Of a stretch of 64,000 bases of DNA, positions 1 to 64,000 are shown piece after piece. Position 1 is the stretch's first letter; each line of letters begins with the position of its first letter. This DNA comes from Tildeniella nuda ZEHNDER 1965/U140 (GTDB taxonomy: Bacteria; Cyanobacteriota; Cyanobacteriia; Leptolyngbyales; Leptolyngbyaceae): NCBI GenBank assembly GCA_019358895.1, contig JAHHIG010000002.1, forward strand, positions 62,001-126,000, given 5' to 3'. The position numbers and the translations under genes were made by a program. Under the pieces are notes generated by a model, which worked only from the letters and a program-made list of their open reading frames with translations, was not told the DNA's origin and did no database searches.

Positions 1-1
1 T

Positions 2-148
2 AGCGGACAGGACAGCAGCACAGCCGTAGAACCACCACAGGGAGCTGAAGCTAACAACGAACCGCCGGAGGAGTGCAACCAGAGAGCAAAACCACAGGGC
101 AAGGCTGCGCTAGCTGGGAGCCATAGCACTACGCAACCAGACCGATGA
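2..148 (+). CDS. Possible 3' end of a gene cut by the window edge
   Basis: The frame is open from the left edge to a TGA at 146-148 and encodes 48 residues of hydrophilic, Pro/Glu/Gln-rich sequence without a recognisable domain. It resembles a disordered C-terminal tail. Its first residues (SGQD) come from GGACAGGAC, the same type of repeat that encodes the tail of the RHH gene at 5289-5510. The length is too short to exclude chance, and no family is recognised. Confidence 0.25.
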   Translation, partial: SGQDSSTAVEPPQGAEANNEPPEECNQRAKPQGKAALAGSHSTTQPDR

Positions 149-834
149 GAAGCTGGACGGCACCATGAGCCAGAGGGAAAGGTAAAAGGACAAAGCAAGG
201 GCATAGGTAGAAAACAAGCTCAACCATACTAATTATGGTATAAAAACGAGGCATGGAAAATCGTAAAAAACCTCTTGACAGCTAGACCGAGCCGGGGCAT
301 TTTCTCTATATGTTCATCTCCGGGTTTGCTCCAGAATCCTGCTTTCTTCTTCCTACGCGATGGCTGAGGATTAAAACTTTCACTAGATGCAGATAACCCT
401 GTGAGGGGCTGCTATCTCTTGAAATAGTGCGAAGCGCTGCTGATGGAGGTAGCGAGACACGAACGAGCAATCTCTTACCGCTTTTTAGACTTCCGATGTT
501 CCTAACAGAAAGTAGCTTTTGTGGTGGAATTTCTTAATTAGAAGGCAAGAAACTTTTTTGAAAGTAGTTTGGCTTCCTGGCTCCCGCACGGCTGACCAAC
601 GGAAAGCGGTGCTCTTCCTAAAGCCCTCGGCGCTTCGCGGAGGTCGGCGAGGTTATAAGCTTCAGCCACTGGTTCGGATCAGGAGGAATGATGTGACTAG
701 GCACGACACATGAGCGAGAAAGCGATCGCACATCTGGCAGAAAGCGTCCTATGAGACAACCTGTGACCGTCCTACAGGACAAAGCGCTTGTGGAGGATTA
801 AGATGCAAGCAGGAGTCACACCTGAGCGGTCAGT
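149..834. other. Intergenic region without a clear gene
   Basis: I see no convincing coding sequence here. The only longer open frame (519-713) has a composition typical of non-coding sequence. Three tiny ORFs of 14-16 codons overlap near 714-825 but match nothing known. The notable content is the pair of GTCCT-type palindromes just upstream of the NACHT gene, listed separately. Confidence 0.5.
746..780. promoter_or_regulatory. Paired GTCCT-type palindromes upstream of the NACHT gene
   Basis: A perfect 12-bp palindrome, GTCCTACAGGAC, lies at 769-780. An imperfect copy, GTCCTATGAGAC, lies at 746-757, so the centres are 23 bp apart, about two helical turns. The same palindrome type occurs at 5810-5821 and 5832-5843. 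The site is 55 bp before the NACHT start codon, so it may be an operator or a plasmid-type centromere site. The binding protein is unknown. Confidence 0.45.
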
Positions 835-3800
835 ATGTTGGAATGGTTAGCCACGATCGGCGCAGCAGAACTGGGAAAAGTGGTGTTTGAGCAAGTCCTC
901 AAGCTAGGACAAGCGGCGGCTGAGGACTACGTGAAAGACTTTTTCAAGGGCTGTCTCAAGGGCGGGATGCTGGCAGCGAAACCGGAGGTGGCGAGGAAGG
1001 CAGCAGCGGCAGCGGTGCAAGCGTTTTTACTGTTGGTGGTGGATGAACTCGAAGACCAGGACATCGCCAAAGCTGAGATCCGCGATCGCTACGACCAGCC
1101 AATGGTGCAGTTTGTGAAAGATGAGACGGTCAAGCCCATCCTGGGAAGTGCTTTTGAGAAAGACTGTCGAGCGATCGACGTGGCAGCCCTAGCCACTCTC
1201 TGGCAGCGATCGACCTTCAAAGGGCAACCGTTTCCGACTTTACCAGAAGGGTTTGACTGGGCGCATATTGGCAATGAGTACTTGAGAAGAGTACGACGAC
1301 TGGTGCGTGAGACTCCAGAACTAAAAGCGCTCCTAGAAACAGAACTACTGGAAGACATTGCCCGCAACACGGCTCAAGTTTCTCCAGGCTTTGATGTTGC
1401 TAAGTATCGGGAAAGCCTGCAAACCAGTTATGGCTATCTGAAGCTTTACACTCTCGACAGTACCGATCGGGTTGATGCGATCAGGTTATGGCAGATGTTC
1501 ATCGAGCAGACGGTACGGGAAGCGTTGCCGCCGATGCGGTATGACTTGCCCCTGGATCTGAAACGTCAATTGCAAGAACAGGGGCAACTGGAGGCAGATC
1601 TTTCGCCTGAGTCGTTGGAGCACTATCGGCGGGAGTATTTCCAGCAACCTTCACGGAAAGCCTTTGAGGCGATCGCCGCTTCTCCACGGGCTGTCATCCT
1701 GGGTGATCCGGGGGCTGGGAAATCTAGCCTATTACAGTATCTCGCCCTGGAGTGGGTAGAGGGCAAAACTGAGATGTTACCGTTACTGATTGAGTTGCGA
1801 GAGTATGCCATCGCCCACGCAAACGGGTTTTTGGAATTCCTGCACAAAGGACGGGGTGCTGATTGGCAGTTTGACCAGCAACAGTTGCATCAGTACCTAT
1901 TGGAGCATCCGACTCTGGTGATGTTTGACGGGCTGGATGAGGTGTTTGATCGCGCTACTCAATCTACGGTCACTGATGACATCATCCGCTTTGCCCAGCA
2001 GTACCCCCAAGCAAAGGTGCTGGTTACCTCCCGGATCGTTGGCTACAGCCCAGAGCGACTCCAACACGCAGAGTTCAAACATTTCACGCTTCAACCTCTA
2101 GACACTGACGAGATTCATGAGTTTATTGATCGCTGGTATACCCTCGCCCTGCTTAACGACCCGGACAAACCTCGCTTAGTCCAGCGGTTAAAGGACGCGA
2201 TCGCCAATTCTAAAGCCATCCAGAATCTGGCAGATAATCCTCTGCTACTGACGATGATGGCAATCTTGAATCGACGGCAGGAATTACCGCGCGATCGGGC
2301 AGATCTCTACGATCAGGCTTCACGGGTACTCCTCTACCACTGGGATGTGGATCACAAGCGGTTGCAATTGCCGATGGACACGATCGGGCGGCGGGAGAAA
2401 CAGGAACTGCTGCGGGCAATCGCCTATGAGATGCAGGCAGGCGAGGATGGGCTGAAGGGAAATCTAATTAGCGCTGATCGCCTGACCTGCATCCTCACCG
2501 ACTATTTGCGCGACCAAGGCTTTAACGAACCCCGCGAAAAAGCCAACAAACTCATCGATCAGCTACGCCATCGCAACTTTATTCTATGCGATCGGGGAGC
2601 TGACACCTACGGCTTTGTCCATCGCACCTTTTTAGAATATTTCTGTGCGGTTGAAATTGTAAATCGCTTTGAGAAACAGCGCATCATCACCTTTGAACAA
2701 TTGCGCGATGAGGTCTTCGGTCAACATTGGCAAGACGAAGCCTGGCGTGAAGTATTACAACTTATCTGTGGCATGATTGATGCCACATTTGCAGGGGATT
2801 TGATCAAGTTTTTGGTGACGATAAAAATAGATGAAGCAAAATTTTTAGATGAAGATTTTAAGGTTAACAGAGGAGGAATTTGGAACTTACTGCTGGCAAC
2901 CAGATGCTTTGGAGAGGTGAGATCTCAAAGTTCGCTTTCATCGGTTTCCATGCAACTTTTATACGCTCTCAAACACTTAATTCAAGAAAAACCCAATTTT
3001 CAGTTGAGTAGGATTGGACTCAAAGCTGTTTTCAGCGCAATTGCTGAACATTACAGTTATGAGCCACAAGTTTTACCCTGGCTTCAAGATTGTTTTCTAA
3101 ATTACAACAACCAGTTTGAAGTAAAACTAGAAGCAGCAAGCGCAATTGCTAAATACTATTCAGAGGACCCAAAAACTTTAACCTGGCTCCAAGATTGTAT
3201 GCAACGAGGTAAAGATCAGTTCATACAAGCCTCAGCATTATCAGCAATCATGGAGCATTACCAAAATTCTCAAGTTATTTCCATGTTACGCGATTTTGTG
3301 AAGCAAAATAATCAAGCTGTCTCCAGTAACTATGAAGATAGTGCAGCTTGGCTATCCAGTTACTTACAACAATCTCCCACTGCTTTTGTGCGATCAATAG
3401 CAGTGGAAGGAATTGCCAACTTTTATCGAGATGATCCACAAACTTTGCTTTGGCTTCAAGACCTTGTGCAACAGGCTGACCATCCTGATGTTCGGGGAGA
3501 AGCAGTGAGGGCAATCGCTAGACATTACCGAAGTGACTCTCAGGTAATCCTCTGGCTTCGTAATCTCGTAGAAAATGACAGTCCGTTTCTACGAGTGGCA
3601 GCAGTAGGGGCAATCGTAGAAAATTACGGAAATGATCCACAAACCATGCCTTGGCTTCAAGACCTAATTCGACGGAACAACCACGCAGATGTGCAATGGG
3701 TAGCAGTAGCAATTGGGAAAAATTTTAGCCAACTTCCTGGAGTATTTGAGTTGCTCTGTTATGTTGCTCAGAATGAGCTATCCCAACAGAAAGCGCTTCT

Positions 3801-3966
3801 GTCGCCTTCCCCTCGTCAAGAAGCACTAGAAGCACTTCTCACCCAATATTCCACCCATCCCAAAACCCTCGAACTACTGAGAGATCGCGCTATCAACGAC
3901 CCTGATGAGCAACTGCGAGAATGGGCACAGCAACAGCTTGAGCAATGGGAAAAGCAAAAGAAGTAG
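835..3966 (+). CDS. NACHT-domain STAND NTPase with C-terminal HEAT-like repeats
   Basis: This 1043-residue protein is a signal-transduction ATPase of the STAND class. The Walker A motif GDPGAGKS is at residues 290-297. The Walker B region VMFDGLDEV at about 362-370 has the NACHT-type pattern of acidic residues. The N-terminal 280 residues form an all-alpha region that could be an effector or oligomerisation part. From about residue 730 to 960 there are at least six units of about 32 residues with the signature DPQT..WLQDL, which look like HEAT-type sensor repeats. Bacterial NACHT proteins of this build are often anti-phage sensors, but cyanobacteria also use them as regulators of unknown role. 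An in-frame stop just before ATG 835 supports the start. It stands alone, preceded by palindromes at 746-780. Confidence 0.85.
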   Translation: MLEWLATIGAAELGKVVFEQVLKLGQAAAEDYVKDFFKGCLKGGMLAAKPEVARKAAAAAVQAFLLLVVDELEDQDIAKAEIRDRYDQPMVQFVKDETVKPILGSAFEKDCRAIDVAALATLWQRSTFKGQPFPTLPEGFDWAHIGNEYLRRVRRLVRETPELKALLETELLEDIARNTAQVSPGFDVAKYRESLQTSYGYLKLYTLDSTDRVDAIRLWQMFIEQTVREALPPMRYDLPLDLKRQLQEQGQLEADLSPESLEHYRREYFQQPSRKAFEAIAASPRAVILGDPGAGKSSLLQYLALEWVEGKTEMLPLLIELREYAIAHANGFLEFLHKGRGADWQFDQQQLHQYLLEHPTLVMFDGLDEVFDRATQSTVTDDIIRFAQQYPQAKVLVTSRIVGYSPERLQHAEFKHFTLQPLDTDEIHEFIDRWYTLALLNDPDKPRLVQRLKDAIANSKAIQNLADNPLLLTMMAILNRRQELPRDRADLYDQASRVLLYHWDVDHKRLQLPMDTIGRREKQELLRAIAYEMQAGEDGLKGNLISADRLTCILTDYLRDQGFNEPREKANKLIDQLRHRNFILCDRGADTYGFVHRTFLEYFCAVEIVNRFEKQRIITFEQLRDEVFGQHWQDEAWREVLQLICGMIDATFAGDLIKFLVTIKIDEAKFLDEDFKVNRGGIWNLLLATRCFGEVRSQSSLSSVSMQLLYALKHLIQEKPNFQLSRIGLKAVFSAIAEHYSYEPQVLPWLQDCFLNYNNQFEVKLEAASAIAKYYSEDPKTLTWLQDCMQRGKDQFIQASALSAIMEHYQNSQVISMLRDFVKQNNQAVSSNYEDSAAWLSSYLQQSPTAFVRSIAVEGIANFYRDDPQTLLWLQDLVQQADHPDVRGEAVRAIARHYRSDSQVILWLRNLVENDSPFLRVAAVGAIVENYGNDPQTMPWLQDLIRRNNHADVQWVAVAIGKNFSQLPGVFELLCYVAQNELSQQKALLSPSPRQEALEALLTQYSTHPKTLELLRDRAINDPDEQLREWAQQQLEQWEKQKK

Positions 3967-4333
3967 ATTCTTTTGGCTAATGCTTTGGCTAGAGCACATA
4001 CCTGTATTAGGCTTGAATCTAATGGCGTTAGTCGGCTGAAGTGATGTTTGATCGCCAATATTGCTAGTTAGGCACTCTAAGTCAGTCTCATGTAGATGCA
4101 CCTAATGTTACTGCCCGGTCTTTGGACTGGATTTTTGCTATGGAAGACTTTACTGCTATTGATGCTGCCCTTGACACTGGGTATTACCAGGGACACTTTG
4201 AAGCGTTGCCGCTGGTTGTACTGGCGATCGCACTCCTTTCCCTACTGAGTGCCTGCAACTGACCTACAGGACATAGGACAGGAAAAAGGCGATCGCCCTC
4301 ATAGCGATCACCTCATAGTAGAGTTTGCTTTAT
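3967..4333. other. Intergenic stretch with two overlapping tiny ORFs and half-sites
   Basis: Two short plus-strand ORFs overlap here: 4105-4248 (47 codons, hydrophobic N-terminus) and 4140-4262 (40 codons, hydrophobic C-terminal segment). Neither has a good ribosome binding site, and they cannot both be conserved, so I do not call either as a gene. At 4261-4282 there is a degenerate CCTACAGGAC site followed by two further GGAC half-sites, related to the palindromes at 769 and 5810. Confidence 0.4.
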
Positions 4334-4669
4334 CTAGGCTGTCAGGCGGCATTCTTCAAGGTTTGCAGCAATCTGCACTTTCAGGCAAGCATCCGGTTCA
4401 CAGGCTTGCCAAAGCTCATGCAATTGCTCGTCCCAGGGGTCTACCACCAGACGCGGATCAGCATCGTAGCGGTAGGACTGTTGCAAGATGACAGCCCATG
4501 TCTCAGGGGAGCCTACGCCATCAACATAGGTTTTGAATTGTGGTGCCTCAAACCCTAGCTGTTGTGAGAATGAGAGGACTTCCCAGGCGCGATCGCCCAG
4601 AGCAGTCAGATTCAGTGCCACTCTGAACTCTCCCGCCTCAGTCTTCAGTGGATGAAAGTCATGCTTCAT
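4334..4669 (-). CDS. Conserved-looking hypothetical protein
   Basis: The product has 111 residues starting MKHDFHPLKT, is mildly acidic and shows no signal peptide, membrane segment or recognised motif. The start at 4669 is preferred over an upstream in-frame ATG because AAGGAG lies about eight bases before it. Its ATG overlaps the stop codon of the upstream frame (4666-5019) as ATGA, which indicates translational coupling in one transcript. Function is unknown. It belongs to a three-gene minus-strand cluster that diverges from the RHH gene at 5289. Confidence 0.6.
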   Translation of the reverse strand: MKHDFHPLKTEAGEFRVALNLTALGDRAWEVLSFSQQLGFEAPQFKTYVDGVGSPETWAVILQQSYRYDADPRLVVDPWDEQLHELWQACEPDACLKVQIAANLEECRLTA

Positions 4670-5019
4670 AACTCGCTCCTTGTCTCTACTCGAAGGGTAC
4701 ACGAATATCTCGCCGCTCTGCCACTGCTGCCTAAAGTCATTTTCTTACAACCGAGGCAGGTAACGATCGTACCGCCAACACTTCTAATCGCCGCAATCCT
4801 TTCGCATTGGGCTTGTGCCTCTTCCGGGGAATGAGCATAGATATCTCTCGGCTCGTCCCTGACGTTTTCTGGGTCTTGCAGCATTTTGTCGGCACTTCGC
4901 GCTAATGGTTGTGCAGGTGCATTGTATTCACTACCAACAGGGATACGGAATTCTCCCGGTTCAGGTGCATATCAGGGCTAAAGATTTGCTGTCACATAGC
5001 CCTGGTCTTGCTTGGACAT
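4666..5019 (-). pseudogene. Interrupted hypothetical gene with two in-frame stops
   Basis: From ATG at 5019 the frame codes for 13 residues (MSKQDQGYVTANL) and then meets TAG (4978-4980) and, one codon later, TGA (4972-4974). The same frame then stays open for 102 codons with protein-like sequence (EPGEFRIPVGSEYNAPAQ) and ends in TGA overlapping the next gene. It includes a CLGC Cys pair. A shortened product could still start at ATG 4884. The simplest reading is a gene broken by compensating small indels or point mutations; a sequencing error is the alternative. Family not recognised. Confidence 0.5.
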
Positions 5020-5021
5020 TT

Positions 5022-5183
5022 TTAAGCCGCCGATTCTACCTCCTCAAACACAACTTCTAACTTGAACTCAGCACTAATGAGCCGTTCATACCGTTGTTTG
5101 CTGGCTTCTGCCTCGCCTCGTTGCTCACTTTTGAACAGCGTTCGGCGGACGTTATTGGGAGCATGGAACACGACTGACCACAT
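5022..5183 (-). CDS. Small hypothetical protein (53 aa)
   Basis: A 53-residue, highly charged, mostly helical product starts MWSVVFHAPNN and ends with an acidic tail (FEEVESAA). GAGG sits a few bases before the ATG. Its TAA is two bases before the ATG of the following interrupted frame, so the two are probably co-transcribed. It is the first gene after the dyad at 5215-5245 and so probably shares regulation with the divergent RHH gene. No family is recognised. Confidence 0.5.
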   Translation of the reverse strand: MWSVVFHAPNNVRRTLFKSEQRGEAEASKQRYERLISAEFKLEVVFEEVESAA

Positions 5184-5214
5184 AGAACCTCACTGGTAGC
5201 AGGACTTTTCAAAT

Positions 5215-5273
5215 AGTAACGCACTAATGTCTACGGTGCGTTACTTTAGATAAGGATAGAGCAAAATAACGCA
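5215..5273. promoter_or_regulatory. Operator-like dyad between divergent operons
   Basis: A perfect 10-bp inverted repeat, AGTAACGCAC (5215-5224) and GTGCGTTACT (5236-5245), has an 11-bp spacer. A third half-site TAACGCA follows at 5267-5273, directly before the ribosome binding site of the RHH gene. Placement between two divergent starts fits autoregulation by that RHH protein. Related GTAACnC sites precede two other RHH genes (13186 and 16865). Confidence 0.6.
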
Positions 5274-5288
5274 GAAGGAGTACGATCG

Positions 5289-5510
5289 ATGGCGATGTCA
5301 ACAAATGGTTCTGTGGCGACGAATAAGCCCAAGCTCAACGCTTATGTTGGTGAGGAGATTAATCAAGCCATTGAGAAGGAAATGGCTGCTGAACGGCGTT
5401 CTAAATCTCAGATGGTGGAACTTTTACTTGAAGAAGCGCTGAAGGCAAGAGGTTATACGTTTACAGGACAGGACACTACAGGACAACAGGACAGGACACA
5501 GGATCACTAG
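5289..5510 (+). CDS. Ribbon-helix-helix DNA-binding protein with repeat-encoded tail
   Basis: This 73-residue protein has a short basic N-terminus, a beta strand (KLNAYVGEEI) and two helices around AERRSKSQMVELLLEEAL, the layout of CopG/Arc/ParG-type RHH repressors. AGAAGGAG at 5273-5280 sets the start at 5289. The last 15 residues (GQDTTGQQDRTQD) are encoded by five AGGAC repeats, so the tail looks like DNA-level repeat spread into the gene. It probably binds the dyad at 5215-5245 and represses both divergent units. A plasmid partition or copy-control role is possible, but no ParA gene is present in the window. Confidence 0.7.
   Translation: MAMSTNGSVATNKPKLNAYVGEEINQAIEKEMAAERRSKSQMVELLLEEALKARGYTFTGQDTTGQQDRTQDH
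5465..5504. repeat. Clustered AGGAC repeats in the 3' end of the RHH gene
   Basis: Five exact AGGAC units (starting 5465, 5470, 5480, 5488 and 5493) and one AGGAT lie within 40 bp. Units spaced by 5, 8 or 10 bp resemble iteron or centromere half-sites. The repeats occupy the last codons of the RHH gene. Confidence 0.6.
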
Positions 5511-5580
5511 CGAAACCTGCCTGTTTTGGGAGATTTTGAGCTAGCTTGTCTTAAATTAGGAAAAGACATGAGACAGTACG

Positions 5581-6147
5581 ATGCCTACTGAACTCGACTT
5601 AATTCCCGTCAGCAGCCTGAGTGATCGCTATGAGGTTGCCCGCTCTAATGTCTATAACCGTCTATCAGGTTTGGGTATAGAACCGGAGAAGCAGGGAGGC
5701 AAAGCCTATCTCAATGCTGACCAGCTACGGTTGATGGATGCGCTCGACCGACATCTCAAGGCGGGCGGCACCATTGCCGATTTTCAACATGACGGGCAAC
5801 TGTCCTACCGTCCTACAGGACACGCTGAATCGTCCTATAGGACACAGGGCAGTGTAGCCACCCTGCCGTTGAGCCGTAAGGGGGATCAGTCCCTTGCTCT
5901 GGCGCTGGTTGTAGAAGCGATCGCTGAAAAGCTAACCGACCTTAAGCCGACTGACCCACTGGCTAACCTACGTACTCTTGATGAAGCGGCACAACGCGGC
6001 TGGTTACTCTCCTCCAGCCAACTTGCGCCACTGCTGGGGTTGAAAACGCTTACAGGGCAGATGGTTCATCGCTACGGCTTCACCTGCACGCGCCAGGGCA
6101 GAAATGGGATTGAGTCTGCCTGGAAAATCGCCAAAGCGACAACTTAG
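5581..6147 (+). CDS. Helix-turn-helix protein of unknown role, carrying palindromic repeats
   Basis: This 188-residue protein starts with a probable winged or MerR-like helix-turn-helix (SSLSDRYEVARSNVYNRLSG, residues about 11-30, then a wing KQGGKAYLNADQL). It continues with a variable linker (about residues 73-100) and a C-terminal helical region that has a second HTH-like segment (LAPLLGLKTLTGQMVHRYGF). The linker is encoded by GTCCTACAGGAC and GTCCTATAGGAC (5810-5843), so the gene contains the same palindromes found upstream of the NACHT gene. It follows the RHH gene by 70 bp in the same direction. A role in plasmid maintenance or local regulation is inferred from context only. Confidence 0.6.
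   Translation: MPTELDLIPVSSLSDRYEVARSNVYNRLSGLGIEPEKQGGKAYLNADQLRLMDALDRHLKAGGTIADFQHDGQLSYRPTGHAESSYRTQGSVATLPLSRKGDQSLALALVVEAIAEKLTDLKPTDPLANLRTLDEAAQRGWLLSSSQLAPLLGLKTLTGQMVHRYGFTCTRQGRNGIESAWKIAKATT
5802..5843. repeat. GTCCTAYAGGAC palindrome pair inside the HTH gene
   Basis: GTCCTAC half-site at 5802-5808, then perfect palindromes at 5810-5821 (GTCCTACAGGAC) and 5832-5843 (GTCCTATAGGAC), centres 22 bp apart. The spacing is close to that of the pair at 746-780, which suggests a cooperative binding site rather than chance. Confidence 0.55.
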
Positions 6148-6153
6148 GAGCGT

Positions 6154-6534
6154 CTACGCCACGCCCGCTTCCTCAGTGCGGTTGGGAAAGGAGACTTCCA
6201 GCACAACGCAGCCAATGTCCGTTTTGAAGGGTCCGTGTAACTCACCCGGTGGTCTACTGGCATAATGACCGCTCTCTAGCCACAGATCAAAGGCTTCGTC
6301 ATACAGCCGACCGCTCACTACAAAAATCTCTTCTGGGTAAGGATGGCATTTGCCGCCATAAGGAGTCGTATCGGCACCAGGATAAAACCGCGTCAAACGG
6401 GTATATTCACCAGTCGTTTCATCCCGGCTCAACGTCAGTTCCTCTGCCACGTTTTCCAGCCCCTTGAGCGGTTGCCATTGTCCCTTGTGAGCTGCACTTA
6501 ACGGATTCCAGTAGGTGATAGTGGTCTTTGGCAT
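6154..6534 (-). CDS. Cupin-fold protein, copy 1 (ChrR-like)
   Basis: This 126-residue protein has one cupin domain. The region CHPYPEEIFVVSGRLYDEA supplies the H-x3-E metal-binding part, and the second cupin motif is at PPGELHGPF. It resembles ChrR-like and DUF4437 small cupins, some of which bind zinc; the substrate is unknown. The second residue block is nearly identical to the cupin at 27745-28119 (SGRLYD, ESGHYASRPPGELHGPFKTD), so they are recent paralogues, one inside and one just outside the suspected element. In the first motif copy 1 has KCHPYPEE where copy 2 has KWHSYPEE. Confidence 0.8.
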   Translation of the reverse strand: MPKTTITYWNPLSAAHKGQWQPLKGLENVAEELTLSRDETTGEYTRLTRFYPGADTTPYGGKCHPYPEEIFVVSGRLYDEAFDLWLESGHYASRPPGELHGPFKTDIGCVVLEVSFPNRTEEAGVA

Positions 6535-6619
6535 TTTCTGTCCCCCGCTTCCTCTTCCCTCCTATCCAGCCGCACTGATGCCAGCGTTCAATACGCTAAC
6601 CTGCTAACCTGCAATCGCG

Positions 6620-7189
6620 TTACCAGACGATGCGATCGTACCGGGTGGGATTCGCAGCTGTATACCTGACCGTGTGCTGAATGTTCTTGTGTCCCAAATA
6701 CGCCTGAATGTCTCTGGTGGGTAGCCCCTGTTCTGCCAGATAATACCCGCAGGCATGGCGCAGCATGTGCGGATGCACCGAGAGCGGTAGTGCTGCCACC
6801 TCACCGGAGCGCTCCACAATCTTGGCAATCGCCCCGGTACTCAGATGGTCTCCCCGCTCATTGGCAAACACATAGCTACTCTTGCCCTGGCTTTGCAGCT
6901 CCCAGAGCGCCTGGATCTCATCCTCTTGCAGCCGATGGATACCACTTTCACTCTTCTTCAGCCGCGTGATGTTGATCGTCCGGGCATCAAACATCACCGC
7001 ATCCCAGCGCAAGAGACATGCTTCTCCCGCTCGTAGCCCATGCCGGAACAACATTAAGAGCAGAGTGCGATCGCGCAATCTGTAGCGTCCTCGTTCTCCA
7101 GCGGCTTCGATTAACCGTTTCACTTCTGCTGGGGTCAAATACTCTCGACTGCGGTAAGCCAGATTTTTCTTTCGTCCAAGCGTAGACAT
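6620..7189 (-). CDS. Tyrosine recombinase, short FimB/invertase-like type
   Basis: The product is a catalytic-domain-only tyrosine recombinase of 189 residues. The signature residues are visible: R in the segment RHGLRAGEACLLRW, a beta-hairpin K in RLKKSESG, the HxxR box HPHMLRH, and the final box GHKNIQHTVRY with H and the nucleophile Tyr. The length matches FimB/FimE-type and small plasmid resolvases, not phage integrases with an arm-binding domain. ATG 7189 is preferred because an upstream in-frame ATG at 7225 lies inside the lox-like inverted repeat at 7204-7237. It may resolve plasmid dimers, invert a segment, or have helped integrate the element. Confidence 0.85.
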   Translation of the reverse strand: MSTLGRKKNLAYRSREYLTPAEVKRLIEAAGERGRYRLRDRTLLLMLFRHGLRAGEACLLRWDAVMFDARTINITRLKKSESGIHRLQEDEIQALWELQSQGKSSYVFANERGDHLSTGAIAKIVERSGEVAALPLSVHPHMLRHACGYYLAEQGLPTRDIQAYLGHKNIQHTVRYTAANPTRYDRIVW

Positions 7190-7203
7190 GGAATGACTTG
7201 CAC

Positions 7204-7237
7204 AACTGTCCGTAAAATAGCTCATTTACGGACAGTT
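7204..7237. other. lox-like recombination site (13-bp arms, 8-bp spacer)
   Basis: AACTGTCCGTAAA at 7204-7216 and its exact reverse complement TTTACGGACAGTT at 7225-7237 flank an 8-bp asymmetric spacer, ATAGCTCA (7217-7224). The arm-spacer-arm sizes equal those of loxP, although the sequence is different. It lies 14 bp upstream of the recombinase start, the usual place for the enzyme's own core site. It could instead be an operator for that gene. Confidence 0.65.
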
Positions 7238-7454
7238 TTGGAGGCTGAAACCCGCATTCTTGCGTGGCACCCGAAATTTAGGCATTTTTTGAGCTGCTTA
7301 TTGCGACAGTACCCCTATCTATTGAGAATTAGACAAAGTGCTGTAGCGGTGACTCCATGAGGGTCAACTGGGTTAACAGAGTTTGCCACTGAGCACGATC
7401 GCAACCGCCTGGGCACTCTACCAGTGAAGCGCTAACCAGGTTTGCAGGGAAATC

Positions 7455-7676
7455 ATGAGCAAGGGTCAAAAGCCGATGGTGGGGGCGAGGGTGCCTCATA
7501 GCTGGAAGGATCAAATTCAGTCGATCTGTAATGAGACGGGGAAGAGTGAAAGTGAAGTCGTGCAGGAGGCGATCGCCCAATATTTGGGACAGGTCGATGT
7601 GAATTCGGTTACCTCGCTGAATAAGCGCGTGGCGGCGTTGGAACGTCAGTATCAGAAGCTGGTGAAGCTGGTTTGA
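7455..7676 (+). CDS. Ribbon-helix-helix DNA-binding protein
   Basis: This 73-residue protein begins MSKGQKPMVGARVPHSW, with the RHH strand KPMVGARVP followed by helices around DQIQSICNETGKSESEVVQEAI. It ends in a leucine-heptad coiled coil (RVAALERQYQKLVKL). Such small RHH proteins with a C-terminal coiled coil are common in cyanobacteria, usually alone, and are annotated only as DNA-binding. CAGGGA upstream supports the ATG. No operator-like dyad is obvious. An antisense frame over the same DNA is rejected. Confidence 0.75.
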   Translation: MSKGQKPMVGARVPHSWKDQIQSICNETGKSESEVVQEAIAQYLGQVDVNSVTSLNKRVAALERQYQKLVKLV

Positions 7677-7693
7677 GGTGGAAAGGAGGGCGA

Positions 7694-8056
7694 TCAATCA
7701 CGAGGGCGCAATTCTCGTATTTTGTGGAAGATAATGACGTTACCGCTGTAAGTTCGTAAGACAGTCACATTGTTCACTCGTTTCATTACAGCAGGTCGTC
7801 CATCCACTTGATAGTTTTGCCCCGTGACAAAGTTGCCTGAAACCTTCGTTTTCACGCCATCTTTCCAGGAAATTGTAAAGCCCTCCATTCCTTGCCCACT
7901 ACCACCTTCAATCTGACAAACATCATCAATCTGTTGCTTTCCATCTGCACCAATGAAATAGCAGTTTGCTAGCATCTTCCAGTTAACAGCATGGGCAGGC
8001 AATTGCAGGAGCAGCGCGAGGGTAGTCCCCATCAAACCGACAAAACGCATTTTCAT
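7694..8056 (-). CDS. Small secreted hypothetical protein
   Basis: This 120-residue protein has a clear signal peptide (MKMRFVGLMGTTLALLLQLPAHA, cleavage after AHA) followed by a beta-rich domain with two Cys (ANCYF and DVCQI) that could form a disulfide in the periplasm. No catalytic motif is seen and no family is recognised. It ends just after the convergent RHH gene at 7455-7676. Confidence 0.6.
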   Translation of the reverse strand: MKMRFVGLMGTTLALLLQLPAHAVNWKMLANCYFIGADGKQQIDDVCQIEGGSGQGMEGFTISWKDGVKTKVSGNFVTGQNYQVDGRPAVMKRVNNVTVLRTYSGNVIIFHKIRELRPRD

Positions 8057-8241
8057 AAGTATCGAGCTTCTCTAGTTAGTGTAGTCACTGCGATCGCTTC
8101 TTCCCATTACAACAAGCCAGGTTGGGTAACAGGACAAGGGTTTACATCGATAAAGGGTAGAAGGTCATAGCAACGTCGAAGCTTGCATAGCAAATTAAAT
8201 ACCTGTTCTGGACTAGGCACTTCAGGTGTGGCAATTTCACT

Positions 8242-9051
8242 TCAGTCTTTCTGCATCAAAATTGATAAGAACTCTGAGACCACTTCACGAGGGCGAATCA
8301 TGCAATCTTTAGCCGTGAAGCGAACGGTGGGCACTCCAGAACGAAGTAAGACACGATCGCGGGCGTAGTCTCGAATCGTTTGCGCTCCCTCCATGTGATG
8401 CCCCCCGTCCACTTCCAGGATGAGGCATCGACCCTGATAAAACGCCATAAAATCGGCTTCCACTCGTCCAGTTAGCTGACTACCGCTGACCAGAGTGCTT
8501 TGCAATCCCACTCGACCACGAGCATTAGCAAAAAATAGAATTCCAGTTTGATCGAGGGCTTCGGCAATTTTCACCTCTGCCTCTGAACGTAGGTATAGAC
8601 CACCCCATTCTTTGAAGTAGTTTCCACCTGTGGTGCTTTCTTCAGAGGCAGGAGGGGTGGTTGTTAGGGCTGTTCCTGCCAAAATGGTTTCGATGTATGG
8701 CTTCAGTTCATCGGTACAAAAGATGTGCCAGTGATGCTGAGTGTTCGCTCCGCCTGGTTGCCCTGCGTATGCCAGATGCAGGGTTTCTTTGGCTTCAAAG
8801 TAGAAGCCAGGACGAGTTTTGTTGTAAAGCTTCTGGCTAATGGTTTTCCTAAACTTTTGCCGTTGTTTTCCCTCTAGCTGCCTAGCTTGAGGGCTGAAAG
8901 CCATGATGACATCAACGAGCTTTCTAGTTTGGACTCGAAACGAATGAGGTAATTTCCCCCCGATCGCAACAATGGCATTGCTCTTGGTGCTACCCTGCTC
9001 GCCTCCAAGATCAAAATCGATAGTAGCCCCATTGTTTTCAATCGGATTCAT
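8242..9051 (-). CDS. DUF559/Vsr-like endonuclease-fold protein
   Basis: This 269-residue protein has a C-terminal half resembling the DUF559 and very-short-patch nuclease fold. FYQGRCLILEVDGGHH gives the E-V-D-G-x-H-H part of the active site, followed by R-D-Y-A-R-D-R-V-L and VPTVRFTAKD. An upstream acidic residue lies in RVEADFMAF. The N-terminal 150 residues are unassigned. Proteins of this type act on DNA or are orphan restriction-like nucleases; the substrate is unknown. It lies five bases downstream of a small secreted-protein gene (9057-9428) and is probably co-transcribed, although the two products seem functionally unrelated. Confidence 0.65.
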   Translation of the reverse strand: MNPIENNGATIDFDLGGEQGSTKSNAIVAIGGKLPHSFRVQTRKLVDVIMAFSPQARQLEGKQRQKFRKTISQKLYNKTRPGFYFEAKETLHLAYAGQPGGANTQHHWHIFCTDELKPYIETILAGTALTTTPPASEESTTGGNYFKEWGGLYLRSEAEVKIAEALDQTGILFFANARGRVGLQSTLVSGSQLTGRVEADFMAFYQGRCLILEVDGGHHMEGAQTIRDYARDRVLLRSGVPTVRFTAKDCMIRPREVVSEFLSILMQKD

Positions 9052-9056
9052 GGGTT

Positions 9057-9428
9057 TTACTTTCCGGTATCAATCCACCAACGCTGAAGTTTAGGCTGTT
9101 GACCCCGCTGATTATTCACCGTAACTACAGCCAACTTCCGACCGTTTGCATCAGCAAAGCTGAACCGACAGTAGCCCATGCCAGTGCCAGAGCAGTCTTC
9201 TACTTCGTTGTAGCCAAGCTGGTTGATGATGTAATCCATTGGACTAAATCGTTCCCGATTGGGGGAAAACTCAACGGCTTGCCATCCAGCTTCTAGCAAA
9301 ATCTTTCGCGCCTGGGCGTAGGGCATTCCCTGTCTCAATGTGGCTGGCACTTCCTGAGCCAGGGTGATTCCTGGTAATAGGTTTGCTCCAACTGTTAGCC
9401 CTGCGATCGCAGCCATCCACTTTTTCAT
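9057..9428 (-). CDS. Small secreted hypothetical protein
   Basis: This 123-residue protein has a signal peptide (MKKWMAAIAGLTVGANLLPGITLAQ, cleavage near LAQ). The mature part begins LRQGMPYAQARKILLEAGW, a helix pattern seen in many small cyanobacterial periplasmic proteins with the GMxYxxARxxLLxxGW motif. It ends in a short beta region with two Cys (DCSGTGMGYC). No enzyme motif is present and the role is unknown. It is the first gene of a two-gene unit with the nuclease-like gene 8242-9051. Confidence 0.6.
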   Translation of the reverse strand: MKKWMAAIAGLTVGANLLPGITLAQEVPATLRQGMPYAQARKILLEAGWQAVEFSPNRERFSPMDYIINQLGYNEVEDCSGTGMGYCRFSFADANGRKLAVVTVNNQRGQQPKLQRWWIDTGK

Positions 9429-9527
9429 CGTTGGTTTCTCACATTCAACACATCACTTTTTGACTTGTTTGAAGATGCACTCGTAGGAAAAAGTTTTGGT
9501 TGAAGAATCTTGGGCACGACGGGTTAA

Positions 9528-10184
9528 TTATCCTTCTTGCCAACCTTCAATTGCAGCCATAAAGACGTTCACCAGTGGGTGGTCGATCGCTTCCTTAAAA
9601 GCCTCTTTGCCAGCAGACTTCAGTGCTCCGACAACACGATTTCTGAAACTTGGATCACCCTCGATCTGTTTGATAGCTTCATCCACTACAACTGCTTTTT
9701 GTGCAAAAGTTTCAGTTGGATAACTCTGCTCTAACTGTTTCAAAAGTTGCTGAATCTCTGCGGCGGCTTCAACCAGGTTACTCCTTTGGGTAACGTTGAG
9801 GGTGTTCTGATTACCAAACTGCTGTCCCGCAACGGGAGCATTGTTGATAATGTTAAAAATCTGAGCCGGAAAATGTTCAGTTGGTTCGTGTGGCTTTGAT
9901 ATAGCCGCCTCAATTTCAACAACTCCCTGATGGAGGATCAGGATTGGTATACGCTCACTATCAGCGTTAATCAGAGCTAAAGGTCTAATCAGCCCCTCTT
10001 GTTTTAGATATCGCAAAATATGAACAAGCTCGCTTAAGGGAATTCCTGTTAATTGACTAATTTTGCCAGATAATGATGTTTTGGTTTCTTCTCCATTAGT
10101 ATCTATGAAAATCGCTCTGAGAACTTCAAAGCGTTTTTTCTGCTTCTCTAAAACATGCTGATAATCGCTTTCCATCTCTACCAT
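9528..10184 (-). CDS. Winged-helix protein with Asn/Gln-rich motif, paralogue A
   Basis: In this 218-residue protein, residues about 10-75 form a winged-helix domain (SLSGKISQLTGIPLSELVHILRYLKQ). A short motif follows (APVAGQQFGNQNTLNVTQ, about 112-130), then a helical C-terminal domain ending KEAIDHPLVNVFMAAIEGW. That C-terminal region recurs in many cyanobacterial proteins of unknown role. The motif is shared with the adjacent gene 10216-10905 (APVAAQQYGNKNTANVTQ), so the two are tandem paralogues 31 bases apart. The Gln/Asn/Gly pattern is reminiscent of short amyloid-signalling motifs, but this is speculation; a beta-arch linker is the modest alternative. Confidence 0.6.
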   Translation of the reverse strand: MVEMESDYQHVLEKQKKRFEVLRAIFIDTNGEETKTSLSGKISQLTGIPLSELVHILRYLKQEGLIRPLALINADSERIPILILHQGVVEIEAAISKPHEPTEHFPAQIFNIINNAPVAGQQFGNQNTLNVTQRSNLVEAAAEIQQLLKQLEQSYPTETFAQKAVVVDEAIKQIEGDPSFRNRVVGALKSAGKEAFKEAIDHPLVNVFMAAIEGWQEG

Positions 10185-10215
10185 CCTGACTTTCTATCGT
10201 TTCTTATCAGCCTTT

Positions 10216-10905
10216 TTAAGACAACAAATGATCCATGCCAAACCGTTGTGCTAAGGCTGTAACAGCATTAGCAAATGAGGCGATATCTTTAACAACACTC
10301 CAGAGTGACAGTAATCCACCTCGGATTCTTGATGTTCTAGTAGGAGTTTTGACCTCCTCCTCAATGTCATCTAACGCCTCGATCGCAGTTGTCTGATTCT
10401 CTGAAGGTAGGCTACTTACCTCTTGTCGAAGGGCATGAAGCATTTGGAGAATTTCAGCCGTATCTAAACCGATATTTTGTGTTACGTTCGCCGTGTTTTT
10501 ATTTCCATACTGCTGGGCTGCTACTGGGGCATGATTAGTGACCTTGAACACTTGGGAATTGGGACTGGAATTAAGCGCATTCTCAAAAGAAATCTTTCCT
10601 TCGAGAAGCATCCTGCCCCGTGGAGTAACTGCTATTGGTTCCAGAGCTTCACCATTCGTGTTGAAGGTATGATTACGAATAAGCTTGACAAAGCCGCCTC
10701 GTTCTAATTCATCAAGATGAAAGCTAACTTCGTCCAAACTCATTTTTAGCTGCTCGGAAATCTGTTGGTCAGAAATTCTGTTATCACCTTGAATAGAAGA
10801 GGAAATTAGGTTAAGAATCTTCCTTCTGTTAAATTCCATAGTACTTTTTTGAATCATTTGTTTTGTCGCTGGAGTAAGCTCTCTGCGGGAATCAAATCGG
10901 TGCAT
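10216..10905 (-). CDS. Winged-helix protein with Asn/Gln-rich motif, paralogue B
   Basis: In this 229-residue protein, an N-terminal winged helix (RISDQQISEQLKMSLDEVSF with a wing GGFVKLIRN) is followed by the motif APVAAQQYGNKNTANVTQ near residue 125. A helical, acidic coiled-coil segment (LHALRQEVSSLPSENQTTAI) and a hydrophobic C-terminus (LLSLWSVVKDIASFANAVTAL) complete it. The first two parts match the neighbour 9528-10184, but the C-terminal domain differs. This suggests a common sensor and DNA-binding front with exchangeable back ends. The hydrophobic tail could contact a membrane. Function unknown. Confidence 0.6.
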   Translation of the reverse strand: MHRFDSRRELTPATKQMIQKSTMEFNRRKILNLISSSIQGDNRISDQQISEQLKMSLDEVSFHLDELERGGFVKLIRNHTFNTNGEALEPIAVTPRGRMLLEGKISFENALNSSPNSQVFKVTNHAPVAAQQYGNKNTANVTQNIGLDTAEILQMLHALRQEVSSLPSENQTTAIEALDDIEEEVKTPTRTSRIRGGLLSLWSVVKDIASFANAVTALAQRFGMDHLLS

Positions 10906-10908
10906 AGT

Positions 10909-11076
10909 TTAGTTTTTTACCTCCACAGTTGCACTTGCGTCATTGCCAGAAACATCTACTAGACGCACCGCGATCGCTTGTTTCCCAATTGGTAGTTCTT
11001 GGTTTGATATCTCACGCTGGTTTTGCTGCGTTTTTGCAGTGATGGTTGGTAGCTCAGCTATGTTTCTCCCAGTTCC
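10909..11076 (-). pseudogene. 3' remnant, possibly of an R-M/methyltransferase gene
   Basis: After the HigA stop codon the same minus-strand frame is open for 55 codons without a start and ends in TAA at 10909-10911. The sequence (LPTITAKTQQNQREIS, then KQAIAVRLVDVSGNDASATV) looks like a real C-terminal end. It resembles, from memory, C-termini of adenine methyltransferase or helicase genes of type III-like R-M systems. A remnant of a helicase N-terminus lies on the far side of HigBA (12622-12912) on the same strand, so both may come from one locus replaced by the toxin module. Confidence 0.45.
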
Positions 11077-12171
11077 TTATACCCACTCAATGCGCTGCTT
11101 TAACTCGTTACACTGGTCATGAGGGAGTCCGAAATGATGTTGTAATCGACCGACTACAATTCCTGGAGCAATATCGATTTCAGCCGCAAATTGCTCGATC
11201 GCAACTTTAGAGAATCGCCTATGCCTCGCAATAAACTGCTCAAGATCTACTGGGGGAATGAGATGATCGGCAGAAAACTGATTGGCTTCCTGCTCCATCG
11301 GTGAATCTGGATCATAGTCGGCTGAACCTTCCAGGAAGATTTCATCCTTGTTTTCCTGCAACACGTGCTTCGACTCGTGGAAGAAGGTAAACCAGAAATG
11401 GTCGTTGCTCTTATACCGAAAACTCATTTGGATTAAGGGCTTTGTTGGGGTTAGCCAACGAGTTACACCAGAGACTCTGGTCTTGGGTAACTCTGGCACA
11501 AAGACCACGACTACTCCAGCTTCAGCGCACAGGGTAACGATCCTCGGTAGAAAGACCTTCTGAGGTTGCACCGTCAAAGCACGAATCTCATCCAGGGCTT
11601 TTCTAAACTTCGTGGCGTTATAGGGCTGGCAAGTTACCTTCTCAGCTTCAAGCTCTCCCTTCCGTAACCAAACGCTGGTAGCAGGTGCATCACTCTCAAA
11701 GGCAACAGACTTACGGTAAGCAAGCCTCCGGTTTTCCCAATGCTTATGCCATTGCTCTGGTGAGGCTACCGCAAAAAAGTTAAGTAAAGCTAGACACCGC
11801 TGGATTTTGTCCTTAGTTGGCTCTACCCAACTCAATTTAGCCATGTCATTGAAAGGGAATTTTGCCGCCCACTCACTCTGCTTTTCCAGACGGTCTTTTT
11901 CCCGTTGTCGTGCTAAAAAATCCTGATAATGCTGCTCCCGTTGACTCCAGAATTTGGCAGGAATGCCTAACACTCGTTCAAATTGCAGGGCGGTATCGGG
12001 GGTAATGGCAGTTTTGCCGTTAATAATTTCGTTGATCGTTTTTCGGGGTCGTCCTGTTCGCTCCGCCAGTTCTGCCTGAGACATGCCTCTTTCTTCTAAA
12101 ACCTCTAGCAGCGTGTCACCAGGGGGAGAAACATAATCGGGGTTGTACTGATTACGAGTCGCGCTACTCAT
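11077..12171 (-). CDS. HigA-type antitoxin fused to ImmA/IrrE-like metallopeptidase domain
   Basis: This 364-residue protein has an N-terminal XRE helix-turn-helix (SQAELAERTGRPRKTINEIINGKTAI, about residues 30-55). Its C-terminal ImmA/IrrE-like zinc peptidase domain contains FTFFHESKHVL (HExxH, about residue 265) and a downstream EQEANQFSADHLIP helix with the third-ligand Glu. It starts inside the 3' end of the HigB-like toxin gene, overlapping by 8 bp, as expected for a toxin-first higBA operon. It probably binds its own promoter (dyad at 12522-12538) and neutralises the toxin. Whether the peptidase is active, for example in self-cleavage or relief of repression, cannot be seen. Confidence 0.85.
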   Translation of the reverse strand: MSSATRNQYNPDYVSPPGDTLLEVLEERGMSQAELAERTGRPRKTINEIINGKTAITPDTALQFERVLGIPAKFWSQREQHYQDFLARQREKDRLEKQSEWAAKFPFNDMAKLSWVEPTKDKIQRCLALLNFFAVASPEQWHKHWENRRLAYRKSVAFESDAPATSVWLRKGELEAEKVTCQPYNATKFRKALDEIRALTVQPQKVFLPRIVTLCAEAGVVVVFVPELPKTRVSGVTRWLTPTKPLIQMSFRYKSNDHFWFTFFHESKHVLQENKDEIFLEGSADYDPDSPMEQEANQFSADHLIPPVDLEQFIARHRRFSKVAIEQFAAEIDIAPGIVVGRLQHHFGLPHDQCNELKQRIEWV

Positions 12172-12499
12172 GGGTGTCCTCTATACCAAGAATTTCGACT
12201 TCTGTCACTTCGCTCCAATTCAACCCACTGTCCTTCTTGCGAGGGATGGGATCGTTGGCTGGGATAAATAGGAGTCGGTAAGGATGATCCAAATCCAGTG
12301 ATAACTGACCTGCTTGATCGCCTGTTAATTCGTGACATCGCCCTGGTAGAGTTTGCATAACCTCTAAGTTCGCTGCCGCTCTGAGATCATCAAGTCGTTT
12401 CTGCACCCGATTAGCTCGATCCGCTCCTAACTTCCTGACTAGGTTCGTTTTACTGTTAAACAGCTTTTCTAGCTTTTGAGTTCTAAATACAATATCCAT
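12164..12499 (-). CDS. HigB-like toxin of the RelE superfamily
   Basis: This 111-residue protein has the HigB/RelE fold pattern. It opens with a strand (MDIVFRTQKL) and helices with KLFNSKTNLVRKLGADRANRV and LDDLRAA, followed by CHELTGDQAGQLSLDLDHPYRLLF. The LSLDLDHPYRLLF strand is the usual ribosome-dependent RNase core of plaque-like HigB/HipB-associated toxins. The C-terminal part (EVTEVEILGIEDTHE) completes the sheet. It is the first gene of a two-gene operon with the XRE-ImmA antitoxin and overlaps it by 8 bp. The expected activity is mRNA cleavage on the ribosome. Confidence 0.8.
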   Translation of the reverse strand: MDIVFRTQKLEKLFNSKTNLVRKLGADRANRVQKRLDDLRAAANLEVMQTLPGRCHELTGDQAGQLSLDLDHPYRLLFIPANDPIPRKKDSGLNWSEVTEVEILGIEDTHE

Positions 12500-12521
12500 T
12501 GTACAGGGTTAGGGGGAATTA

Positions 12522-12538
12522 TTAACCCTAAAGGTTAA
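12522..12538. promoter_or_regulatory. Operator-like dyad upstream of higBA
   Basis: TTAACC (12522-12527) and GGTTAA (12533-12538) form an inverted repeat with a 5-bp spacer, 23 bp before the toxin start on the minus strand. The size fits an XRE antitoxin operator. Confidence 0.45.
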
Positions 12539-12621
12539 CACGGATCTTTGTATCTGAGATCAAAATACAAGCCTTAAAGCTAAATAAAGCGTTACTTCAG
12601 CTAAATTTTCCAGCCAAAACA

Positions 12622-12912
12622 CTATATACGCGGTTCTCTGGACTGAATATCTTTTATATAAAATTCTTGAATCTGTAACCCTGAAGCCCCATATAATGAT
12701 GCAAACTCCTGATAAAGCTGCTAAGGAGTTTGGATACCCAGAATCTCGTGACAGTAAATGATGGGTTTGATCGCCTTCTGCTAGCACGGGTGAAACTTGG
12801 GACCGTCTCGATCTTCTTCAAACCAATAGCTCAACAGTTCGGCTGTCGTTTGCGTGACACCCGACCACTCTGTATTGCGCGAGCGTATGTGTATGCTTTG
12901 CTGTTGCCATCC
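12622..12912 (-). pseudogene. Decayed N-terminal part of a DEAD/DEAH helicase, type III R-M-like
   Basis: One minus-strand frame carries family-like sequence interrupted by TAG at 12781-12783, TAG at 12721-12723 and TAG at 12622-12624. The reading GVTQTTAELLSYWFEEDRDG is followed, after the first stop, by QKAIKPIIYCHEILG. This matches the region before Walker A in large DEAD/DEAH helicases of restriction systems (GVTxTT..LL.YW, then the CQxxAI.T.IY box). No ATPase core remains. The DNA between this remnant and the one at 10909-11076 is now occupied by higBA. The identification rests on remembered family patterns. Confidence 0.55.
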
Positions 12913-13185
12913 CTAACCTTCCTCAGAAATCTCAGTCGAGGTCATAGCCAATCTTCAGAGCCTTTTCTGGAGACAACTGCTGCTCAACCCTTTAAATTAG
13001 CTGGACACAGCGTAACTCACCTCTAGTTACAGTGCCAGATCGCAACAAGAGGGTTCAGAAAATTCGCTTGTCATGAAATCAAGACATATCGAGAAAAGGG
13101 ACACCTGCCGCGATGATTTTCTCCCGCAGGGTATATTCAGCAATACAGGTGCCAATTAAATCCCTTACAATGATTGGCTAGTTCC

Positions 13186-13204
13186 GTAACTCGTTGTCAG
13201 TTAC
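13186..13204. promoter_or_regulatory. Operator-like dyad directly before an RHH gene
   Basis: GTAACT (13186-13191) and AGTTAC (13199-13204) form an inverted repeat with a 7-bp spacer, ending two bases before the RHH start codon. A site of the same 19-bp length and position (GTAAC to TTAC, 16865-16883) precedes the second RHH gene of this type, and a GTAACGCAC dyad precedes the RHH gene at 5289. Confidence 0.55.
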
Positions 13205-13206
13205 AC

Positions 13207-13389
13207 ATGGCAACCACTGAGCAACGAAAGGTTGAGCATCTAAACGTCCGGCTCCCCCTCTCCGAGATGGCAATCCTGAGAAACTACTGCAAAGCCAATC
13301 AGCGATCGCAGTCTGATGTCATCCGTGAATTCATCCGCAGCCTGAGTGCAGCCGTTAGCCCCTCCAACAACTTGCCACCAAGCTCATGA
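13207..13389 (+). CDS. Ribbon-helix-helix repressor heading a pentapeptide operon
   Basis: This 60-residue RHH protein has the strand VEHLNVRLPLSE and helices MAILRNYCKANQRSQSDVIREFIRSL. It closely resembles the 59-residue protein encoded at 16887-17066. ATG 13207 is chosen over an upstream in-frame ATG because conservation with that paralogue starts near here and the operator-like dyad ends just before it. Its stop overlaps the next gene's start (ATGA), so it is translationally coupled and probably represses its own operon (RHH, unknown, pentapeptide protein). Confidence 0.75.
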   Translation: MATTEQRKVEHLNVRLPLSEMAILRNYCKANQRSQSDVIREFIRSLSAAVSPSNNLPPSS

Positions 13390-14138
13390 ATCCCTCTCCC
13401 AGTAGCCCTTTGAGAACTGAGAACAGATTACCCGACTGTGTATTTTTCAAGCTGCATTGCACCCCTGTTCAATCCCCAAATGGTTCTGCACTAGGGTTTC
13501 AAATAGTAGAGCCTGTGCCGACTACTCCAGCGATCGAGCAACTTGATTTGAAACTGACGATCCGATTTGGTAAGCAAACCATTAAAGCTCCCGGAGGCAC
13601 TATCGAATTTGGCTTGAAGAGGGGAGAACTTGCCTTGCAGCTAGAAAATGGCAAAATTCCTTTGGAAAAGGTTGCTCTAAAAGCCGAATTTGCCAAGGCG
13701 TTGGAAGTTGAAGAGCAATTAGAAAAAGGTCGCGAGTCAGAAGCGGCGATAGCGGTTGCGGCAGGAGTAAAAACAAAAGATACTGACAAGGTTGCTAGGA
13801 AAATCAAGCAGGTTGTACCTCAGGTAACCAATCGTGGGACAGAAGAACAACCGATTTGGGAATTTCAGGTTCAAGCTAGTCAGGAACGCCTGATTTTATT
13901 AGGGCAATTAACAGAGGAAGCGATTGGCATCCTGGAGATTACGGGCACTCCCTGCTCCTTAGTTGCCACCTTTTGCATTCAAAACCAAAGTGATATTTAC
14001 CTACTTGACTCCACAGGTTTGATCGCTGGAAGGAACCTAAGTCATAACAAAACTGCTTGGGCAACCCGTGAATTTTTTCTTCGGTTCATCGCTCCCCAAC
14101 TGCAACCACATTTAAGTCGTGTGGAGGGCGCATTATGA
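13386..14138 (+). CDS. Hypothetical protein in an RHH-pentapeptide operon
   Basis: This 250-residue protein has no recognised family. The N-terminal half reads as beta-rich (LDLKLTIRFGKQTIKAPGG, EFGLKRGELALQLEN). The middle is a charged helix (KALEVEEQLEKGRESEAAI), and the C-terminal half is mixed alpha/beta with aromatic residues (WATREFFLRFIAPQL). There is no signal peptide or membrane segment. It overlaps the genes on both sides by ATGA, so it is made in fixed ratio with the RHH and pentapeptide proteins and may act with them. Confidence 0.6.
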   Translation: MNPSPSSPLRTENRLPDCVFFKLHCTPVQSPNGSALGFQIVEPVPTTPAIEQLDLKLTIRFGKQTIKAPGGTIEFGLKRGELALQLENGKIPLEKVALKAEFAKALEVEEQLEKGRESEAAIAVAAGVKTKDTDKVARKIKQVVPQVTNRGTEEQPIWEFQVQASQERLILLGQLTEEAIGILEITGTPCSLVATFCIQNQSDIYLLDSTGLIAGRNLSHNKTAWATREFFLRFIAPQLQPHLSRVEGAL

Positions 14139-15466
14139 GTGTAACAAAATCCCTCCAACGGCTTCGAGACCTCATTCAACGTATTGTTGAAGCGGATACG
14201 GATGACTTCTTTGAACTGGCTAAGATTGCTGGACTAAATCCCGCTAAAGACTTTTCGACCGCAAATCTCAGTGGACTTGATTTACGCTCTGCCAAACTTG
14301 CAAGAGCAAATTTCATTGCCACTAATTTTTCACGTGCAAATTTAGTCAACTCAGACCTTACACAAGCCAACTTGATTAATGCGAACTTAGCTGGTGCCAT
14401 GCTAGTCAACGCAAATTTAAATGGTGCTAGTTTGGTGAGCGCCGACATGATGAATGTAAATCTTGTGCGCGCTCAACTATTGAGTGCGAATCTCACGGGT
14501 GCAGACATGACGAAAGCCAACCTGAACCACGCTGATTTGCGTCGTGCTGTGTTGATTGGGTGCAAACTAGATGATGCTAGTCTGCATTTAGCCTCTCTGA
14601 ATCATGTGGATTTGCGCCGCTCAAGCTTGACTAAGGCTGATTTCACAGGAGCAAATCTTTACGCTACAGATTTGAGCAACGCTGATTTGCGCTGGGCAAA
14701 CTTAACAGATGTCAATCTGGCAGGTGCCACCGTAGAAGGAACTCTCTTTAGAGGGAATAAAGGACTGACACGCAAAATAATATCTGATTTGAGGCGACGG
14801 GGCGCAATTTTCGATAGTGTTGCCTATTTCACTCTTAGCGAATCGACAAGTGTCGAAAATCAAGCATCAATCGATGCCAATGCTTTCCGTGAAAGCTCAT
14901 CAGTTAAGGACGAAAACGAAGCTTCTAGTGAGCAAGAGCTTTCAGTAAGCCATAGTTATTCTGGCGTTGAGGAGTTCATGAGCAATGAAGATCAACCCTC
15001 AAGCGAACCAGAATTATGCATACGTGAGGAAGACTTCCAAGAATTTCAAGCTCTTATTTTACGCTTAGAAACTGCTGAAACTGATGACTTTTTTGAGTTA
15101 GCTGACATTCTTGGTCGCAATTCCAAAACTGACCTCGTTGGAGCTAACCTCAGTGGCATCAACCTTGCTCAGGGGGATCTCAGCAATGCTGACCTCAGCA
15201 ATACTGACCTTAGTAGAGCAAATCTTAATGGAGCAAACCTCCGTGGAGTTTCTCTCAGAAGTGCTGACCTCAGCGATGCCAATCTCAGCGGTGCTAACCT
15301 CAGCGGTGCCGACCTCAGCGGTGCAAGCGTGGCGCAATGTAGGTTTGGAGAGGGTCTTGGATTATCGGAGGCAGAAAAAATTGATTTGCAACGGCGGGGA
15401 GGAATTTTTGATGATGCAATGGGCGATCGCGATTCCGCTGATTTCCCTGGCCCTACACGTCGCTAG
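14135..15466 (+). CDS. Pentapeptide-repeat protein with internal duplication
   Basis: This 443-residue protein contains two modules. Each begins with an ETDDFFELA-type cap (residues about 20-30 and 310-320), continues with A(D/N)LXX pentapeptide repeats forming a right-handed quadrilateral beta helix, and ends with a GL...I.DLRRRGAIFD-type cap. Module 1 has about 33 pentapeptides, module 2 about 14, separated by an acidic Ser/Glu-rich linker (about 240-300). Such proteins are often DNA mimics or scaffolds; the target is unknown. Module 2 at DNA level has near-identical GCnGACCTCAGC repeats, suggesting recent expansion. It is third in an operon with an RHH regulator. Confidence 0.85.
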   Translation: MSVTKSLQRLRDLIQRIVEADTDDFFELAKIAGLNPAKDFSTANLSGLDLRSAKLARANFIATNFSRANLVNSDLTQANLINANLAGAMLVNANLNGASLVSADMMNVNLVRAQLLSANLTGADMTKANLNHADLRRAVLIGCKLDDASLHLASLNHVDLRRSSLTKADFTGANLYATDLSNADLRWANLTDVNLAGATVEGTLFRGNKGLTRKIISDLRRRGAIFDSVAYFTLSESTSVENQASIDANAFRESSSVKDENEASSEQELSVSHSYSGVEEFMSNEDQPSSEPELCIREEDFQEFQALILRLETAETDDFFELADILGRNSKTDLVGANLSGINLAQGDLSNADLSNTDLSRANLNGANLRGVSLRSADLSDANLSGANLSGADLSGASVAQCRFGEGLGLSEAEKIDLQRRGGIFDDAMGDRDSADFPGPTRR

Positions 15467-15497
15467 TGAGAAACCAGAGAACTGAGCAATCAGCTAA

Positions 15498-15803
15498 CTA
15501 CTGCTGCTGCCTCCGGTAATCCCACGATCGCTGATAGTTGCCTACCCACACACCCAGGTGCTTTGACTGAGCCAACTGCTCTGCTTTGGCAAGCATCTCT
15601 CGATCGCACTTCTCAGAGTAGCGCTCATAGTGGTAAGCCCACCCGGATGCAACCATTTCATAGTTGATGAATAGCTCCTGCTCTGGCTGTTCACGGGTAG
15701 GGGTTTTGACAAAAATCTCTCCTACAGTATGACCGTACCGATCTTTTTCGACAGGAACTACCATCACCTGATTGTTGGCATTGGCAAGCAGCGATCGCAG
15801 CAA
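15498..15803 (-). pseudogene. Truncated thermonuclease (SNase) gene
   Basis: The frame codes for about 100 residues matching only the C-terminal half of staphylococcal-nuclease-like proteins: LRSLLANANNQVMV, DRYGHTVGEIFV and GVWVGNYQRSWDYRRQ. It lacks the N-terminal part with the HDGDT and R-x-GIDAPE catalytic elements seen in the intact paralogue at 17029-17631. The only possible start is TTG at 15803, and an in-frame TAG lies four codons upstream. The DNA further upstream (to about 15990) does not encode the missing half. It is most likely a non-functional remnant. Confidence 0.65.
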
Positions 15804-16083
15804 GATTTCCCTCTACCTGTTTCCAGGCAGTAGGTTGATGCAACGGCAAAATTGCTATTCCAAAACCAGGAAATTTACTTTCTTTAGAGCTTTTGCTTGC
15901 GATGCCACCCCTTCGGCTATCCACTTCAATAAGTAGCCTTTGGCGTGACTCGCTGTTAGTTACAAAATGCCCAAAATAAGAAAACATTACACAGCACAGC
16001 TCAATATGAGGTGCCCTTTATAAAAGAGCATCTTGAGACGGCACTGTAAGAAATTAGTGCATCATGTTTTTGGTTGAGGGTGC

Positions 16084-16755
16084 TTACGCTTGGCTGATCT
16101 GTTCCCGCAACCAGGTTCGCAGTGCCCGGATTACCGCATTGTCATCGGTCGTTTCCCGCAGTTGCAAAAACTGAGCAATCACGGCTGGAGAAACCATCGC
16201 AAAAGTGGGGCTAAACTCACACTCGACATATTCCCCGTTCTCCAACTGAGAAATCGTTAACCCCTTCTTCGTGTAGCGCCAAACTTCAGGAATGCCTAAC
16301 TGCTTGTAGACCCTCATCCGACGAGTTGAGGCACTGGTAATATCGACCTCGATCGCCAAATCTGGCGGTGGGTCAGTTGCCGTATCTGAGTTCATCCCTT
16401 GTACTTGATCGGCGTTTTGAATGTAAAAACAGGAATCAGGCTCTACCCCTTTCTCCAAATCTTCTCGATCCAGGGTGGTTGAGCCGTAGTCCTTAAGATT
16501 CAGACCCAGCTCCTCAGTTAGCGTTGTGACCATCCGTGCCAAGAGCCGATTGATAATCTCATGCAAGTTAGACGGCATCTTAATTTCGAGTGTCCCCTGG
16601 TCATAGGTCAAGCGAGAAGCCCGGTGATCACCCATGTCTGCCAGCAACGCCTGATACGTCTGCCAACTCACGTTTTGCAGCACAATCTTTTGGGTCACTT
16701 TACCCTGTAGGTCGTCGATATGCAGGTCATCAATCGAGGTAGCAGTGGCAACCAT
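16084..16755 (-). CDS. Uma2-family (DUF820) restriction-endonuclease-fold protein
   Basis: This 223-residue protein has the typical cyanobacterial Uma2 pattern: RLTYDQGTLEIKMPSNLHE near residue 55, EPDSCFYIQNAD, then PPDLAIEVDITSAST with the E-x-D/K-type PD-(D/E)XK active-site strand, and LGIPEVWRYTK. The length is normal. Cyanobacteria carry many copies of these genes; some are thought to be mobile and their targets are unknown. It is transcribed away from the RHH gene at 16887. Confidence 0.85.
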   Translation of the reverse strand: MVATATSIDDLHIDDLQGKVTQKIVLQNVSWQTYQALLADMGDHRASRLTYDQGTLEIKMPSNLHEIINRLLARMVTTLTEELGLNLKDYGSTTLDREDLEKGVEPDSCFYIQNADQVQGMNSDTATDPPPDLAIEVDITSASTRRMRVYKQLGIPEVWRYTKKGLTISQLENGEYVECEFSPTFAMVSPAVIAQFLQLRETTDDNAVIRALRTWLREQISQA

Positions 16756-16864
16756 CGGTCAGTCCTCTTCTACAGCAGTCAAACAATGGAGGTTTCACCA
16801 ATTCTACTTCTACTTCAGGTACTCTCGCTTTTAGTCCAAACAGTACAATAGTATCAGCCATAGC

Positions 16865-16883
16865 GTAACGCACGCTTCATTAC
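16865..16883. promoter_or_regulatory. Operator-like dyad before the 59-aa RHH gene
   Basis: GTAACGCAC starts at 16865 and TTAC ends at 16883, giving a 19-bp GTAA-N11-TTAC dyad that ends three bases before the start codon. It has the same length and position as the 13186-13204 site and shares GTAACGCAC with the 5215 dyad. Confidence 0.5.
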
Positions 16884-16886
16884 ACC

Positions 16887-17066
16887 ATGCCTAAAATAGG
16901 GAAACGTAAACCGGAACATCTGAATGTGAGGCTGCCAGTGGCAGAGATGGAAGCCCTCAGACGCTACTGCGAAGAAAATCAGCGTAGCCAGTCTGATGTC
17001 ATTCGAGAATTCATTCGCAGCCTGAAGCCTACCGTTGCATCTTCCGATAGTCCCAGGGTTTCATAG
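16887..17066 (+). CDS. Ribbon-helix-helix repressor (59 aa)
   Basis: This small RHH protein contains the strand HLNVRLPVAEM and helices EALRRYCEENQRSQSDVIRE, FIRSL. It is a close paralogue of the product of 13207-13389. Its last 38 bases overlap the 3' end of the convergent thermonuclease gene (17029-17631). A 19-bp dyad directly upstream suggests autoregulation. Unlike its paralogue it has no operon partners downstream, so the rest of a once similar operon may have been lost. Confidence 0.75.
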   Translation: MPKIGKRKPEHLNVRLPVAEMEALRRYCEENQRSQSDVIREFIRSLKPTVASSDSPRVS

Positions 17067-17631
17067 CAGTCGGGTCACTCCACACACCCAACTTTTTCCT
17101 CTGGGCAATTGCCTCCATCTTGGCGAACCCACTCCCATTCGGGCATCTACTAGCGTATTTCGCATAGACGTAAGCCATTCCCGCCAGCAACTGTGACTCA
17201 TTCAGCAGCTTCTCTTCTTCTGGCTGCTGCGGGTTATAAGCCGGAACATAGAGTTCAGCCACCTTACGACCATAGCGATCGGTGTCACTAATGTACAAAA
17301 TCACCTGATTTCCAGCGCTAGCAAGAAGCGACTGCAAATGATCTCGGCTCTGCACCCCTAACGGTTGGCTCAACTCCGGCGCATCGATGCCGCACAACCG
17401 CACCTTCACCTTCTGCCAGCCTAGCTTTACGGTGATAGTGTCCCCGTCATGCACATTGATGACCGTTGCCAACTCGCTTTGAGCACGGGGCAACAATCCT
17501 GGTGCTGGTACAGGTCGGTCATCACCTGAGCGCCCTACCTGCGACTGCTGCCACAGCGAGGAACCGTAGAGCCAACCCACGATCGCTATCGCCGCTATAG
17601 GCAGAAGATTCCACAGCGCTTTCGCTTTCAT
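17029..17631 (-). CDS. Thermonuclease (SNase-fold), membrane-anchored or secreted
   Basis: This 200-residue protein has an N-terminal hydrophobic segment (LWNLLPIAAIAIVGWLYG) acting as signal anchor, a short linker, and an SNase domain from about residue 55. Calcium- and phosphate-binding motifs are present: VHDGDTITV, VRLCGIDAPELSQPLG (catalytic R, D and E) and DRYGRKVAEL (second catalytic R). It ends with CPNGSGFAKMEAIAQRKKLGVWS and PWDYRK. ATG 17631 is preferred over 17706 because the signal segment follows it directly. It is a non-specific nuclease acting outside the cytoplasm, for scavenging or defence. Confidence 0.8.
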   Translation of the reverse strand: MKAKALWNLLPIAAIAIVGWLYGSSLWQQSQVGRSGDDRPVPAPGLLPRAQSELATVINVHDGDTITVKLGWQKVKVRLCGIDAPELSQPLGVQSRDHLQSLLASAGNQVILYISDTDRYGRKVAELYVPAYNPQQPEEEKLLNESQLLAGMAYVYAKYASRCPNGSGFAKMEAIAQRKKLGVWSDPTAMKPWDYRKMQR

Positions 17632-17727
17632 TCCGTAGCTTCCCCGATGTCTTTTAGATGGGTTGGTGAATACAGGTTTTAGAGTGCCCAAATGCGGGAC
17701 TCTCACTTTACCCCTATCGATTCATCT

Positions 17728-18360
17728 ATGAACAACACTCTTGTGAGGAAGGCAGCCGCAATTCTCGGTCTAACGTTGGCGATCGCGCCTTTTCTAACTC
17801 AACTCTCTGCCTCCGCTCAAACGGCTCAGTATGCACCGTTTAAGGATGCCGAGGGCAATGTCTATCTTGCACCTGGTAGCGCCAACGCCGAAGTCGCCGT
17901 CACCTTTGGGTCGGTCGAAAAGCAAAAAGATGTCAAGGCAGATGCCTGTGGCACTGTTCACCTGACCCCTTCCACTGCGATTCCCTTGTCTACTGCCTTT
18001 AAGGTCGATGGTGTCACCGTCAATCCTGCTACCCTCAGCTCAGACATTCTACCCAAGTGCGTGAATGGCAGTCTGGAGCAGCCTCGCGCCACTAACTTCA
18101 AAACGGCAGACGGCAAAATTCACATCGTCGGCAAAACCGCAGGCTCTTACTACAAGCTTGCCTACAATGCGGCTGTGATTCGGAAGGTGAAATCTAACGC
18201 CTGTGGCATTGCGCGGATGGGCAGCAGTGCGTCTACACCACTCCTTGCCACAACTGTTTTTACGGTAAACGGGATCGACTACACCTATGGGCAACTGTCT
18301 ACAAAGACTCCCTGGCGCTGTTCCAATGGGGTGACGTATCAACCGTATGGCGGCAGCTAG
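17728..18360 (+). CDS. Secreted protein with two internal repeats
   Basis: This 210-residue protein has a signal peptide (cleavage near LSASAQ). It is followed by two copies of a roughly 80-residue beta-rich unit: FKDAEGNVYL...DACGTVHL...LPKCVNGS and FKTADGKIHI...NACGIARM...PWRCSNG. Each unit has a conserved Cys pair (ACG and C.NG), probably a disulfide. The family is unrecognised, and the role is probably extracellular or periplasmic. It diverges from the thermonuclease gene, and a strong terminator follows at 18385-18408. Confidence 0.6.
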   Translation: MNNTLVRKAAAILGLTLAIAPFLTQLSASAQTAQYAPFKDAEGNVYLAPGSANAEVAVTFGSVEKQKDVKADACGTVHLTPSTAIPLSTAFKVDGVTVNPATLSSDILPKCVNGSLEQPRATNFKTADGKIHIVGKTAGSYYKLAYNAAVIRKVKSNACGIARMGSSASTPLLATTVFTVNGIDYTYGQLSTKTPWRCSNGVTYQPYGGS

Positions 18361-18384
18361 TTTCGCCTTTACCAAGAGCCTTTG

Positions 18385-18408
18385 AGCCTCCCGATCGGGG
18401 GGCTTTTT
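18385..18408 (+). terminator. Rho-independent terminator
   Basis: AGCCTCCC and GGGGGGCT form a GC-rich stem with a short GATC loop, followed by TTTTT. It ends transcription of the secreted-protein gene 17728-18360. Confidence 0.8.
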
Positions 18409-18494
18409 GATGGCGTATCTGAATATATGGAGCGTTCGCACAGCATCTCGAACGAGAATCGTTGCCTGCCAGGAGCAAGCCACATCAGAGCGTT

Positions 18495-18911
18495 TCACGC
18501 TTTGGGGCGGACTTCAAACACAAGCTGCGATCGATAAAAACAGACATCAAATTCCAGGAAAAAATTCATCCGCCCCAACAGTAGCGGTGCGTCATCAGAG
18601 GCGCTCCAGGCAAACACCAACCGCACTGGAGCAAAAGTGCCAATGTTTGCGGCGACCAGCAAACCACGCGCCTCGACTGCTGCTAAATTGCCAGCCAGGG
18701 TTACAGAAGTGGTCTGTTCTTCCCACACGGCACCAAGCTGCACCCCAATGCTATAGGGCAAGACGTTGACACTTGCACCCGTATCTAATAGGGCTGAAAC
18801 GTCTACCGAACGATCGCGATAGGTAAGGGATAGTGGTAGTTGCGGGAGTGCATCGGGCACGCCGAAGACATCCAGTCGTTCGGTGAAGCTGAACCGTTGA
18901 AGGTCAGTCAT
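18495..18911 (-). CDS. Retropepsin-like aspartic protease
   Basis: This 138-residue protein contains the catalytic triplet in ALLDTGASVNVLPY (D-T-G) and the later hydrophobic-Gly motif PLLLGRMNFF, as in single-domain retroviral-like aspartic proteases that act as dimers. ATG 18911 is chosen because upstream in-frame sequence belongs to the overlapping partner gene. It overlaps the 3' end of 18904-19119 by 8 bp. Cyanobacteria often pair this protease with a small helical protein in a toxin-antitoxin-like layout; that functional link is an inference. Confidence 0.75.
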   Translation of the reverse strand: MTDLQRFSFTERLDVFGVPDALPQLPLSLTYRDRSVDVSALLDTGASVNVLPYSIGVQLGAVWEEQTTSVTLAGNLAAVEARGLLVAANIGTFAPVRLVFAWSASDDAPLLLGRMNFFLEFDVCFYRSQLVFEVRPKA

Positions 18912-19119
18912 TGGGTGCGGGTTGCTCCGATGCCAACAGTTGAGCCAGTTGGTGAGCGGCTCCATGCGAATCGAGTGGAGACCAGAGAGAGTAGGTTGCT
19001 CCCGGTTGAAGGGTTGGTTCCTCTTCTTTGGCGAGTTCGGCAATGAGAAACTGCATCACTTTCAGTTTGTCTGCACGAGGCAGGTTTCTCAGGGTTGGAA
19101 AGAGCTCCACTACGGTCAT
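18904..19119 (-). CDS. Small helical partner of the aspartic protease
   Basis: This 71-residue protein begins MTVVELFPTLRNLPRADK and continues with KVMQFLIAELAKEE, an N-terminal helix pattern seen in small DUF2281-like antitoxins and many cyanobacterial two-gene modules. The tail is Pro/Ser-rich. It overlaps the protease gene by 8 bp, so the two are coupled. It could be a substrate, a regulator or an antitoxin; none can be decided from sequence. Confidence 0.6.
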   Translation of the reverse strand: MTVVELFPTLRNLPRADKLKVMQFLIAELAKEEEPTLQPGATYSLWSPLDSHGAAHQLAQLLASEQPAPND

Positions 19120-19194
19120 AGGGGTTGGAGGAACGCGCTACTCCTCTATTCTTCCACATCTTCCACAGTCACCGAAAGATGCGCGGCTGGGTGA

Positions 19195-19533
19195 TGTCGC
19201 GATCGCACTCAAGCACTGCGGCAAGTGGCTGAACGGGTGGATCAACTCAGCGATCGCACGATGCAAAGCAACCTCACAGCATCGGCGGCGATTCTGGCTG
19301 GGCTAGTATTAGATAGAGCCTTGGTGAAGCGCATTCTCAGGAGGGATCTGATGCAGGAATCCGTCATTTATCAAGACATCCTGGAGGAAGGAGAACAAGC
19401 GAAAGCCCAACGCATCGCCCTCAATTTGCTGCGAGAAGGGATGGCGATCGACGCGATCGCACGAGTCACGGAACTGTCTGTTGAGCAAATTCAACAGCTT
19501 CAAAGCGCACAGGCTCAAGCTGACTCAAAATAG
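19195..19533 (+). pseudogene. 3' remnant of an Rpn-family nuclease/transposase-like gene
   Basis: The frame is open only from 19195 and encodes the C-terminal part typical of cyanobacterial Rpn/PD-(D/E)XK proteins (DUF4351-like ends). Recognisable blocks are LRQVAERVDQLSD, ASAAILAGLVLDRALVKRIL, MQESVIYQDILEEGE, and a terminal AIARVTELSVEQIQQL helix. The catalytic N-terminal domain of about 200 residues is missing, and TGA at 19192-19194 lies immediately upstream. It is probably a decayed mobile-type gene; a shorter peptide could start at GTG 19225. Confidence 0.6.
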
Positions 19534-19737
19534 GTAAGAGGCTTTTTCAGTGAATTATTCCGGTTGGTAAGGCTACGATCTGCTGGCTGATACCGACGAG
19601 TATCACTGCGTCTGTCATATGCAACGGTTAAGCTGTAATCCCTTAAGTGTCCAAGAGCAAGAATGTAAAATATTAATGCTCTTTCTGGAGTGAACCCAAC
19701 CTGCAAGATAAGGCTGCTGCCGCCGCAAGAAAGATGA

Positions 19738-20865
19738 TTACAATTTATTTCTCATTTGATACAGTAATACTGTTTTTGACGTTTCTTCAAAACTATCTAT
19801 TGCGTGTAAAAAAGCAAAATTTTTATTATGACTTTTTATAATAAGTTCCAAGTATATATCAAGACTCTCCAACTGAAATATACTTAAATGCTGAATGCTA
19901 TTTTCTATATCTACGCGAGAGTGAGTATTGATGAATGTTGACAGTTTTCCTACCAGACCTATGAAAACATCTGAAACTTGAATATGCAAATTATACTTTG
20001 AGTCTTCAAAAGAATACGATTCTAATACCTTATCTCCATCTTTAAGAACAAATTTACTTAGTAAATCCTCAATCGAATTCTCTTTGTCAAAGATATGATT
20101 AGAGTTCTTGAATAAGTAAATAGGTCTTAAATAAAAGTCTGAGAAGTTTTTTAAAAGAATAAAATTTTCTTCGTTCATTATGAGTGGCAGCGATACCTTT
20201 CTCCTAGATTCCTTAAGAATATGTTTTAACGAGGTAAGTCCAATGTGAAACTCAGCCTCATCTTCATAATCTTCGAATAGATCAATGAGCTCATCTATGA
20301 AAGGTATAATGGATTCCCTTTTAAGATTAGGGTACTCAAACCTATAAAAGAGATTTACAACAGACTCTATTTCCAGTTTAGCAAGCTTGTAAAGATTATT
20401 CTTCAAAAATAGTGAGAATTCGCGACCTAGTTGTATAGCAATTTCCGAATTCTCGCAGGCAGAATCCACTATATCAACGATGGAATAATATAATAAGTTA
20501 ATGCTAGAGTAATGAATATATATATTATTGTCTAATAAATATCTTAAGAAACTATTTAGTTTATGCGACTTTAGACAAGATAGAAAATCTCCTTTTGCCA
20601 AATGCTTCAGCTTTACTTCATTTATTGAATTTTGGAGATTTAGTTGACTGAACAATCTTTGAATATCAGGTTCAGATTCATCATAAACCACACCGCCAAG
20701 AACAAAATTTGACTGGAATGAATAGTTGAAATCGCTTTTCTTTACATAGAATTTTCTAAAGTTATTTGTCTCATCGTAGTAAAACTTGAATGCCGAATCT
20801 AAATCAGCATCAGGGATTAATTGTTTATGAAGATTTCGTTCGATATTTACGTCAAATTGTGTCAT
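19738..20865 (-). CDS. DUF3800-like protein (RNase H-fold, putative nuclease)
   Basis: This 375-residue protein has FKFYYDETNNFRKFYV near residue 30, the YxDE strand typical of DUF3800. VLGGVVYDE follows, a conserved K-x-L-x-K helix region is seen (INEVKLKHLAKGDFLS), and LHIQVSDVFIGLVGKL near residue 300 matches the family's Q-x-x-D motif. The D and E residues suggest a metal-dependent RNase H-like fold. DUF3800 genes are common in bacterial defence islands. The gene is markedly AT-rich against its neighbours, consistent with transfer. It lies next to, and divergent from, the equally AT-rich gene 21053-21835. Confidence 0.6.
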   Translation of the reverse strand: MTQFDVNIERNLHKQLIPDADLDSAFKFYYDETNNFRKFYVKKSDFNYSFQSNFVLGGVVYDESEPDIQRLFSQLNLQNSINEVKLKHLAKGDFLSCLKSHKLNSFLRYLLDNNIYIHYSSINLLYYSIVDIVDSACENSEIAIQLGREFSLFLKNNLYKLAKLEIESVVNLFYRFEYPNLKRESIIPFIDELIDLFEDYEDEAEFHIGLTSLKHILKESRRKVSLPLIMNEENFILLKNFSDFYLRPIYLFKNSNHIFDKENSIEDLLSKFVLKDGDKVLESYSFEDSKYNLHIQVSDVFIGLVGKLSTFINTHSRVDIENSIQHLSIFQLESLDIYLELIIKSHNKNFAFLHAIDSFEETSKTVLLYQMRNKL

Positions 20866-21052
20866 TTTAATGAGACCTTATAATATTAAACTTAAAGACA
20901 AAAGTCAGCGAATAACTCTAATACATCCGCTAGAGACTTTCGACCGTCTATTCGCAACATATTGGGCTGCTGTAAGGGAGTTCACTGTCATGATAGGCTA
21001 GCTTTTAAGTCATTGCCACCACTTGTAAACTATTGAGTCTTGAGAAACCACC

Positions 21053-21835
21053 ATGACGATTATTGTGAAGAATGAGGTAGATTTTGCAGAGGAATCATTT
21101 TACGACCAGGTCTTACTTAAAACAGAATATATGCAACGTTATAGAGAAGAATATTATTACTATAGAGAAAAAGGCTTTTATCTTAACCCTTATCGGAATT
21201 ATCTAAGTATTATTAATTATTTTAGCGAGATAAATGAATATCGAGAGCAGCATGCAGCATCTTTTGCAAAAAGGGTAAAAGCTCAGCAAAAAAATTGGAG
21301 AGAATGTGAATCTGTTGTGTCAGAGGTTATTGTTTACCAAAGCTACCTTCGACCAATGAATGAAGGATTGGTTCGCTCTATCTCATTTGAAACTGATGAG
21401 TGTGATGTTATCGTTGAACGCTGTGATGGTTCAAAGTACTATCTTGAAGTTTTCTGTATAATGCCCGATTTCCCAACAGATGGGCTTATTGACATAAGAA
21501 CTCACACCCAAGAGGCATTTTCATCAGTAAGGCAAAAACTTTTGAATAAGGTAAGGAAGCAAGGGCAATTCTCAAAAGATAGAGAAAACTTTGCTGTTAT
21601 AGAATTGAATAATCGAAGCATCGCTCATGATTTTACTATTCTATCATCTCTGTCTGATGGCTATAAAATAAACATTGAATTACAAACCATGAAGTCAGTC
21701 AGCGAGGGATATGATTGGAATAAATCAGTTTTTGAATTGCCGGAAACCAAATTTTTAAAGGGGATAATTTGGTTCCATTTAGGAGCTTATCAATATAGAA
21801 AAACTCTGCTTAACGCATACTACAAAAAGCAATAG
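21053..21835 (+). CDS. Hypothetical protein, possible PD-(D/E)XK nuclease
   Basis: This 260-residue protein has no clear family. The centre reads ECESVVSEVIVYQSY, then ETDECDVIVERCDGSKYYLEVFC. A Glu in the first helix, the D in CDVIVE and the E-x-F in YLEVF could be the active site of a restriction-endonuclease fold. The N-terminal 90 residues are rich in Tyr, Arg and Glu and are helical. AT-rich codon use matches 19738-20865, so both may have arrived together, possibly as a defence module. The assignment to a nuclease fold is an inference from pattern only. Confidence 0.5.
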   Translation: MTIIVKNEVDFAEESFYDQVLLKTEYMQRYREEYYYYREKGFYLNPYRNYLSIINYFSEINEYREQHAASFAKRVKAQQKNWRECESVVSEVIVYQSYLRPMNEGLVRSISFETDECDVIVERCDGSKYYLEVFCIMPDFPTDGLIDIRTHTQEAFSSVRQKLLNKVRKQGQFSKDRENFAVIELNNRSIAHDFTILSSLSDGYKINIELQTMKSVSEGYDWNKSVFELPETKFLKGIIWFHLGAYQYRKTLLNAYYKKQ

Positions 21836-21955
21836 CTTGACTAGCCCTGAGACAAGATAAGGCATCCTAACATGGGTAAGCACCTATTTTTAGAGATCGT
21901 TTATCAGCCAAGAGTAGGGCAAGCAAACTGAGTTTAAGCCGATCGCTCTACGCCC

Positions 21956-22945
21956 CTACTCCTCCCCCGCACCCAAAACCAGCAGCTTGATCCGCGCCAT
22001 CTGCGCCCTTAACCTTGCCCACGTCTTAAACGTCTCCGCCTTCTGCCTGTCCAGCGCGTTCAGGTTGCCCAAAAACTGCGTCGTCTCGCCCTGTCCAAAC
22101 CGATAATCCACCTCAATCAAGCGGTGCCGTAGTACCTCGCGCTTTGAGATCTCCTGCGCCACCTGAAAGTCTCGCCGCAGTACTTCAAAGTCCAACACCT
22201 GCAACATCACCTGTTCCCGGATTTTGTCCGCCAGGTCAGCCCGTTGCTTCTCCACTTCTGCTACCTTCACCTGCAAGTCTGCGATCGCAATCTGCCGGGA
22301 CTGAGCCGCCGGATCGCCACCGATGGCATTGCGAAACAGCGGTACGCCAATCAACGAAAGGACTTCGTTAATCGCACCTGTGGGCTTGACAAAGAAATCA
22401 AACACCCGATCGAGTAATCCTCGCTTACGGGGTTGCTGCCCCTGTTGTACGGGTACGTCTTCCAGCTTCAGATAGCTCTGTACCAGCGGTTCAAATACGC
22501 CCAGCGCGATCGTCTTCTGGTTGTTCTTGCGGGCTTCTTCAATCTTGGTATTGATGACTTCAATCCGCTGGTCAATGGCTTGCAGCGTTTTAGACTTGGC
22601 AATCGCCGCCGTCTGCAACTGCCCAATGCACGTATCAGAAGCCTCCAGGCAGGGCAAATCACCCAGCATCGACTTCCACAAATCATCATTCACCCGCATC
22701 TGAATCAGCTTATCCAGCGAGTCACCCGCCGGATTCAATGGGTTCGCATCACCCTCTAGCGCGGCTGGCTCGTCAGTGGGCTCCGTTTCCGTCTGCTGGA
22801 CTGGAACTGGGGGAGACGGTTGCACTTGGGGAGACTTTGACTTCGCCAGGGCGTGAACTGTCATCAGTGACAACCAGCACCAGCTCAACAGCAAGGCTTT
22901 GGTCAGTCTGACCCTGGAACTTGAGACGCGAGATTTTGCCTGCAT
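21956..22945 (-). CDS. TolC-like coiled-coil exported protein
   Basis: This 329-residue protein has a signal peptide (LTKALLLSWCWLSLMTVHALA) and a Pro/Glu linker. Long helices follow with coiled-coil character (AIDQRIEVINTKIEEARKNN; ADLQVKVAEVEKQRADLADK). The C-terminal RHRLIEVDYRFGQGETTQF and LNALDRQKAETFKTWARLRAQ match the inner helices of TolC-type outer-membrane factors. It is shorter than TolC, so it may be a half-size or periplasmic relative. It is last in the operon that starts at 27390, and its first 173 bases lie within the 3' end of the HlyD-like gene in another frame. Confidence 0.55.
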   Translation of the reverse strand: MQAKSRVSSSRVRLTKALLLSWCWLSLMTVHALAKSKSPQVQPSPPVPVQQTETEPTDEPAALEGDANPLNPAGDSLDKLIQMRVNDDLWKSMLGDLPCLEASDTCIGQLQTAAIAKSKTLQAIDQRIEVINTKIEEARKNNQKTIALGVFEPLVQSYLKLEDVPVQQGQQPRKRGLLDRVFDFFVKPTGAINEVLSLIGVPLFRNAIGGDPAAQSRQIAIADLQVKVAEVEKQRADLADKIREQVMLQVLDFEVLRRDFQVAQEISKREVLRHRLIEVDYRFGQGETTQFLGNLNALDRQKAETFKTWARLRAQMARIKLLVLGAGEE

Positions 22946-23699
22946 ACGGACTCCTGACCGCTGAAAGTGTGGATAGCTGAGTTTCGACCTGAGATAACTG
23001 CCCCTCTAACTGGGCAAGTTCCCCCTGCTGCTGGATTTCTTGTTGCCGGAGCGCGATCGTCCGTTTGGACATTTCTAAGGAATGCTGGTACTCCTGAAAC
23101 TGACGGTCTGACATTGCCTTGGCTAACTTCCCCCGTGCCAGTTCCACTTCAGCTAACGCCTGGTCTACCTCACGTTGCTTTTGTTCAAGTACAGCTTGCT
23201 CATGGGGCACGGTCGCTTCTGGTACCTCATGCTTCGGCAGCGATTGAATCAGGTCTAACTTACGCTGCTGTTGTTCCTTCGCCTGCTGTACAGCCTTCGC
23301 CTTCAGTTTCAGCCGTTCCACATCGGCTACCTCACCCAACACTGAGGCAGTCGGTAAGCCGCTGACCTCTGGCACGGGTAGCATCATCTGAGCCTTGAGC
23401 CGTGCAATGCGTTGTGTCAACTCTCGCTGCTGGAACTCCAACCGTGTCCGATCGCGTACCCTGTCCGCCAGAATCTGACCGGGAATGACCGTATCGCCTT
23501 CCTTTACCTTCAGGTCATCAGGAGCCGCTAGCGTCAGCTTGATTTGAAAGCGTCGTTGTGGTGCGGTATCGACACTCTCAGGTACTACGGGAACTGTCGC
23601 GCTGGGAGTGGGCAACGCTTGCGACACTGCCTGAGCCGTGCAGCCCGAAAGCACCAGGGCAATACCCCACCAGCAATAACGAGCCACGTACTGTCTCAC
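22773..23699 (-). CDS. HlyD-like lipoprotein (periplasmic adaptor type)
   Basis: In this 308-residue protein a lipobox LVLSGC at residues 15-20 places the lipid-modified Cys at 20. The order is a short biotinyl-lipoyl half (LKVKEGDTVIPGQILAD), a long coiled-coil hairpin (RTRLEFQQRELTQRIARLKAQ to QLEGQLSQVETQLSTL), and a returning lipoyl half (AVRSPYAGKISRLKFQGQTD). A Ser/Pro-rich tail closes it. This is the layout of membrane-fusion proteins, without the usual beta-barrel domain. Its start overlaps the end of the HerA/TraD-like ATPase gene by 4 bp, so it belongs to the same operon, and it may link that ATPase complex to the TolC-like partner. Confidence 0.65.
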   Translation of the reverse strand: MRQYVARYCWWGIALVLSGCTAQAVSQALPTPSATVPVVPESVDTAPQRRFQIKLTLAAPDDLKVKEGDTVIPGQILADRVRDRTRLEFQQRELTQRIARLKAQMMLPVPEVSGLPTASVLGEVADVERLKLKAKAVQQAKEQQQRKLDLIQSLPKHEVPEATVPHEQAVLEQKQREVDQALAEVELARGKLAKAMSDRQFQEYQHSLEMSKRTIALRQQEIQQQGELAQLEGQLSQVETQLSTLSAVRSPYAGKISRLKFQGQTDQSLAVELVLVVTDDSSRPGEVKVSPSATVSPSSSPADGNGAH

Positions 23700-24796
23700 T
23701 GAAGTCTCTCGTAATAAGGAACAATCTCAACCTGTTTAGCATCCGTCCCCAACCGACAGAGCGCCTGGAGCGGTCGCAGTCCAGCCACCCTCACCTCAGC
23801 AAACCGGAACTTCTTACCCACCTTTGACACCTCCGTTTGATCGACTGGCAGCACCAGCTTGGTACTAGAGTTCCCAATCACATCTGCCGACAAATGCCGT
23901 TCGGATTGTGATGCCAGCACCAGCGCCAAGCCATACTTCCGACCATCGGCAATGATGCGATCGCAGGCTGACCCCGTACCTTTGGGCATCTCCTTTGCCT
24001 CGTCGATAAACAGAAACGTGCGCGGTATTTTCCCTGCCATCTCACCTAACAGTCGGTGATTGTCCATCAGTTGCTTTGCCAGTGACTCAGCCGCGATCGA
24101 CTGAATCGCCGGGGGTAGCTTGTGCAGGTCAACCCGAATATGTTTCGCATCCATCGGAAACTGTGAGCGACTGAACACGCCATACTGGAACGTTGCCGCC
24201 AGTTTCAGCTTCAGCCGTTGCGACTCCTTGCAACCTTCCTCAATGCGAGCTACCAGTTCCGCTTCGATGTGGGCGAAGTTGGGCGCTTCCCTTTTCCAGG
24301 TCGCCTGGTCGTCCTGCACGATACCCTGCTGCCGATAGCACGTTCCAATCACATCCAGTAACATTCCTTCCTGATTCGGTCCCATCTGGAGCGATTTCTT
24401 CAGTACCGCTGCCACCGCGATCGCCTGCAAGTTGGGTCCGCCTCCCTCTGGATCAAGATTCACCGTGAGTGGGTTAATGCCCCACGGAGAAGCCATATGC
24501 AGCGGGTAAACCATCTCACCAGCGATATCCTGGTCGCCGTGGAAGTCAATTAAAATTTTTTGTGAGCCTATATATATAGTTCGCAGCGCAAAACAAATTC
24601 CTTTGAGGGTTTGCGTTTTGCCACTGCCAGACGCGCCAATACAGACGATATGAGCATTCGGTAAGGTTTCGGGATTCCAATAGGTGTCCTTCCCTAAAAG
24701 AACGCCTGCGGTCTGGTTCTCTTCCGTCTGAGCAGTGCGTCTCACTGGCAGTGTCGCAACAGGGGGTAAGGGCTTCTCGACTTTACGGCTGAACAT
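23696..24796 (-). CDS. HerA/TraD/VirB4-like P-loop ATPase
   Basis: In this 366-residue protein Walker A is GASGSGKT at residues 54-61. KILIDFHGDQD follows at about 81-90 (the HerA-type D-x-H-G-D strand), with Walker B TFLFIDEA at 260-267 and LVLASQSERHLSADVIGNSS containing the sensor Gln. This is the motor fold of HerA, FtsK, TraD and VirB4, which move DNA or protein through membrane pores. No membrane helix is present, so it would dock to a membrane partner, perhaps the AAA protein (25817-26638) or the YdjM-like protein (24783-25817), whose gene it overlaps by 14 bp. Confidence 0.75.
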   Translation of the reverse strand: MFSRKVEKPLPPVATLPVRRTAQTEENQTAGVLLGKDTYWNPETLPNAHIVCIGASGSGKTQTLKGICFALRTIYIGSQKILIDFHGDQDIAGEMVYPLHMASPWGINPLTVNLDPEGGGPNLQAIAVAAVLKKSLQMGPNQEGMLLDVIGTCYRQQGIVQDDQATWKREAPNFAHIEAELVARIEEGCKESQRLKLKLAATFQYGVFSRSQFPMDAKHIRVDLHKLPPAIQSIAAESLAKQLMDNHRLLGEMAGKIPRTFLFIDEAKEMPKGTGSACDRIIADGRKYGLALVLASQSERHLSADVIGNSSTKLVLPVDQTEVSKVGKKFRFAEVRVAGLRPLQALCRLGTDAKQVEIVPYYERLQ

Positions 24797-25817
24797 GGAT
24801 GGTCCTCACGATTAGGTTTCCGGTCGCAAAGGCATCGCCCAACACTGCCAGCAGTTCACCAGGGGAGGCAGATTCCAGCTCCAGCACCTCACCAAATTGC
24901 TGCAAGGGTTGGAAGTATTGTTTGGAACCATGCAGCCTGATATCGGCACGATCGAGCGGGTCAACGGTGAGCCTGCCTGAGATGTAGGTGTTGGGCAATG
25001 TCAACGAGGTGATTGCAGCTCTAACGGATTGGCTATCAAGGAACACTTCGCGGGTCAGGAGGCTGATGGTTGCCCCGACAGCAACGTGCACCTTCTCTGG
25101 TGCAATCTGTGCCTCTGGACTTGTGCCAACGCGATACAGCCGTGCCTGAGTGTCCTTCACCAACAAATCTTGATTGACCGTACCGATCACCTCGTAGTGA
25201 CCCGCGATCGCTTGCTGGGTGATGGTATGCCGCCCCTGGATTTGAGCAAAGATCTGATGCTTGCTACTCTCCCGCTGGTAGATCTCCATTGCGCCAGACT
25301 GGGAGCCAAGCGCCTGGTCAAACGTTCGCATGATGCCACCCGCACTGTTGATGTTGATGCTAACGACTGCGACAAAGACCAATACCGCCAGTACGAGCGC
25401 TTCCGCTTTGCTGCCAGTAGATAGTCTGAGCCGAGGGTTTGCTGGAATGACCAGCCTCGCCTGATTGGGGAAGAAGGCAGCAACACCAGACTTACTGAAC
25501 ACATCGCCAAACCAGCCCATCCAATAGCCAATCACCAACGCCCAGTAGAACTCAGGTTTACCCCAGAACCAAAGCGGCAGCAAGGCGATCGCGAGCAGCC
25601 CCGTCACCAGGAAGCTATGGGTCACTGAACGATGAGGAAAGCGAGACTCCAGCCAGCGACTGACCGGGTAGAAGATTCTGCCGGGGACGCTGCCTGTCGT
25701 ATCGACATCGGGAAACTGGGACGCAACCGCAGCCGTACCCAACACCCAGGGGTCAGCCGTCCCCATGAAGAGAGAGGTACTGGCGATCGCCAAGGCAGCG
25801 TGAGTGACAGTAAGCAT
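24783..25817 (-). CDS. YdjM-like (DUF457) membrane metal-dependent hydrolase with extension
   Basis: This 344-residue protein has an N-terminal half that matches YdjM/DUF457: H6, the D-x-D in QFPDVDTTG (residues 37 and 39) and the HRSVTHS box (H62 and H67) are probable metal ligands, among several membrane helices (LVTGLLAIALLPLWFW; ALVLAVLVFVAVVSI). The C-terminal 180 residues are a soluble beta-rich domain not found in standard YdjM. ATG 25817 is preferred: it overlaps the stop of the upstream AAA gene as TAATG. In this operon it may act as a lipid- or phosphate-handling membrane subunit. Confidence 0.7.
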   Translation of the reverse strand: MLTVTHAALAIASTSLFMGTADPWVLGTAAVASQFPDVDTTGSVPGRIFYPVSRWLESRFPHRSVTHSFLVTGLLAIALLPLWFWGKPEFYWALVIGYWMGWFGDVFSKSGVAAFFPNQARLVIPANPRLRLSTGSKAEALVLAVLVFVAVVSININSAGGIMRTFDQALGSQSGAMEIYQRESSKHQIFAQIQGRHTITQQAIAGHYEVIGTVNQDLLVKDTQARLYRVGTSPEAQIAPEKVHVAVGATISLLTREVFLDSQSVRAAITSLTLPNTYISGRLTVDPLDRADIRLHGSKQYFQPLQQFGEVLELESASPGELLAVLGDAFATGNLIVRTIHVQP

Positions 25818-26638
25818 TAACCGAGCCTCGCTGATTTCTTGGGCAGTGAGTAGAAGAGCAGTCGCATAATGCCCACGACCACGGTGAGGATGCCGCCAAT
25901 GAGGTACATCGAGGTACTGTTTAAGCCGATGCCAATGACACGCACGATGCCAAAGACCATGAGCGCGGCAATGAGGTAAGGCGTACCATCCACCCACTGC
26001 TGATGATCCGGTGCCGTGTCTTCGAGTCCCAGGTATTCTTCCTGAATGACCCGCTTTGCCAGCATGGGATTACCCCCGCAGCGCTGCTGTAGTCCTGCCA
26101 GTTGAGCCGTCCCGATACTGAGTCCCAGCTCCAGAGAGTGGGCTGCCATCAGATCCCGAATCTGCACATCGCTGAGGGGCTTGAGTTCCATACGGGGCAG
26201 TTTCAGAAAGATGTCCTTTGCCGGGGGAGCAGTCGCTAGTAGCAGCAGTGATTGGTGTTGTTCGTGCAGAATCTCTAGAAACCGCCGAAACTCTGGTGTG
26301 TAGTGGTGGGTATCATCGCAGATGAGAAAGGCTGTTTGCTCACGCAGAAAGTCAGCGATCGCTGTTCGTAGCCCTACAGTGGTGAGGTTCTTTCCCGCCA
26401 GATCCTGAGTCTCAACGCCCAACTGCTCCGCAAGGCGAGTTAATAGCTGTTTGGTACTGGCTGGTTGAGCCACTGCGACCAGGTAGCCCTCATCCTGTAA
26501 CTCTTGAGCGATCGCCTCACCCAGAATGCTCTTACCGATACCAGACTCACCCACTACCAGCAAACTGGAACTGGAACGTAGTACCGCTGTAATTCGCCGT
26601 TGCTCGGTCGTCCGGTAGATCTTTAAGCTGCTTGACAT
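25817..26638 (-). CDS. AAA ATPase with two C-terminal membrane helices
   Basis: This 273-residue protein is an ExeA/TniB-like ATPase. Walker A is GESGIGKS at residues 30-37, Walker B is LICDD at about 105-109, and LLLLATAPP is the sensor region. A C-terminal winged or lid helix part (GGNPMLAKRVIQEEYLGL) precedes two membrane segments (about 222-240 and 245-264). TniB/ExeA ATPases bind DNA or assemble secretion machines; membrane anchoring here favours the ExeA-like role. Its start overlaps 26623-27075 by 16 bp, and the downstream gene starts within its stop codon. Confidence 0.75.
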   Translation of the reverse strand: MSSSLKIYRTTEQRRITAVLRSSSSLLVVGESGIGKSILGEAIAQELQDEGYLVAVAQPASTKQLLTRLAEQLGVETQDLAGKNLTTVGLRTAIADFLREQTAFLICDDTHHYTPEFRRFLEILHEQHQSLLLLATAPPAKDIFLKLPRMELKPLSDVQIRDLMAAHSLELGLSIGTAQLAGLQQRCGGNPMLAKRVIQEEYLGLEDTAPDHQQWVDGTPYLIAALMVFGIVRVIGIGLNSTSMYLIGGILTVVVGIMRLLFYSLPKKSARLG

Positions 26639-27075
26639 GGTTCTACCAACAGTCCACGTTGACGTTTCCAGTGAGCGATCGCACGACGGCTACAGGCTTC
26701 CCCAGTCTGCTTTTTTACATAGGCAATGAGCTGTGAGTAGGTGGTGAGACCCTGCACCCAGGCTTCATCCAGTAGACCTTCTACCAGCGCTGCCCGCTCA
26801 CGCCGAGGCTTCTGCTCCACAACCATCAATTTCGCTGCTGTCTCAGCCACCATCACCATCTCCCGTTCTGTTGGTGAAAGCGCTGCTGTAGCAGTCACTA
26901 CGATCGTTTCTACAGCCGTTGCTTCGCAGGGTGGCAGTGCTGGCAGCTTTAGTTGCTGTGTACGCCGTCGCACCAGTCGCTCCATGCCAGTAAGGGTGAT
27001 CGCTTCCGCCAGGGCGATTCTCGGTTTCAACCAGCACCACAGTTGAATCGTTAAGGCTTTCCAGTCCCGTTTCAT
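26623..27075 (-). CDS. Hypothetical protein with C-terminal helix-turn-helix
   Basis: In this 150-residue protein the N-terminal part is helical and hydrophobic (TIQLWCWLKPRIALAEAITL) but too charged for a clear membrane span. The C-terminal part (TYSQLIAYVKKQTGEACSRR, AIAHWKRQRGLL) looks like a helix-turn-helix with a DNA-recognition helix. ATG 27075 is chosen; a TTG at 27108 would add 11 residues. It is second in the operon after the winged-helix regulator. It may couple DNA recognition to the AAA ATPase, much as MuA/TniA-associated proteins do, but this is inference. Confidence 0.55.
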   Translation of the reverse strand: MKRDWKALTIQLWCWLKPRIALAEAITLTGMERLVRRRTQQLKLPALPPCEATAVETIVVTATAALSPTEREMVMVAETAAKLMVVEQKPRRERAALVEGLLDEAWVQGLTTYSQLIAYVKKQTGEACSRRAIAHWKRQRGLLVEPCQAA

Positions 27076-27135
27076 GCCGTCTCGTACCTCTTCGTGTTGA
27101 GTGATCAACGGGTACTTGCCAAGCGCAACGAGCCA

Positions 27136-27390
27136 CTAGGCAGAAAGCACGGATTCACAGGTGAAGGTTTGGCGAAGGTAGTACCGCCGTTGTCTGCCTT
27201 CGTGTTGCGATTTGATTAAGCGCTCAAAGATAAGATTTTCGGTCTGTCGCCGTACCTGCTCGTAGGTCAGGGTTCCGTTGGACGCTGCCACAATCTCGTT
27301 GCGGGTCAGCCCGTCTCGTTGTCTCAGTACCGCTAAGACGTGCGATCGGGTCTGTGCGCCCTGGTCGGTGGTTTGATAAATGCTGAACAT
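27136..27390 (-). CDS. Winged-helix regulator, first gene of the seven-gene operon
   Basis: In this 84-residue protein helices around RSHVLAVLRQRDGLTRNEIVAAS and YEQVRRQTENLIFERLI, plus a wing (KSQHEGRQRRYYLR), form a compact winged helix. A dyad, AGGGTGAA-N7-TTCACCCT (27396-27418), lies five bases before the ATG on the minus strand, so the protein probably represses its own operon. The operon begins only about 180 bp from the tRNA-Pro remnant that seems to mark the element end. Confidence 0.65.
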   Translation of the reverse strand: MFSIYQTTDQGAQTRSHVLAVLRQRDGLTRNEIVAASNGTLTYEQVRRQTENLIFERLIKSQHEGRQRRYYLRQTFTCESVLSA

Positions 27391-27395
27391 AGCAA

Positions 27396-27418
27396 AGGGT
27401 GAAGTAATGTTTCACCCT
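27396..27418. promoter_or_regulatory. Operator-like dyad of the seven-gene operon
   Basis: AGGGTGAA (27396-27403) and TTCACCCT (27411-27418) form a perfect 8-bp inverted repeat with a 7-bp spacer, directly before the winged-helix gene's start. Confidence 0.6.
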
Positions 27419-27595
27419 TGCTGCCAGTTACAGGAGGTGGAGGTCAATCGTGAAAATGCCGATTTAAGCGGGGTTTTATGCCCTGTGGTTAGGCGTGAAA
27501 TGGAGATTGTGTGAAAGATTGAGATGGTTTTGATATACGTATCTATTGAGAATTCCTGCAAACCTTATATACGAAACGTTCAGGCTGGTAGGTTC

Positions 27596-27642
27596 CTACT
27601 TTGGGGTAGTAGGGGTCGTGAGTTCGAATCTCGCCGCTCCGA
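27596..27642 (+). tRNA. 3' half of tRNA-Pro(GGG), probable attachment site
   Basis: The sequence folds as anticodon stem CTACT/AGTAG with loop TTGGGGT (anticodon GGG), variable loop GGGTC, T stem GTGAG/CTCGC with loop TTCGAAT, 3' acceptor strand CGCTCCG and discriminator A. The matching 5' acceptor CGGAGCG and a valid D stem are missing: upstream is only a faint CAGGCTGGTAG remnant of a D loop. It therefore cannot be a working tRNA. The 3' side continues into a terminator, as behind a native tRNA gene. This is the arrangement left at one end of an element integrated in tRNA-Pro. Confidence 0.8.
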
Positions 27643-27646
27643 TCGT

Positions 27647-27680
27647 GTAGAACCCGCTCTCGTGGCGGGTTCTACTATTT
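27647..27680 (+). terminator. Terminator of the former tRNA-Pro gene
   Basis: GTAGAACCCGC (27647-27657) and GCGGGTTCTAC (27665-27675) form a perfect 11-bp stem followed by TATTTT. It starts five bases after the tRNA remnant and fits as its original terminator. Confidence 0.8.
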
Positions 27681-27744
27681 TAAATCTTTCTGCTTTAAGT
27701 AGAGTGTTGCTCAGTAAGCTCTTCTAAAAGAGCCGTTCTAGTCC

Positions 27745-28119
27745 CTAAAGATGTTCGTTAGCTTGATGAGGAAAGGATACTTCAAGCACCACACACCCAC
27801 TGTCCGTCTTGAATGGTCCATGAAGCTCACCAGGTGGTCTGCTGGCGTAATGTCCAGTTTCTAGCCACAGATCAAACGCCTGGTCGTAAAGACGACCGCT
27901 CACCACAAAGATCTCTTCGGGGTATGAGTGCCATTTGCTGCCGAGGTGCGTCGTATCTGCACCGGGATAAAACCGAGTGAGACGAGTATATGCGCCAGTG
28001 CTGTCGTCTTTGCTCAAGGTCAATTCTTCCGCGATCGCTTCCAGCCCTTCGATCGGCTGCCATTGTCCGCTATTGGCTGTACTGAGTGGATTCCAGTAGG
28101 TAGTAGTAGATTTTGCCAT
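27745..28119 (-). CDS. Cupin-fold protein, copy 2 (ChrR-like)
   Basis: This 124-residue single cupin has the first motif in KWHSYPEEIFVVSGRLYDQA and the second at PPGELHGPF. It is a close paralogue of 6154-6534. It lies next to the tRNA remnant on the chromosomal side, so it may be the original copy and the element carries the other. Substrate unknown; a zinc-binding ChrR-like role is possible. Only one base separates it from the upstream membrane-protein gene, with which it is probably co-transcribed. Confidence 0.8.
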   Translation of the reverse strand: MAKSTTTYWNPLSTANSGQWQPIEGLEAIAEELTLSKDDSTGAYTRLTRFYPGADTTHLGSKWHSYPEEIFVVSGRLYDQAFDLWLETGHYASRPPGELHGPFKTDSGCVVLEVSFPHQANEHL

Positions 28120-28120
28120 C

Positions 28121-28681
28121 TTAAGAAAATAATTGATTCGCCCAGTTTCCTAAAGCCCATCCTACTAAAGAGACGCTACTGAGAAGGAGAAACGTGTAGG
28201 ACTTCCCAAAAAGGCGGAACAAATCATTTCTTGCACCAGCGACCGCTTCAGGCAGTATGACCGCAAAAATACCCGCGAGCGCTCCAATGCCAGCCATGCT
28301 CAAGATGCTGAAGACGCTCATGGTTTTTGCCCAGAGCAAGGCGGCGGCTAGGCTGATGGCTCCTGCGATCGCCATGCTGGCAATGCCTGGTACTGTCCAC
28401 CCCAAAAAAATGACCATTGCGAATGCCGTTGCCAATTGCCCCTCTGGAATGCCAAAGACGCTGCCTGCAAACGCACCTGCCAGCCCGCCAGCTAATCCAC
28501 TGCTGAGTGTCCAGGTAACGACTGGTGTCAAGATGAAGATCTTCGAGAGAGTGAGGGTAAAGGCAAGCGGTAGCACAATCAACTGTGCCCATAACGGCGT
28601 ATAAGCTAGTAAGAAGCCCACAAGCAAATACCAGAGAAAGTTAAGCGCCAGCCAATTGAGCGGAGTTGTTGTCGTCTTCAT
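28121..28681 (-). CDS. Polytopic membrane protein of unknown function
   Basis: This 186-residue protein has about five to six hydrophobic segments (LALNFLWYLLVGFLLAYTPL; IVLPLAFTLTL; LAGGLAGAFAGSVFG; MVIFLGWTVPGIASMAIAGAI; FLLLSSVSLVGWALGNW). It is rich in Ala and Gly and has no charged catalytic residues or transporter signature that I recognise. ATG 28681 is preferred over 28708. Its gene ends one base before the cupin gene. Confidence 0.6.
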   Translation of the reverse strand: MKTTTTPLNWLALNFLWYLLVGFLLAYTPLWAQLIVLPLAFTLTLSKIFILTPVVTWTLSSGLAGGLAGAFAGSVFGIPEGQLATAFAMVIFLGWTVPGIASMAIAGAISLAAALLWAKTMSVFSILSMAGIGALAGIFAVILPEAVAGARNDLFRLFGKSYTFLLLSSVSLVGWALGNWANQLFS

Positions 28682-28931
28682 AGCGTTGCGCGATCGTTGT
28701 GGCGACATTGTTGCTTACCTGTACATACGCTCTGTGTAAATGGCACTGCATTCTGCACCAGTCGATCAGATAGACTCTACGGCATCTTTCGGAAGAGGAA
28801 GTAAGTGAGAGTTACCCTTCACTTTTGATTGTCTCAGTCTGATGCATTCAAACCAAGAAGTTGACTCAAATGAGTGTAAAGCTTTCAAGAAGATTGTGAG
28901 CGATCGCAATGATAGGATTGTCAGGCTACCC

Positions 28932-31900
28932 TCAACCACGGCAAAGCGCTTGATTCTGAATCGTTTGGGGATGGCTGGCGAAGTACTCCTGTAGCCAGTT
29001 GCAGCCTTGAGTTAGTAGTTCATCCAACTTAGCAAGGTGCCATAGCTGCGTCTTACCTGTTTCGTTTACGGTGACAAGGTACCCGCCGTCCTGACTAAAC
29101 TCGATTCCCCGAAGTTGGTTTGGGCTGGCATTAAACTGCGCCAGTTGTCGACCAGATAAATCCCAAAGGCGGGCAGTATTATCTTCGCCAGCCGTAGCAA
29201 GCTGTTGACCATCGGGGCTAAAGCTAATGCCTACAACGCTTCCCCAATGACCGTTTAGTTGTGCTAATTGCTTGCCAGAACGATCCCATAGACGGGCGGT
29301 GCCGTCTTCGCCCGCCGTTGCCAATTTTGTGCCATCGGGGCTAAAGCGGACGCGTAAAATCCAGCTAGAATGCCCTTGCAACTGTGCCAATTGCTTGCCA
29401 GAACGATCCCACAGGCGAGTAGTGCCGTCTTCGCCTGCTGTTGCGATCATCTGACCATCGGGACTAAAGCTTGTGCTGACCAGCCAGCGATGCCGCCCAT
29501 TTAGCTGAGTGATCAAAGCGCCGGACGCATCCCACAGCTTAGCCGTACCGGATGACCCATCTACACCAACCGTGATCAACTGTTTACCGTCGGGACTGAA
29601 GTCAAGACTCAAAATGCGACCTTGCGCGCTTTGCCACTGGGCGATCGCTTGACCAGACAGATTCCAGATTTGAACCGTACCATCCTCAGCAGCAGTCGCA
29701 AATCGTTGAGCGTCTCGACTAAAGCTGATGCCTCTGATAACGTGCTGCGGGTTTTGAAAGTGGGCTAACGGCTGTCCAGACAAATGCCATAGCTGAATGG
29801 AGCCATTTTCGCTGGCGATCGCCACTTTGTCTCTGCCTGCACTAAAGCCCACGCTGCTTACGGCTGAAACGCCGCTCGCTGGTGATTCGCCAAATGCTTT
29901 TGTCTGTGCCGATTGTTGCCTCGCTACGTCCCAGAACCGCACAGAACCGTCATCGCCTGAAGTTACCAGCATGGTTCCATTTGGGCTAAAACTCACATTG
30001 CCCACTGGCCCGCGATGCCGCTTGAGGACGGTCAGCGGTTGCCCGGTGAGCGTCCATAGTCGAATGGTCCCGTCTGCACCCGCCGTCGCAAGGCGCTGTC
30101 CATTGGGGCTGAAGCTAATGCCCAACGCCCTTCCCTGATGTGCCTTCCACTGGCTTTTACCCTGCACCCGCTGCGGATCGGTTAAGTCCCAGAGCTGCAC
30201 CATATCATCAGAGCCTGATGTTGCCAGGTATTGTCCATCATGGCTGAAGCTAACGCTTAAAACGCGCCCCTGATGCCCATTCAACTGGGCAAGTTGCTTT
30301 CCTTGAAAGTCCCAAAGGCGAGTGGTGCCATCCAGCCCAACGGTTGCGAGGTAAGGACCGCGAGGGCTAAAGCTAATGCCGAAAATCCACCCCTGGTGAC
30401 CGTTAAGCTGAGCGATAGGCTTTCCGGTTAGGCTCCAAAGGCGGGCAGTATTATCTTCGCCAGCGGTGGCAAGCATCTGGCTGTCGGGGCTAAACGTCAC
30501 GCCGAGCACCCGACCGCGATGCCCCTTAAACTGCTGGAGCTGTTTGCCCGTGAGATCCCAAAGACGAGCGGTGCCATCTTCGCTAGCGGTGGCGATCGCA
30601 CGACCGTCTGGGCTGAAGGTAATGCCTAGAATGCGTCCATTGTGTCCTCTGAATTGGGCAAGCTGTTTGCCAGCTAAATCTGAAAGACGGATGGTACCGT
30701 CTTCACCTGCTGCCGCAATTAATGCACCAGCAGGGCTGAAGTTGACATCCGCGATCCAGCCTTGACCGAGGTTAATTTGGTTACGTTCATGAATGCTGCC
30801 TAGAATTGTTTGGAGGGCAAGCAGCGGACTGGTGACCGGGTAGCCTGGCGAGTTATGAGTGCTAGCGATCGCGCTCAGCTCTCGCCCTGTTTGCATCGCG
30901 GCAATGAGGGCATCGATTTCGCTAATCTGATTGGCTTGAAATTGTTGGAGTGTGTCCAGCGCAGTTGCTTCCAGGCTTTTGATTTTGAGGCTAGCTGTCG
31001 TGCTTCCCAGGCTGGTTTGAGCACGGAGCGCTTGCAGTTGCGCCTGCTGTCGAATTTGATCGGCGCTAAGGGCTTTTGCTTCGGCTGTTTGGGCATCGTT
31101 TTGGGCAAAGGCGACCCGTTTACGGGCTTCCAGGAGATGGCTTTGCAAGATTGCCAGATCTGCCTGTGTGTTAACCATGGTTTGCTGGGTTTGCCGCTGG
31201 GACTGCTCGGCAATTTTGACTTTGGACTCGGCAAAGCGCATGTTGGCAGTTGTCACCTGAAGCTTTTGTTCGGCACCCTGAAGTTCCGTTTGAGTCGCCA
31301 GCATTCTTTGGTTCGCTTTGGATGCCAGAATACCTGCCGCGATCGCCAGCGTCAATGTACCCGCAAGAATGACAAAGCCTTTATGAATCGTTCGTCTGGC
31401 TTGCCGCTGAGCATCGGCTAACAGCCGCGTCACCTGTTTTTCTGCTTCTAAAGCGATTTGCTTGTCTAATGCCTGACTTGCCACCAGGAATTGGTAATCG
31501 GCATCGCTCAAGCTTTTGTCTACTGCCCAACGCTGCGCGTCTTGTAGCGCTGCCCCCCGCAGCAGGTGGGTTGCATTCTGGCAATTGGAACTCATCCAGG
31601 CATCCAGTGCATCCGCATAAGGGCGATGTCTGGCAAGAATGGCGGTGACCCAGTTCTGGTTGAAGATAGAGGCGTAGATGCGGTTACAGATGGTGAGGCT
31701 GCCATGCTGGTCTACCACAATGCCAGAGAGCCTGAGTTCCATGCGTTCAGCACCGTCGTCAGCCGATAGCTTTTGCCGCTGCAAAATCTTTTGATAACAG
31801 CCCAGGATACGATTGGTGCGCTGTGGGTTTCGCAGCAGACGATCGCGAATGGTCTTTAAGTGCGGTGGTTCATCCTGCGCTTCCCAGTTGTCAATGATAT

Positions 31901-32741
31901 GGGTGTGTACCAGTTGCTCAATCCACTGTGCTTCTTGCCCGGCAGGAATTGAAGTAGACGTTGCGTGAACCAGCTTGCACAATTTTTGGGTTAAGAACGG
32001 CTGTCCGCCTGTCCATGCCAGCACCTCCTGGAGCATGGTGGGAGGATCGTCAGCGGTCGATCGCAACCCTTCAAGCAGTGGCTGTGCTTCGTCCAGTTGA
32101 AACCCGTTCAGGGGGATGGCTTTACCAATGTTGAATGGCGTGCGGCTTTTATCTTGAATCAGATCGGATGGTGTTGCTACGCCCAGTAGCGCAAAGGTGA
32201 GGCGCTGGTACTCCGGGCGATCGGCACGCTTGTTGTAACAGGTGCGAATCAGCGCAAAAAAGTCGTCGATCAAAAAATCTAAGCTGAGCACACTATCGAT
32301 TTCGTCGATAAAGATGGCGATCGAGCGTTCACTGTCAGCCAATAGCACGTCTTCCAAAAACTTGCCCAGGCGCTGGACGGGAGGCAGAAAGGCATGTTCT
32401 CGCCACCAGAGCCGCAAGTTGATGGGGTGAGCCAGGTCGAGGCTACTTTCGAGCGCGTAGGCAACCCCGGCGTACCATTGTTCGGGGCTAACGTTGCGGT
32501 TGCCAATGCCAGAGACATCGATCGCGGCACAAATCACGCCTTCTGCCTGGAGCCGCTGCATCGTTTGAATCCGCAGGCTCGATTTACCCAATTGCCGCGA
32601 ATTAAGTACGTAGCAGAATTCACCCGCTTTTAAGCCTTCATACAGGTCACGATCGGCTTGCCGTTTGACATAGCTCGGCGCATCCAATGGTAGGCTACCG
32701 CCAACCTGATATTCATAGCTCAACTCTGCTGTTGCTACCAT
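28932..32741 (-). CDS. AAA-like ATPase with transmembrane/coiled-coil linker and 14 WD40 repeats
   Basis: This 1269-residue protein has an N-terminal AAA-like (PF14516-type) ATPase. The P-loop is [10 protein letters not shown] at about residues 47-56 and Walker B is [12 protein letters not shown] at about 140-151. A membrane helix ([18 protein letters not shown], about 452-470) and a long coiled coil (470-600) follow. Fourteen WD40 repeats (about 660-1230) then form two seven-bladed propellers; several repeats are almost identical ([12 protein letters not shown]), suggesting recent expansion. Such proteins are large cyanobacterial sensors whose ligands are unknown. Confidence 0.85.
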
Positions 32742-32899
32742 TGCTGCGTCTTGATCGTGGTCAGTAGAAACATCTAAAAAGCTATGAGCAGTCAGCTATC
32801 AGCTTTCAGTATGTTCAGTTAAATGATAGCCACTTACTCGCCTTGACTAGATATTCGAGAGAGTGCGATCGCCTTTTTACCCCTTTCACCTCGCCCCTT

Positions 32900-34585
32900 T
32901 CACCTCATCGACCTTAACGTCAGTGAGTTTGGGATCACTTCCACCGTACCGTCTGGGTTGAGAGTGATGATGACTTCAAGTCCCTGCACCGTTCGCTCAG
33001 TCGACTGGCTGGCTGGCGCTAAGCTAAGATGCTTGAGGTAAATCGTTGCGTTTTGATCCATTGGTACAACTTGCTGGATTGCACCTTTAGCATCCAGTAG
33101 TAACCGATACTGCAATTTTGAACCCAGGGGTGATGAGGCGTTCCAGCGTTTCTGAAGATAGTTTCTCAGTTCCTCAAGTCGGAGTGCTATTGCAGATGCG
33201 TGGTTCAACTCGTCGATCGCGCCGCTCGACAAATTCTGTTCAGGATCGCCGATTGGCAAGAGAGTGTTGACAGGCTGCACAGGGCTTGGTTGATTGGCGG
33301 TCGTTTGACTTGAATATTGTGGCAGCGCTTCTGGCAAGGTCACCACCGTATTAGCCTGGTTGTTGATTTGGAAATTGACGATCGGCGCACTGTTGCCAGT
33401 GGTATTGCCAACCGACGGCGCTGGTTGAGTTGACTGCGGTATGACATTCGCTGGCTTCGTCGTAGGACAGGCAGGACCACAATCTGGGACAACCAGGCTC
33501 GGTAAAGCAGGACGCGGCAACGTTTCGTCTGGTGGTGCAGACTGACGCACGGATGAAGGCGGCAAAACCTCATCAGGCGGAGGCACGAGCGTGCGTGAAG
33601 CGTTTCCAGGATCGGGCTTTGGCACCTGTAGAAAAGCTGCCGCACCCAGGGACGTGCCAGTCGCTCGGACTAGGGTGCCATCGATCGCGGCGGTTGACTG
33701 CCGTATAGCCACATCACCGGGCACAACTTGCACACCAGAACCCGTTAACTCCGCTTGCCCATTGGCGTTGACAGTTAGCCCTGTCGCATTACTGCCGCTG
33801 CCGCCTGTCAGTAATTCAGGTAAGGAGGGGATAGGCATCGTCCAGGCTTCGACGCGATCGGCGGGAGTCGGGCGCAGTATCTCCAAACTCAATAAAGCTC
33901 CAGGCTGGCTCAGGCGCACAATACTCTGCCCCGGCACTGCTGCCACAACGATCTGACCTTCCGGTGCTGACAAGCCGCCACTGCTGACGACGGTGCCACC
34001 CAATAAAGCCAGTTGTTGCCCCGAACCGACAGCCAGATTGCCAGCATTGATAACGGCACCGGGCTGCACGACCGTAAACGCATAACTGCTGGGATTACCG
34101 CTCAACACCTCGTAGTTATTGATGCCAGAGGCATTAAACCAGTTAGCACCAAAGCCAATGCCGTTCGCAGTCGTAGCAATAAACGATCCTGATACGTTCA
34201 AAGTGGCGCTGGAGCCAAACACAACGCCTGCTGGATTCATCAAAAACAGATTGGCGTTGCTGCCGCTGACCTGGATCAGCCCATCTAACCGTGACGCTTC
34301 GCCACCCGTTACCCGGACTAAAATGTTGCGAGTGCTAGGGTTGGAGAGAAAATTTGCGATCTGGCTCTGGGTGAGACCAAACTGAGACAGGCTATGGAAC
34401 AGGTTGGAGTTGTCTCCAGACAGCGTGCCACCGCTGATATCCAAACGGTTGCCGACAGGCGTTACGATCGTGCCTGTGTCTCCTAGGTTGGGCACAATTT
34501 GCGCCTGTAGCTGTTCAACCCCGATCGCGCTACTCAACACAGCGGCTGTGAGCAGTACGTTGATTTGGCTAGTGGCTAATCTCAT
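32900..34585 (-). CDS. Filamentous-haemagglutinin N-terminal domain protein (TpsA-like)
   Basis: This 561-residue protein has a signal peptide (LLTAAVLSSAIGVEQLQAQ) and then the two-partner secretion domain with its hallmarks: the NLFHSLSQFGLT motif, NILVRVTGGEASRLDGLIQV, and ANLFLMNPAGVVFGSSATL. The C-terminal 300 residues are Pro- and Ser-rich, ending in a small alpha/beta domain (about 440-561) with LQYRLLLDAKGAIQQVVP. It is short for an adhesin and would be exported by a TpsB/Omp85 porin, which is not in the window. It may be a surface or secreted adhesin. Confidence 0.85.
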   Translation of the reverse strand: MRLATSQINVLLTAAVLSSAIGVEQLQAQIVPNLGDTGTIVTPVGNRLDISGGTLSGDNSNLFHSLSQFGLTQSQIANFLSNPSTRNILVRVTGGEASRLDGLIQVSGSNANLFLMNPAGVVFGSSATLNVSGSFIATTANGIGFGANWFNASGINNYEVLSGNPSSYAFTVVQPGAVINAGNLAVGSGQQLALLGGTVVSSGGLSAPEGQIVVAAVPGQSIVRLSQPGALLSLEILRPTPADRVEAWTMPIPSLPELLTGGSGSNATGLTVNANGQAELTGSGVQVVPGDVAIRQSTAAIDGTLVRATGTSLGAAAFLQVPKPDPGNASRTLVPPPDEVLPPSSVRQSAPPDETLPRPALPSLVVPDCGPACPTTKPANVIPQSTQPAPSVGNTTGNSAPIVNFQINNQANTVVTLPEALPQYSSQTTANQPSPVQPVNTLLPIGDPEQNLSSGAIDELNHASAIALRLEELRNYLQKRWNASSPLGSKLQYRLLLDAKGAIQQVVPMDQNATIYLKHLSLAPASQSTERTVQGLEVIITLNPDGTVEVIPNSLTLRSMR

Positions 34586-35038
34586 TGACTCTCATCTGAT
34601 AAAACTTAGAAGCAAGGCTTTAGATACCGATCGCCTCTAAATGACGTTGATGTAGATGCTCAACTCGTGCCCGATGCGCAACTGGTGCCCAGGTAGTCTG
34701 CCAATTGCCAATCAATCGGAAAGAATCGTTTAGGGGCTACCTTCCATTGATTTGCAACCTCTCAAACAGTTCTCGACAGACTACTAGGCTCTCGGCAGAC
34801 TACTAGGCTATCAATGTCAGCAGACGGACTGGCTGCAACCCAGAGAGGTTTACACAAACTTTAACTACCTGTAGCAAATCGCCCCTTTAAACTCGGTTGC
34901 TTTACATAAAAATCAGCGAAATTACGTATTGCCTAATAGTTCCATATCTTTGCCTAACTGCTGCTGAAATAAAACTAACGGTACACCTAATGGCTTGCCG
35001 TTCAAACTTCATAATCTGACGCGATGTGCAACTAATTC

Positions 35039-35126
35039 GCCCTCATCCCCACCCTTCTCCCTGGGGAGAAGGGCTTCCAGACCGTTCCGGTTCCCTCTCC
35101 CACCGGGAGAGGGCTAGGGTGAGGGC
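35039..35126. repeat. Nested palindromic intergenic repeat
   Basis: GCCCTCA and TGAGGGC form the outer arms. Inside are two hairpins, one with CCCTTCTCC/GGAGAAGGG arms and one with CCCTCTCCC/GGGAGAGGG arms. This is a common type of dispersed intergenic element in cyanobacteria and other bacteria. Confidence 0.7.
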
Positions 35127-35206
35127 AGTTTTGGCAGGTATTTTAGGAAAGTCGCACATCGCGTAATTTCACTAAACTGTGGCTATATAGGCGAGCTTCG
35201 GCTAGA

Positions 35207-35234
35207 GGTCAGCGGTCAGCGGTCAGCGATCAGC
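35207..35234 (+). repeat. TCAGC heptamer tandem repeat
   Basis: Three exact GGTCAGC units (35207-35227) and one GATCAGC unit. The same heptamer family occurs at about 32787-32808 (degenerate) and inside the RND gene at 61541-61631. Confidence 0.7.
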
Positions 35235-35287
35235 ACCAAAAACGAATCTGTAGGGCGATTTTATAGAATTGGTATAACTTAGCTGAC

Positions 35288-37108
35288 TCATACTCCAGGC
35301 AGCCGATCGCGAAAATACTGACGATACAGTTCGTAGCGTAGCGTCACGTTATTGCCATTGAGATGCACCAACCCCATGCTGTGAAGCTTGAAGGCTTGAG
35401 AAGTTTCTAATCGCACGGGTTCCGTCGTTGCTACCGTTTTTGCGAGAGCCGCAGTGAGATCAGGGTATTGTTCCAGGTTCCATAAATGCCGCCTCAGATG
35501 GTCGCTGTAGGGTCCTGCTTCAGTCGGAGCCTGATGGAGCAGTTGCTCTAGCGTTAGATCCCGTTTGGCAATATGGTAAAAGGCAACGCGCACCAAGTAG
35601 GGATGCCCACCGACCAACGTCATGAGCTGCTGAGTTTGCTGCGATCGCCAGTGTAAACCGTGACGCGTCGCCAGATCCTGCACCTGTTCGGGGCTAAATT
35701 CTGGTAAATCGATCGGTAAGCCCACATTAAACGGCGATTGGTTGTTATCTAGCGGTACATAAACTTCTGTCGAGTGAACGACGACTAAACGCAGCTTTTG
35801 CCAAACAGCGCGGTTCTTGGCTTCCTCGTGCCATGCCCGCAGGAGTCCAAAAAAATCTTCAGCGATGTGACGATGCTCAAAGACGCGATCGACTTCATCC
35901 AGCCCTAAGATCAGTGGGCTATCAATTTCTCGCAGCAGATACTGCTCAAAGTAGGCTTTGCAGTTTACCTTGCTGCCAAAGATATCATCCCAATAATCCT
36001 TCAGTTTGGGTGGAAGCTGTAAACCCTGCCCAACGCTGGCGCAAAACCAGCGTAAAAATTTGTCTAGATCAGCAAAAATGGCGCGATCGGCAAGCTGAAA
36101 ACTCAGCGGCAGCGTGACGTAGTTTTGCTGCTCTCCGTAGTAAAGAATGCGTGACATGAGGGAGGTTTTGCCCATTTGTCGGGGCGCTTTGATCCGAATC
36201 AGCGCGCCCGGTTTGACGATGGTTTCGTAGCAACGTGTTTCGATCGGCGATCGTTCCACATAAAACGCCGAAACCAAATTAACCTGTCCCCACGGCAGTT
36301 CTGGCTCTGCTACAGGCAGCGGTGGTGCGTCAGGGGCTTCCAGTGTTGTAAAGGGCGTGGGTAAAGCCTGCGTTGCTGATTCGGCTGTCGGTGGTTGCGT
36401 TTCTGTAAACAGGGTTTGCAACGCTTGCAGCAGCGGTGACGTGTCTGTAGACGAGTGCCATTCCCACTGCTGAAACCCGTGTAGATAGCCACGCAAATTG
36501 TGATTGAGTGGCAGAGTCAGCGAAAACCCAACCCGTACTGGCACAATAATGGGTTTGTGGTTAGGGCGGGCATCATACGCTTCTCTGGCTCGCCGCACTT
36601 CTTCCGTCACCATCTCACTCACTGCGGATTGGGGTGCCAGCAGCAGCACAAAGTAATCGCACTGTTCGAGCACCGCATCAATGTGTCGTAGCCAGTCGGT
36701 AGGCGATCGGTCGCTCTCTTCTAAAATCGCTAGTTGATGCCCTGCTGCTTTCAGAGACTGGTATAGCTGCTGAGCAAGACCAAGACTGACCGCCTGATTG
36801 CCGTGACTAATGACAACGCTAGAGCGTTGAGGTGGCGCATTGAGCGTGTTGCGGTTGACCACTACTACCTGGCTACCAGAACCAGAGGGCTGCTGCGTCC
36901 ACGGAGATGGCGGTAAGGCAGCAGGGGTTGCGTGCCCTGTCGATCGCTTGTATCCAGCTTCTTCCAGGGTATAGATAACGGTTCGGGAATCAACGCTGCC
37001 TTCGGGCAATTGTAGGAGCGCCTCAACGTAACGGTAAAGGTCACAGAGAGCAACGCGAACGCCGCCTACCCCCTTACACAATTCTTTGGCAATTTCTTTG
37101 GGACCCAT
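35288..37108 (-). CDS. TIR-domain protein with AAA-like ATPase
   Basis: This 606-residue protein has a short N-terminal helical part, then a TIR-like domain (about 93-220; SVVISHGNQAVSLGLAQQLY and CDYFVLLLAPQSAVSEMV) and an AAA-like ATPase (about 270-600). Its degenerate P-loop is IRIKAPRQMGKTSL and its Walker B is SPLILGLDEVDRVF. TIR-ATPase proteins can be NAD-degrading defence sensors or signal scaffolds. The frame remains open and family-like for another 45 codons upstream (to 37243: ALWDTGRLYADLASAKRGKL, LTPTEKEHLRGLLLGM) but has no ATG, GTG or TTG there. So the true start may be non-canonical, or the 5' end is damaged. Confidence 0.75.
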   Translation of the reverse strand: MGPKEIAKELCKGVGGVRVALCDLYRYVEALLQLPEGSVDSRTVIYTLEEAGYKRSTGHATPAALPPSPWTQQPSGSGSQVVVVNRNTLNAPPQRSSVVISHGNQAVSLGLAQQLYQSLKAAGHQLAILEESDRSPTDWLRHIDAVLEQCDYFVLLLAPQSAVSEMVTEEVRRAREAYDARPNHKPIIVPVRVGFSLTLPLNHNLRGYLHGFQQWEWHSSTDTSPLLQALQTLFTETQPPTAESATQALPTPFTTLEAPDAPPLPVAEPELPWGQVNLVSAFYVERSPIETRCYETIVKPGALIRIKAPRQMGKTSLMSRILYYGEQQNYVTLPLSFQLADRAIFADLDKFLRWFCASVGQGLQLPPKLKDYWDDIFGSKVNCKAYFEQYLLREIDSPLILGLDEVDRVFEHRHIAEDFFGLLRAWHEEAKNRAVWQKLRLVVVHSTEVYVPLDNNQSPFNVGLPIDLPEFSPEQVQDLATRHGLHWRSQQTQQLMTLVGGHPYLVRVAFYHIAKRDLTLEQLLHQAPTEAGPYSDHLRRHLWNLEQYPDLTAALAKTVATTEPVRLETSQAFKLHSMGLVHLNGNNVTLRYELYRQYFRDRLPGV

Positions 37109-37479
37109 CCCCAGCAGTAAGCCACGCAGGTGCTCTTTCTCTGTCGGGGTGAGCTTTCCTCGCTTGGCAGAGGCTAGATCGGCGTAGAGCCGCCCCGTAT
37201 CCCAAAGCGCCTCAGCTCGTACAAATGTGTCTTCAGGCTGAACTTAAACCAGTTGCCATGAGGGGTGATGAAACTTCTAACGTAATGCCTAACGATCTGA
37301 CTAATCATTCCTAACGTCTGTTAGTTCAATGTCTAGTCACACCTCGACTAACCTTTCTATCTAGAAGAGCAATGACAACGATGCAACCCCCCGACACCTG
37401 AAACATCAGGTTAAGCCGTTCGTCAACGTTACTTTACACCTCACTATTTGTGCAACCGTTCTTCGTGGAGAGGCTAAGC

Positions 37480-37686
37480 ATGAATTCGATTCATGAAATC
37501 GTTCAACAGGTTCTCACAACTGGTTATCTCACGCTTAGTGCTGAGGATCAGCTGCGACGACTTCTGACAACAAAATATGGTAGAGAAGACTTCTGTGCTT
37601 TTATGAGCTTGCAACAGGCAGCCATGACAGGACGAGTCAAGCAAGAATCGCGTGAATTGAGATGTCTAAGCCCCTCTGGAGTGTGA
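37480..37686 (+). CDS. Small conserved cyanobacterial protein
   Basis: This 68-residue protein begins MNSIHEIVQQVLTTGYLT and continues LSAEDQLRRLLTTKYGREDF. The pattern is shared by many short cyanobacterial proteins that occur singly next to regulators. It has no membrane segment, and the role is unknown. GAGAGG before ATG 37480 decides the start over an upstream in-frame ATG. It is followed in the same direction by the PAS-LuxR gene. Confidence 0.65.
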   Translation: MNSIHEIVQQVLTTGYLTLSAEDQLRRLLTTKYGREDFCAFMSLQQAAMTGRVKQESRELRCLSPSGV

Positions 37687-37776
37687 CGCGCTGCACTGAC
37701 CGCAGGGACGATCGACGAACTGGAGCAGCATTGACCACGATGCGATTGAGTAAACCATCACTTGCCTGGAGACGAC

Positions 37777-38448
37777 ATGCTAACCCGTGATTACGAAGCT
37801 CCCAATCGATCGCCCCACTACAGCCTCAACCACTCTAAAGATATCAGCCCAGTGTCACTTTTCACGGTAGTGCCAGCACCTGATCTCAGCAGTGCTTTGC
37901 AATCCTCTTCGCTGCTCACTGCGCTAGTCGAGGCGCTGCCAAAAGGCTTAATCGTGCTTTCTGTCGATCGCACCATCGTTTATTGGAACCAGACGGCTAG
38001 ACGACTCTGCCAGAAGTTATCGAGCACCCAGCGTTGTTGGACGATGCTACCGACGATCGTCACCGAGCTATGTGGGCAAGTTATAGATGCGAGAACGGTC
38101 TGTGAACCAATGCTGTTGGACTATCAAACAACTGACGGCGGCTCGTTTCGTCTCACTGCCTGTTGGCTGACGGAAGCCATGCATGACGAGGCGAACCGGG
38201 CGCTCAACCAGCGGGCATATGTTCTCATCACGATCGAAGACCGCGATGAAGTCTTGCAACAAGATATTCAGTTGGAACAGAAAAAGTTCCAATTAACCAA
38301 TCGGGAAGCGGAAGTTTGGTTACTGCTGAAGCGCGAATACAGCTATCAGGCGATCGCTACCACGCTTCATATCAGCCTCAACACGGTTAAAACCCATATC
38401 CGCAACATTCATGCTAAGCGTCATCCCCATTTGGCGCTGCCAGCCTAA
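37777..38448 (+). CDS. PAS-LuxR transcriptional regulator
   Basis: In this 223-residue protein residues about 40-160 form a PAS-like sensor (LVEALPKGLIVLSVDRTIVY, WNQTARRLCQ). The C-terminal 60 residues are a LuxR/GerE helix-turn-helix (FQLTNREAEVWLLLKREYSY, IATTLHISLNTVKTHIRNI). GGAG before ATG 37777 supports the start. There is no receiver domain, so it probably responds to a small ligand or to protein binding rather than phosphorylation. It lies upstream of the convergent FRP gene, but a link to photoprotection is only positional. Confidence 0.8.
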   Translation: MLTRDYEAPNRSPHYSLNHSKDISPVSLFTVVPAPDLSSALQSSSLLTALVEALPKGLIVLSVDRTIVYWNQTARRLCQKLSSTQRCWTMLPTIVTELCGQVIDARTVCEPMLLDYQTTDGGSFRLTACWLTEAMHDEANRALNQRAYVLITIEDRDEVLQQDIQLEQKKFQLTNREAEVWLLLKREYSYQAIATTLHISLNTVKTHIRNIHAKRHPHLALPA

Positions 38449-38523
38449 GATGTCTCCCATTACACGTCAGCTACCTGAGCTTCAGTGTTTGCGTGGTCTT
38501 TTCGTTTATGGAACAGCCAAAGC

Positions 38524-38850
38524 CTACATACGTGCCAAGGAATTGATCTTGGCAAGCTTATCTTGACTTAACCCTTCTAGTTCGTTTAGCTGAAGCCAGC
38601 CTTCCTTAACCAAGCCAGCAAAGACAAACGGCAGAGCGGAGTATTGATAGTCATACTTGCCCTCAATCTGGTGTCTTTTAGCACTCAGGAAGTCATGTAA
38701 GCGCCAGAGGTCGTCTAGCTTTATGAGTGCGCTAGCTTCGTCTTGAACTCGCTTCAGCAACGCCTCAATTTCTCGCTTGTAAGCTTGATCAAAAGCAGTT
38801 CGGGCGATCGTCTTCTCTGTGTCAGTCCACTCAGCTTCACTTACTTGCAT
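38524..38850 (-). CDS. frp: Fluorescence recovery protein
   Basis: This 108-residue protein matches cyanobacterial FRP in length and sequence. LDDLWRLHDFLSAKRHQIEG contains the conserved Trp, His, Asp and Arg residues of the OCP-binding and dimer surface, and the C-terminal half (PFVFAGLVKEGWL) is typical. FRP binds the active red form of OCP, detaches it from the phycobilisome and speeds its return to the orange form, which restores antenna fluorescence. It is encoded 131 bp downstream of OCP on the same strand, the usual order. Confidence 0.95.
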   Translation of the reverse strand: MQVSEAEWTDTEKTIARTAFDQAYKREIEALLKRVQDEASALIKLDDLWRLHDFLSAKRHQIEGKYDYQYSALPFVFAGLVKEGWLQLNELEGLSQDKLAKINSLARM

Positions 38851-38981
38851 GACTCAATCTAAAATTTACGTGGTGGTTTGGTTGGCTGTAATTACTGCAT
38901 TTGCTCAATGTAATTGAGCGCTCCTGGTTAAAAGAGCGCTCCCTACGATGGTTCGTGACTTACTTCTCCTCGATCGTGCAC

Positions 38982-39941
38982 CTAGCGAACCAGGTTCAAA
39001 AGCTCCTTGGGAGACGCTAACAAGTCAATGGCTACGAAAAAGATCTTGCCTTCAGGGTTGAGCAAGAACCGCCAAGCCATATTCATGCCTACGGCTGCGC
39101 CAAACCAAGGGGTCTGCACCTTGCCTGTGACTTTCACCTGCGTGTAACCATCAGCTGCGGGTTCAGCGACTCCCCGCTCTGGCACCAAGTTGAGGTTCTG
39201 GCACTCTTCTCGGAAAAACCGCATGATGGCATCTTTGCCCACGATCGGTCTTTGGAACGGTGGCTGCAAAGCTCCATCTTCTACAAACAGCTTAATGAGT
39301 TGCTCAAAGTCATTGGCATTCAAGTTGTTCATGTAGCTCAACACGGTTGGGTTATTGAGACCTTCAATAGTGACTTGAGTCCGTTGAGAAATTTCCTTTG
39401 GCACAACGACAGGTTCGGAAATTTTAGTGTAGCTGCCCAATTTACTGGGATCAAAACCCATGTCTACAACAGAGTTTCGCAAGACAGTGATCTGCTGCCC
39501 TTGATCCAGGGTTTTAAGGGTTTCTAAGACAGCGCTGGCGTTGGCTGAAAGCTTGTAGCCGACCGGAATGGGTGCGACAGCGCCTTGATCCATCCATTCG
39601 CCAAGCTGATTCCAGAAGCCGAGCTTAATGTTAGGCGACCAGGTTGCATAAGTGCGGCAGATGGGTGTATCAGCGCGATTTGCCAGATCACACATCACCT
39701 GGGTTTGCTCCTCAAAGGTCATCCGCTTAATTTCGTTCAGGGTTAGTTCCGCAAACTGCATACTGGCTGCACCAGGAGCTGCGACTGTAACAGTTTTGCC
39801 CATCTCCAGGAAAGCGAACCATGTCCATGCCAGTTGATCTTCAGCACTCAATTGATTGAACCGTGCAGTCAATGCAGGCACTGCATCAGCCGATAATGTT
39901 CCGGGGAAAATACTACGGGCGGAATCAAGATTAATTGCCAT
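38982..39941 (-). CDS. ocp: Orange carotenoid protein
   Basis: This 319-residue, two-domain protein has an N-terminal carotenoid-binding helical domain and a C-terminal NTF2-like domain. It senses blue light through a keto-carotenoid and quenches the phycobilisome. Aligned to Synechocystis OCP from memory, N104, W110 and R155 are kept, and W290/Y203 correspond to the carotenoid-binding W288/Y201. Residue 44 is Phe instead of the usual Tyr near the carotenoid ring. The linker region (about 165-185) is two residues longer. The neighbouring frp supports an OCP1-type protein. Confidence 0.95.
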   Translation of the reverse strand: MAINLDSARSIFPGTLSADAVPALTARFNQLSAEDQLAWTWFAFLEMGKTVTVAAPGAASMQFAELTLNEIKRMTFEEQTQVMCDLANRADTPICRTYATWSPNIKLGFWNQLGEWMDQGAVAPIPVGYKLSANASAVLETLKTLDQGQQITVLRNSVVDMGFDPSKLGSYTKISEPVVVPKEISQRTQVTIEGLNNPTVLSYMNNLNANDFEQLIKLFVEDGALQPPFQRPIVGKDAIMRFFREECQNLNLVPERGVAEPAADGYTQVKVTGKVQTPWFGAAVGMNMAWRFLLNPEGKIFFVAIDLLASPKELLNLVR

Positions 39942-40214
39942 ATATAAGGTCTACCTCGCTAAGTTTGCAACTGGTTGAAGGCGAAGCAATACGTCTCTGG
40001 TGATACATTTCTGCTCCCCAGTTCTTAAATTATCACGAAATGTTACAAAAATTAAGTTGTCTTTCTCTTCAACTCAAAAGTTTGACTGCGTTGGTAGCTG
40101 TAATGCCTGAGAAGTGAGAGTCTCAGCAACAGTCGTCTTTTAGTCAAATATTTTTCTTTCATATTTGATACATCGCTTAGCAAACTAGCGAAAGCGATCG
40201 GACGATCGCTCCGC

Positions 40215-43200
40215 TCATACACCTGCTTGCGATCGCCCCACTACTTCCGATTCCACTGCGCCTAAGGCTTTCAGCGAGGATTTTTGTGCTTCTGTGAGTC
40301 CGGTTACGCCTGTCATATCCATGCCTTCGTAGAGGCGATCGAACTTGAGTTGTCGCAGCCGACTGCACTTTTGTACATCCCACAGTTGCACCGAGCCATC
40401 TTCACTACCGCTGATCAACATTGTGCCATCGGGACTAAAGGCAAGGGCGCGAATGGCATCTGTGTGCCCCCAGCAGAGCGTATCCATACAGGCTCCAGTA
40501 CCGATCTTCCAGAGCTTTACTGTCGTGTCACCGCTGCCGCTGGCGAGGGTGCATCCATCGGGACTGAAGGCGATCGCATACACCTGCTTGGTATGTCCCT
40601 TCAAGATTTTGAGACACTGACCTGTGTGCACATCCCAGAGCCTGATGGTTTGATCTTCGCTCCCGCTGGCGAGAGAGTGTCCATCGGGACTGAAGGCGAT
40701 CGACCAGACAATTTCTTTGTGGTCTGCCAGCGTTTTCACACACTGTCCCGAAGCGACATCCCATAGCTTTACCTGGCTGTCAGCGCTGCCGCTGGCAAGG
40801 ATTTTTCCATCGGGGCTAAATGCTGCTGCCCAAACCCAGTGAGTATGCCCTTCCAATGTTTGGAGGCACTGTCCTGTATGCACATCCCATACTCGGAGCG
40901 TGCGATCCTCGCTGCTGCTGGCAAGTAAGCGACCATCGGGGCTAAACGTGACAGTCCACACCCAGTTCGTATGTCCTTCCAATGCTTTGTAGCGGTTGTG
41001 CTGATGGCTGTCTTGAAGATTCCAGAGACGAATGGTGTAGTCGCTACCTCCAGTAGCGAGGATTGGCTCACGGGGACTGAAGGCGATCGATCGCAACCGT
41101 CCTTTGCTTTTTGCATCTTGCAGAGTGTCACGCTTCTCTTGATAAACATCCCAAAGTCGCACAATATTATCGTCGCCGCCACTGGCAACGGTTTGCCCAT
41201 CAGCGCTGAAGGCAACTGCATAGACACCCCGCGAATACCCCTGTAACACGTTGAGGAGCGTCCCATTGGTTGCATCCCACAGCCGCACTGCCTGGTCATC
41301 GCTGCTGCTCAAAAGCGTGCGTCCATCGGGGCTAAAGGAAATGGACCAGACCTGGCTGATGTGTCCGGTTAGCGTCTTCAGGCATTCGTTAGCTTTAATC
41401 CCAGATTGAATGTTCCAAAGCTTAATCGTGCGGTCTTCGCCACAGCTAGCAAGGGTTTTACCATCGGGGCTAAAGCGCACTGCATAGACTTTTTTGCTGT
41501 GTCCTCTGAGGGTCTTAAAGCACTGCCCAGTTTGCACATCCCAAAGTTTAACCGTCTGGTCTTCGCTGCTGCTGGCAAGAATTTGCCCATTAGGGCTGAA
41601 GCGGACGGAGTAGACCTGGTTGGTGTGACCCAGCAGTGTTTGCAGGCAATGTCCCTCACTATCCCAGAGTTTAATGGTGCCATCCGCACTGCTGCTCACC
41701 AGGCGACGTGGGTTCATCGGGTTAAAGGCAACTGACCAGACCCAATCAGTATGTTCTTTCAGCGTTGCAAGACATTCGCCGCTGCCTGCATTCCAGAGTT
41801 TGATGGTTTTGTCTTCGCTGGCGCTGGCGATCGTGGTGCCATCGGGACTAAACGCCACGCTACAAACTTTGCTGGTGTGCTGATTAAGGGTATGTAAACA
41901 AGCACCCGTCTGCACGTCCCAGATGCGAACAGTGGAGTCGGCGCTGCCGCTGACCAGCAGCCTGCTATCGGGGCTGAAGGCAAGTGCCCACACCCATATA
42001 GTGTGTCCTTTATAGAGCTGGATTTGCTGGTTGTCAGCCGCTTGCCAGAGACGGATTTCGCCATCGCCCATCCCAGTTGCAAAGACTTTGCCATCGGGGC
42101 TGTACTGTACAGAAACCAAGCTGGCTAGTCCTAGTATTTCGGCAAACACAGAGCCAGTCAGATCGGCGTTGGTAAAATAGGTGTCCTGTAACTTGACGTT
42201 TTTCAAATAGGCGCGCCAGATGGTCAGTGCAGAAAAATCGCGCCCGCTGAGATCCGCCTGGGGGTAACTGCTTTGAAGCTGGCAGAGCAGATTGATCAGA
42301 TTGCCAATCGCGTACCCTTTTCTAGGTAGCGGCTGTTTGCGCAGGCGATCGAAACTACGGCGGATCTGTGCTTCAAGATCCGTTTCATATAAATCAAGGA
42401 GTGTTGTCTTGATTGGCTCCAGAATTTCTTTCTCTTGTGCTTTACGAATATGGTCTAGAGATGCTGCTTTAACGAGTGAGTAGCTATTAAGAAACCATAG
42501 TTTTCTCCAGCTTAGAACTGTCTCATCCGGTTGCTCAAGCAGTTGCTCAATTTCGGTAGTGACCTGCTCGACCAACTGTTCAGTGATGTATTCCATGATG
42601 ACAGGCAGTTGACTCAGTTTGCCTGAATCTGGCATACCCACAATGAGCGATCGACGTGATAGTGACTCCACTGCTTCTAACAAGCGCATGGATGATTCAG
42701 GGATGGGAATATCGTTCCTCAAATCTGCTAATGAAACAGGGTCACGATTGATGGCAAGCCAATACATCACTCGTTTTTCTAAATTAGATAACCGCTCAAA
42801 CTGTTGCTCTAAAAGGGTGCGAATATCGCCATAAACAGCCGTTTTTTGTTTGATCTGGGCAAGAAATTCGGCGATCGTATTATTAAATAAGTTATAAATT
42901 GTGGTCGCAACAATTTTGAGCGCCAAAGGGTTGCCAGAGTAGCGATCAACTAACTCACTCAGTTCGGCATCAGAGCCACCCAGCCCTTTATCTTTGAGGA
43001 TCAACCGTGCTTCCTCCTGGTTCAGTCCATCCAGTTGCAGCACCTTTACTGGAAGGTTTTTGCCTTCCAGAGCAGCGGCATCTTTGGGCTTTTCACGACT
43101 GGTAAGCAGAAGGCAGCTTTGATGTGCGGCTTCACCCAGTTTTTTGAATAGGTAGCCATACATTTCATAGCCATCTTTGTATTCACCTGCGCGATCGTAA

Positions 43201-43901
43201 TCTTTGCCTTCGCCGCTTCGCAAAATGGACTCTACGTTATCGAGAATGATGAGACAGCGATGCTCCCGTAATACTTGCAGTAGACGCAAAATACGGCTGT
43301 TTTCGTCATCAGGCAGATCGTCAGAGCCGCCGGGTAGAAACTTTAGCAGTTCTACCAAAATGTCATTTAGAGGGGGTGCGTTGCGAAGCGATCGCCAAAT
43401 CAGAAATTTGAAATCATACTGCACTCGTTGAGCAATACGGGCAGCAAGGGTCGTTTTGCCAATGCCGCCAATGCCGAGCACTGCTACCAACCGACAGCGG
43501 TTTGCAGCACGATTGCTCCCAAGGGCATCTCCCACAATCCACTCTTCTAGCTCGATGAGTTGTGCCTCGCGTCCACAAAAATCCTCGACAGCAACCGCTT
43601 CGCCCCAGTCTTGCTGTGCCTTTGCCTGTTCCGGTTGGCGTGCTTCGTACTCGTCCAGTAGCTTTTGCTTGAGATAGTTCAGCTTTTTATTACCACCCAC
43701 CTCAATACGAAACTTTTTATAGCTTTCTCCGAGGCGCTTACGGACTGCTGCTTCGCTGATTTCGAGCGTCTTTGCAATCTCAGCACCGGGGCGATCGGCG
43801 AGTGCCAGCAAAAGCGCTTCTAGCTCTGTATGGGTGACTCCTTGCCGGGTCGCCATTTCGGCAATAAAGCTATCAGGGAGACTGGGCATGAAATCGTACA
43901 C
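40215..43901 (-). CDS. NB-ARC STAND protein with 14 WD40 repeats
   Basis: This 1228-residue protein has an N-terminal helical/HTH-like domain (THTELEALLLALADRPGAEI, then a winged part). The NB-ARC ATPase follows with P-loop LGIGGIGKTTL (about residues 141-151), Walker B CLIILDNVES and LLTSREKP. A helical region and a few pentapeptide units (LQDTYFTNADLTGSVF) lead to 14 WD40 repeats (about 590-1190) as two propellers. It is the APAF-1-like layout of cyanobacterial STAND sensors; ligand and output are unknown. It is separate from the AAA-WD40 protein at 28932. Confidence 0.85.
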   Translation of the reverse strand: MYDFMPSLPDSFIAEMATRQGVTHTELEALLLALADRPGAEIAKTLEISEAAVRKRLGESYKKFRIEVGGNKKLNYLKQKLLDEYEARQPEQAKAQQDWGEAVAVEDFCGREAQLIELEEWIVGDALGSNRAANRCRLVAVLGIGGIGKTTLAARIAQRVQYDFKFLIWRSLRNAPPLNDILVELLKFLPGGSDDLPDDENSRILRLLQVLREHRCLIILDNVESILRSGEGKDYDRAGEYKDGYEMYGYLFKKLGEAAHQSCLLLTSREKPKDAAALEGKNLPVKVLQLDGLNQEEARLILKDKGLGGSDAELSELVDRYSGNPLALKIVATTIYNLFNNTIAEFLAQIKQKTAVYGDIRTLLEQQFERLSNLEKRVMYWLAINRDPVSLADLRNDIPIPESSMRLLEAVESLSRRSLIVGMPDSGKLSQLPVIMEYITEQLVEQVTTEIEQLLEQPDETVLSWRKLWFLNSYSLVKAASLDHIRKAQEKEILEPIKTTLLDLYETDLEAQIRRSFDRLRKQPLPRKGYAIGNLINLLCQLQSSYPQADLSGRDFSALTIWRAYLKNVKLQDTYFTNADLTGSVFAEILGLASLVSVQYSPDGKVFATGMGDGEIRLWQAADNQQIQLYKGHTIWVWALAFSPDSRLLVSGSADSTVRIWDVQTGACLHTLNQHTSKVCSVAFSPDGTTIASASEDKTIKLWNAGSGECLATLKEHTDWVWSVAFNPMNPRRLVSSSADGTIKLWDSEGHCLQTLLGHTNQVYSVRFSPNGQILASSSEDQTVKLWDVQTGQCFKTLRGHSKKVYAVRFSPDGKTLASCGEDRTIKLWNIQSGIKANECLKTLTGHISQVWSISFSPDGRTLLSSSDDQAVRLWDATNGTLLNVLQGYSRGVYAVAFSADGQTVASGGDDNIVRLWDVYQEKRDTLQDAKSKGRLRSIAFSPREPILATGGSDYTIRLWNLQDSHQHNRYKALEGHTNWVWTVTFSPDGRLLASSSEDRTLRVWDVHTGQCLQTLEGHTHWVWAAAFSPDGKILASGSADSQVKLWDVASGQCVKTLADHKEIVWSIAFSPDGHSLASGSEDQTIRLWDVHTGQCLKILKGHTKQVYAIAFSPDGCTLASGSGDTTVKLWKIGTGACMDTLCWGHTDAIRALAFSPDGTMLISGSEDGSVQLWDVQKCSRLRQLKFDRLYEGMDMTGVTGLTEAQKSSLKALGAVESEVVGRSQAGV

Positions 43902-44509
43902 TCCTAGTTCACACGCATTATATGTTAGCTATCACTATGTGAGTTGCCTGTTTATAGCATGAGTGCTCGACAGTGCTGAAGTAGAGGTGCGAGACTTCAT
44001 CATTCTCTTAAGTTGACTCAGCGATCTTTACAAAAGACTTCACAAAAGAGACACGGACGAGCTTGAATTAAGCTTCTTTATAGGCTGCATGAGGTGACTG
44101 TTCTGCATAGATGCCTACAAAAACAAATGATTCCAGAGACGATCGCACACAAAGGTCACACAAAAGAGCCGCCTATCTCACTCATGTGAGGAAAAAGCGA
44201 TCGCGCACTACCGTATAAGTTGACTTGAGGGGCATTTTGTAGTCTTTGCTACAACAATGATTTATATGTTTGTGAGATTAAAGTTATAGCAAGATAAACG
44301 AGTCAGCAATTTGAATCAATTCAGCCTAGAAAATTATTTTTTCTGCCTGAAACGCCTGGACTCTATCTCTTTATTATAGCTCTGTTAACGTTGTGTGAGA
44401 GTGACGATACCGTTCTAAGTCAATGTGAGATCAGGAGCGACTACCGATCGCTGTGGATGTTGCTTCGGTTCACTCAATGCTGCACTCTAACGCGCTCAAG
44501 GACTCTACT
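43902..44509. other. Intergenic region, no gene seen
   Basis: About 600 bp between divergent genes. It is AT-rich in the middle, with several stop codons in all frames and no convincing hairpin terminators. It should contain promoters of both flanking genes, but I cannot place them with confidence. Confidence 0.5.
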
Positions 44510-44881
44510 ATGCCCTCAACCATTGCGAAATTTCTAACTGGTGCGGATGCAATTCAACTCTTTGTCAGCCTTACGGCGCAAGTTGCGACAACGAGACAAA
44601 GCGATCGCCCACCAACCAACTCGACACCTCACTCAACGTTGATTGCCTTACCAGTCGTGTTCTCACACACGACCTTCCGCCTGATCGAAATGATGTCTGT
44701 CACTCAGCATGGTGAATTTTTGACGAGTAGCCGGAAGGGCAAGTTTCAAACCTTTGTAGAAGTAGGTGGGCACATCTGTCAGCGTCAATGTCTCAGCGAC
44801 GCGGAACTGTACGCAGTGCAGCGACTGTATCAACAGATTGAAACGCAGCTTGCTCACTGGCGATCGCACCCGCATCCTTGA
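44510..44881 (+). CDS. Hypothetical protein paired with NfeD-like gene
   Basis: This 123-residue protein begins MPSTIAKFLTGADAIQLF. The C-terminal part (SRKGKFQTFVEVGGHICQRQ, then AELYAVQRLYQQIETQL) looks like a conserved domain with a terminal helix. There is no membrane segment. The upstream in-frame ATG at 44453 gives a longer but less likely start. It is followed after 191 bp by an NfeD-like small gene in the same direction. Function unknown. Confidence 0.5.
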   Translation: MPSTIAKFLTGADAIQLFVSLTAQVATTRQSDRPPTNSTPHSTLIALPVVFSHTTFRLIEMMSVTQHGEFLTSSRKGKFQTFVEVGGHICQRQCLSDAELYAVQRLYQQIETQLAHWRSHPHP

Positions 44882-45072
44882 GTGCTCACCTGACAACCTT
44901 TTCTGGCGCGATCGCACAAGGTAGAACCCGTGCGCGTCGAGAACTCACCACACTCCATCTAACGCAACCATTGCGTCTGGCTCTAAGAGGCTTGAAGTCC
45001 ACAGTCAGCGAAGTGACGATCACTTGCTGGCTTTTTTTTGGTTTAACAACATTTATTAGGAGAGCAACCGTC

Positions 45073-45297
45073 ATGAATCTCGATCCGTTTCGACCCAAGC
45101 CCATTCGGCATTTGCCACAACGAGTTGCCGCTAAATTGGAAGCCTGCGATATCGGGCGGCTGCGAGTTGTCTATGGTGGTACGTCCTGGCGCTTCAAGCT
45201 CCTTGTTTCGGTTGGGCAGGTCATACAGTTGACCCCTGGTCAGACGGTGACGATCATTGGTGTAGAGGACACGTTGACGTTGATCATTGAGGTCTAA
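45073..45297 (+). CDS. NfeD-like C-terminal (OB-fold) small protein
   Basis: This 74-residue protein has RLRVVYGGTSWRFKLLVSVG, followed by LTPGQTVTIIGVEDTLTLII. This matches the beta-barrel (OB-fold) C-terminal domain of NfeD proteins, here as a free-standing domain. AGGAGAG before ATG 45073 decides the start against a longer upstream frame. Free-standing NfeD-like domains are common beside other small genes in cyanobacteria. A hairpin terminator follows at 45322. Confidence 0.65.
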   Translation: MNLDPFRPKPIRHLPQRVAAKLEACDIGRLRVVYGGTSWRFKLLVSVGQVIQLTPGQTVTIIGVEDTLTLIIEV

Positions 45298-45321
45298 GTT
45301 GCGTCAAGCCCTGACTCTTAC

Positions 45322-45349
45322 GATCCCGGCTGCTCAAGAAGCCGGGATC
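45322..45349 (+). terminator. Hairpin terminator after the NfeD-like gene
   Basis: GATCCCGGCT (45322-45331) and AGCCGGGATC (45340-45349) form a perfect 10-bp stem with an 8-base loop. No long T-run follows. Confidence 0.6.
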
Positions 45350-45401
45350 GCGTTAATCGGCTAGACTTTGGTGATGCGGATTGAGAGGATAGAAGCCAGC
45401 C

Positions 45402-46064
45402 ATGACCAGAATCTTTTTGGCAGGGGCAAGTCGCGGTGTGGGGCGAGAAATTGCCAAAAGCTTGACAGCACATGGAATGAACGTGGTCGCACTGCTGCGA
45501 TCGGACTCTGCCCGTCCAGATTTAGAAGCAATGGGCGCTACCGTTGTGATGGGTGATGCGCTAGACGCTGACGCGATCGCGGCACTGATTGCCCAGCAGC
45601 CCTTTGATGCGGTGATCAGCACGCTAGGCGGCAAACCGACCGATGGCGATCGCGCTGATTTTAAGGGCAACCGAAACCTGATCGATGCGGCTGTCAAGGC
45701 TGGCGTGCAGCGATTTGCTCTAGTGTCGTCGATCGGTACGGGCGAGAGTGCCGCAGCGCTACCACCGCAAGCGCTCGAAACATTAGGTCCGGTTCTGGCA
45801 GAAAAAGAACAGGCAGAAAATCACCTGACTGCCAGCGGCTTGACCTACACGATTATTCGTCCCGGTGGGCTGAAATCGGAACCGCCTAAAGGCAGTGCTA
45901 TCTTGACCGAAAATCCCAACATTGCTGGCTCGATTCATCGTGCCGATGTTGCGACTTTGGTCGTTCGGAGTCTCACATCCGATCGTGCCAAGAATAAAAT
46001 TCTGTCAGCGGTTGATCCCACTATGCTTTTTGGTCAACCAGTGTTTGAAGCCTTTGTGCTGTAA
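45402..46064 (+). CDS. NAD(P)-binding atypical short-chain dehydrogenase
   Basis: This 220-residue protein has the Rossmann motif FLAGASRGVGREIAK (G-x-x-G-x-G type) at residues 5-19. DAVISTLGGKP and RFALVSSIGTGESA follow, with TYTIIRPGGLK near residue 155. It resembles atypical SDR proteins such as biliverdin-reductase-B-like/Tic62-like factors of cyanobacteria and plastids. No classic YxxxK pair is obvious, so it may bind nucleotide as a sensor or reductase with another mechanism. Confidence 0.85.
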   Translation: MTRIFLAGASRGVGREIAKSLTAHGMNVVALLRSDSARPDLEAMGATVVMGDALDADAIAALIAQQPFDAVISTLGGKPTDGDRADFKGNRNLIDAAVKAGVQRFALVSSIGTGESAAALPPQALETLGPVLAEKEQAENHLTASGLTYTIIRPGGLKSEPPKGSAILTENPNIAGSIHRADVATLVVRSLTSDRAKNKILSAVDPTMLFGQPVFEAFVL

Positions 46065-46088
46065 GGATCTAGCGCGTTGAAACCAGTC

Positions 46089-46628
46089 TCATTGGTGAGG
46101 ATGAGCTATCATCATGCCGAACGGTTTGATCCACCCGTTAGCGAGCGTCCAGTCCAGCACAATGCGGGCACCTGCAAACAGCAACACACTTTCTATGCCC
46201 AGGATGGTCAAGGGCAATAGCGCGATCGTCTCATCTAGCTTGCCTTCTGCTTGCGTTAGCCCGCGCACCAACCCGAACGCCAGCACAGCGCCATCCTTGA
46301 GGTGCGGGTTGGGGTCTTGCCGAACGATATAGCGATAGGTGATGCCAAACAGAAAGCCAGAGAAAGCCGCGATCGCCCCACAAACTAGCACCCGTAGGCT
46401 CTCGGCATCGATCAACAACGCCGTTAACTGGGTAAAACGGAGTGACAGCCAGCCATTCATCAGCATCAGCGCACCAAACATCAGACTAGCCGTAAGTGCC
46501 CCCAACAGTCCAGCTTTGAGCGATTCAATCCGTTCAGCTAGAGTCATTTCGATTGACATTGGCGTAACGACACTTGACGGCGCGATCGCTGCATCAGTGG
46601 GTTCATTGTGTTCTGTCAGTACAGTCAT
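46089..46628 (-). CDS. Conserved cyanobacterial membrane protein
   Basis: This 179-residue protein has three to four hydrophobic segments (LGALTASLMFGALMLMNGWL; VLVCGAIAAFSGFLFGITY; LPLTILGIESVLLFAGARIV) and a short basic loop (RYIVRQDPNPHLKDGAV). It is similar in layout to uncharacterised thylakoid or plasma-membrane proteins of cyanobacteria. It is encoded divergent to petN, 149 bp apart, so the two share an upstream region, but a role in photosynthesis is not shown. Confidence 0.6.
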   Translation of the reverse strand: MTVLTEHNEPTDAAIAPSSVVTPMSIEMTLAERIESLKAGLLGALTASLMFGALMLMNGWLSLRFTQLTALLIDAESLRVLVCGAIAAFSGFLFGITYRYIVRQDPNPHLKDGAVLAFGLVRGLTQAEGKLDETIALLPLTILGIESVLLFAGARIVLDWTLANGWIKPFGMMIAHPHQ

Positions 46629-46777
46629 GGCGACAGGTTTGCAGATTTCAGATACTCGATCTTAGAGTGAAACGATCACTCTTAGCCCTGTTTCACTCAA
46701 TAATCTCTGCTACGTCGTACCTGCGGTACAACTTTGCACTATGATCGGCATTGACGTTGTTTCATAGCGCTGCGGTC

Positions 46778-46867
46778 ATGGATATTGTGACGTTGGGTTG
46801 GGTTTCGCTGTTAGTAATTTTTACGTTCTCTATTTCATTGGTCGTTTGGGGGCGCAACGGTTTTTAG
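46778..46867 (+). CDS. petN: Cytochrome b6f complex subunit 8 (PetN)
   Basis: This 29-residue protein begins [15 protein letters not shown] and ends [10 protein letters not shown]. The length, single membrane helix and C-terminal VVWGRNG are diagnostic for PetN. It is a small subunit of the cytochrome b6f dimer in the thylakoid, needed for complex assembly and stability. The gene is very short and easily missed. A small membrane-protein gene follows 15 bp downstream in the same direction and is probably co-transcribed. Confidence 0.95.
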
Positions 46868-46882
46868 TCTGGTTGAAGCATC

Positions 46883-47077
46883 GTGGAAACTTCTGTTTTT
46901 AATGTTCTAGTTCTGGTTGCCTTTGGGCTGATGGTGGTCGTTAGCGGCGGGATCGTTTATTTAACGATCGTCGAGTGGCGCGATCGGCGACGGCGTGATC
47001 AAGAAAGCCGTGGCGATCGCCCAATCCCCATCAGTAACAACAAAGCCTCCCGCAAGACTGGCAAAGTGAAGAAATAA
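46883..47077 (+). CDS. Small membrane protein downstream of petN
   Basis: This 64-residue protein has one N-terminal membrane helix (VFNVLVLVAFGLMVVVSGGI) followed by a very basic cytoplasmic or stromal tail (WRDRRRRDQESRGDR, ASRKTGKVKK). The start is GTG at 46883. Co-transcription with petN and the single-helix shape suggest a thylakoid-membrane accessory protein, but I recognise no named family. A long hairpin follows at 47083-47121. Confidence 0.6.
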   Translation: METSVFNVLVLVAFGLMVVVSGGIVYLTIVEWRDRRRRDQESRGDRPIPISNNKASRKTGKVKK

Positions 47078-47082
47078 CATCG

Positions 47083-47121
47083 CAAGCGTGAGCAGCAAGA
47101 ACACAAGGCTGCTCACGCTTG
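47083..47121 (+). terminator. Long hairpin after the petN unit
   Basis: CAAGCGTGAGCAGC (47083-47096) and GCTGCTCACGCTTG (47108-47121) form a perfect 14-bp stem with an 11-base loop. No T-run follows, so it may stabilise the transcript end rather than terminate by itself. Confidence 0.6.
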
Positions 47122-47257
47122 TAAGCGGCTGAGGTCAACTGACACAGTACGGAATCCGCCTAAAAGTCTTAGCTCTGACAGATTCCGAATATTGCTCAGA
47201 TCGAGTCGGTTTGCTCTATAAAGCGTGCTAGAGAGGAGCGATCGCCAACGTTGGTTT

Positions 47258-47647
47258 TTACAGTAATGCGTTAAGGCTCTGGACAACCGGATCTTGATGG
47301 CGCTTTAAGATGTTTCGATAGGTATTTGCCAACTCCTCAGCAAGCCGATCTTCTACAACTTTCGCTTCTTGCTTGGAGTAAGCTTTTTCAAAAAAGACCT
47401 GATACTGTCTTGACCGAAAGAGGCTGGTGGCTAGTTCTTTGAGCAGAGAGTCAATTGATGACTCATCCCAATCAAAGTTGTCATCAACAGTCTCCAGTAA
47501 GTGCATCTTTGCTTTACAGCGAACGACTGCCCGATGTGGACGGTAATAGTTAACAAGTGCCATGACGATGTATGCTGCATAACGATGTTTTGCAGTATAC
47601 CCAGTACATTGACCTTGTTTCACCTTACCAAAGTCACATTCTGGCAA
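47258..47647 (-). CDS. Hypothetical protein
   Basis: This 129-residue protein begins MPECDFGKVKQGQCTGY. It is mainly helical (YAAYIVMALVNYYRPHRAVV; SIDSLLKELATSLFRSRQYQ; KQEAKVVEDRLAEELANTYR), with two Cys near the N-terminus and no membrane span or signal peptide. No family is recognised. It lies 12 bp downstream of the emfourin-like gene and may share its transcript, although its composition differs. Confidence 0.45.
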   Translation of the reverse strand: MPECDFGKVKQGQCTGYTAKHRYAAYIVMALVNYYRPHRAVVRCKAKMHLLETVDDNFDWDESSIDSLLKELATSLFRSRQYQVFFEKAYSKQEAKVVEDRLAEELANTYRNILKRHQDPVVQSLNALL

Positions 47648-47659
47648 CGTGGTTGAGCC

Positions 47660-48073
47660 TTAGTGCGATCGAGCAGTTGCCATTAACCAATCCAAAAGGG
47701 GTTTCAATGGCGCTGGTATGGCTGCTTCACTAACGGTAACGGTATGGCTGCGATCGCCCTCCCGAACGGTCACCGCATACTCAAAACGGTCTGGTTGTGC
47801 AGGCGCTGACGGCGTTGATGGCAAGCGAAAAAAGTCTGCCGCTTCCAATAATTGACGCAACTGTGTGGCGCGATCGGGGTTCAGAGTGGCTGTATCCACT
47901 GTGATGGTCAGCGGCATACCTGTGAAACCACCGCTGCGTTCTAGTGAAATCTGCATCGTGTTCTGCTCGCTTGCGTTTCCTTCAGCATAAAGTCCACCAC
48001 TTAGAAGCGGTACCACCAGCGCCACCCAAAGGTGTACTGAAAATTGTCGCCGTGTGACCCATACTGGTTGCAT
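47660..48073 (-). CDS. Emfourin-like inhibitor of the M4 protease
   Basis: This 137-residue protein has an N-terminal signal segment (FSVHLWVALVVPLLSGGLYA) followed by an emfourin-type domain: MQISLERSGGFTGMPLTITV, a helix TQLRQLLEAADFFRLP, then YAVTVREGDRSHTVTVSEAA and LLDWL. Emfourin is the cognate inhibitor of protealysin-like M4 metalloproteases and is encoded beside them. Here it follows the protease gene by 7 bp. The signal peptide suggests that the inhibitor acts outside the cytoplasm, whereas the protealysin-emfourin pairs I know of lack obvious export signals. Confidence 0.75.
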   Translation of the reverse strand: MQPVWVTRRQFSVHLWVALVVPLLSGGLYAEGNASEQNTMQISLERSGGFTGMPLTITVDTATLNPDRATQLRQLLEAADFFRLPSTPSAPAQPDRFEYAVTVREGDRSHTVTVSEAAIPAPLKPLLDWLMATARSH

Positions 48074-48080
48074 TGGTTGT

Positions 48081-49142
48081 CTAAATGACTCCTACTTGTT
48101 GCCAAGCGTTGCGAACGGCATTCTGCTCGCTGCTATCGGTTCCGTAGAGTTGTTCGGCGATCGCGATCGTAGCGTTAGCTGCGTCCCAAAACGTTGCTCT
48201 ACTACCCAGCGCACTCTTCAGCGTCACGTACCAAATTTTTCCAGTTTTTTCCCATGCATAGCCACCAATGGTCATTGCTGCCAGGTAAAACGCATGATTG
48301 GGAATACCCGAATTGATGTGAACGCCGCCGCGATCGCGCCCTCCGACATATCGATCTTGATAGTGCTTTGGTTGGGGATCGGTACCGAAGTCTGGGTCGT
48401 TTGCGTAGGCTTTCTCTCCCATCAGCGTGCGAATACCCTGAATGCGTGCGCCCGGACCGAGTACCTCTTTACCGATATACCAGTCTGCCTGTGTGACGGT
48501 CTGACTGTACTTCCACTGGCTGACTAAGCTACCCATGATGTCGGCGAAACTTTCGTTGAGTGCGCCGGACTCAGCAAAATAGTCTAGCTTGCTGGTGAAA
48601 CTGACGATGCCGTGAGTGAGTTCATGTCCAACCACATCCAGCGATCGGGTAAAGCGGGTAAACAAATTGCCGTCACCATCGCCATATGCCATCTGCTGAC
48701 CGTTAAAAAACGCGTTAGACATCGGTGCTCCAAAGGTGTCGCCAACGTGAATGCTTGAACGGAGCGGTAAGCCAGCATCGTCCAACGAGTCGCGATCGAA
48801 GACTTGCTTATAAAAATCATAGACATCACCAGAATAATCATAGGCTTCATTGGCAGCGTCATCTGCGACTGGGCGATCGCCCTCCTTCCGCACCAACTTG
48901 CCCGGTAGGGGATCGCTTGCTCCACTCATATCAAAAACATACCGCTCCTTCCCATCAAGCTGCCCCATCAAAGAGGTTGCCATTGGTTGCGTACTGAGCA
49001 GTCGCCGCGCCGTACGATATTCGTTCCCCAGTGATGCAAGTGCGATCTGTCGCACTGCTGGATCGTCAGAACCTTGTAACGTTTCAGCCATGTAGGGCGG
49101 CACAAAGCAGCAAAGAGGATGATGGCATAGATGCATAATCAT
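48081..49142 (-). CDS. M4 family (protealysin-like) zinc metallopeptidase
   Basis: This 353-residue protein contains the zinc motif VGHELTHG near residues 172-179 and the second Glu-containing motif GALNESFADIMGS about 25 residues later. HINSGIPNHAFYLAA carries the catalytic-transition His region. A short protealysin-type N-terminal propeptide region (MHLCHHPLCCFVPPYM) is present instead of a long thermolysin prodomain, and no classical signal peptide is seen. It is regulated by the emfourin-like inhibitor downstream. It lies in an operon with an HhH protein upstream (5 bp gap). Confidence 0.9.
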   Translation of the reverse strand: MIMHLCHHPLCCFVPPYMAETLQGSDDPAVRQIALASLGNEYRTARRLLSTQPMATSLMGQLDGKERYVFDMSGASDPLPGKLVRKEGDRPVADDAANEAYDYSGDVYDFYKQVFDRDSLDDAGLPLRSSIHVGDTFGAPMSNAFFNGQQMAYGDGDGNLFTRFTRSLDVVGHELTHGIVSFTSKLDYFAESGALNESFADIMGSLVSQWKYSQTVTQADWYIGKEVLGPGARIQGIRTLMGEKAYANDPDFGTDPQPKHYQDRYVGGRDRGGVHINSGIPNHAFYLAAMTIGGYAWEKTGKIWYVTLKSALGSRATFWDAANATIAIAEQLYGTDSSEQNAVRNAWQQVGVI

Positions 49143-49147
49143 TTCCT

Positions 49148-50122
49148 TTACACAACTTGAAGCATGGGCACTTTGAACTGTCCTAACGCTGCTGGTGCCT
49201 GTGGCAGCGTGACCAAGACTTTCAGACGATAAGTACCTGACTGTCGCAACCGCAGTGATGGCAGCAGAATTGTGTACGCTGAGTCGTCTGATAGGGAATG
49301 TGCCGTCACGTCTTCCAGACTGTCAGTAACGCCTGTAGCCAGATTGCGGGCAAAGCATTGCACGCGGTAGGCAATCTGTTTGTGCTGGTTAGCCTGCGTT
49401 AGCCCAGCAAACTGTATGGATACTTCGAGCGCAAACGGTTGATCGGTTTGAATCGCGTTTGAGAAGATGGGGCTGTTTCTGTCAGCAACCATTGGTACCT
49501 TCATGTAATAAGGCTGCATCACTCGTAGCTGAGTGATTTCTGCCACGATCGACTCTGCTACAGTCGACTCTGCCACGATCGAATTCTCTGTCTGCAAGAG
49601 AGGCAAAGCCATCTCCACACGATCGTGTAGCCATTGCTGTATCCAGTCAGTCTCAAACGTACTCCAAGACTCGATCGCATCAGTTTCGAGATGATGAGCG
49701 GTGATGCGTTGCTCCGCTTTCCCATTCACCCATCGGGACTGGTAGTCCACTTTGAACGACGCGATCGAGTTCCAGTCAGGCAACGGTTGTTCACACGCTA
49801 TTTCTGTGTGATCTTCAATAGAGTTTGCTTGTACTGTTTCTGCGATCGCCTCAAACGAGTCTGCTTGCTCTAAGGACGCTTTGACATGGTGAACTTGGGC
49901 TTGAGCCAGCCATGCTTCAAGCTCCTCGCGGGAGAGCGTGCGTCCATCACTTTTCGCCTGAGCTTCGATGGCATCGGCTGATGCTTGAGCCAGATCAGCG
50001 ATCGTGTCAATACCGAATGAATTGAGCCAACGCTTTCTGACTGCGCCAATCCCCCGAATCTGCGTCAGATCGTTACGATCCTTAGAGTTACCGTTGGCTT
50101 CATGTGTTGGTGATTCCATCAT
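49148..50122 (-). CDS. Helix-hairpin-helix domain protein in the protease operon
   Basis: In this 324-residue protein an N-terminal HhH-type segment (DLTQIRGIGAVRKRWLNSFGI) is followed by a linker. The C-terminal beta-rich region (LEVSIQFAGLTQANQHKQIA; AYTILLPSLRLRQSGTYRLK) resembles an immunoglobulin-like or C2-type domain. HhH segments bind DNA or act in protein contacts. The middle has a short TESTVAES/IVAE repeat (about residues 185-200). Start ATG 50122 (or 50119) follows AGAGGAACGAGG. Co-transcription with the M4 protease suggests a substrate or partner. Confidence 0.6.
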   Translation of the reverse strand: MMESPTHEANGNSKDRNDLTQIRGIGAVRKRWLNSFGIDTIADLAQASADAIEAQAKSDGRTLSREELEAWLAQAQVHHVKASLEQADSFEAIAETVQANSIEDHTEIACEQPLPDWNSIASFKVDYQSRWVNGKAEQRITAHHLETDAIESWSTFETDWIQQWLHDRVEMALPLLQTENSIVAESTVAESIVAEITQLRVMQPYYMKVPMVADRNSPIFSNAIQTDQPFALEVSIQFAGLTQANQHKQIAYRVQCFARNLATGVTDSLEDVTAHSLSDDSAYTILLPSLRLRQSGTYRLKVLVTLPQAPAALGQFKVPMLQVV

Positions 50123-50247
50123 CCTCGTTCCTCTTCTAAGTAGGAACCTGGTAGGAGGCATATCCTACCAGGTTGGCTCAACTCCTGAACGATGCCAGGA
50201 GTATCGTTACGCTCACATCAGCGCTACACCAAAGTTGGAGCGGCTAG

Positions 50248-50802
50248 TTACTCTTGACCGGAAGCATACACTTCCAGCAAGACTTCCTTGATATAGCCAT
50301 GTCCCCAGATCTTGGTTGTACAGCGGTTCTCAACAGGACCGACTGTAGCCACTGCACCGATCTCATAGAGTCCGGGCTTCAAACCATCGCGCTGAGCCAC
50401 ACCTCTGTGAATCAGGGAGTAGGTATAGACATCCTTGCTGGTCACAAGAGTTGCTTGCACGTCAACTTCCGGTGCGTTTTTGCCATAACCCTCAAGCCCG
50501 AAATCGATGATGATTCGGGTGCCCAAGCACATCAGAAGTTCAGTCAGGGGAGTTCTGTTAAAGACAACATCAACAGCGACTTCATACTGCTCATCTTCTG
50601 CGATGATGAACGGAGAGTTAGACGGATCAGCAGGCTTAATGCCAAGACCACGAACGCGTAAGTTTTCCAGTTTGAACGTGACAGGACCAACGATCGTCCG
50701 GGAGCGAGTTTCGGTTGTACCAACTTCGGGAGTTTGACCTTCAGGAACATTGGGTCCCTTAAATTGAGCGATCGCTGCCATTGCATCCATTTCGTTAGAC
50801 AT
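50248..50802 (-). CDS. Hypothetical beta-rich protein upstream of the protease operon
   Basis: This 184-residue protein has no signal peptide. Repeated beta strands are visible (VGPVTFKLENLRVRGLGI; YEVAVDVVFNRTPLTELLMC; VQATLVTSKDVYTYSLIHRG; CTTKIWGHGYIKEVLLEVYA), suggesting an immunoglobulin-like sandwich similar in style to the C-terminal part of the following HhH protein. It is the first of the group 50802 to 47660. A cluster of TGGGTAGT elements upstream (50941-51025) may control it. No family is recognised. Confidence 0.6.
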   Translation of the reverse strand: MSNEMDAMAAIAQFKGPNVPEGQTPEVGTTETRSRTIVGPVTFKLENLRVRGLGIKPADPSNSPFIIAEDEQYEVAVDVVFNRTPLTELLMCLGTRIIIDFGLEGYGKNAPEVDVQATLVTSKDVYTYSLIHRGVAQRDGLKPGLYEIGAVATVGPVENRCTTKIWGHGYIKEVLLEVYASGQE

Positions 50803-50940
50803 AATCTAGTATCCTCGTGTGTTGCAGGTTCTTGAATTTGGTTAAAAGCCTTTGCTTGATCTAGCTTTTGGGTCTCTACCCTTCAGTTCAACCGCACTTG
50901 GCTTGTCAACTGAATCCATCATGGCAACACCACAAGCCAC

Positions 50941-51025
50941 TGGGTAGTACCCAGGTTGGGTACTCTTTCTTCCCGTTCGCTGTGTTGAGCTTAACCGTAA
51001 ATTGGGTAGTAGCTTAACTACCCAA
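50941..51025. promoter_or_regulatory. Cluster of TGGGTAGT elements
   Basis: TGGGTAGT at 50941-50948 and TTGGGTACT at about 50956-50964 are followed by a perfect inverted repeat TTGGGTAGT (51002-51010)/ACTACCCAA (51017-51025) with a 6-bp spacer. It lies 140-220 bp upstream of the minus-strand gene ending at 50248 and just before the divergent gene at 51159. It may be a regulator binding array. Confidence 0.4.
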
Positions 51026-51158
51026 AAGCGATGTTTCTTGAAATTTGTATTGCGAAACGAATTTTTCAAACGCCTCTATTTATTTGACGAAAAGCTAAGC
51101 TTTGATCACAAGACTCTCTAGCTAACTTTGTTTTTCTCTAACCTGTTTCTCTATCCAA

Positions 51159-51698
51159 ATGAACGCTGAATCCGCAAGAAGATTTCCCTGGGTTTCGTTT
51201 AGTTTGCTGCTCATTGCCTATGCCTGCCTTGGCTGGTTGCTAGCGACCCCTACACTGACCGACCCTGTATGGATCTTGCCAACCTGCCATAGAACGTTTG
51301 ATCTTTTCAGGCAAGTACTGCCTGCTGATCAATCGCAAAATGTTTGCGGTGTCATCTTAAGGGGAAATCTTTTCAACGCAGCACTAGCACTGAGCTGGAT
51401 CGTGATTGCTTCGATCGCGTTCATGTCTCCTTTAACCAGCTTCAACCGCTTCATCAATCGCTGGTTTAAATCAGATACGGTTGCCTTCTTAGCACTGTGC
51501 ATCATTGCTGGAATGGTTGCATTCATCCTGCTCTGGCTTCAGCTTGCTCTTCACATTTCGACAATCTTAGCAAGTGAAGCGCTGGCAAGAATTGACATCC
51601 AAACACTTGGCTTTAGTCAGTTGCAAGCGTTCTGGATTTTAGTTTTACTTTCATCGACAGGCTTAGCGATCGGCTGGGTCGTGCGGTTATGGCTCTAG
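51159..51698 (+). CDS. Membrane protein of unknown function
   Basis: This 179-residue protein has four hydrophobic segments (VSFSLLLIAYACLGWLLATP; AALALSWIVIASIAFMSPL; AFLALCIIAGMVAFILLWLQ; FWILVLLSSTGLAIGWVV). A periplasmic or lumenal loop has two Cys (ILPTCHRTFD, QNVCGVILRG) that could form a disulfide. No transporter signature is present and no family is recognised. Confidence 0.55.
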   Translation: MNAESARRFPWVSFSLLLIAYACLGWLLATPTLTDPVWILPTCHRTFDLFRQVLPADQSQNVCGVILRGNLFNAALALSWIVIASIAFMSPLTSFNRFINRWFKSDTVAFLALCIIAGMVAFILLWLQLALHISTILASEALARIDIQTLGFSQLQAFWILVLLSSTGLAIGWVVRLWL

Positions 51699-51819
51699 CA
51701 GTACGCCATCAACAAAAAAGCAGCCTGTTGGCTGCTCGGTCAAGTGCATGAGGATGGTGCGATCGTAAAACGGTCAAGCCTTGAACGTGCTGCGGTTACC
51801 GTTTTTGCTACACCTTAGA

Positions 51820-51990
51820 GGATGTTTTAAAAGTCCAGATGCGTGTAGCTCTGGCGACTGAAGTCGCGGCTACACGCACAAAACCTGCCTACGCAGGTTT
51901 CAAAACCCTCGTGCTGAGGTAGTCCGCGCAGGCGGACTTTGTTGATGTAGTCGCGGTTTTAACCGCCAGATACTTTTCAAACAGCCTCTT
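51820..51990 (+). repeat. Dispersed nested-palindrome element, copy 1
   Basis: Within about 170 bp lie several small palindromes: GACTGAAGTC, AAACCTGC...GCAGGTTT, AGTCCGC...GCGGACT and GCGGTTTTAACCGC. The ends are TTTTAAAAGT and CTTTTCAAACAGCCTCT. A second copy with the same block order lies inverted at 58672-58830. The pattern suggests a short non-autonomous mobile or REP-like element; no transposase source is seen. Confidence 0.75.
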
Positions 51991-52078
51991 AAGGAGGGAC
52001 ACTGCAAAAACCGTCACACTCTAAAGATAAATCGCAGTGCCAGCCAGTGAGACTGTGAGCAAGCGTTTAACTGTCTCC

Positions 52079-52115
52079 ATTGCCCCTCAGTACTTCACTT
52101 GGGGGGCAATTTATT
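52079..52115 (+). terminator. Hairpin in the 51.7-52.3 kb gap
   Basis: ATTGCCCC (52079-52086) and GGGGCAAT (52103-52110) form an 8-bp stem followed by TTATT. It could end a transcript from the left. The rest of the 51699-52311 gap, apart from the repeat at 51820, shows nothing else. Confidence 0.4.
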
Positions 52116-52311
52116 ACGTTGGGGTCTGTTGCTGCAAGCTGCTTCACGTGGATTGCAGTCTATAACAGTCCTAAATCATTCATGAAGAGTATGTAGTGGT
52201 TTAGCACTCAGCGGTTAGCCATTCGCTGAGATGTGAGCGCTGAGGGCTGCAAGCCAAGATCTGAAAGCAACCCGGCGTACTTTCACAAAGCAAATATGCC
52301 CGCTACGTACG

Positions 52312-52665
52312 TTAAATCAGGCGAAAAATAAAGGGATAACGAAACGGCTGATCGGGTTTGCTAAGGCTGTGAGACACTGCCCAGATGGTTAAACCCCAAT
52401 GTACTAACCACCAGACTCCACCCGCTAAGCCAAGAGTAATAAATGAAAGCGGGATTAAAATCAGACCATACAGCCAAACATTGAAATGAAAGTTGATGGC
52501 TTCCTTGGCGTTGTCTTTAACAACGGGGTCGTCGGACACTAGCAAGATGGCGATCGGAATCACCACAGAAATAATCAAACCACTAAAAAAAATTGACCCA
52601 TGACTCAAAGCCGACAGCAGCTTACGTTTATCAGTGTCAAATACTCCGGGGCTTTGCATCTTCAC
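52312..52665 (-). CDS. DUF4870 (Tic20-like) membrane protein
   Basis: In this 117-residue protein DKRKLLSALSHGSIFFSGLI, the segment VKDNAKEAINFHFNVWLYGL and FRYPFIFRL at the C-terminus match DUF4870, a three- to four-helix membrane family related to Tic20. The function of bacterial members is unknown. Standard length; it stands alone between repeats. Confidence 0.8.
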   Translation of the reverse strand: MKMQSPGVFDTDKRKLLSALSHGSIFFSGLIISVVIPIAILLVSDDPVVKDNAKEAINFHFNVWLYGLILIPLSFITLGLAGGVWWLVHWGLTIWAVSHSLSKPDQPFRYPFIFRLI

Positions 52666-53158
52666 AGTCTCCCGCTAGAAGGCGTTTTGCTTACAACTGC
52701 CAATATACAGCGATCGTGGTCTGCCAGCGGTGGTAAGAACACGACTCTCTAAGAGGGGATTACCGAAGGTAGAGTGTACACGCAGAGGCATCCAAACCGT
52801 CACGCGCCCTTAACTCTCTTAACGATTATGTGTGAGGAAGCCGATCGCCCTTTCTGCCAGAATAGAGGACAGATGTCGTTGTGTTTGCAGCCCACCGAGC
52901 AGAGGGAACTGAGTGTGGGCATTCTAAGCGAGAGGCAGGAAGCAGAGTCCGTGATGGTAAGCATCAGTACACCCATTCTTATGTCATAGTGCCAGAATCA
53001 TCCTAGATTTAGAGTACGGATCACGATGGCAATCGCAGCCACTGGAGGCGCTAACGCTAATTGCCGTCCCTTTCACTGCGACATCAGCGAACGGATCGTT
53101 TAGGGATTCACACGACCGCTGAATAAACGCTTCAACTCTCAATCCCTAGTTGGTGCTT
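52666..53158. other. Intergenic region, no gene seen
   Basis: About 490 bp between divergent genes. One frame (52774-52989) has no ribosome binding site and no family-like sequence. The region should contain the promoter of the cyclase gene; I cannot mark it with confidence. Confidence 0.5.
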
Positions 53159-55924
53159 ATGAACGCTACATCGCCGCATCTGCCCGATCCCAGTCATGGC
53201 GACATCATTGATGTTGCGGTTCACCGAGAGGTGGAAATCGTCTCGACGACGCAGGAGGTCGTTGGGGAGGTCGCCACCAATAAGGACGCAGGCAGCGATC
53301 GTGACATCGCCAAGGTGTCCATTCACACCGAAACGATTCAGACCAAAACGATTCATGTCGAAATCGTGCCGCATCGGGGCAACCATTCCCTGGAGCTTTT
53401 AGAAACGGGGCAAAATCACCCACCAGGGGGATCGCTTGTTACCAGCAAGGGCAGCTTTGGCGCATTCCTGGCTCCCCTGACTAAGGATCGATTCAAAGAA
53501 GTGGTCACCGATGTTGAGCAGAAGCTTCAGGTGGTGCATCAAACCCTGTCTATGCTGGACAATTTGCTTGATGCGCAGGGGTTTGACGCGATCTTAGAAG
53601 AGATGCTGCGCTCCATTACGCTGAAGACGAGCGAACTGCTGAACGCCGATCGCGCCACCATTTATTTACTTGACGAAGATAAAAATGAGCTGTGGGCGAT
53701 CGTTGCCAAAGACGAAAAAGGAAACAATTTAGAGCTGCGGCTACCTGCCACAGTAGGAATCGCGGGTGAGGTTGCCACCAAGCTTGAAGTCGTCAATATT
53801 CCCTACGATTTTTATGACGATCATCGCTCTGAAGCAGCGCGTAAGTTCGATGAAAAAAATCATTACCGCACCTACACCATGCTGGCGATGCCGCTCCTGG
53901 ATGAGTCGGGCAAGCTGGTCGCTGTCGTGCAATTAATTAATAAACTCAAGCAAGACCTTGATCCCCAGGCATCGCTGGACGAAAAAATCGATCGCAACGG
54001 GTTCACCCATAAAGATGAGACCGTTTTTGAAGAATTTGCGCCGTCGATTCGCTTGATTATTGAATCGTCGCGATCGTTTTACAAAGCCACACAGCAGCAA
54101 CGCGCCGCTTCAGCCTTGATGAAGGCGACGAAATCCTTGAGCCAGAGCAGTCTTGATCTTCAGGAAACCTTAAACAAGGTGATGGATGAGGCGCAAGAGT
54201 TGATGCAGGCAGACCGCAGTACCTTATGGCTCGTCGATCGCGATCGTGACCAGCTTTGGACGAAGATTCCCATTAATGGCGTACTCCAGGAACTCCGCAT
54301 TCCAATGGGCGCAGGTTTTGCTGGACAGGTTGCAACCACAGGCGAACCCGTGATCATCCCGTTCGACCTGTACGACGACCCCAACTCACAAACGTCGAAA
54401 GACACCGACAAACGAACGGGCTACCGGACGTGCAGCATTCTCTGTATGCCCGTCTTTAATGCCGACAGCGAACTGATTGGCGTAACGCAGCTTATCAACA
54501 AGAAAAAGCAGGGCGACTATCCTGCCTATGATCCCATCCATTACCCAGAAGCGCCGGACTGTTGGCGAGCCAGCTTCAACCGCAACGACCAGGAGTTCAT
54601 GCAGGCGTTCAACATTCAGGCAGGTGTAGCGCTGCAAAACGCCAAATTGTTTGAAACGGTGAAGCAGCAAGAGCAGATGCAGCGAGACATTCTCCGATCG
54701 CTCAGTAATGGGGTCATCTCGACTGACAAAAAAGGTAACATCATTGCTGCCAACGAAAGCGCCAAAAAATTGCTGGGTCTGAAGGAGAGCGACTCGCTTG
54801 AAGGCAAAGCTGTCAGCGATCTGATTAAAATCGACAAAGGTGACTTCACCAAGTGGTTTGATCTAGGCTTAGCAGCAAAAGACGAAAAGAGCCGCCAGCA
54901 GTACTACCCCGATCAGCTTTTGCATCCCTATCAGGGCGAGGAGCAACACAGCATCAACATCTCGATCAACACGATCGCCGATGCCAAAGACGACACGATG
55001 GTATCGGGTGCGCTCGTGGTGATGGAAGACATTAGCGATGAAAAACGGCTGAAAAGCACGATGTATCGCTACATGACTCAGGAGTTAGCCGAGCAGTTGC
55101 TGGAAAACCCCGATGCTGCCAAAATGGGTGGCGATCGCAAAGATGTCACCGTTCTCTTTTCCGACATTCGCAGCTACACCACGCTCACTGAAAGCCTGGA
55201 GGCTGAAGCTGTCGTCGAAATGCTCAACAAGTACTTCGAGTCGATGGTGGATGCGGTCTTCCAGCACAAAGGTACGCTCGACAAGTACATCGGCGATGCG
55301 ATCATGGCAGTCTTCGGTTCGCCGCTGCCGCTGGATGATCACGCCTGGATGGCAGTGCAAACCGCGATCGAAATGCGCCGTCGCTTGACACTCTTCAACG
55401 CCGATCGCGTCGCTGACAACCAGCCACCCATCAAAATCGGCATCGGGATCAACTCCGATAGCGTGATCAGCGGCAACATTGGCTCCAGCAAGCGGATGGA
55501 GTTCACGGCGATCGGTGATGGTGTCAACCTGGGCGCACGACTGGAAAGTGCCAGCAAACAGTACGGCACCGATATTGTCATTAGCGAAAACACCTTCAAA
55601 CCCTGTGCCGATCGCATCTGGACACGCGAACTAGACTTCATCAAAGTCAAAGGCAAGAATCGCCCTGTCGCCGTTTACGAGTTGGTCGGCTTGCAATCAG
55701 AGACCGTTCCCGATGCCAAAAAGCGCATTATTGACCATTACGGCAAAGGCTTGCAGCACTACCGCGATCGCAAATTCCCATTAGCAATGGGCGAATTTGG
55801 CATGGTGCTGGAGATCGATAAAGAGGATAAGTCTGCCACTTTGCACCTCGATCGCTGCCAATACTGGCTCAAAAACCCACCTGCTGACGATTGGGACGGC
55901 TCGTGGATCATGACGGAAAAATAG
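53159..55924 (+). CDS. Class III adenylate cyclase, GAF-GAF-PAS-CHD (CyaB1-like)
   Basis: This 921-residue protein has an N-terminal tail, then GAF-A (about 130-300) and GAF-B (about 335-500). The GAFs carry NIPYDFYDDHRS and VIIPFDLYDDPN motifs like the cyclic-nucleotide-binding NKFDE-type GAFs of CyaB1. A PAS (about 520-640) precedes a class III cyclase domain (about 660-850). Metal-binding Asp residues lie in TVLFSDIRSYT and GDAIMAVFG, and substrate-contact residues in KRMEFTAIGDGVN. The Thr in EFTAIGD is typical for adenylate-forming cyanobacterial enzymes. cAMP is the probable product. ATG 53159 is used rather than TTG 53150. Confidence 0.9.
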   Translation: MNATSPHLPDPSHGDIIDVAVHREVEIVSTTQEVVGEVATNKDAGSDRDIAKVSIHTETIQTKTIHVEIVPHRGNHSLELLETGQNHPPGGSLVTSKGSFGAFLAPLTKDRFKEVVTDVEQKLQVVHQTLSMLDNLLDAQGFDAILEEMLRSITLKTSELLNADRATIYLLDEDKNELWAIVAKDEKGNNLELRLPATVGIAGEVATKLEVVNIPYDFYDDHRSEAARKFDEKNHYRTYTMLAMPLLDESGKLVAVVQLINKLKQDLDPQASLDEKIDRNGFTHKDETVFEEFAPSIRLIIESSRSFYKATQQQRAASALMKATKSLSQSSLDLQETLNKVMDEAQELMQADRSTLWLVDRDRDQLWTKIPINGVLQELRIPMGAGFAGQVATTGEPVIIPFDLYDDPNSQTSKDTDKRTGYRTCSILCMPVFNADSELIGVTQLINKKKQGDYPAYDPIHYPEAPDCWRASFNRNDQEFMQAFNIQAGVALQNAKLFETVKQQEQMQRDILRSLSNGVISTDKKGNIIAANESAKKLLGLKESDSLEGKAVSDLIKIDKGDFTKWFDLGLAAKDEKSRQQYYPDQLLHPYQGEEQHSINISINTIADAKDDTMVSGALVVMEDISDEKRLKSTMYRYMTQELAEQLLENPDAAKMGGDRKDVTVLFSDIRSYTTLTESLEAEAVVEMLNKYFESMVDAVFQHKGTLDKYIGDAIMAVFGSPLPLDDHAWMAVQTAIEMRRRLTLFNADRVADNQPPIKIGIGINSDSVISGNIGSSKRMEFTAIGDGVNLGARLESASKQYGTDIVISENTFKPCADRIWTRELDFIKVKGKNRPVAVYELVGLQSETVPDAKKRIIDHYGKGLQHYRDRKFPLAMGEFGMVLEIDKEDKSATLHLDRCQYWLKNPPADDWDGSWIMTEK

Positions 55925-56049
55925 AAGCAGGAATGCACCATTCACTCCCTTTTTGTAACCGCTAATTCTGAGGTGGCTCAGGGAACAATAAGCGCACGAT
56001 CCACCCGCGATCGCGCTGCTCTCCCCACGACCATTAACCACCTGAAGAT

Positions 56050-58665
56050 ATGCAACCCGCCACTGCAAACCTATCGCAGAATGCAAAAGTACAGGCTGTT
56101 TCCCCTTCTTCAACTGAAGAAACATTGAAAACATCCTTAGCACTGCTTCAGCAGATCGTTGATCACTTACCGCAAGCGATCGGATGGAAGGACAAAGACG
56201 CTGTTTTTCTAGGCTGTAATCAGGCATTTGCTCAGGCGGTTGGGCTAACGCATCCCGATGAAATTGTGGGCAAAGCGGCGATTGACGTGCAGTGGCAAGA
56301 CCACCAGTCCGACTTTTTGTATCAGCACGATCGCTCTCTAATAGAGCAGCAGCAAGCAACATACCACCAGATGGAAGTGTTGCCTCACGCAGAGCAGCCA
56401 CTTTCCCTGGATGTGAGCTGCATACCGCTTTACGATGAGCGCAGTGATGTTGCAGGCATTCTAACCGTCATCGAAGCAGCCACCGATCACAAGCAAGTTG
56501 AAGAGTCGCTGCAACTTACACAATTTGCTGTTGATCATGCTGCCGATGCCATTTGGTGGGTCGAAATTGACAGCACGATCGCCTACATCAACGACGCTGG
56601 CTGTCGTGATTTAGGGTACGCGCGTGACGAAATCCTGGGTAGGAAAGTTTGGGACTTTAATCCAGATATCTTAGAGGCGACGTGGGCAGACCAGTGGCAG
56701 ATGATCAAAACGCTTGGTTCGTATACCTTTGAGACCCACAACCGACATCGCGACGGCACATCTTATCCCGTTGAAGTGGCGATTAACTACATTGAACTCA
56801 ACGGCAAGGAATATCAGTGCGCTTTTGTTCGCAACATTGCCGAACGCAAGCGCAGCGAAGCTGAACGCAAGCAGGCAGAAGACGCGCTCAAGCTGACGCA
56901 ATTCTCGGTCGATCGTGCTGCCGATCCTATCTGGTGGGTAGAACTAGATGGCACACTCTTTTATGTGAACGATGCCGCTTGTCGTGATTTAGGCTATGCG
57001 CGTGAAGCAATTTTGGGTAAGCGGGTCTTTGATTTTAATCCAGATTTGCCGATCGATGGCTGGGCGGCTCACTGGCAAGAATTGAAAGAACGCGGTTCCT
57101 TTACGTTTGAAACGCGTAATCAAAACAGCCGTGGCACCATTTACCCAGTTGAGGTCACGGTTAACTATATCGAATTGAACGGCAAAGAACTCAACTGTGC
57201 CATTGCGCGGAACATCACTGAGCGCAAACAAACCGAAGCCGCTCTGCGCGAGTCGGAACAACAAATGCGCGAACAGGCACAGCGTGAACGGTTGCTGAAC
57301 CGTCTGCTAAGCCGTGTCCGTGATTCACTCGATTTTGACATCATTCTGGAAACGACACTCCAGGAAGTGCAGAACTTTACTAACGCCGATCGCTGTCAGT
57401 TTTCCTGGTATGACGCTAACAATGACGAAAGTTACTGGGAAGTCATCAAAGAAGCTCGCTGCGGCGGGTTGCCCAGTCTGGTCGATCGCTATCCCGTCTC
57501 GCCCACATCACCTCTACTGGTAAAACTCCAGGAACTGCAAATTCTGCGCGTTGAAGATGCCGAGACGTTAGCGGAATCAAGCCTGTTGCGGTTCGTTAAC
57601 AAATTCGGCTACAGAGCGATGCTGGCGATTCCTATCCAGGTAAGACCGGGGCTATTGGGAACAATTTTCTGCTGCCACAGTACAGAAACGCGATCGTGGT
57701 CTGATAGCGAGATCGAATTAATTCAAGCGGTAATGTCACAGTTGGCGATCGCCATCACGCAGGCAGATCTCTACAATCAAAGCCGCACCAAAGCACAGGC
57801 ACTGGAACAAGCGCTACGGGAACTGCAAAAGACGCAAACCCAGATGGTGCAGAGCGAAAAAATGTCCAGTTTGGGTCAACTGGTGGCGGGTGTTGCCCAC
57901 GAGATTAACAACCCAGTCAACTTTATCTACGGTAATCTTACCCATGCCAGCAGCTACACCCAAGATTTGCTGCACCTGATCAAACTCTATCAGCAGCACT
58001 ATCCCAATCCTGTACCCACCATTCAGGCAGAGGCAGATGCGATCGACCTCGACTTTTTGCTCGACGATCTCCCCAAACTCTTAAGTTCCATGAAAGTGGG
58101 TGCCGATCGCATCCAAAAAATCGTCCTGTCGCTTCGCAACTTCTCTCGCATGGATGAAGCGGATGTCAAACAAGTTGACATCCATGAAGGGATCGACAGC
58201 ACCTTAATGATTTTGCAAAGTCGGCTGAAGGGCAAAGCTGGAGAGTCGGGCATCGCGATCGTCAAACATTACGGGCAACTGCCGCAAGTCGAGTGCTATC
58301 CGGGACAGTTGAACCAGGTGTTTATGAATTTGTTGGTCAACGCGATCGATGCATTGGAGGAGTCCAGCTTCGACCTGAGCGATCGCCAACCCACGATCCA
58401 TATCCAGACGGAACAATCAACCCATCAGGCAGCGATCGTGATCAAAATCTCGGACAATGGCTGCGGCATGACTCAAGCACAGCAACAGCGGCTCTTTGAT
58501 CCTTTTTTCACGACCAAAGCGGTTGGCAAAGGCACCGGGTTAGGGCTTTCAATCAGCTATCAGATTGTGGTTGATAAGCATGGCGGCGCACTCACCTGCT
58601 TTTCGGCACAGGGCAAAGGCACTGAGTTTTGCATTGAGATTCCCGTCGAGCGATCGACCAACTGA
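56050..58665 (+). CDS. Hybrid-less sensor histidine kinase, PAS-PAS-PAS-GAF-HK
   Basis: In this 871-residue protein three PAS domains (about 25-155, 155-280 and 280-400), a GAF domain (about 425-575) and a linking coiled coil precede the dimerisation box GVAHEINNPVNFIYG (phospho-His). The ATPase domain has an N-box (NQVFMNLLVNAIDAL), DNGCGMT, FFTTKAVGKGTGLGLSI and QGKGTEF. PAS 2 and PAS 3 are nearly the same (GCRDLGYARDEILG and ACRDLGYAREAILG), showing an internal tandem duplication. No response regulator is adjacent. It lies 125 bp after the cyclase in the same direction, so a joint signalling role is possible. Confidence 0.9.
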   Translation: MQPATANLSQNAKVQAVSPSSTEETLKTSLALLQQIVDHLPQAIGWKDKDAVFLGCNQAFAQAVGLTHPDEIVGKAAIDVQWQDHQSDFLYQHDRSLIEQQQATYHQMEVLPHAEQPLSLDVSCIPLYDERSDVAGILTVIEAATDHKQVEESLQLTQFAVDHAADAIWWVEIDSTIAYINDAGCRDLGYARDEILGRKVWDFNPDILEATWADQWQMIKTLGSYTFETHNRHRDGTSYPVEVAINYIELNGKEYQCAFVRNIAERKRSEAERKQAEDALKLTQFSVDRAADPIWWVELDGTLFYVNDAACRDLGYAREAILGKRVFDFNPDLPIDGWAAHWQELKERGSFTFETRNQNSRGTIYPVEVTVNYIELNGKELNCAIARNITERKQTEAALRESEQQMREQAQRERLLNRLLSRVRDSLDFDIILETTLQEVQNFTNADRCQFSWYDANNDESYWEVIKEARCGGLPSLVDRYPVSPTSPLLVKLQELQILRVEDAETLAESSLLRFVNKFGYRAMLAIPIQVRPGLLGTIFCCHSTETRSWSDSEIELIQAVMSQLAIAITQADLYNQSRTKAQALEQALRELQKTQTQMVQSEKMSSLGQLVAGVAHEINNPVNFIYGNLTHASSYTQDLLHLIKLYQQHYPNPVPTIQAEADAIDLDFLLDDLPKLLSSMKVGADRIQKIVLSLRNFSRMDEADVKQVDIHEGIDSTLMILQSRLKGKAGESGIAIVKHYGQLPQVECYPGQLNQVFMNLLVNAIDALEESSFDLSDRQPTIHIQTEQSTHQAAIVIKISDNGCGMTQAQQQRLFDPFFTTKAVGKGTGLGLSISYQIVVDKHGGALTCFSAQGKGTEFCIEIPVERSTN

Positions 58666-58671
58666 TAGCAT

Positions 58672-58830
58672 GAGAGGCTGTTTGAAAAGTCTGGCGGTCA
58701 AAACCGCAACGACGTAAACAAAGCTTGCCGACGCGGACTACCGAAACGAAAGGATTTTGAAACCTGCGGCGGCAGGTTTAGTCCGTGTAGCCACGACTTC
58801 AGTCGCCAAAGCTACTTTTAAAGTATCCTG
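58672..58830 (-). repeat. Dispersed nested-palindrome element, copy 2
   Basis: Read on the minus strand this matches the order of blocks of copy 1 at 51820-51990: TTTAAAAGT, TGGCGACTGAAGTC, AAACCTGC...GCAGGTTT, TAGTCCGC and the end CTTTTCAAACAGCCTCT. Internal palindromes are partly decayed by substitutions, with compensating changes in places. It begins directly after the histidine kinase gene and could act as its transcript end. Confidence 0.75.
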
Positions 58831-59139
58831 TTGGACACCAAACAGCCTTCAAGAAAATTGAAACAATCTTGAGTCTTGAGCCTTCAGTTTCTCCTCACCT
58901 CTTTCCTCTCCGTTAATTTAAACTTATTTGAACCAAATCCTGATGCAGCCAGTCTGACTGTGAGGGCTACCTTTTTAAGGAGCGTCATCAGTTCAAGGCG
59001 GCGATCGTTTTACTTAACTTTGGAGAAAATCTTTCGATCTGTAGATTCTCGAATTGCAAAGAATTGTTAACATTTTGTGAGTTGTGTAAGCCGCCTCGCT
59101 TTGCTCTTGTTCACCTGATGCATATGGCAGTACATTCTC
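58831..59139. other. Intergenic region before the RND operon
   Basis: About 310 bp with no credible gene. The promoter of the RND adaptor gene is expected here; I see no clear operator dyad. Confidence 0.45.
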
Positions 59140-60597
59140 ATGACTTCTTCTGTTCATTCACTCACGGCTTTACAATCCAGGTCATTCCAAATAACTAACC
59201 GAACGAAGCTAGCCTGGATGGTTCGCTGGAGCATTCTTACTGCCGTTGCAGTCGCGCTCTCAGGCTGTAATCTACCCAAAGGTGCTGCTGATGCCCAGAC
59301 TCGACCCTCTGGATCTGCTCAAGGTCAAGGTCAAGGGGCTGCTGTCGATGTGGCGATCGCTGCCACGGCTCCTTTACAAGCGGCGAGAGAATACACAGGC
59401 ACAACGCAACCCCTACAAGAAGTGGCGATTCGCGCTCAGGCAGAGGGTCAACTGCGCCAGTTAACTGTGGATGTGGGCGATCGCATCCAGCAGGGGCAAA
59501 CGCTGGCGCAAATCGATGACTCCATTTTGAATGCAGCCACCGCTGAGGCTGAGGCTGAGTTGGCATCCCGACGTAGCGAAATTAGCCAGCTTCAAACGCA
59601 AGTCAGCGATGCCAGAACGCAGGTAGAACAGTCTCGCTTGCAGCTTCAGCAAGCCGAGTCGGATGCGGCTCGCTATAACAGTCTTGCTAGAGATGGCGCG
59701 GTGACGCAGCAGCAGGCAGAACAGTCCCGCACCCAGGCGAGAACAGCCGCACAGGTGTTGCGATCGTCGCAAGAAAAGGTGCGGAACCAACAGCAGGCGA
59801 TCGTCGCCGCTAATGGTCGGATTGTGGCGCAACAGGCAGTGGTGGCACAGCAACAAGAGCGGCGATCGTATGCTGTGCTGACCTCGCCGATTAATGGTGC
59901 CGTGCTCACGCGATCGACCGAAGTTGGTAATTTAGTGCAGGTGGGCAATGAGTTGCTGCGGGTCGGCGATTTCAGTCAAGCAAAAGTAACGGTGCAAGTT
60001 TCAGAACTTGATCTGGCAAAGGTTCGTCTGGGCGGAGCGGCAACGGTACGGTTGGATGCGTTTCCGAGTGAGCAGTTTACGGGCAGAGTGACGCGGGTTT
60101 CGCCTGCTGCGAATGCCACCTCTCGCCTGGTGCCTGTCGAAGTGACGATTCCCAACTCGACTGGCAAAGTGGGCAGCGGCTTGCTGGCACGGGTGAGCTT
60201 TACCCAGACGCAAACCGATCGCGTGGTGGTGCCGCTGACTGCCTTGCAGGACGATCGCGCCAAAGGGCAACAGCCAAACCAGAAACCCAATCAGCCGTCC
60301 AACCAGCAATCCAAGCAGCAATCGAATCAACCAGGCGCAAACACGGGAGGCACCAATGCTAACGGGCAAGCGAACGGTGGAGCCAAGCCCAAGCAGACCA
60401 AAGGCACGCTCTTTGTGGTGACGGGTGATGGGAAGGACGCAAAAGTTGCCGCCCGATCGGTCACGTTGGGCGAACAGTTAGATGGCAACGTCCAAATTCT
60501 GTCGGGTTTGAATCCGGGCGATCGCTTTGTCTCGCGCACTGGCAAACCACTCAAAGATGGCGACTCCGTGCGCTTAAGTATCCTGTCAGCCAAATAG
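59140..60597 (+). CDS. RND efflux adaptor (membrane fusion lipoprotein)
   Basis: This 485-residue protein has the lipobox VALSGC (Cys near residue 44) and REYTGTTQPLQEVAIRAQAE. A lipoyl half (GQLRQLTVDVGDRIQQGQTL) and a long coiled-coil hairpin follow (ELASRRSEISQLQTQVSDAR to ARTAAQVLRSSQEKV). The second lipoyl half has LTSPINGAVLTRSTEVGNLV, with a beta-barrel domain and a membrane-proximal domain after it. Between the last two domains is a low-complexity insert of NQ/KQ repeats (about 375-425), absent from typical AcrA. It links the inner-membrane RND pump encoded next to an outer-membrane TolC-type channel that is not encoded here. Confidence 0.9.
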   Translation: MTSSVHSLTALQSRSFQITNRTKLAWMVRWSILTAVAVALSGCNLPKGAADAQTRPSGSAQGQGQGAAVDVAIAATAPLQAAREYTGTTQPLQEVAIRAQAEGQLRQLTVDVGDRIQQGQTLAQIDDSILNAATAEAEAELASRRSEISQLQTQVSDARTQVEQSRLQLQQAESDAARYNSLARDGAVTQQQAEQSRTQARTAAQVLRSSQEKVRNQQQAIVAANGRIVAQQAVVAQQQERRSYAVLTSPINGAVLTRSTEVGNLVQVGNELLRVGDFSQAKVTVQVSELDLAKVRLGGAATVRLDAFPSEQFTGRVTRVSPAANATSRLVPVEVTIPNSTGKVGSGLLARVSFTQTQTDRVVVPLTALQDDRAKGQQPNQKPNQPSNQQSKQQSNQPGANTGGTNANGQANGGAKPKQTKGTLFVVTGDGKDAKVAARSVTLGEQLDGNVQILSGLNPGDRFVSRTGKPLKDGDSVRLSILSAK

Positions 60598-60603
60598 ATC
60601 CCC

Positions 60604-60736
60604 AGATCCCCGACTTCTTTATGCAGTTTTGCTTTGCTTGCACCGAGACAGAAGTCGGGGATCTAACATAGCCCTCCATCCCCGACTTTTTTGTTCGGTT
60701 TTGCTTGTTGCTTGTACCGAGACAGAAGTCGGGGAT
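60604..60736. repeat. Tandem palindromic repeats between adaptor and RND genes
   Basis: AGATCCCCGACTTCT (60604-60618) and AGAAGTCGGGGATCT (60650-60664) are perfect inverted 15-bp arms. A second, similar but less perfect hairpin unit follows (left arm about 60678-60688; right arm AAGTCGGGGAT near 60726-60736). Such hairpins between two operon genes could adjust the amount of the downstream product. Confidence 0.75.
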
Positions 60737-60743
60737 CTGCTTC

Positions 60744-60771
60744 CCACTCCCCACTCCCCACTCCCCACTCC
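60744..60771 (+). repeat. CCCCACT heptamer repeat
   Basis: Four tandem CCCCACT-like heptamers end just before the RND start codon, in place of a normal ribosome binding site. Short tandem heptamers of this type are widespread in filamentous cyanobacteria. Confidence 0.7.
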
Positions 60772-60775
60772 CCCC

Positions 60776-63700
60776 ATGCAAACCCCTCCCTCATCCGGCT
60801 TCAGCCTGAGTACGCTCTCGATTCGACAGCATATTGGCACCTTAATGCTGACGCTGACCGTCATTGTGGTAGGCATCTTTTTTATCACGCAACTGCCCGT
60901 CGATCTGCTGCCGTCCATTACCTATCCTCGCATTGGGGTGCGACTGGAAGCACCGGGCATCTCGCCAGAGGTGGCGATCGACGAAATCACCCGACCGCTG
61001 GAAGAGGCGCTATCAACCACCGATGGAGTGGTGCAAATTTATTCGCAAACGCGCGAAGGGCAGGTCAACCTGGACTTGTACTTCAACCCTGGCAGCAATA
61101 TCGATCAGGCGCTCAACGACACGACGGCGGCGTTTAACCGGAACCGGAATCAGCTACCGGATACGATCGAAGAACCCCGTCTGTTTAAAGCCGATCCATC
61201 ACAGCTACCAGTCTACGAAATGGCGCTCACGTCGCCGTCCTTAAAGGATGTAGACTTGCGCGTGTTTGCCGATGAAGAACTGTCGCGTGAACTGAGTGTT
61301 GTGTCAGGCGTTGCGTCAGCGGATGTTTCGGGTGGCGTAGTGGAAGAAGTGCGCGTCAACATCGACCTGAATCGCCTGCAAGCGCTAAACATCGGACTGA
61401 CGGATGTGCTGGACGAACTGGAGCAGCGCAACCAGGATGTTTCTGGTGGACGCATTTTGGGCGAAAACTCGGAACCCTTAACGCGGGCAGTGGGACGGTT
61501 TCAGAATGCAAGGGAGATTCAGGATTTATCGTTTGCAGTTGGCGGTCAGCCGTCAGCGGTCAGCGGTCAGCCATCAGGAGGCAGTCAGCAGTCGGGAAGC
61601 GGTCAGCCGTCAGCGGTCAGTGGTCAGCAAACGACTTCAACGCAAAACTCGACAGCCACAACGCAAAACGCTTCTGCTCAACGGGTGTATTTGCGTGACT
61701 TTGCAGAAGTGATTGATGGCACGGAAGAAGAGCGGGTGCTGGTCAATCTCAATCGGCAAAAAGCGGTCAAAATCAGTGTGCAGAAGCAGCCGGATGCGAA
61801 TACGGTATCGGTGGTGGATGCGGTGAAGCAACGGCTGGAGGAGTTGCGGCAGTCGGGACTGGTTCCGGCAGACATGATCATTACGCCCACACTGGATGAG
61901 TCGAGGTTTATCCGCAACTCGCTGGCAGATGTGATCAATTCAGGTTTGTCGGGGGCGCTACTGGCTGCGATCGCCGTGTTCATTTTCTTAGGATCACTCC
62001 GACAGACCTTTATCATTGCGCTGACGATTCCCCTCTGTACATTGGCGGCAGCGATTGTCATGAAGTTCTGCGGCTTCTCGCTCAACATTTTTAGTTTGGG
62101 TGGTCTGGCAATCAGCGTGGGGCAGGCGATCGACACCTCGGTTGTGATTCTCGAAAACGTCAGCAAACGGGTGGAAGCGATTAAGCTGGACGGCAATCTT
62201 AACGGCAACGGACATCACAACGGTAATGGGAATGGCAAGAGCGATCGTGCTCGTACCCTGATTACCGCCGTAGAAGAAAGTAGCCGCGAGGTGGAATCGT
62301 CGCTGGTGGCTTCGACGGCTGCCAACCTGGTCTCGGTCTTGCCTTTTATCCTTGTAGGCGGATTCGTCTCGCTGCTGTTTAACGAACTCATTCTCACGAT
62401 TTGCTTTGCGGTAATCGCCTCACTGGTGGTCGCCCTTACCGTTGTGCCAATGTTGTCTGCCCGTCTCTTTGCCATTGAATGGTCGAGCGGCTTGAATCGG
62501 CTGTGGCTGCTACGTGCCTTTAACCAACGGCTGGATGGTGCCACGCGATCCTATAGCAACACGCTGGCAAAGGTGATTCGTCGTCGAGCGATCGTCCTTG
62601 TAACGGCATTCGTCGTGTTGGGTGGCAGCGGTGTGGTGATGGCAGGTCAGATTCCGCAAGAAATTTTGCCGCGTATCAGTACCGGGCAGGCAAATGTCAA
62701 CGTTCAGTTTCCGCCTGGAACCTCGCTAGAAACCAATCGGCGCGTGATGGCAGCAGTAGACGATGTGCTGCTGAAACAACCAGAGACAGATTATGTCTTC
62801 ACCACCGCAGGCGGGTCGCTGTTTGGCAACACCGTCTCGGCAAACCCATCGCGCAGTACAGGTAACGTGACGCTCAAAGACGGTAGCGACGTGGTGGAGT
62901 TTACCGAACGGGTGACGCGAGAAATGAACAAGCTCAACCTGGCAGGCATCCGGGTACGAGTTTCGGCGGGTTCTGTGCGCGGCTTGACGTTGAACAATTC
63001 ACCGTTGCGAGGTGCGGAAGTGGATGTGGTGCTTCAGGGCGAAGATGCCGAGGTGCTGCGGCAGGCGGGTCGGCAAGTGCTGTCGGCATTAGATGAGCAG
63101 GTAAAATTATCTGCGTTTCGCCCCGATGCGGACGATCGCCAGCCCGAAGTGCAAATTCGCCCCGATTGGGAACGCGCGAATGGTCTTGGTTTAACCACCC
63201 AGGAGATTGGCAGCACCATTCAAACGGCGATCGAAGGTTCTATCCCCACGCAATTGCAACGCAGCGAACGCCTGGTGGATGTGCGGGTGCAGTTGAACCA
63301 GGACTTACTGAAGCAGCCTTCCCAGTTGGCGCAACTCCCCTTATTTGTGGATAACAACGCTCTGGTACGGTTAAGCGACGTTGCCAAAATCGAAGAAGGG
63401 CAGGCTCCCGGTGAGATTCAGCGCATTAATCAGCGGGGCGTTTTTCTCATTGCAGGCAACCTGAACAAAGGCGCGAGTCTGGGTGCGGCATTAGAAGAAG
63501 TGCAGCAAATTGTCTCCAAGCTGGACTTGCCCGATGGCGTGACGGTGCTGCCAAGCTACGCCGGACAAACCAACAAAGAACTTCAGGGTGCGCTGGTGGT
63601 TCTAGGCGGACTCGCTGCCTTTCTGGTCTTTGTGGTCATGGCAGTGCAGTACAACTCTCTCATCGATCCGCTGGTCATTATTCTGACGGTGCCGTTGGCA

Positions 63701-64000
63701 CTGGCTGGCGGCATTTTGGGCTTGTTTGTGACACAAACCGCGATCGGCATTACCGTTGTCGTCGGTGCAGTCCTACTGATTGGGATTGTGGTTAACAACG
63801 CCATCATCATGGTAGAAACGGCAAACCAAATTCGTGAGGAAGAGAGGCTTGACCGTGCTACCGCTATTATGAAAGCCGCACCTCAACGTCTGCGCCCCAT
63901 CCTCATGACCACGATTACCACAGTCCTGGGACTTTTTCCCCTGGCACTGGGCATTGGCGAAGGATCAGAGTTCTTGCAGCCGTTGGGTGTGGTTGTCTTC
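60776..64000 (+). CDS. RND efflux transporter (AcrB/HAE1-like), 3' end beyond window
   Basis: The frame is open for 1075 codons to the right edge without a stop. The N-terminus (SIRQHIGTLMLTLTVIVVGI, then LPVDLLPSITYPRIGV) is typical for RND pumps. TM4 has the proton-relay Asp in GGLAISVGQAIDTSVVILEN, and a C-terminal copy of this TM region is also present (VVVGAVLLIGIVVNNAIIMV). There are two atypical insertions: residues about 256-300, encoded by TCAGC heptamers (61541-61631), and an Asn/Gly/His-rich loop (LNGNGHHNGNGNGK, about residue 480). It is a drug or metabolite efflux component; the substrate is unknown. The coding heptamer insert keeps the frame. Confidence 0.9.
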   Translation, partial: MQTPPSSGFSLSTLSIRQHIGTLMLTLTVIVVGIFFITQLPVDLLPSITYPRIGVRLEAPGISPEVAIDEITRPLEEALSTTDGVVQIYSQTREGQVNLDLYFNPGSNIDQALNDTTAAFNRNRNQLPDTIEEPRLFKADPSQLPVYEMALTSPSLKDVDLRVFADEELSRELSVVSGVASADVSGGVVEEVRVNIDLNRLQALNIGLTDVLDELEQRNQDVSGGRILGENSEPLTRAVGRFQNAREIQDLSFAVGGQPSAVSGQPSGGSQQSGSGQPSAVSGQQTTSTQNSTATTQNASAQRVYLRDFAEVIDGTEEERVLVNLNRQKAVKISVQKQPDANTVSVVDAVKQRLEELRQSGLVPADMIITPTLDESRFIRNSLADVINSGLSGALLAAIAVFIFLGSLRQTFIIALTIPLCTLAAAIVMKFCGFSLNIFSLGGLAISVGQAIDTSVVILENVSKRVEAIKLDGNLNGNGHHNGNGNGKSDRARTLITAVEESSREVESSLVASTAANLVSVLPFILVGGFVSLLFNELILTICFAVIASLVVALTVVPMLSARLFAIEWSSGLNRLWLLRAFNQRLDGATRSYSNTLAKVIRRRAIVLVTAFVVLGGSGVVMAGQIPQEILPRISTGQANVNVQFPPGTSLETNRRVMAAVDDVLLKQPETDYVFTTAGGSLFGNTVSANPSRSTGNVTLKDGSDVVEFTERVTREMNKLNLAGIRVRVSAGSVRGLTLNNSPLRGAEVDVVLQGEDAEVLRQAGRQVLSALDEQVKLSAFRPDADDRQPEVQIRPDWERANGLGLTTQEIGSTIQTAIEGSIPTQLQRSERLVDVRVQLNQDLLKQPSQLAQLPLFVDNNALVRLSDVAKIEEGQAPGEIQRINQRGVFLIAGNLNKGASLGAALEEVQQIVSKLDLPDGVTVLPSYAGQTNKELQGALVVLGGLAAFLVFVVMAVQYNSLIDPLVIILTVPLALAGGILGLFVTQTAIGITVVVGAVLLIGIVVNNAIIMVETANQIREEERLDRATAIMKAAPQRLRPILMTTITTVLGLFPLALGIGEGSEFLQPLGVVVF
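61541..61631 (+). repeat. TCAGC heptamers inside the RND coding sequence
   Basis: About 90 bp of GGTCAGC-type heptamers (also CGTCAGC and CATCAGG variants) encode GGQPSAVSGQPSGG, then SGQPSAVSGQQ. The same heptamer is intergenic at 35207-35234. The surrounding RND sequence resumes at RVYLRDFAEV, so the repeat is an in-frame insertion in a periplasmic loop. Confidence 0.8.

Follow-up and report, generated by a model that had tools for sequence, protein, structure and literature searches.

The operon at positions 21956-27390 of the window, a 64,000-nt stretch of contig JAHHIG010000002.1 of Tildeniella nuda ZEHNDER 1965/U140, contains five genes (P3-P7) that recur widely and are found as neighbors far beyond chance. 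The core of this cassette is an AAA ATPase (P3), a YdjM-type membrane hydrolase (P4), an HlyD-like lipoprotein (P6) and a half-TolC protein (P7). Our reading, held at somewhat less than even confidence, is a plasmid- or element-borne machine across the envelope, which would move the DNA of its element outward in a relaxase-free manner similar to Thermus transjugation.

The operon and its integrative element

A preliminary description of the window had proposed a seven-gene operon, and this operon is real: the seven minus-strand open reading frames (ORFs) were confirmed, with overlapping starts and stops. The first gene, P1 (27136..27390), encodes a small winged-helix-like regulator of 84 aa with a match to a PHROG transcriptional activator (E 2.2e-4). 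Directly upstream lies a candidate operator, a perfect 9+9 inverted repeat (27395..27419; one match versus 0.02 expected), which is present likewise before P1 in a same-genus genome. P1 had been listed among the machine parts; it occurs in 6 of 157 collected sequences, some of them overlapping, which rules it out as a core part and makes it a local gene. P2 (26623..27108), judged by eye to be an HTH-like protein and without a Pfam match, overlaps P3 (25817..26638) by 16 nt. The mechanical ORF of P4 (24783-25997) opens earlier than its likely start, an internal ATG at 25817, so that P4 (24783..25817) shares 1 nt with the stop of P3. The pump P5 (23696..24796) overlaps P4 by 14 nt, P6 (22773..23699) overlaps P5 by 4 nt, and P7 (21956..22945) overlaps P6 by up to 173 nt.

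A 42.3-kb integrative element with a 48-bp tRNA-Pro repeat at both bounds carries the operon at its right end. The right attachment site, an exact 48-bp copy of the tRNA-Pro 3' end, lies at 27596..27643 on the plus strand. ARAGORN called a 'tRNA' at 27572-27642 that contains this remnant, and a genuine tRNA beside the operon is ruled out, the call being the attachment copy. The 'element border' noted earlier is this copy of the tRNA-Pro 3' end. The intact tRNA-Pro and the integrase are positioned at the other end of the element, 42 kb off and beyond the window, and a same-genus genome carries an empty attachment site. A second, short tyrosine-recombinase-type gene lies within the element (6620..7225, minus strand; PF00589 3.1e-39). 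A phage origin was ruled out: the pump gave one weak match among 50,697 phage records, and relatives of neither the pump nor the hydrolase were found in viral_contigs.

Three further module genes are encoded in the element. H0 (5581..6147, plus strand), an HTH-type protein as judged by eye, matches (E 4.2e-25) a family present in 78 of the 157 collected sequences and is usually located directly upstream of P3 in other loci. An exported SNase-type nuclease (17029..17706, minus strand; PF00565 1.4e-15) has an N-terminal hydrophobic segment, as have 31 of 34 SNase ORFs; it recurs near the cassette in 17/37 loci and on 14/21 plasmids, and SNases are common in general (8/14 control genomes). Divergent from the nuclease gene is SP (17692..18360, plus strand), a secreted repeat protein whose family occurs in 32/157 sequences. 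N-terminal hydrophobic segments were found in 33/36 SP ORFs, and all 22 SP-matching plasmid records carry P4 as well.

Recurrence and linkage of the cassette

Loci were fetched from named genomes by the hydrolase alone; 83 were found and 80 kept, of which the 37 with a full-length hydrolase and enough flank were counted and 43 left out (15 short, 28 with short flanks). Adjoining the hydrolase in these 37 loci were the ATPase in 30, the HlyD-like protein in 29, the TolC-like protein in 29 and the pump in 19. The genes are thus not rare neighbors elsewhere, and they stand together regularly on plasmids of many cyanobacteria, including pSYSX of Synechocystis 6803. On pSYSX the hydrolase occurs at two places. 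The genes are also regular neighbors in Acidobacteria contigs, and a reduced form is present in Thermus, in Gammaproteobacteria and on one archaeal plasmid. YdjM relatives were found on other plasmids as well. Among 68 plasmid records bearing P4, 66 are typed non-mobilizable, pSYSX among them, and two conjugative. The pump is not beside the hydrolase in 18/37 well-covered loci, for which reason the core is restricted to the other four proteins. In 14 of the 18 genomes behind these loci (one locus, L122, stops soon after P4), no pump of the P5 family was found anywhere at 1e-10, and P5 as a universal part is ruled out.

In Thermus, P4 and P6 are a single protein. Ten Thermus plasmids match this fusion, one of them carrying it in two pieces annotated as an HlyD family secretion protein and a hypothetical protein. 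In other loci, the HlyD-like protein carries the C-terminal HTH-like domain of P2 (about 56 aa) as an N-terminal fusion. On account of these natural fusions, the parts probably form one complex. The fusions speak for the 'one envelope-spanning machine' proposed earlier. The pump, so often missing beside the hydrolase, does not belong to it as a constant part. An apparent triple fusion at locus L123 was set aside as a possible artefact, the assembly being a draft. The distances of P4 correlate with those of P3 (Spearman 0.865, 73 loci), P5 (0.662), P6 (0.417) and P7 (0.358), with a Mantel value of 0.001 in each case.

Protein families of the module

The calls made earlier for the three enzymes were borne out. 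P3 is an AAA ATPase (Pfam AAA_22 9.6e-15) with C-terminal hydrophobic, membrane-type segments; its ABC_tran score of 22.1 bits is under the cut-off of 25, AAA_22 being the better match. The P3 family is alignable from bacteria to the one archaeal plasmid. P4 combines a YdjM-type domain (PF04307 2.6e-19) with an extra C-terminal beta domain, which is probably periplasmic. In a 52-sequence alignment, H6, D37, D39, H62, H67 and D105 are invariant, and a metal-ligand-like role of these His and Asp residues is predicted for this putative hydrolase. Its AlphaFold2 model has a pLDDT of 90.7. When the N-terminal fold was compared with Zn-phospholipase C, the best row of that type was weak (Z 4.9, rmsd 4.4, 117 aligned), and the Thermus relative matches Zn_dep_PLPC at 20.5 bits, under the cut-off of 26.8. 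For the beta domain, the clearest VIA row is TrmB (Z 11.6, 85 residues), with WYL and Hfq lower, which does not settle the function. The Foldseek list for P4 consisted for the most part of spurious rows.

P5 is a HerA/TrwB-type pumping ATPase (TrwB_AAD_bind 2e-7; 30.7 bits versus a cut-off of 20.5), in line with the HerA/TraD-like motor named at the outset. PDB profile matches were obtained to DptH (4.2e-19), HerA and TrwB, and further matches to CedD (3e-10; 39.2 bits, cut-off 600) and CedB (4e-9; 35.6 bits, cut-off 700) in NCBIfam and to a phage terminase family (4.5e-12). These best relatives act on DNA and were therefore counted in favor of a DNA cargo. In some loci, a GIY-YIG nuclease domain lies within the pump (Stanieria, 32.5 bits; locus L081, 36.2 bits; cut-off 22.6), and the Gloeocapsa pump falls slightly under that cut-off (21.8 bits). 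No N-terminal membrane domain is apparent in the P5 sequence.

For the window proteins alone, the earlier HlyD-like and TolC-like calls are weak in Pfam, and it is their relatives that support them. P6 has two half-lipoyl motifs, identified by eye, on either side of a coiled-coil hairpin, and Biotin_lipoyl_2 was found in 4/35 HlyD-like members. Its NCBIfam match to the HlyD protein of NHLP bacteriocin systems (1.2e-4) is under the cut-off, and no membrane fusion protein (MFP) was found by PDB profile search. P7 carries a conserved Cys pair and, N-terminally, a hydrophobic segment. The OEP family is matched at 0.59 by P7 itself, at 0.01 by 15/29 TolC-like members (best 1.7e-8), and above the cut-off by the Thermus protein. 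TolC has two repeats, and P7, judged from its length, has one. The P7 model (pLDDT 70.7) contains no strands and is of low confidence where barrel strands would be expected, a region in which several relatives have little sequence. VIA matches of P7 to outer membrane factors (OMFs; Z about 8) were no better than those to BAR-domain proteins, and comparison with PDB profiles was of no help.

Known systems and possible cargo

No description of this gene set was found in the open-access literature searched, where slr6008-slr6013 appeared in a proteomics listing, an apparent misprint and an unrelated paper. The module resembles a conjugative type IV secretion system (T4SS) in being plasmid-borne and in the match of P5 to coupling proteins above the cut-off. 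It differs in that a VirB4-type ATPase (PF03135) was absent from all of the 21 plasmids searched, several of which carry the reduced module only, and from the window's genome, the control being positive in Caulobacter. Relaxases of the three families searched were likewise absent, at their cut-offs, from 20 of the 21, with no plasmid above the cut-off for PF03432 or PF08751 and one for PF01076, the 366-kb plasmid of Calothrix NIES-4105; controls were positive for the first two families, and PF01076 was found in none of 14 genomes. Gloeocapsa gave a PF03432 match under the cut-off and with stops. With VirB4 and these three relaxase families as markers, and in the literature searched, no known conjugation or secretion cluster was recognized, in agreement with the earlier view that the system may be undescribed. 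A missing relaxase is of itself little telling, being common among cyanobacterial plasmids.

Another likeness is found in ICETh1/TdtA of Thermus thermophilus. According to two reports, ICETh1 needs neither a relaxase nor a T4SS, is inserted at the 3' end of a tRNA gene between 47-bp repeats, and relies on an FtsK/HerA-type pump and a nuclease for donation (PMC5365140, PMC7767461). The element described here agrees in its tRNA 3'-end insertion, repeats of about 47 bp, site-specific tyrosine recombinase, HerA/FtsK-type pump and nuclease; moreover, its genome has no VirB4, and the one PF03432 relaxase is on another contig. In contrast, ICETh1 employs a NurA-like nuclease and involves a restriction enzyme, whereas the nuclease found in the present element is SNase-type; the words 'TolC' and 'hydrolase' are absent from the main texts on ICETh1 (PMC5365140, PMC7767461). 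Furthermore, the envelope conduit is encoded in the module here and the pump is not universal. The Ced system of Sulfolobales has a related pump (CedB/CedD) that works with membrane proteins and serves import (PMC11868833); however, P5 is far under the CedB and CedD cut-offs, and Ced belongs to archaea, which have no outer membrane.

A tripartite exporter of proteins or small molecules, with P3 and P4 as engine, SP or the nuclease as cargo and P5 as an accessory, seems rather unlikely to us. As in tripartite efflux and type I secretion, MFP-like and OMF-like proteins are encoded together, the core occurs without the pump, P6 resembles the HlyD protein of NHLP bacteriocin systems, if under the cut-off, and SP is tightly linked to the module. 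Nevertheless, SP and the nuclease mostly bear their own N-terminal hydrophobic segments and would therefore need no type I route to exit the cytoplasm. No ABC, RND or MFS engine was found among the seven proteins in Pfam; the engine would be an AAA ATPase with a YdjM hydrolase, the OMF-like protein has one repeat by its length, and the genes are mobile. The DNA-type pump, the GIY-YIG insert and the HTH fusions would also be left unexplained.

Less probable again is an exclusion or anti-competitor device, in which the nuclease and the hydrolase would bind and degrade incoming DNA or neighbor plasmids at the envelope and so shield the resident element. Some species of Thermus and of cyanobacteria are naturally transformable, which suits such a device, as do the frequent company of the exported SNase and the PADLOC relatives of P5, which are defense ATPases (mad8 3e-20, DndH 1.5e-18). 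Yet the OMF/MFP conduit would be superfluous, and at 0.01 PADLOC gave no match for P4, P7, SP or H0. A known defense system was rejected on the PADLOC results, as the matches were at the ATPase level only, apart from P6 to LmuB (0.006) and the SNase to C3a212. An envelope- or lipid-modifying system, for vesicle release or surface remodeling, would have YdjM acting on lipid and DNA leaving in vesicles. P4 is weakly similar to Zn-phospholipase C in structure and sequence, which points that way, but there is no sign of a lipid substrate, the pump and HTH proteins would be unaccounted for, and we consider it very improbable.

A DNA cargo is favored because of the HerA/TrwB-type pump, the GIY-YIG domain in some pumps, the HTH domains and the exported nuclease, although the last also fits DNA uptake or exclusion, and the loci with no pump beside the hydrolase count against DNA export. 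In the DNA-exporting machine that we prefer, P3 would sit at the inner membrane as the partner of P4, whose periplasmic beta domain would dock the adaptor P6; P6 would meet P7, about six copies of which would be needed for a TolC-sized barrel. Where present, P5 would feed DNA from the cytoplasm into the conduit, and H0 and P2 may bind DNA. The exported nuclease would trim or release DNA outside the inner membrane, SP would act at the surface, and the recipient would acquire the DNA through its normal competence for transformation, as happens in transjugation of Thermus.

As far as the literature searched shows, it is the assembly that is new; every part falls within a known family or looks like one. 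It is doubtful, though conceivable, that this represents a new kind of DNA-transfer machine, in which an AAA ATPase and a YdjM hydrolase on an HlyD/half-TolC conduit would serve export for elements with neither relaxase nor T4SS, the ATPase-YdjM core being common to two-membrane bacteria and at least one archaeal plasmid and the outer parts being matched to the host envelope. Should the cargo be other than DNA, the module would still be a machine of the envelope driven by an unusual engine. Synechocystis 6803 is a laboratory strain, and the pieces of the module on its pSYSX are open to deletion. Were the module to move DNA, the few relaxase-free systems would gain a further member, cyanobacteria a genetic tool, and plasmids now typed non-mobilizable a route. 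A survey of 424 cyanobacterial plasmids classed 374 as immobile from their gene content under the current model (PMC8600333), and plasmids that lack the usual conjugation genes may have in the module a means of moving DNA between cells.

The operon and its integrative element

The operon runs on the minus strand from 27390 down to 21956 in the window, which corresponds to positions 62001–126000 of contig C11 in a genome of 6.08 Mb. Its seven genes, joined by overlaps or short gaps, encode a small regulator (P1, the first gene), an HTH-type protein (P2), an AAA_22 ATPase with C-terminal membrane segments (P3), a YdjM-type hydrolase with an extra domain (P4), a HerA/TrwB-type pump (P5), an HlyD-like lipoprotein (P6) and a TolC-like protein (P7, the last gene).

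The "tRNA-Pro" of the window is a 48-bp 3' copy fused to other sequence. The intact tRNA-Pro(GGG) lies at C11 47338–47413, and after it comes the gene for a tyrosine integrase of 388 aa that has an arm-binding domain. The repeat encloses approximately 42.3 kb; the integrase gene occupies the left end of this interval and the cassette the right end. In G004, a genome of the same genus, an intact tRNA-Pro is continuous with the left flank and the right-flank sequence picks up 285 bp further on; this locus is an empty site. No relaxase-like protein was found among the element proteins scanned, which are a subset of its ORFs, and the sole PF03432 relaxase of the genome sits on contig C2, not on the contig of the element.

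Two cupin-type genes (6154–6534 and 27745–28119) are 78% identical in DNA across 300 bp. The former lies within the element next to a short recombinase gene, and the latter lies just beyond the right attachment site and is missing from the G004 stretch compared, which suggests a further or composite insertion. The element also encodes a NACHT protein (835–3966) carrying NNH2 and HEAT repeats, of a kind associated with defence, and a DUF559-type putative nuclease (8242–9051). Very long proteins that look WD40-repeat-like by eye and have NTPase-like N-terminal parts are encoded at 28932–32741 and 40215–43901 and at 8175–13826 of locus L048; one of them is encoded inside the element.

Recurrence of the module

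By tblastn, P4 matched 68 of 72,556 plasmid records. The P3 query matched 43 plasmid records and a Nostoc P7 query 25, of which 39 and 23, respectively, are among the 60 P4 records listed of the 68. P5 matched 145 records of the same collection; 37 of these are typed as conjugative, and many are general relatives. The pump was found in 7/97 genomes of relatives at 1e-10 and in 17/386 genomes of the phylum at 1e-30, two overlapping samples that both take in the genome of the window. P3-to-P7 cassettes are carried by pSYSX, pANSO36C and pNOS7524.01, while Microcystis p1 has P4–P7 together and the ATPase separate from them. In pAQ5, the beta-lactamase predicted by PLSDB (L031 2966–3136) occupies a gene of about 57 codons and looks like a mis-prediction.

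A P4 scan of named genomes gave 83 relatives and 80 retained loci. The count was restricted to the 37 well-covered loci, in which P4 is full-length and is flanked by 2.5 kb or more upstream and 5 kb or more downstream; the other 43 were left out. Clustering of neighbouring ORFs followed by HMM searches brought out two further families, the HTH-type protein H0 (window copy 5581–6147) and the secreted repeat protein SP (17692–18360), present in 78 and 32, respectively, of 157 sequences, some of which are overlapping pieces of one genome. Near P4 in the well-covered loci were P3 (30), P6 (29), P7 (29), H0 (23), P5 (19), an SNase-type nuclease (17) and SP (13). P3, P6 and P7 occur jointly in 24 of these 37 loci, and P3, P5, P6 and P7 in 14, locus L139 counted.

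SP and the SNase lie no more than 1.5 kb apart in 18 of the 21 sequences having both. Two SP queries matched 10 and 12 plasmids with no record in common, and all 22 are among the 60 P4 records listed of 68, several being near-identical Synechocystis strains, so that the independent cases are fewer than 22. In pSYSX (L030 and the region near 65 kb), the hydrolase, SP and SNase each occur at two places, which suggests a duplicated module. P4 distances are correlated with the distances of P3, P5, P6, P7, H0 and SNase, with coefficients from 0.865 down to 0.358 and a Mantel value of 0.001 in every case, but only weakly with those of SP (0.212; Mantel 0.043). Correlations of this kind owe something to shared host descent, and some loci in the set come from the same strains.

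Architecture of the parts and relatives beyond cyanobacteria

The P3 and P4 pair is also found on plasmids of Nitrosococcus, Allochromatium, Methylobacter, Thermus and Thermococcus barophilus. In Thermus, a gene for a TolC-family protein lies between P3 and P4, and in Thermococcus, the one archaeal record, a NEW3-domain protein follows P4 in its place. Other plasmids, too, carry YdjM relatives, the archaeal query matching 135 records.

The AlphaFold2 model of P4 (pLDDT 90.7) has a membrane helical domain and then a beta domain. Its first part is weakly similar to Zn-phospholipase C (Z 4.9), and residues 165–252 are more clearly similar to TrmB (Z 11.6). Mean K+R is 4.8 before the last membrane segment and 2.1 after it. 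In Thermus plasmids, P4 and an HlyD-like domain form a single protein (Pfam: YdjM 91.3 bits, a lipoyl-type domain below its cut-off), and this fusion together with the charge distribution points to a periplasmic beta domain. The C-terminal domain of P2 shares an ORF with P6 in several cyanobacteria and Acidobacteria-type contigs. Annotated P6 and P7 overlap by 35–92 nt in six of seven records compared, the exception being Calothrix NIES-4105.

P7 is modelled as helical with zero strands, and 15 of 29 members match the OEP family. The Thermus TolC-family protein is not matched by the P7 profile and gives one OEP match spanning the full profile length, which fits a single repeat. Some P7 members have little sequence room for strands, so that an outer-membrane pore may not be formed by all of them.

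The best relatives of P5 are DptH (4.2e-19), HerA and TrwB. Among four long pumps, a GIY-YIG domain inserted in the ATPase exceeds the cut-off in two (L068 11699–13159; L081 5632–7107) and falls just under it in one (L011 10001–11416); for the fourth (L082) it was not listed.

A possible conduit

The best fit is an ATPase-driven conduit, the pump among those ATPases being of the DNA type. As described in two reports, the Thermus element ICETh1 donates DNA without a relaxase or T4SS, using a FtsK/HerA-type pump and a nuclease, and uptake is done by the competence apparatus of the recipient (PMC5365140, PMC7767461). By analogy, the cyanobacterial module may work in the same way. The chief difficulty for a DNA conduit is that the pump is missing in 18 of the 37 well-covered loci. 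Two readings would account for this: P3 could be the main motor of the machine and P5 an addition to it, or the core might export something other than DNA.

No description of the module was found in the open-access literature searched by parts and names. The individual parts belong in or near known families; the novelty lies in how they are assembled, in the mobile setting of this assembly and in the half-TolC.
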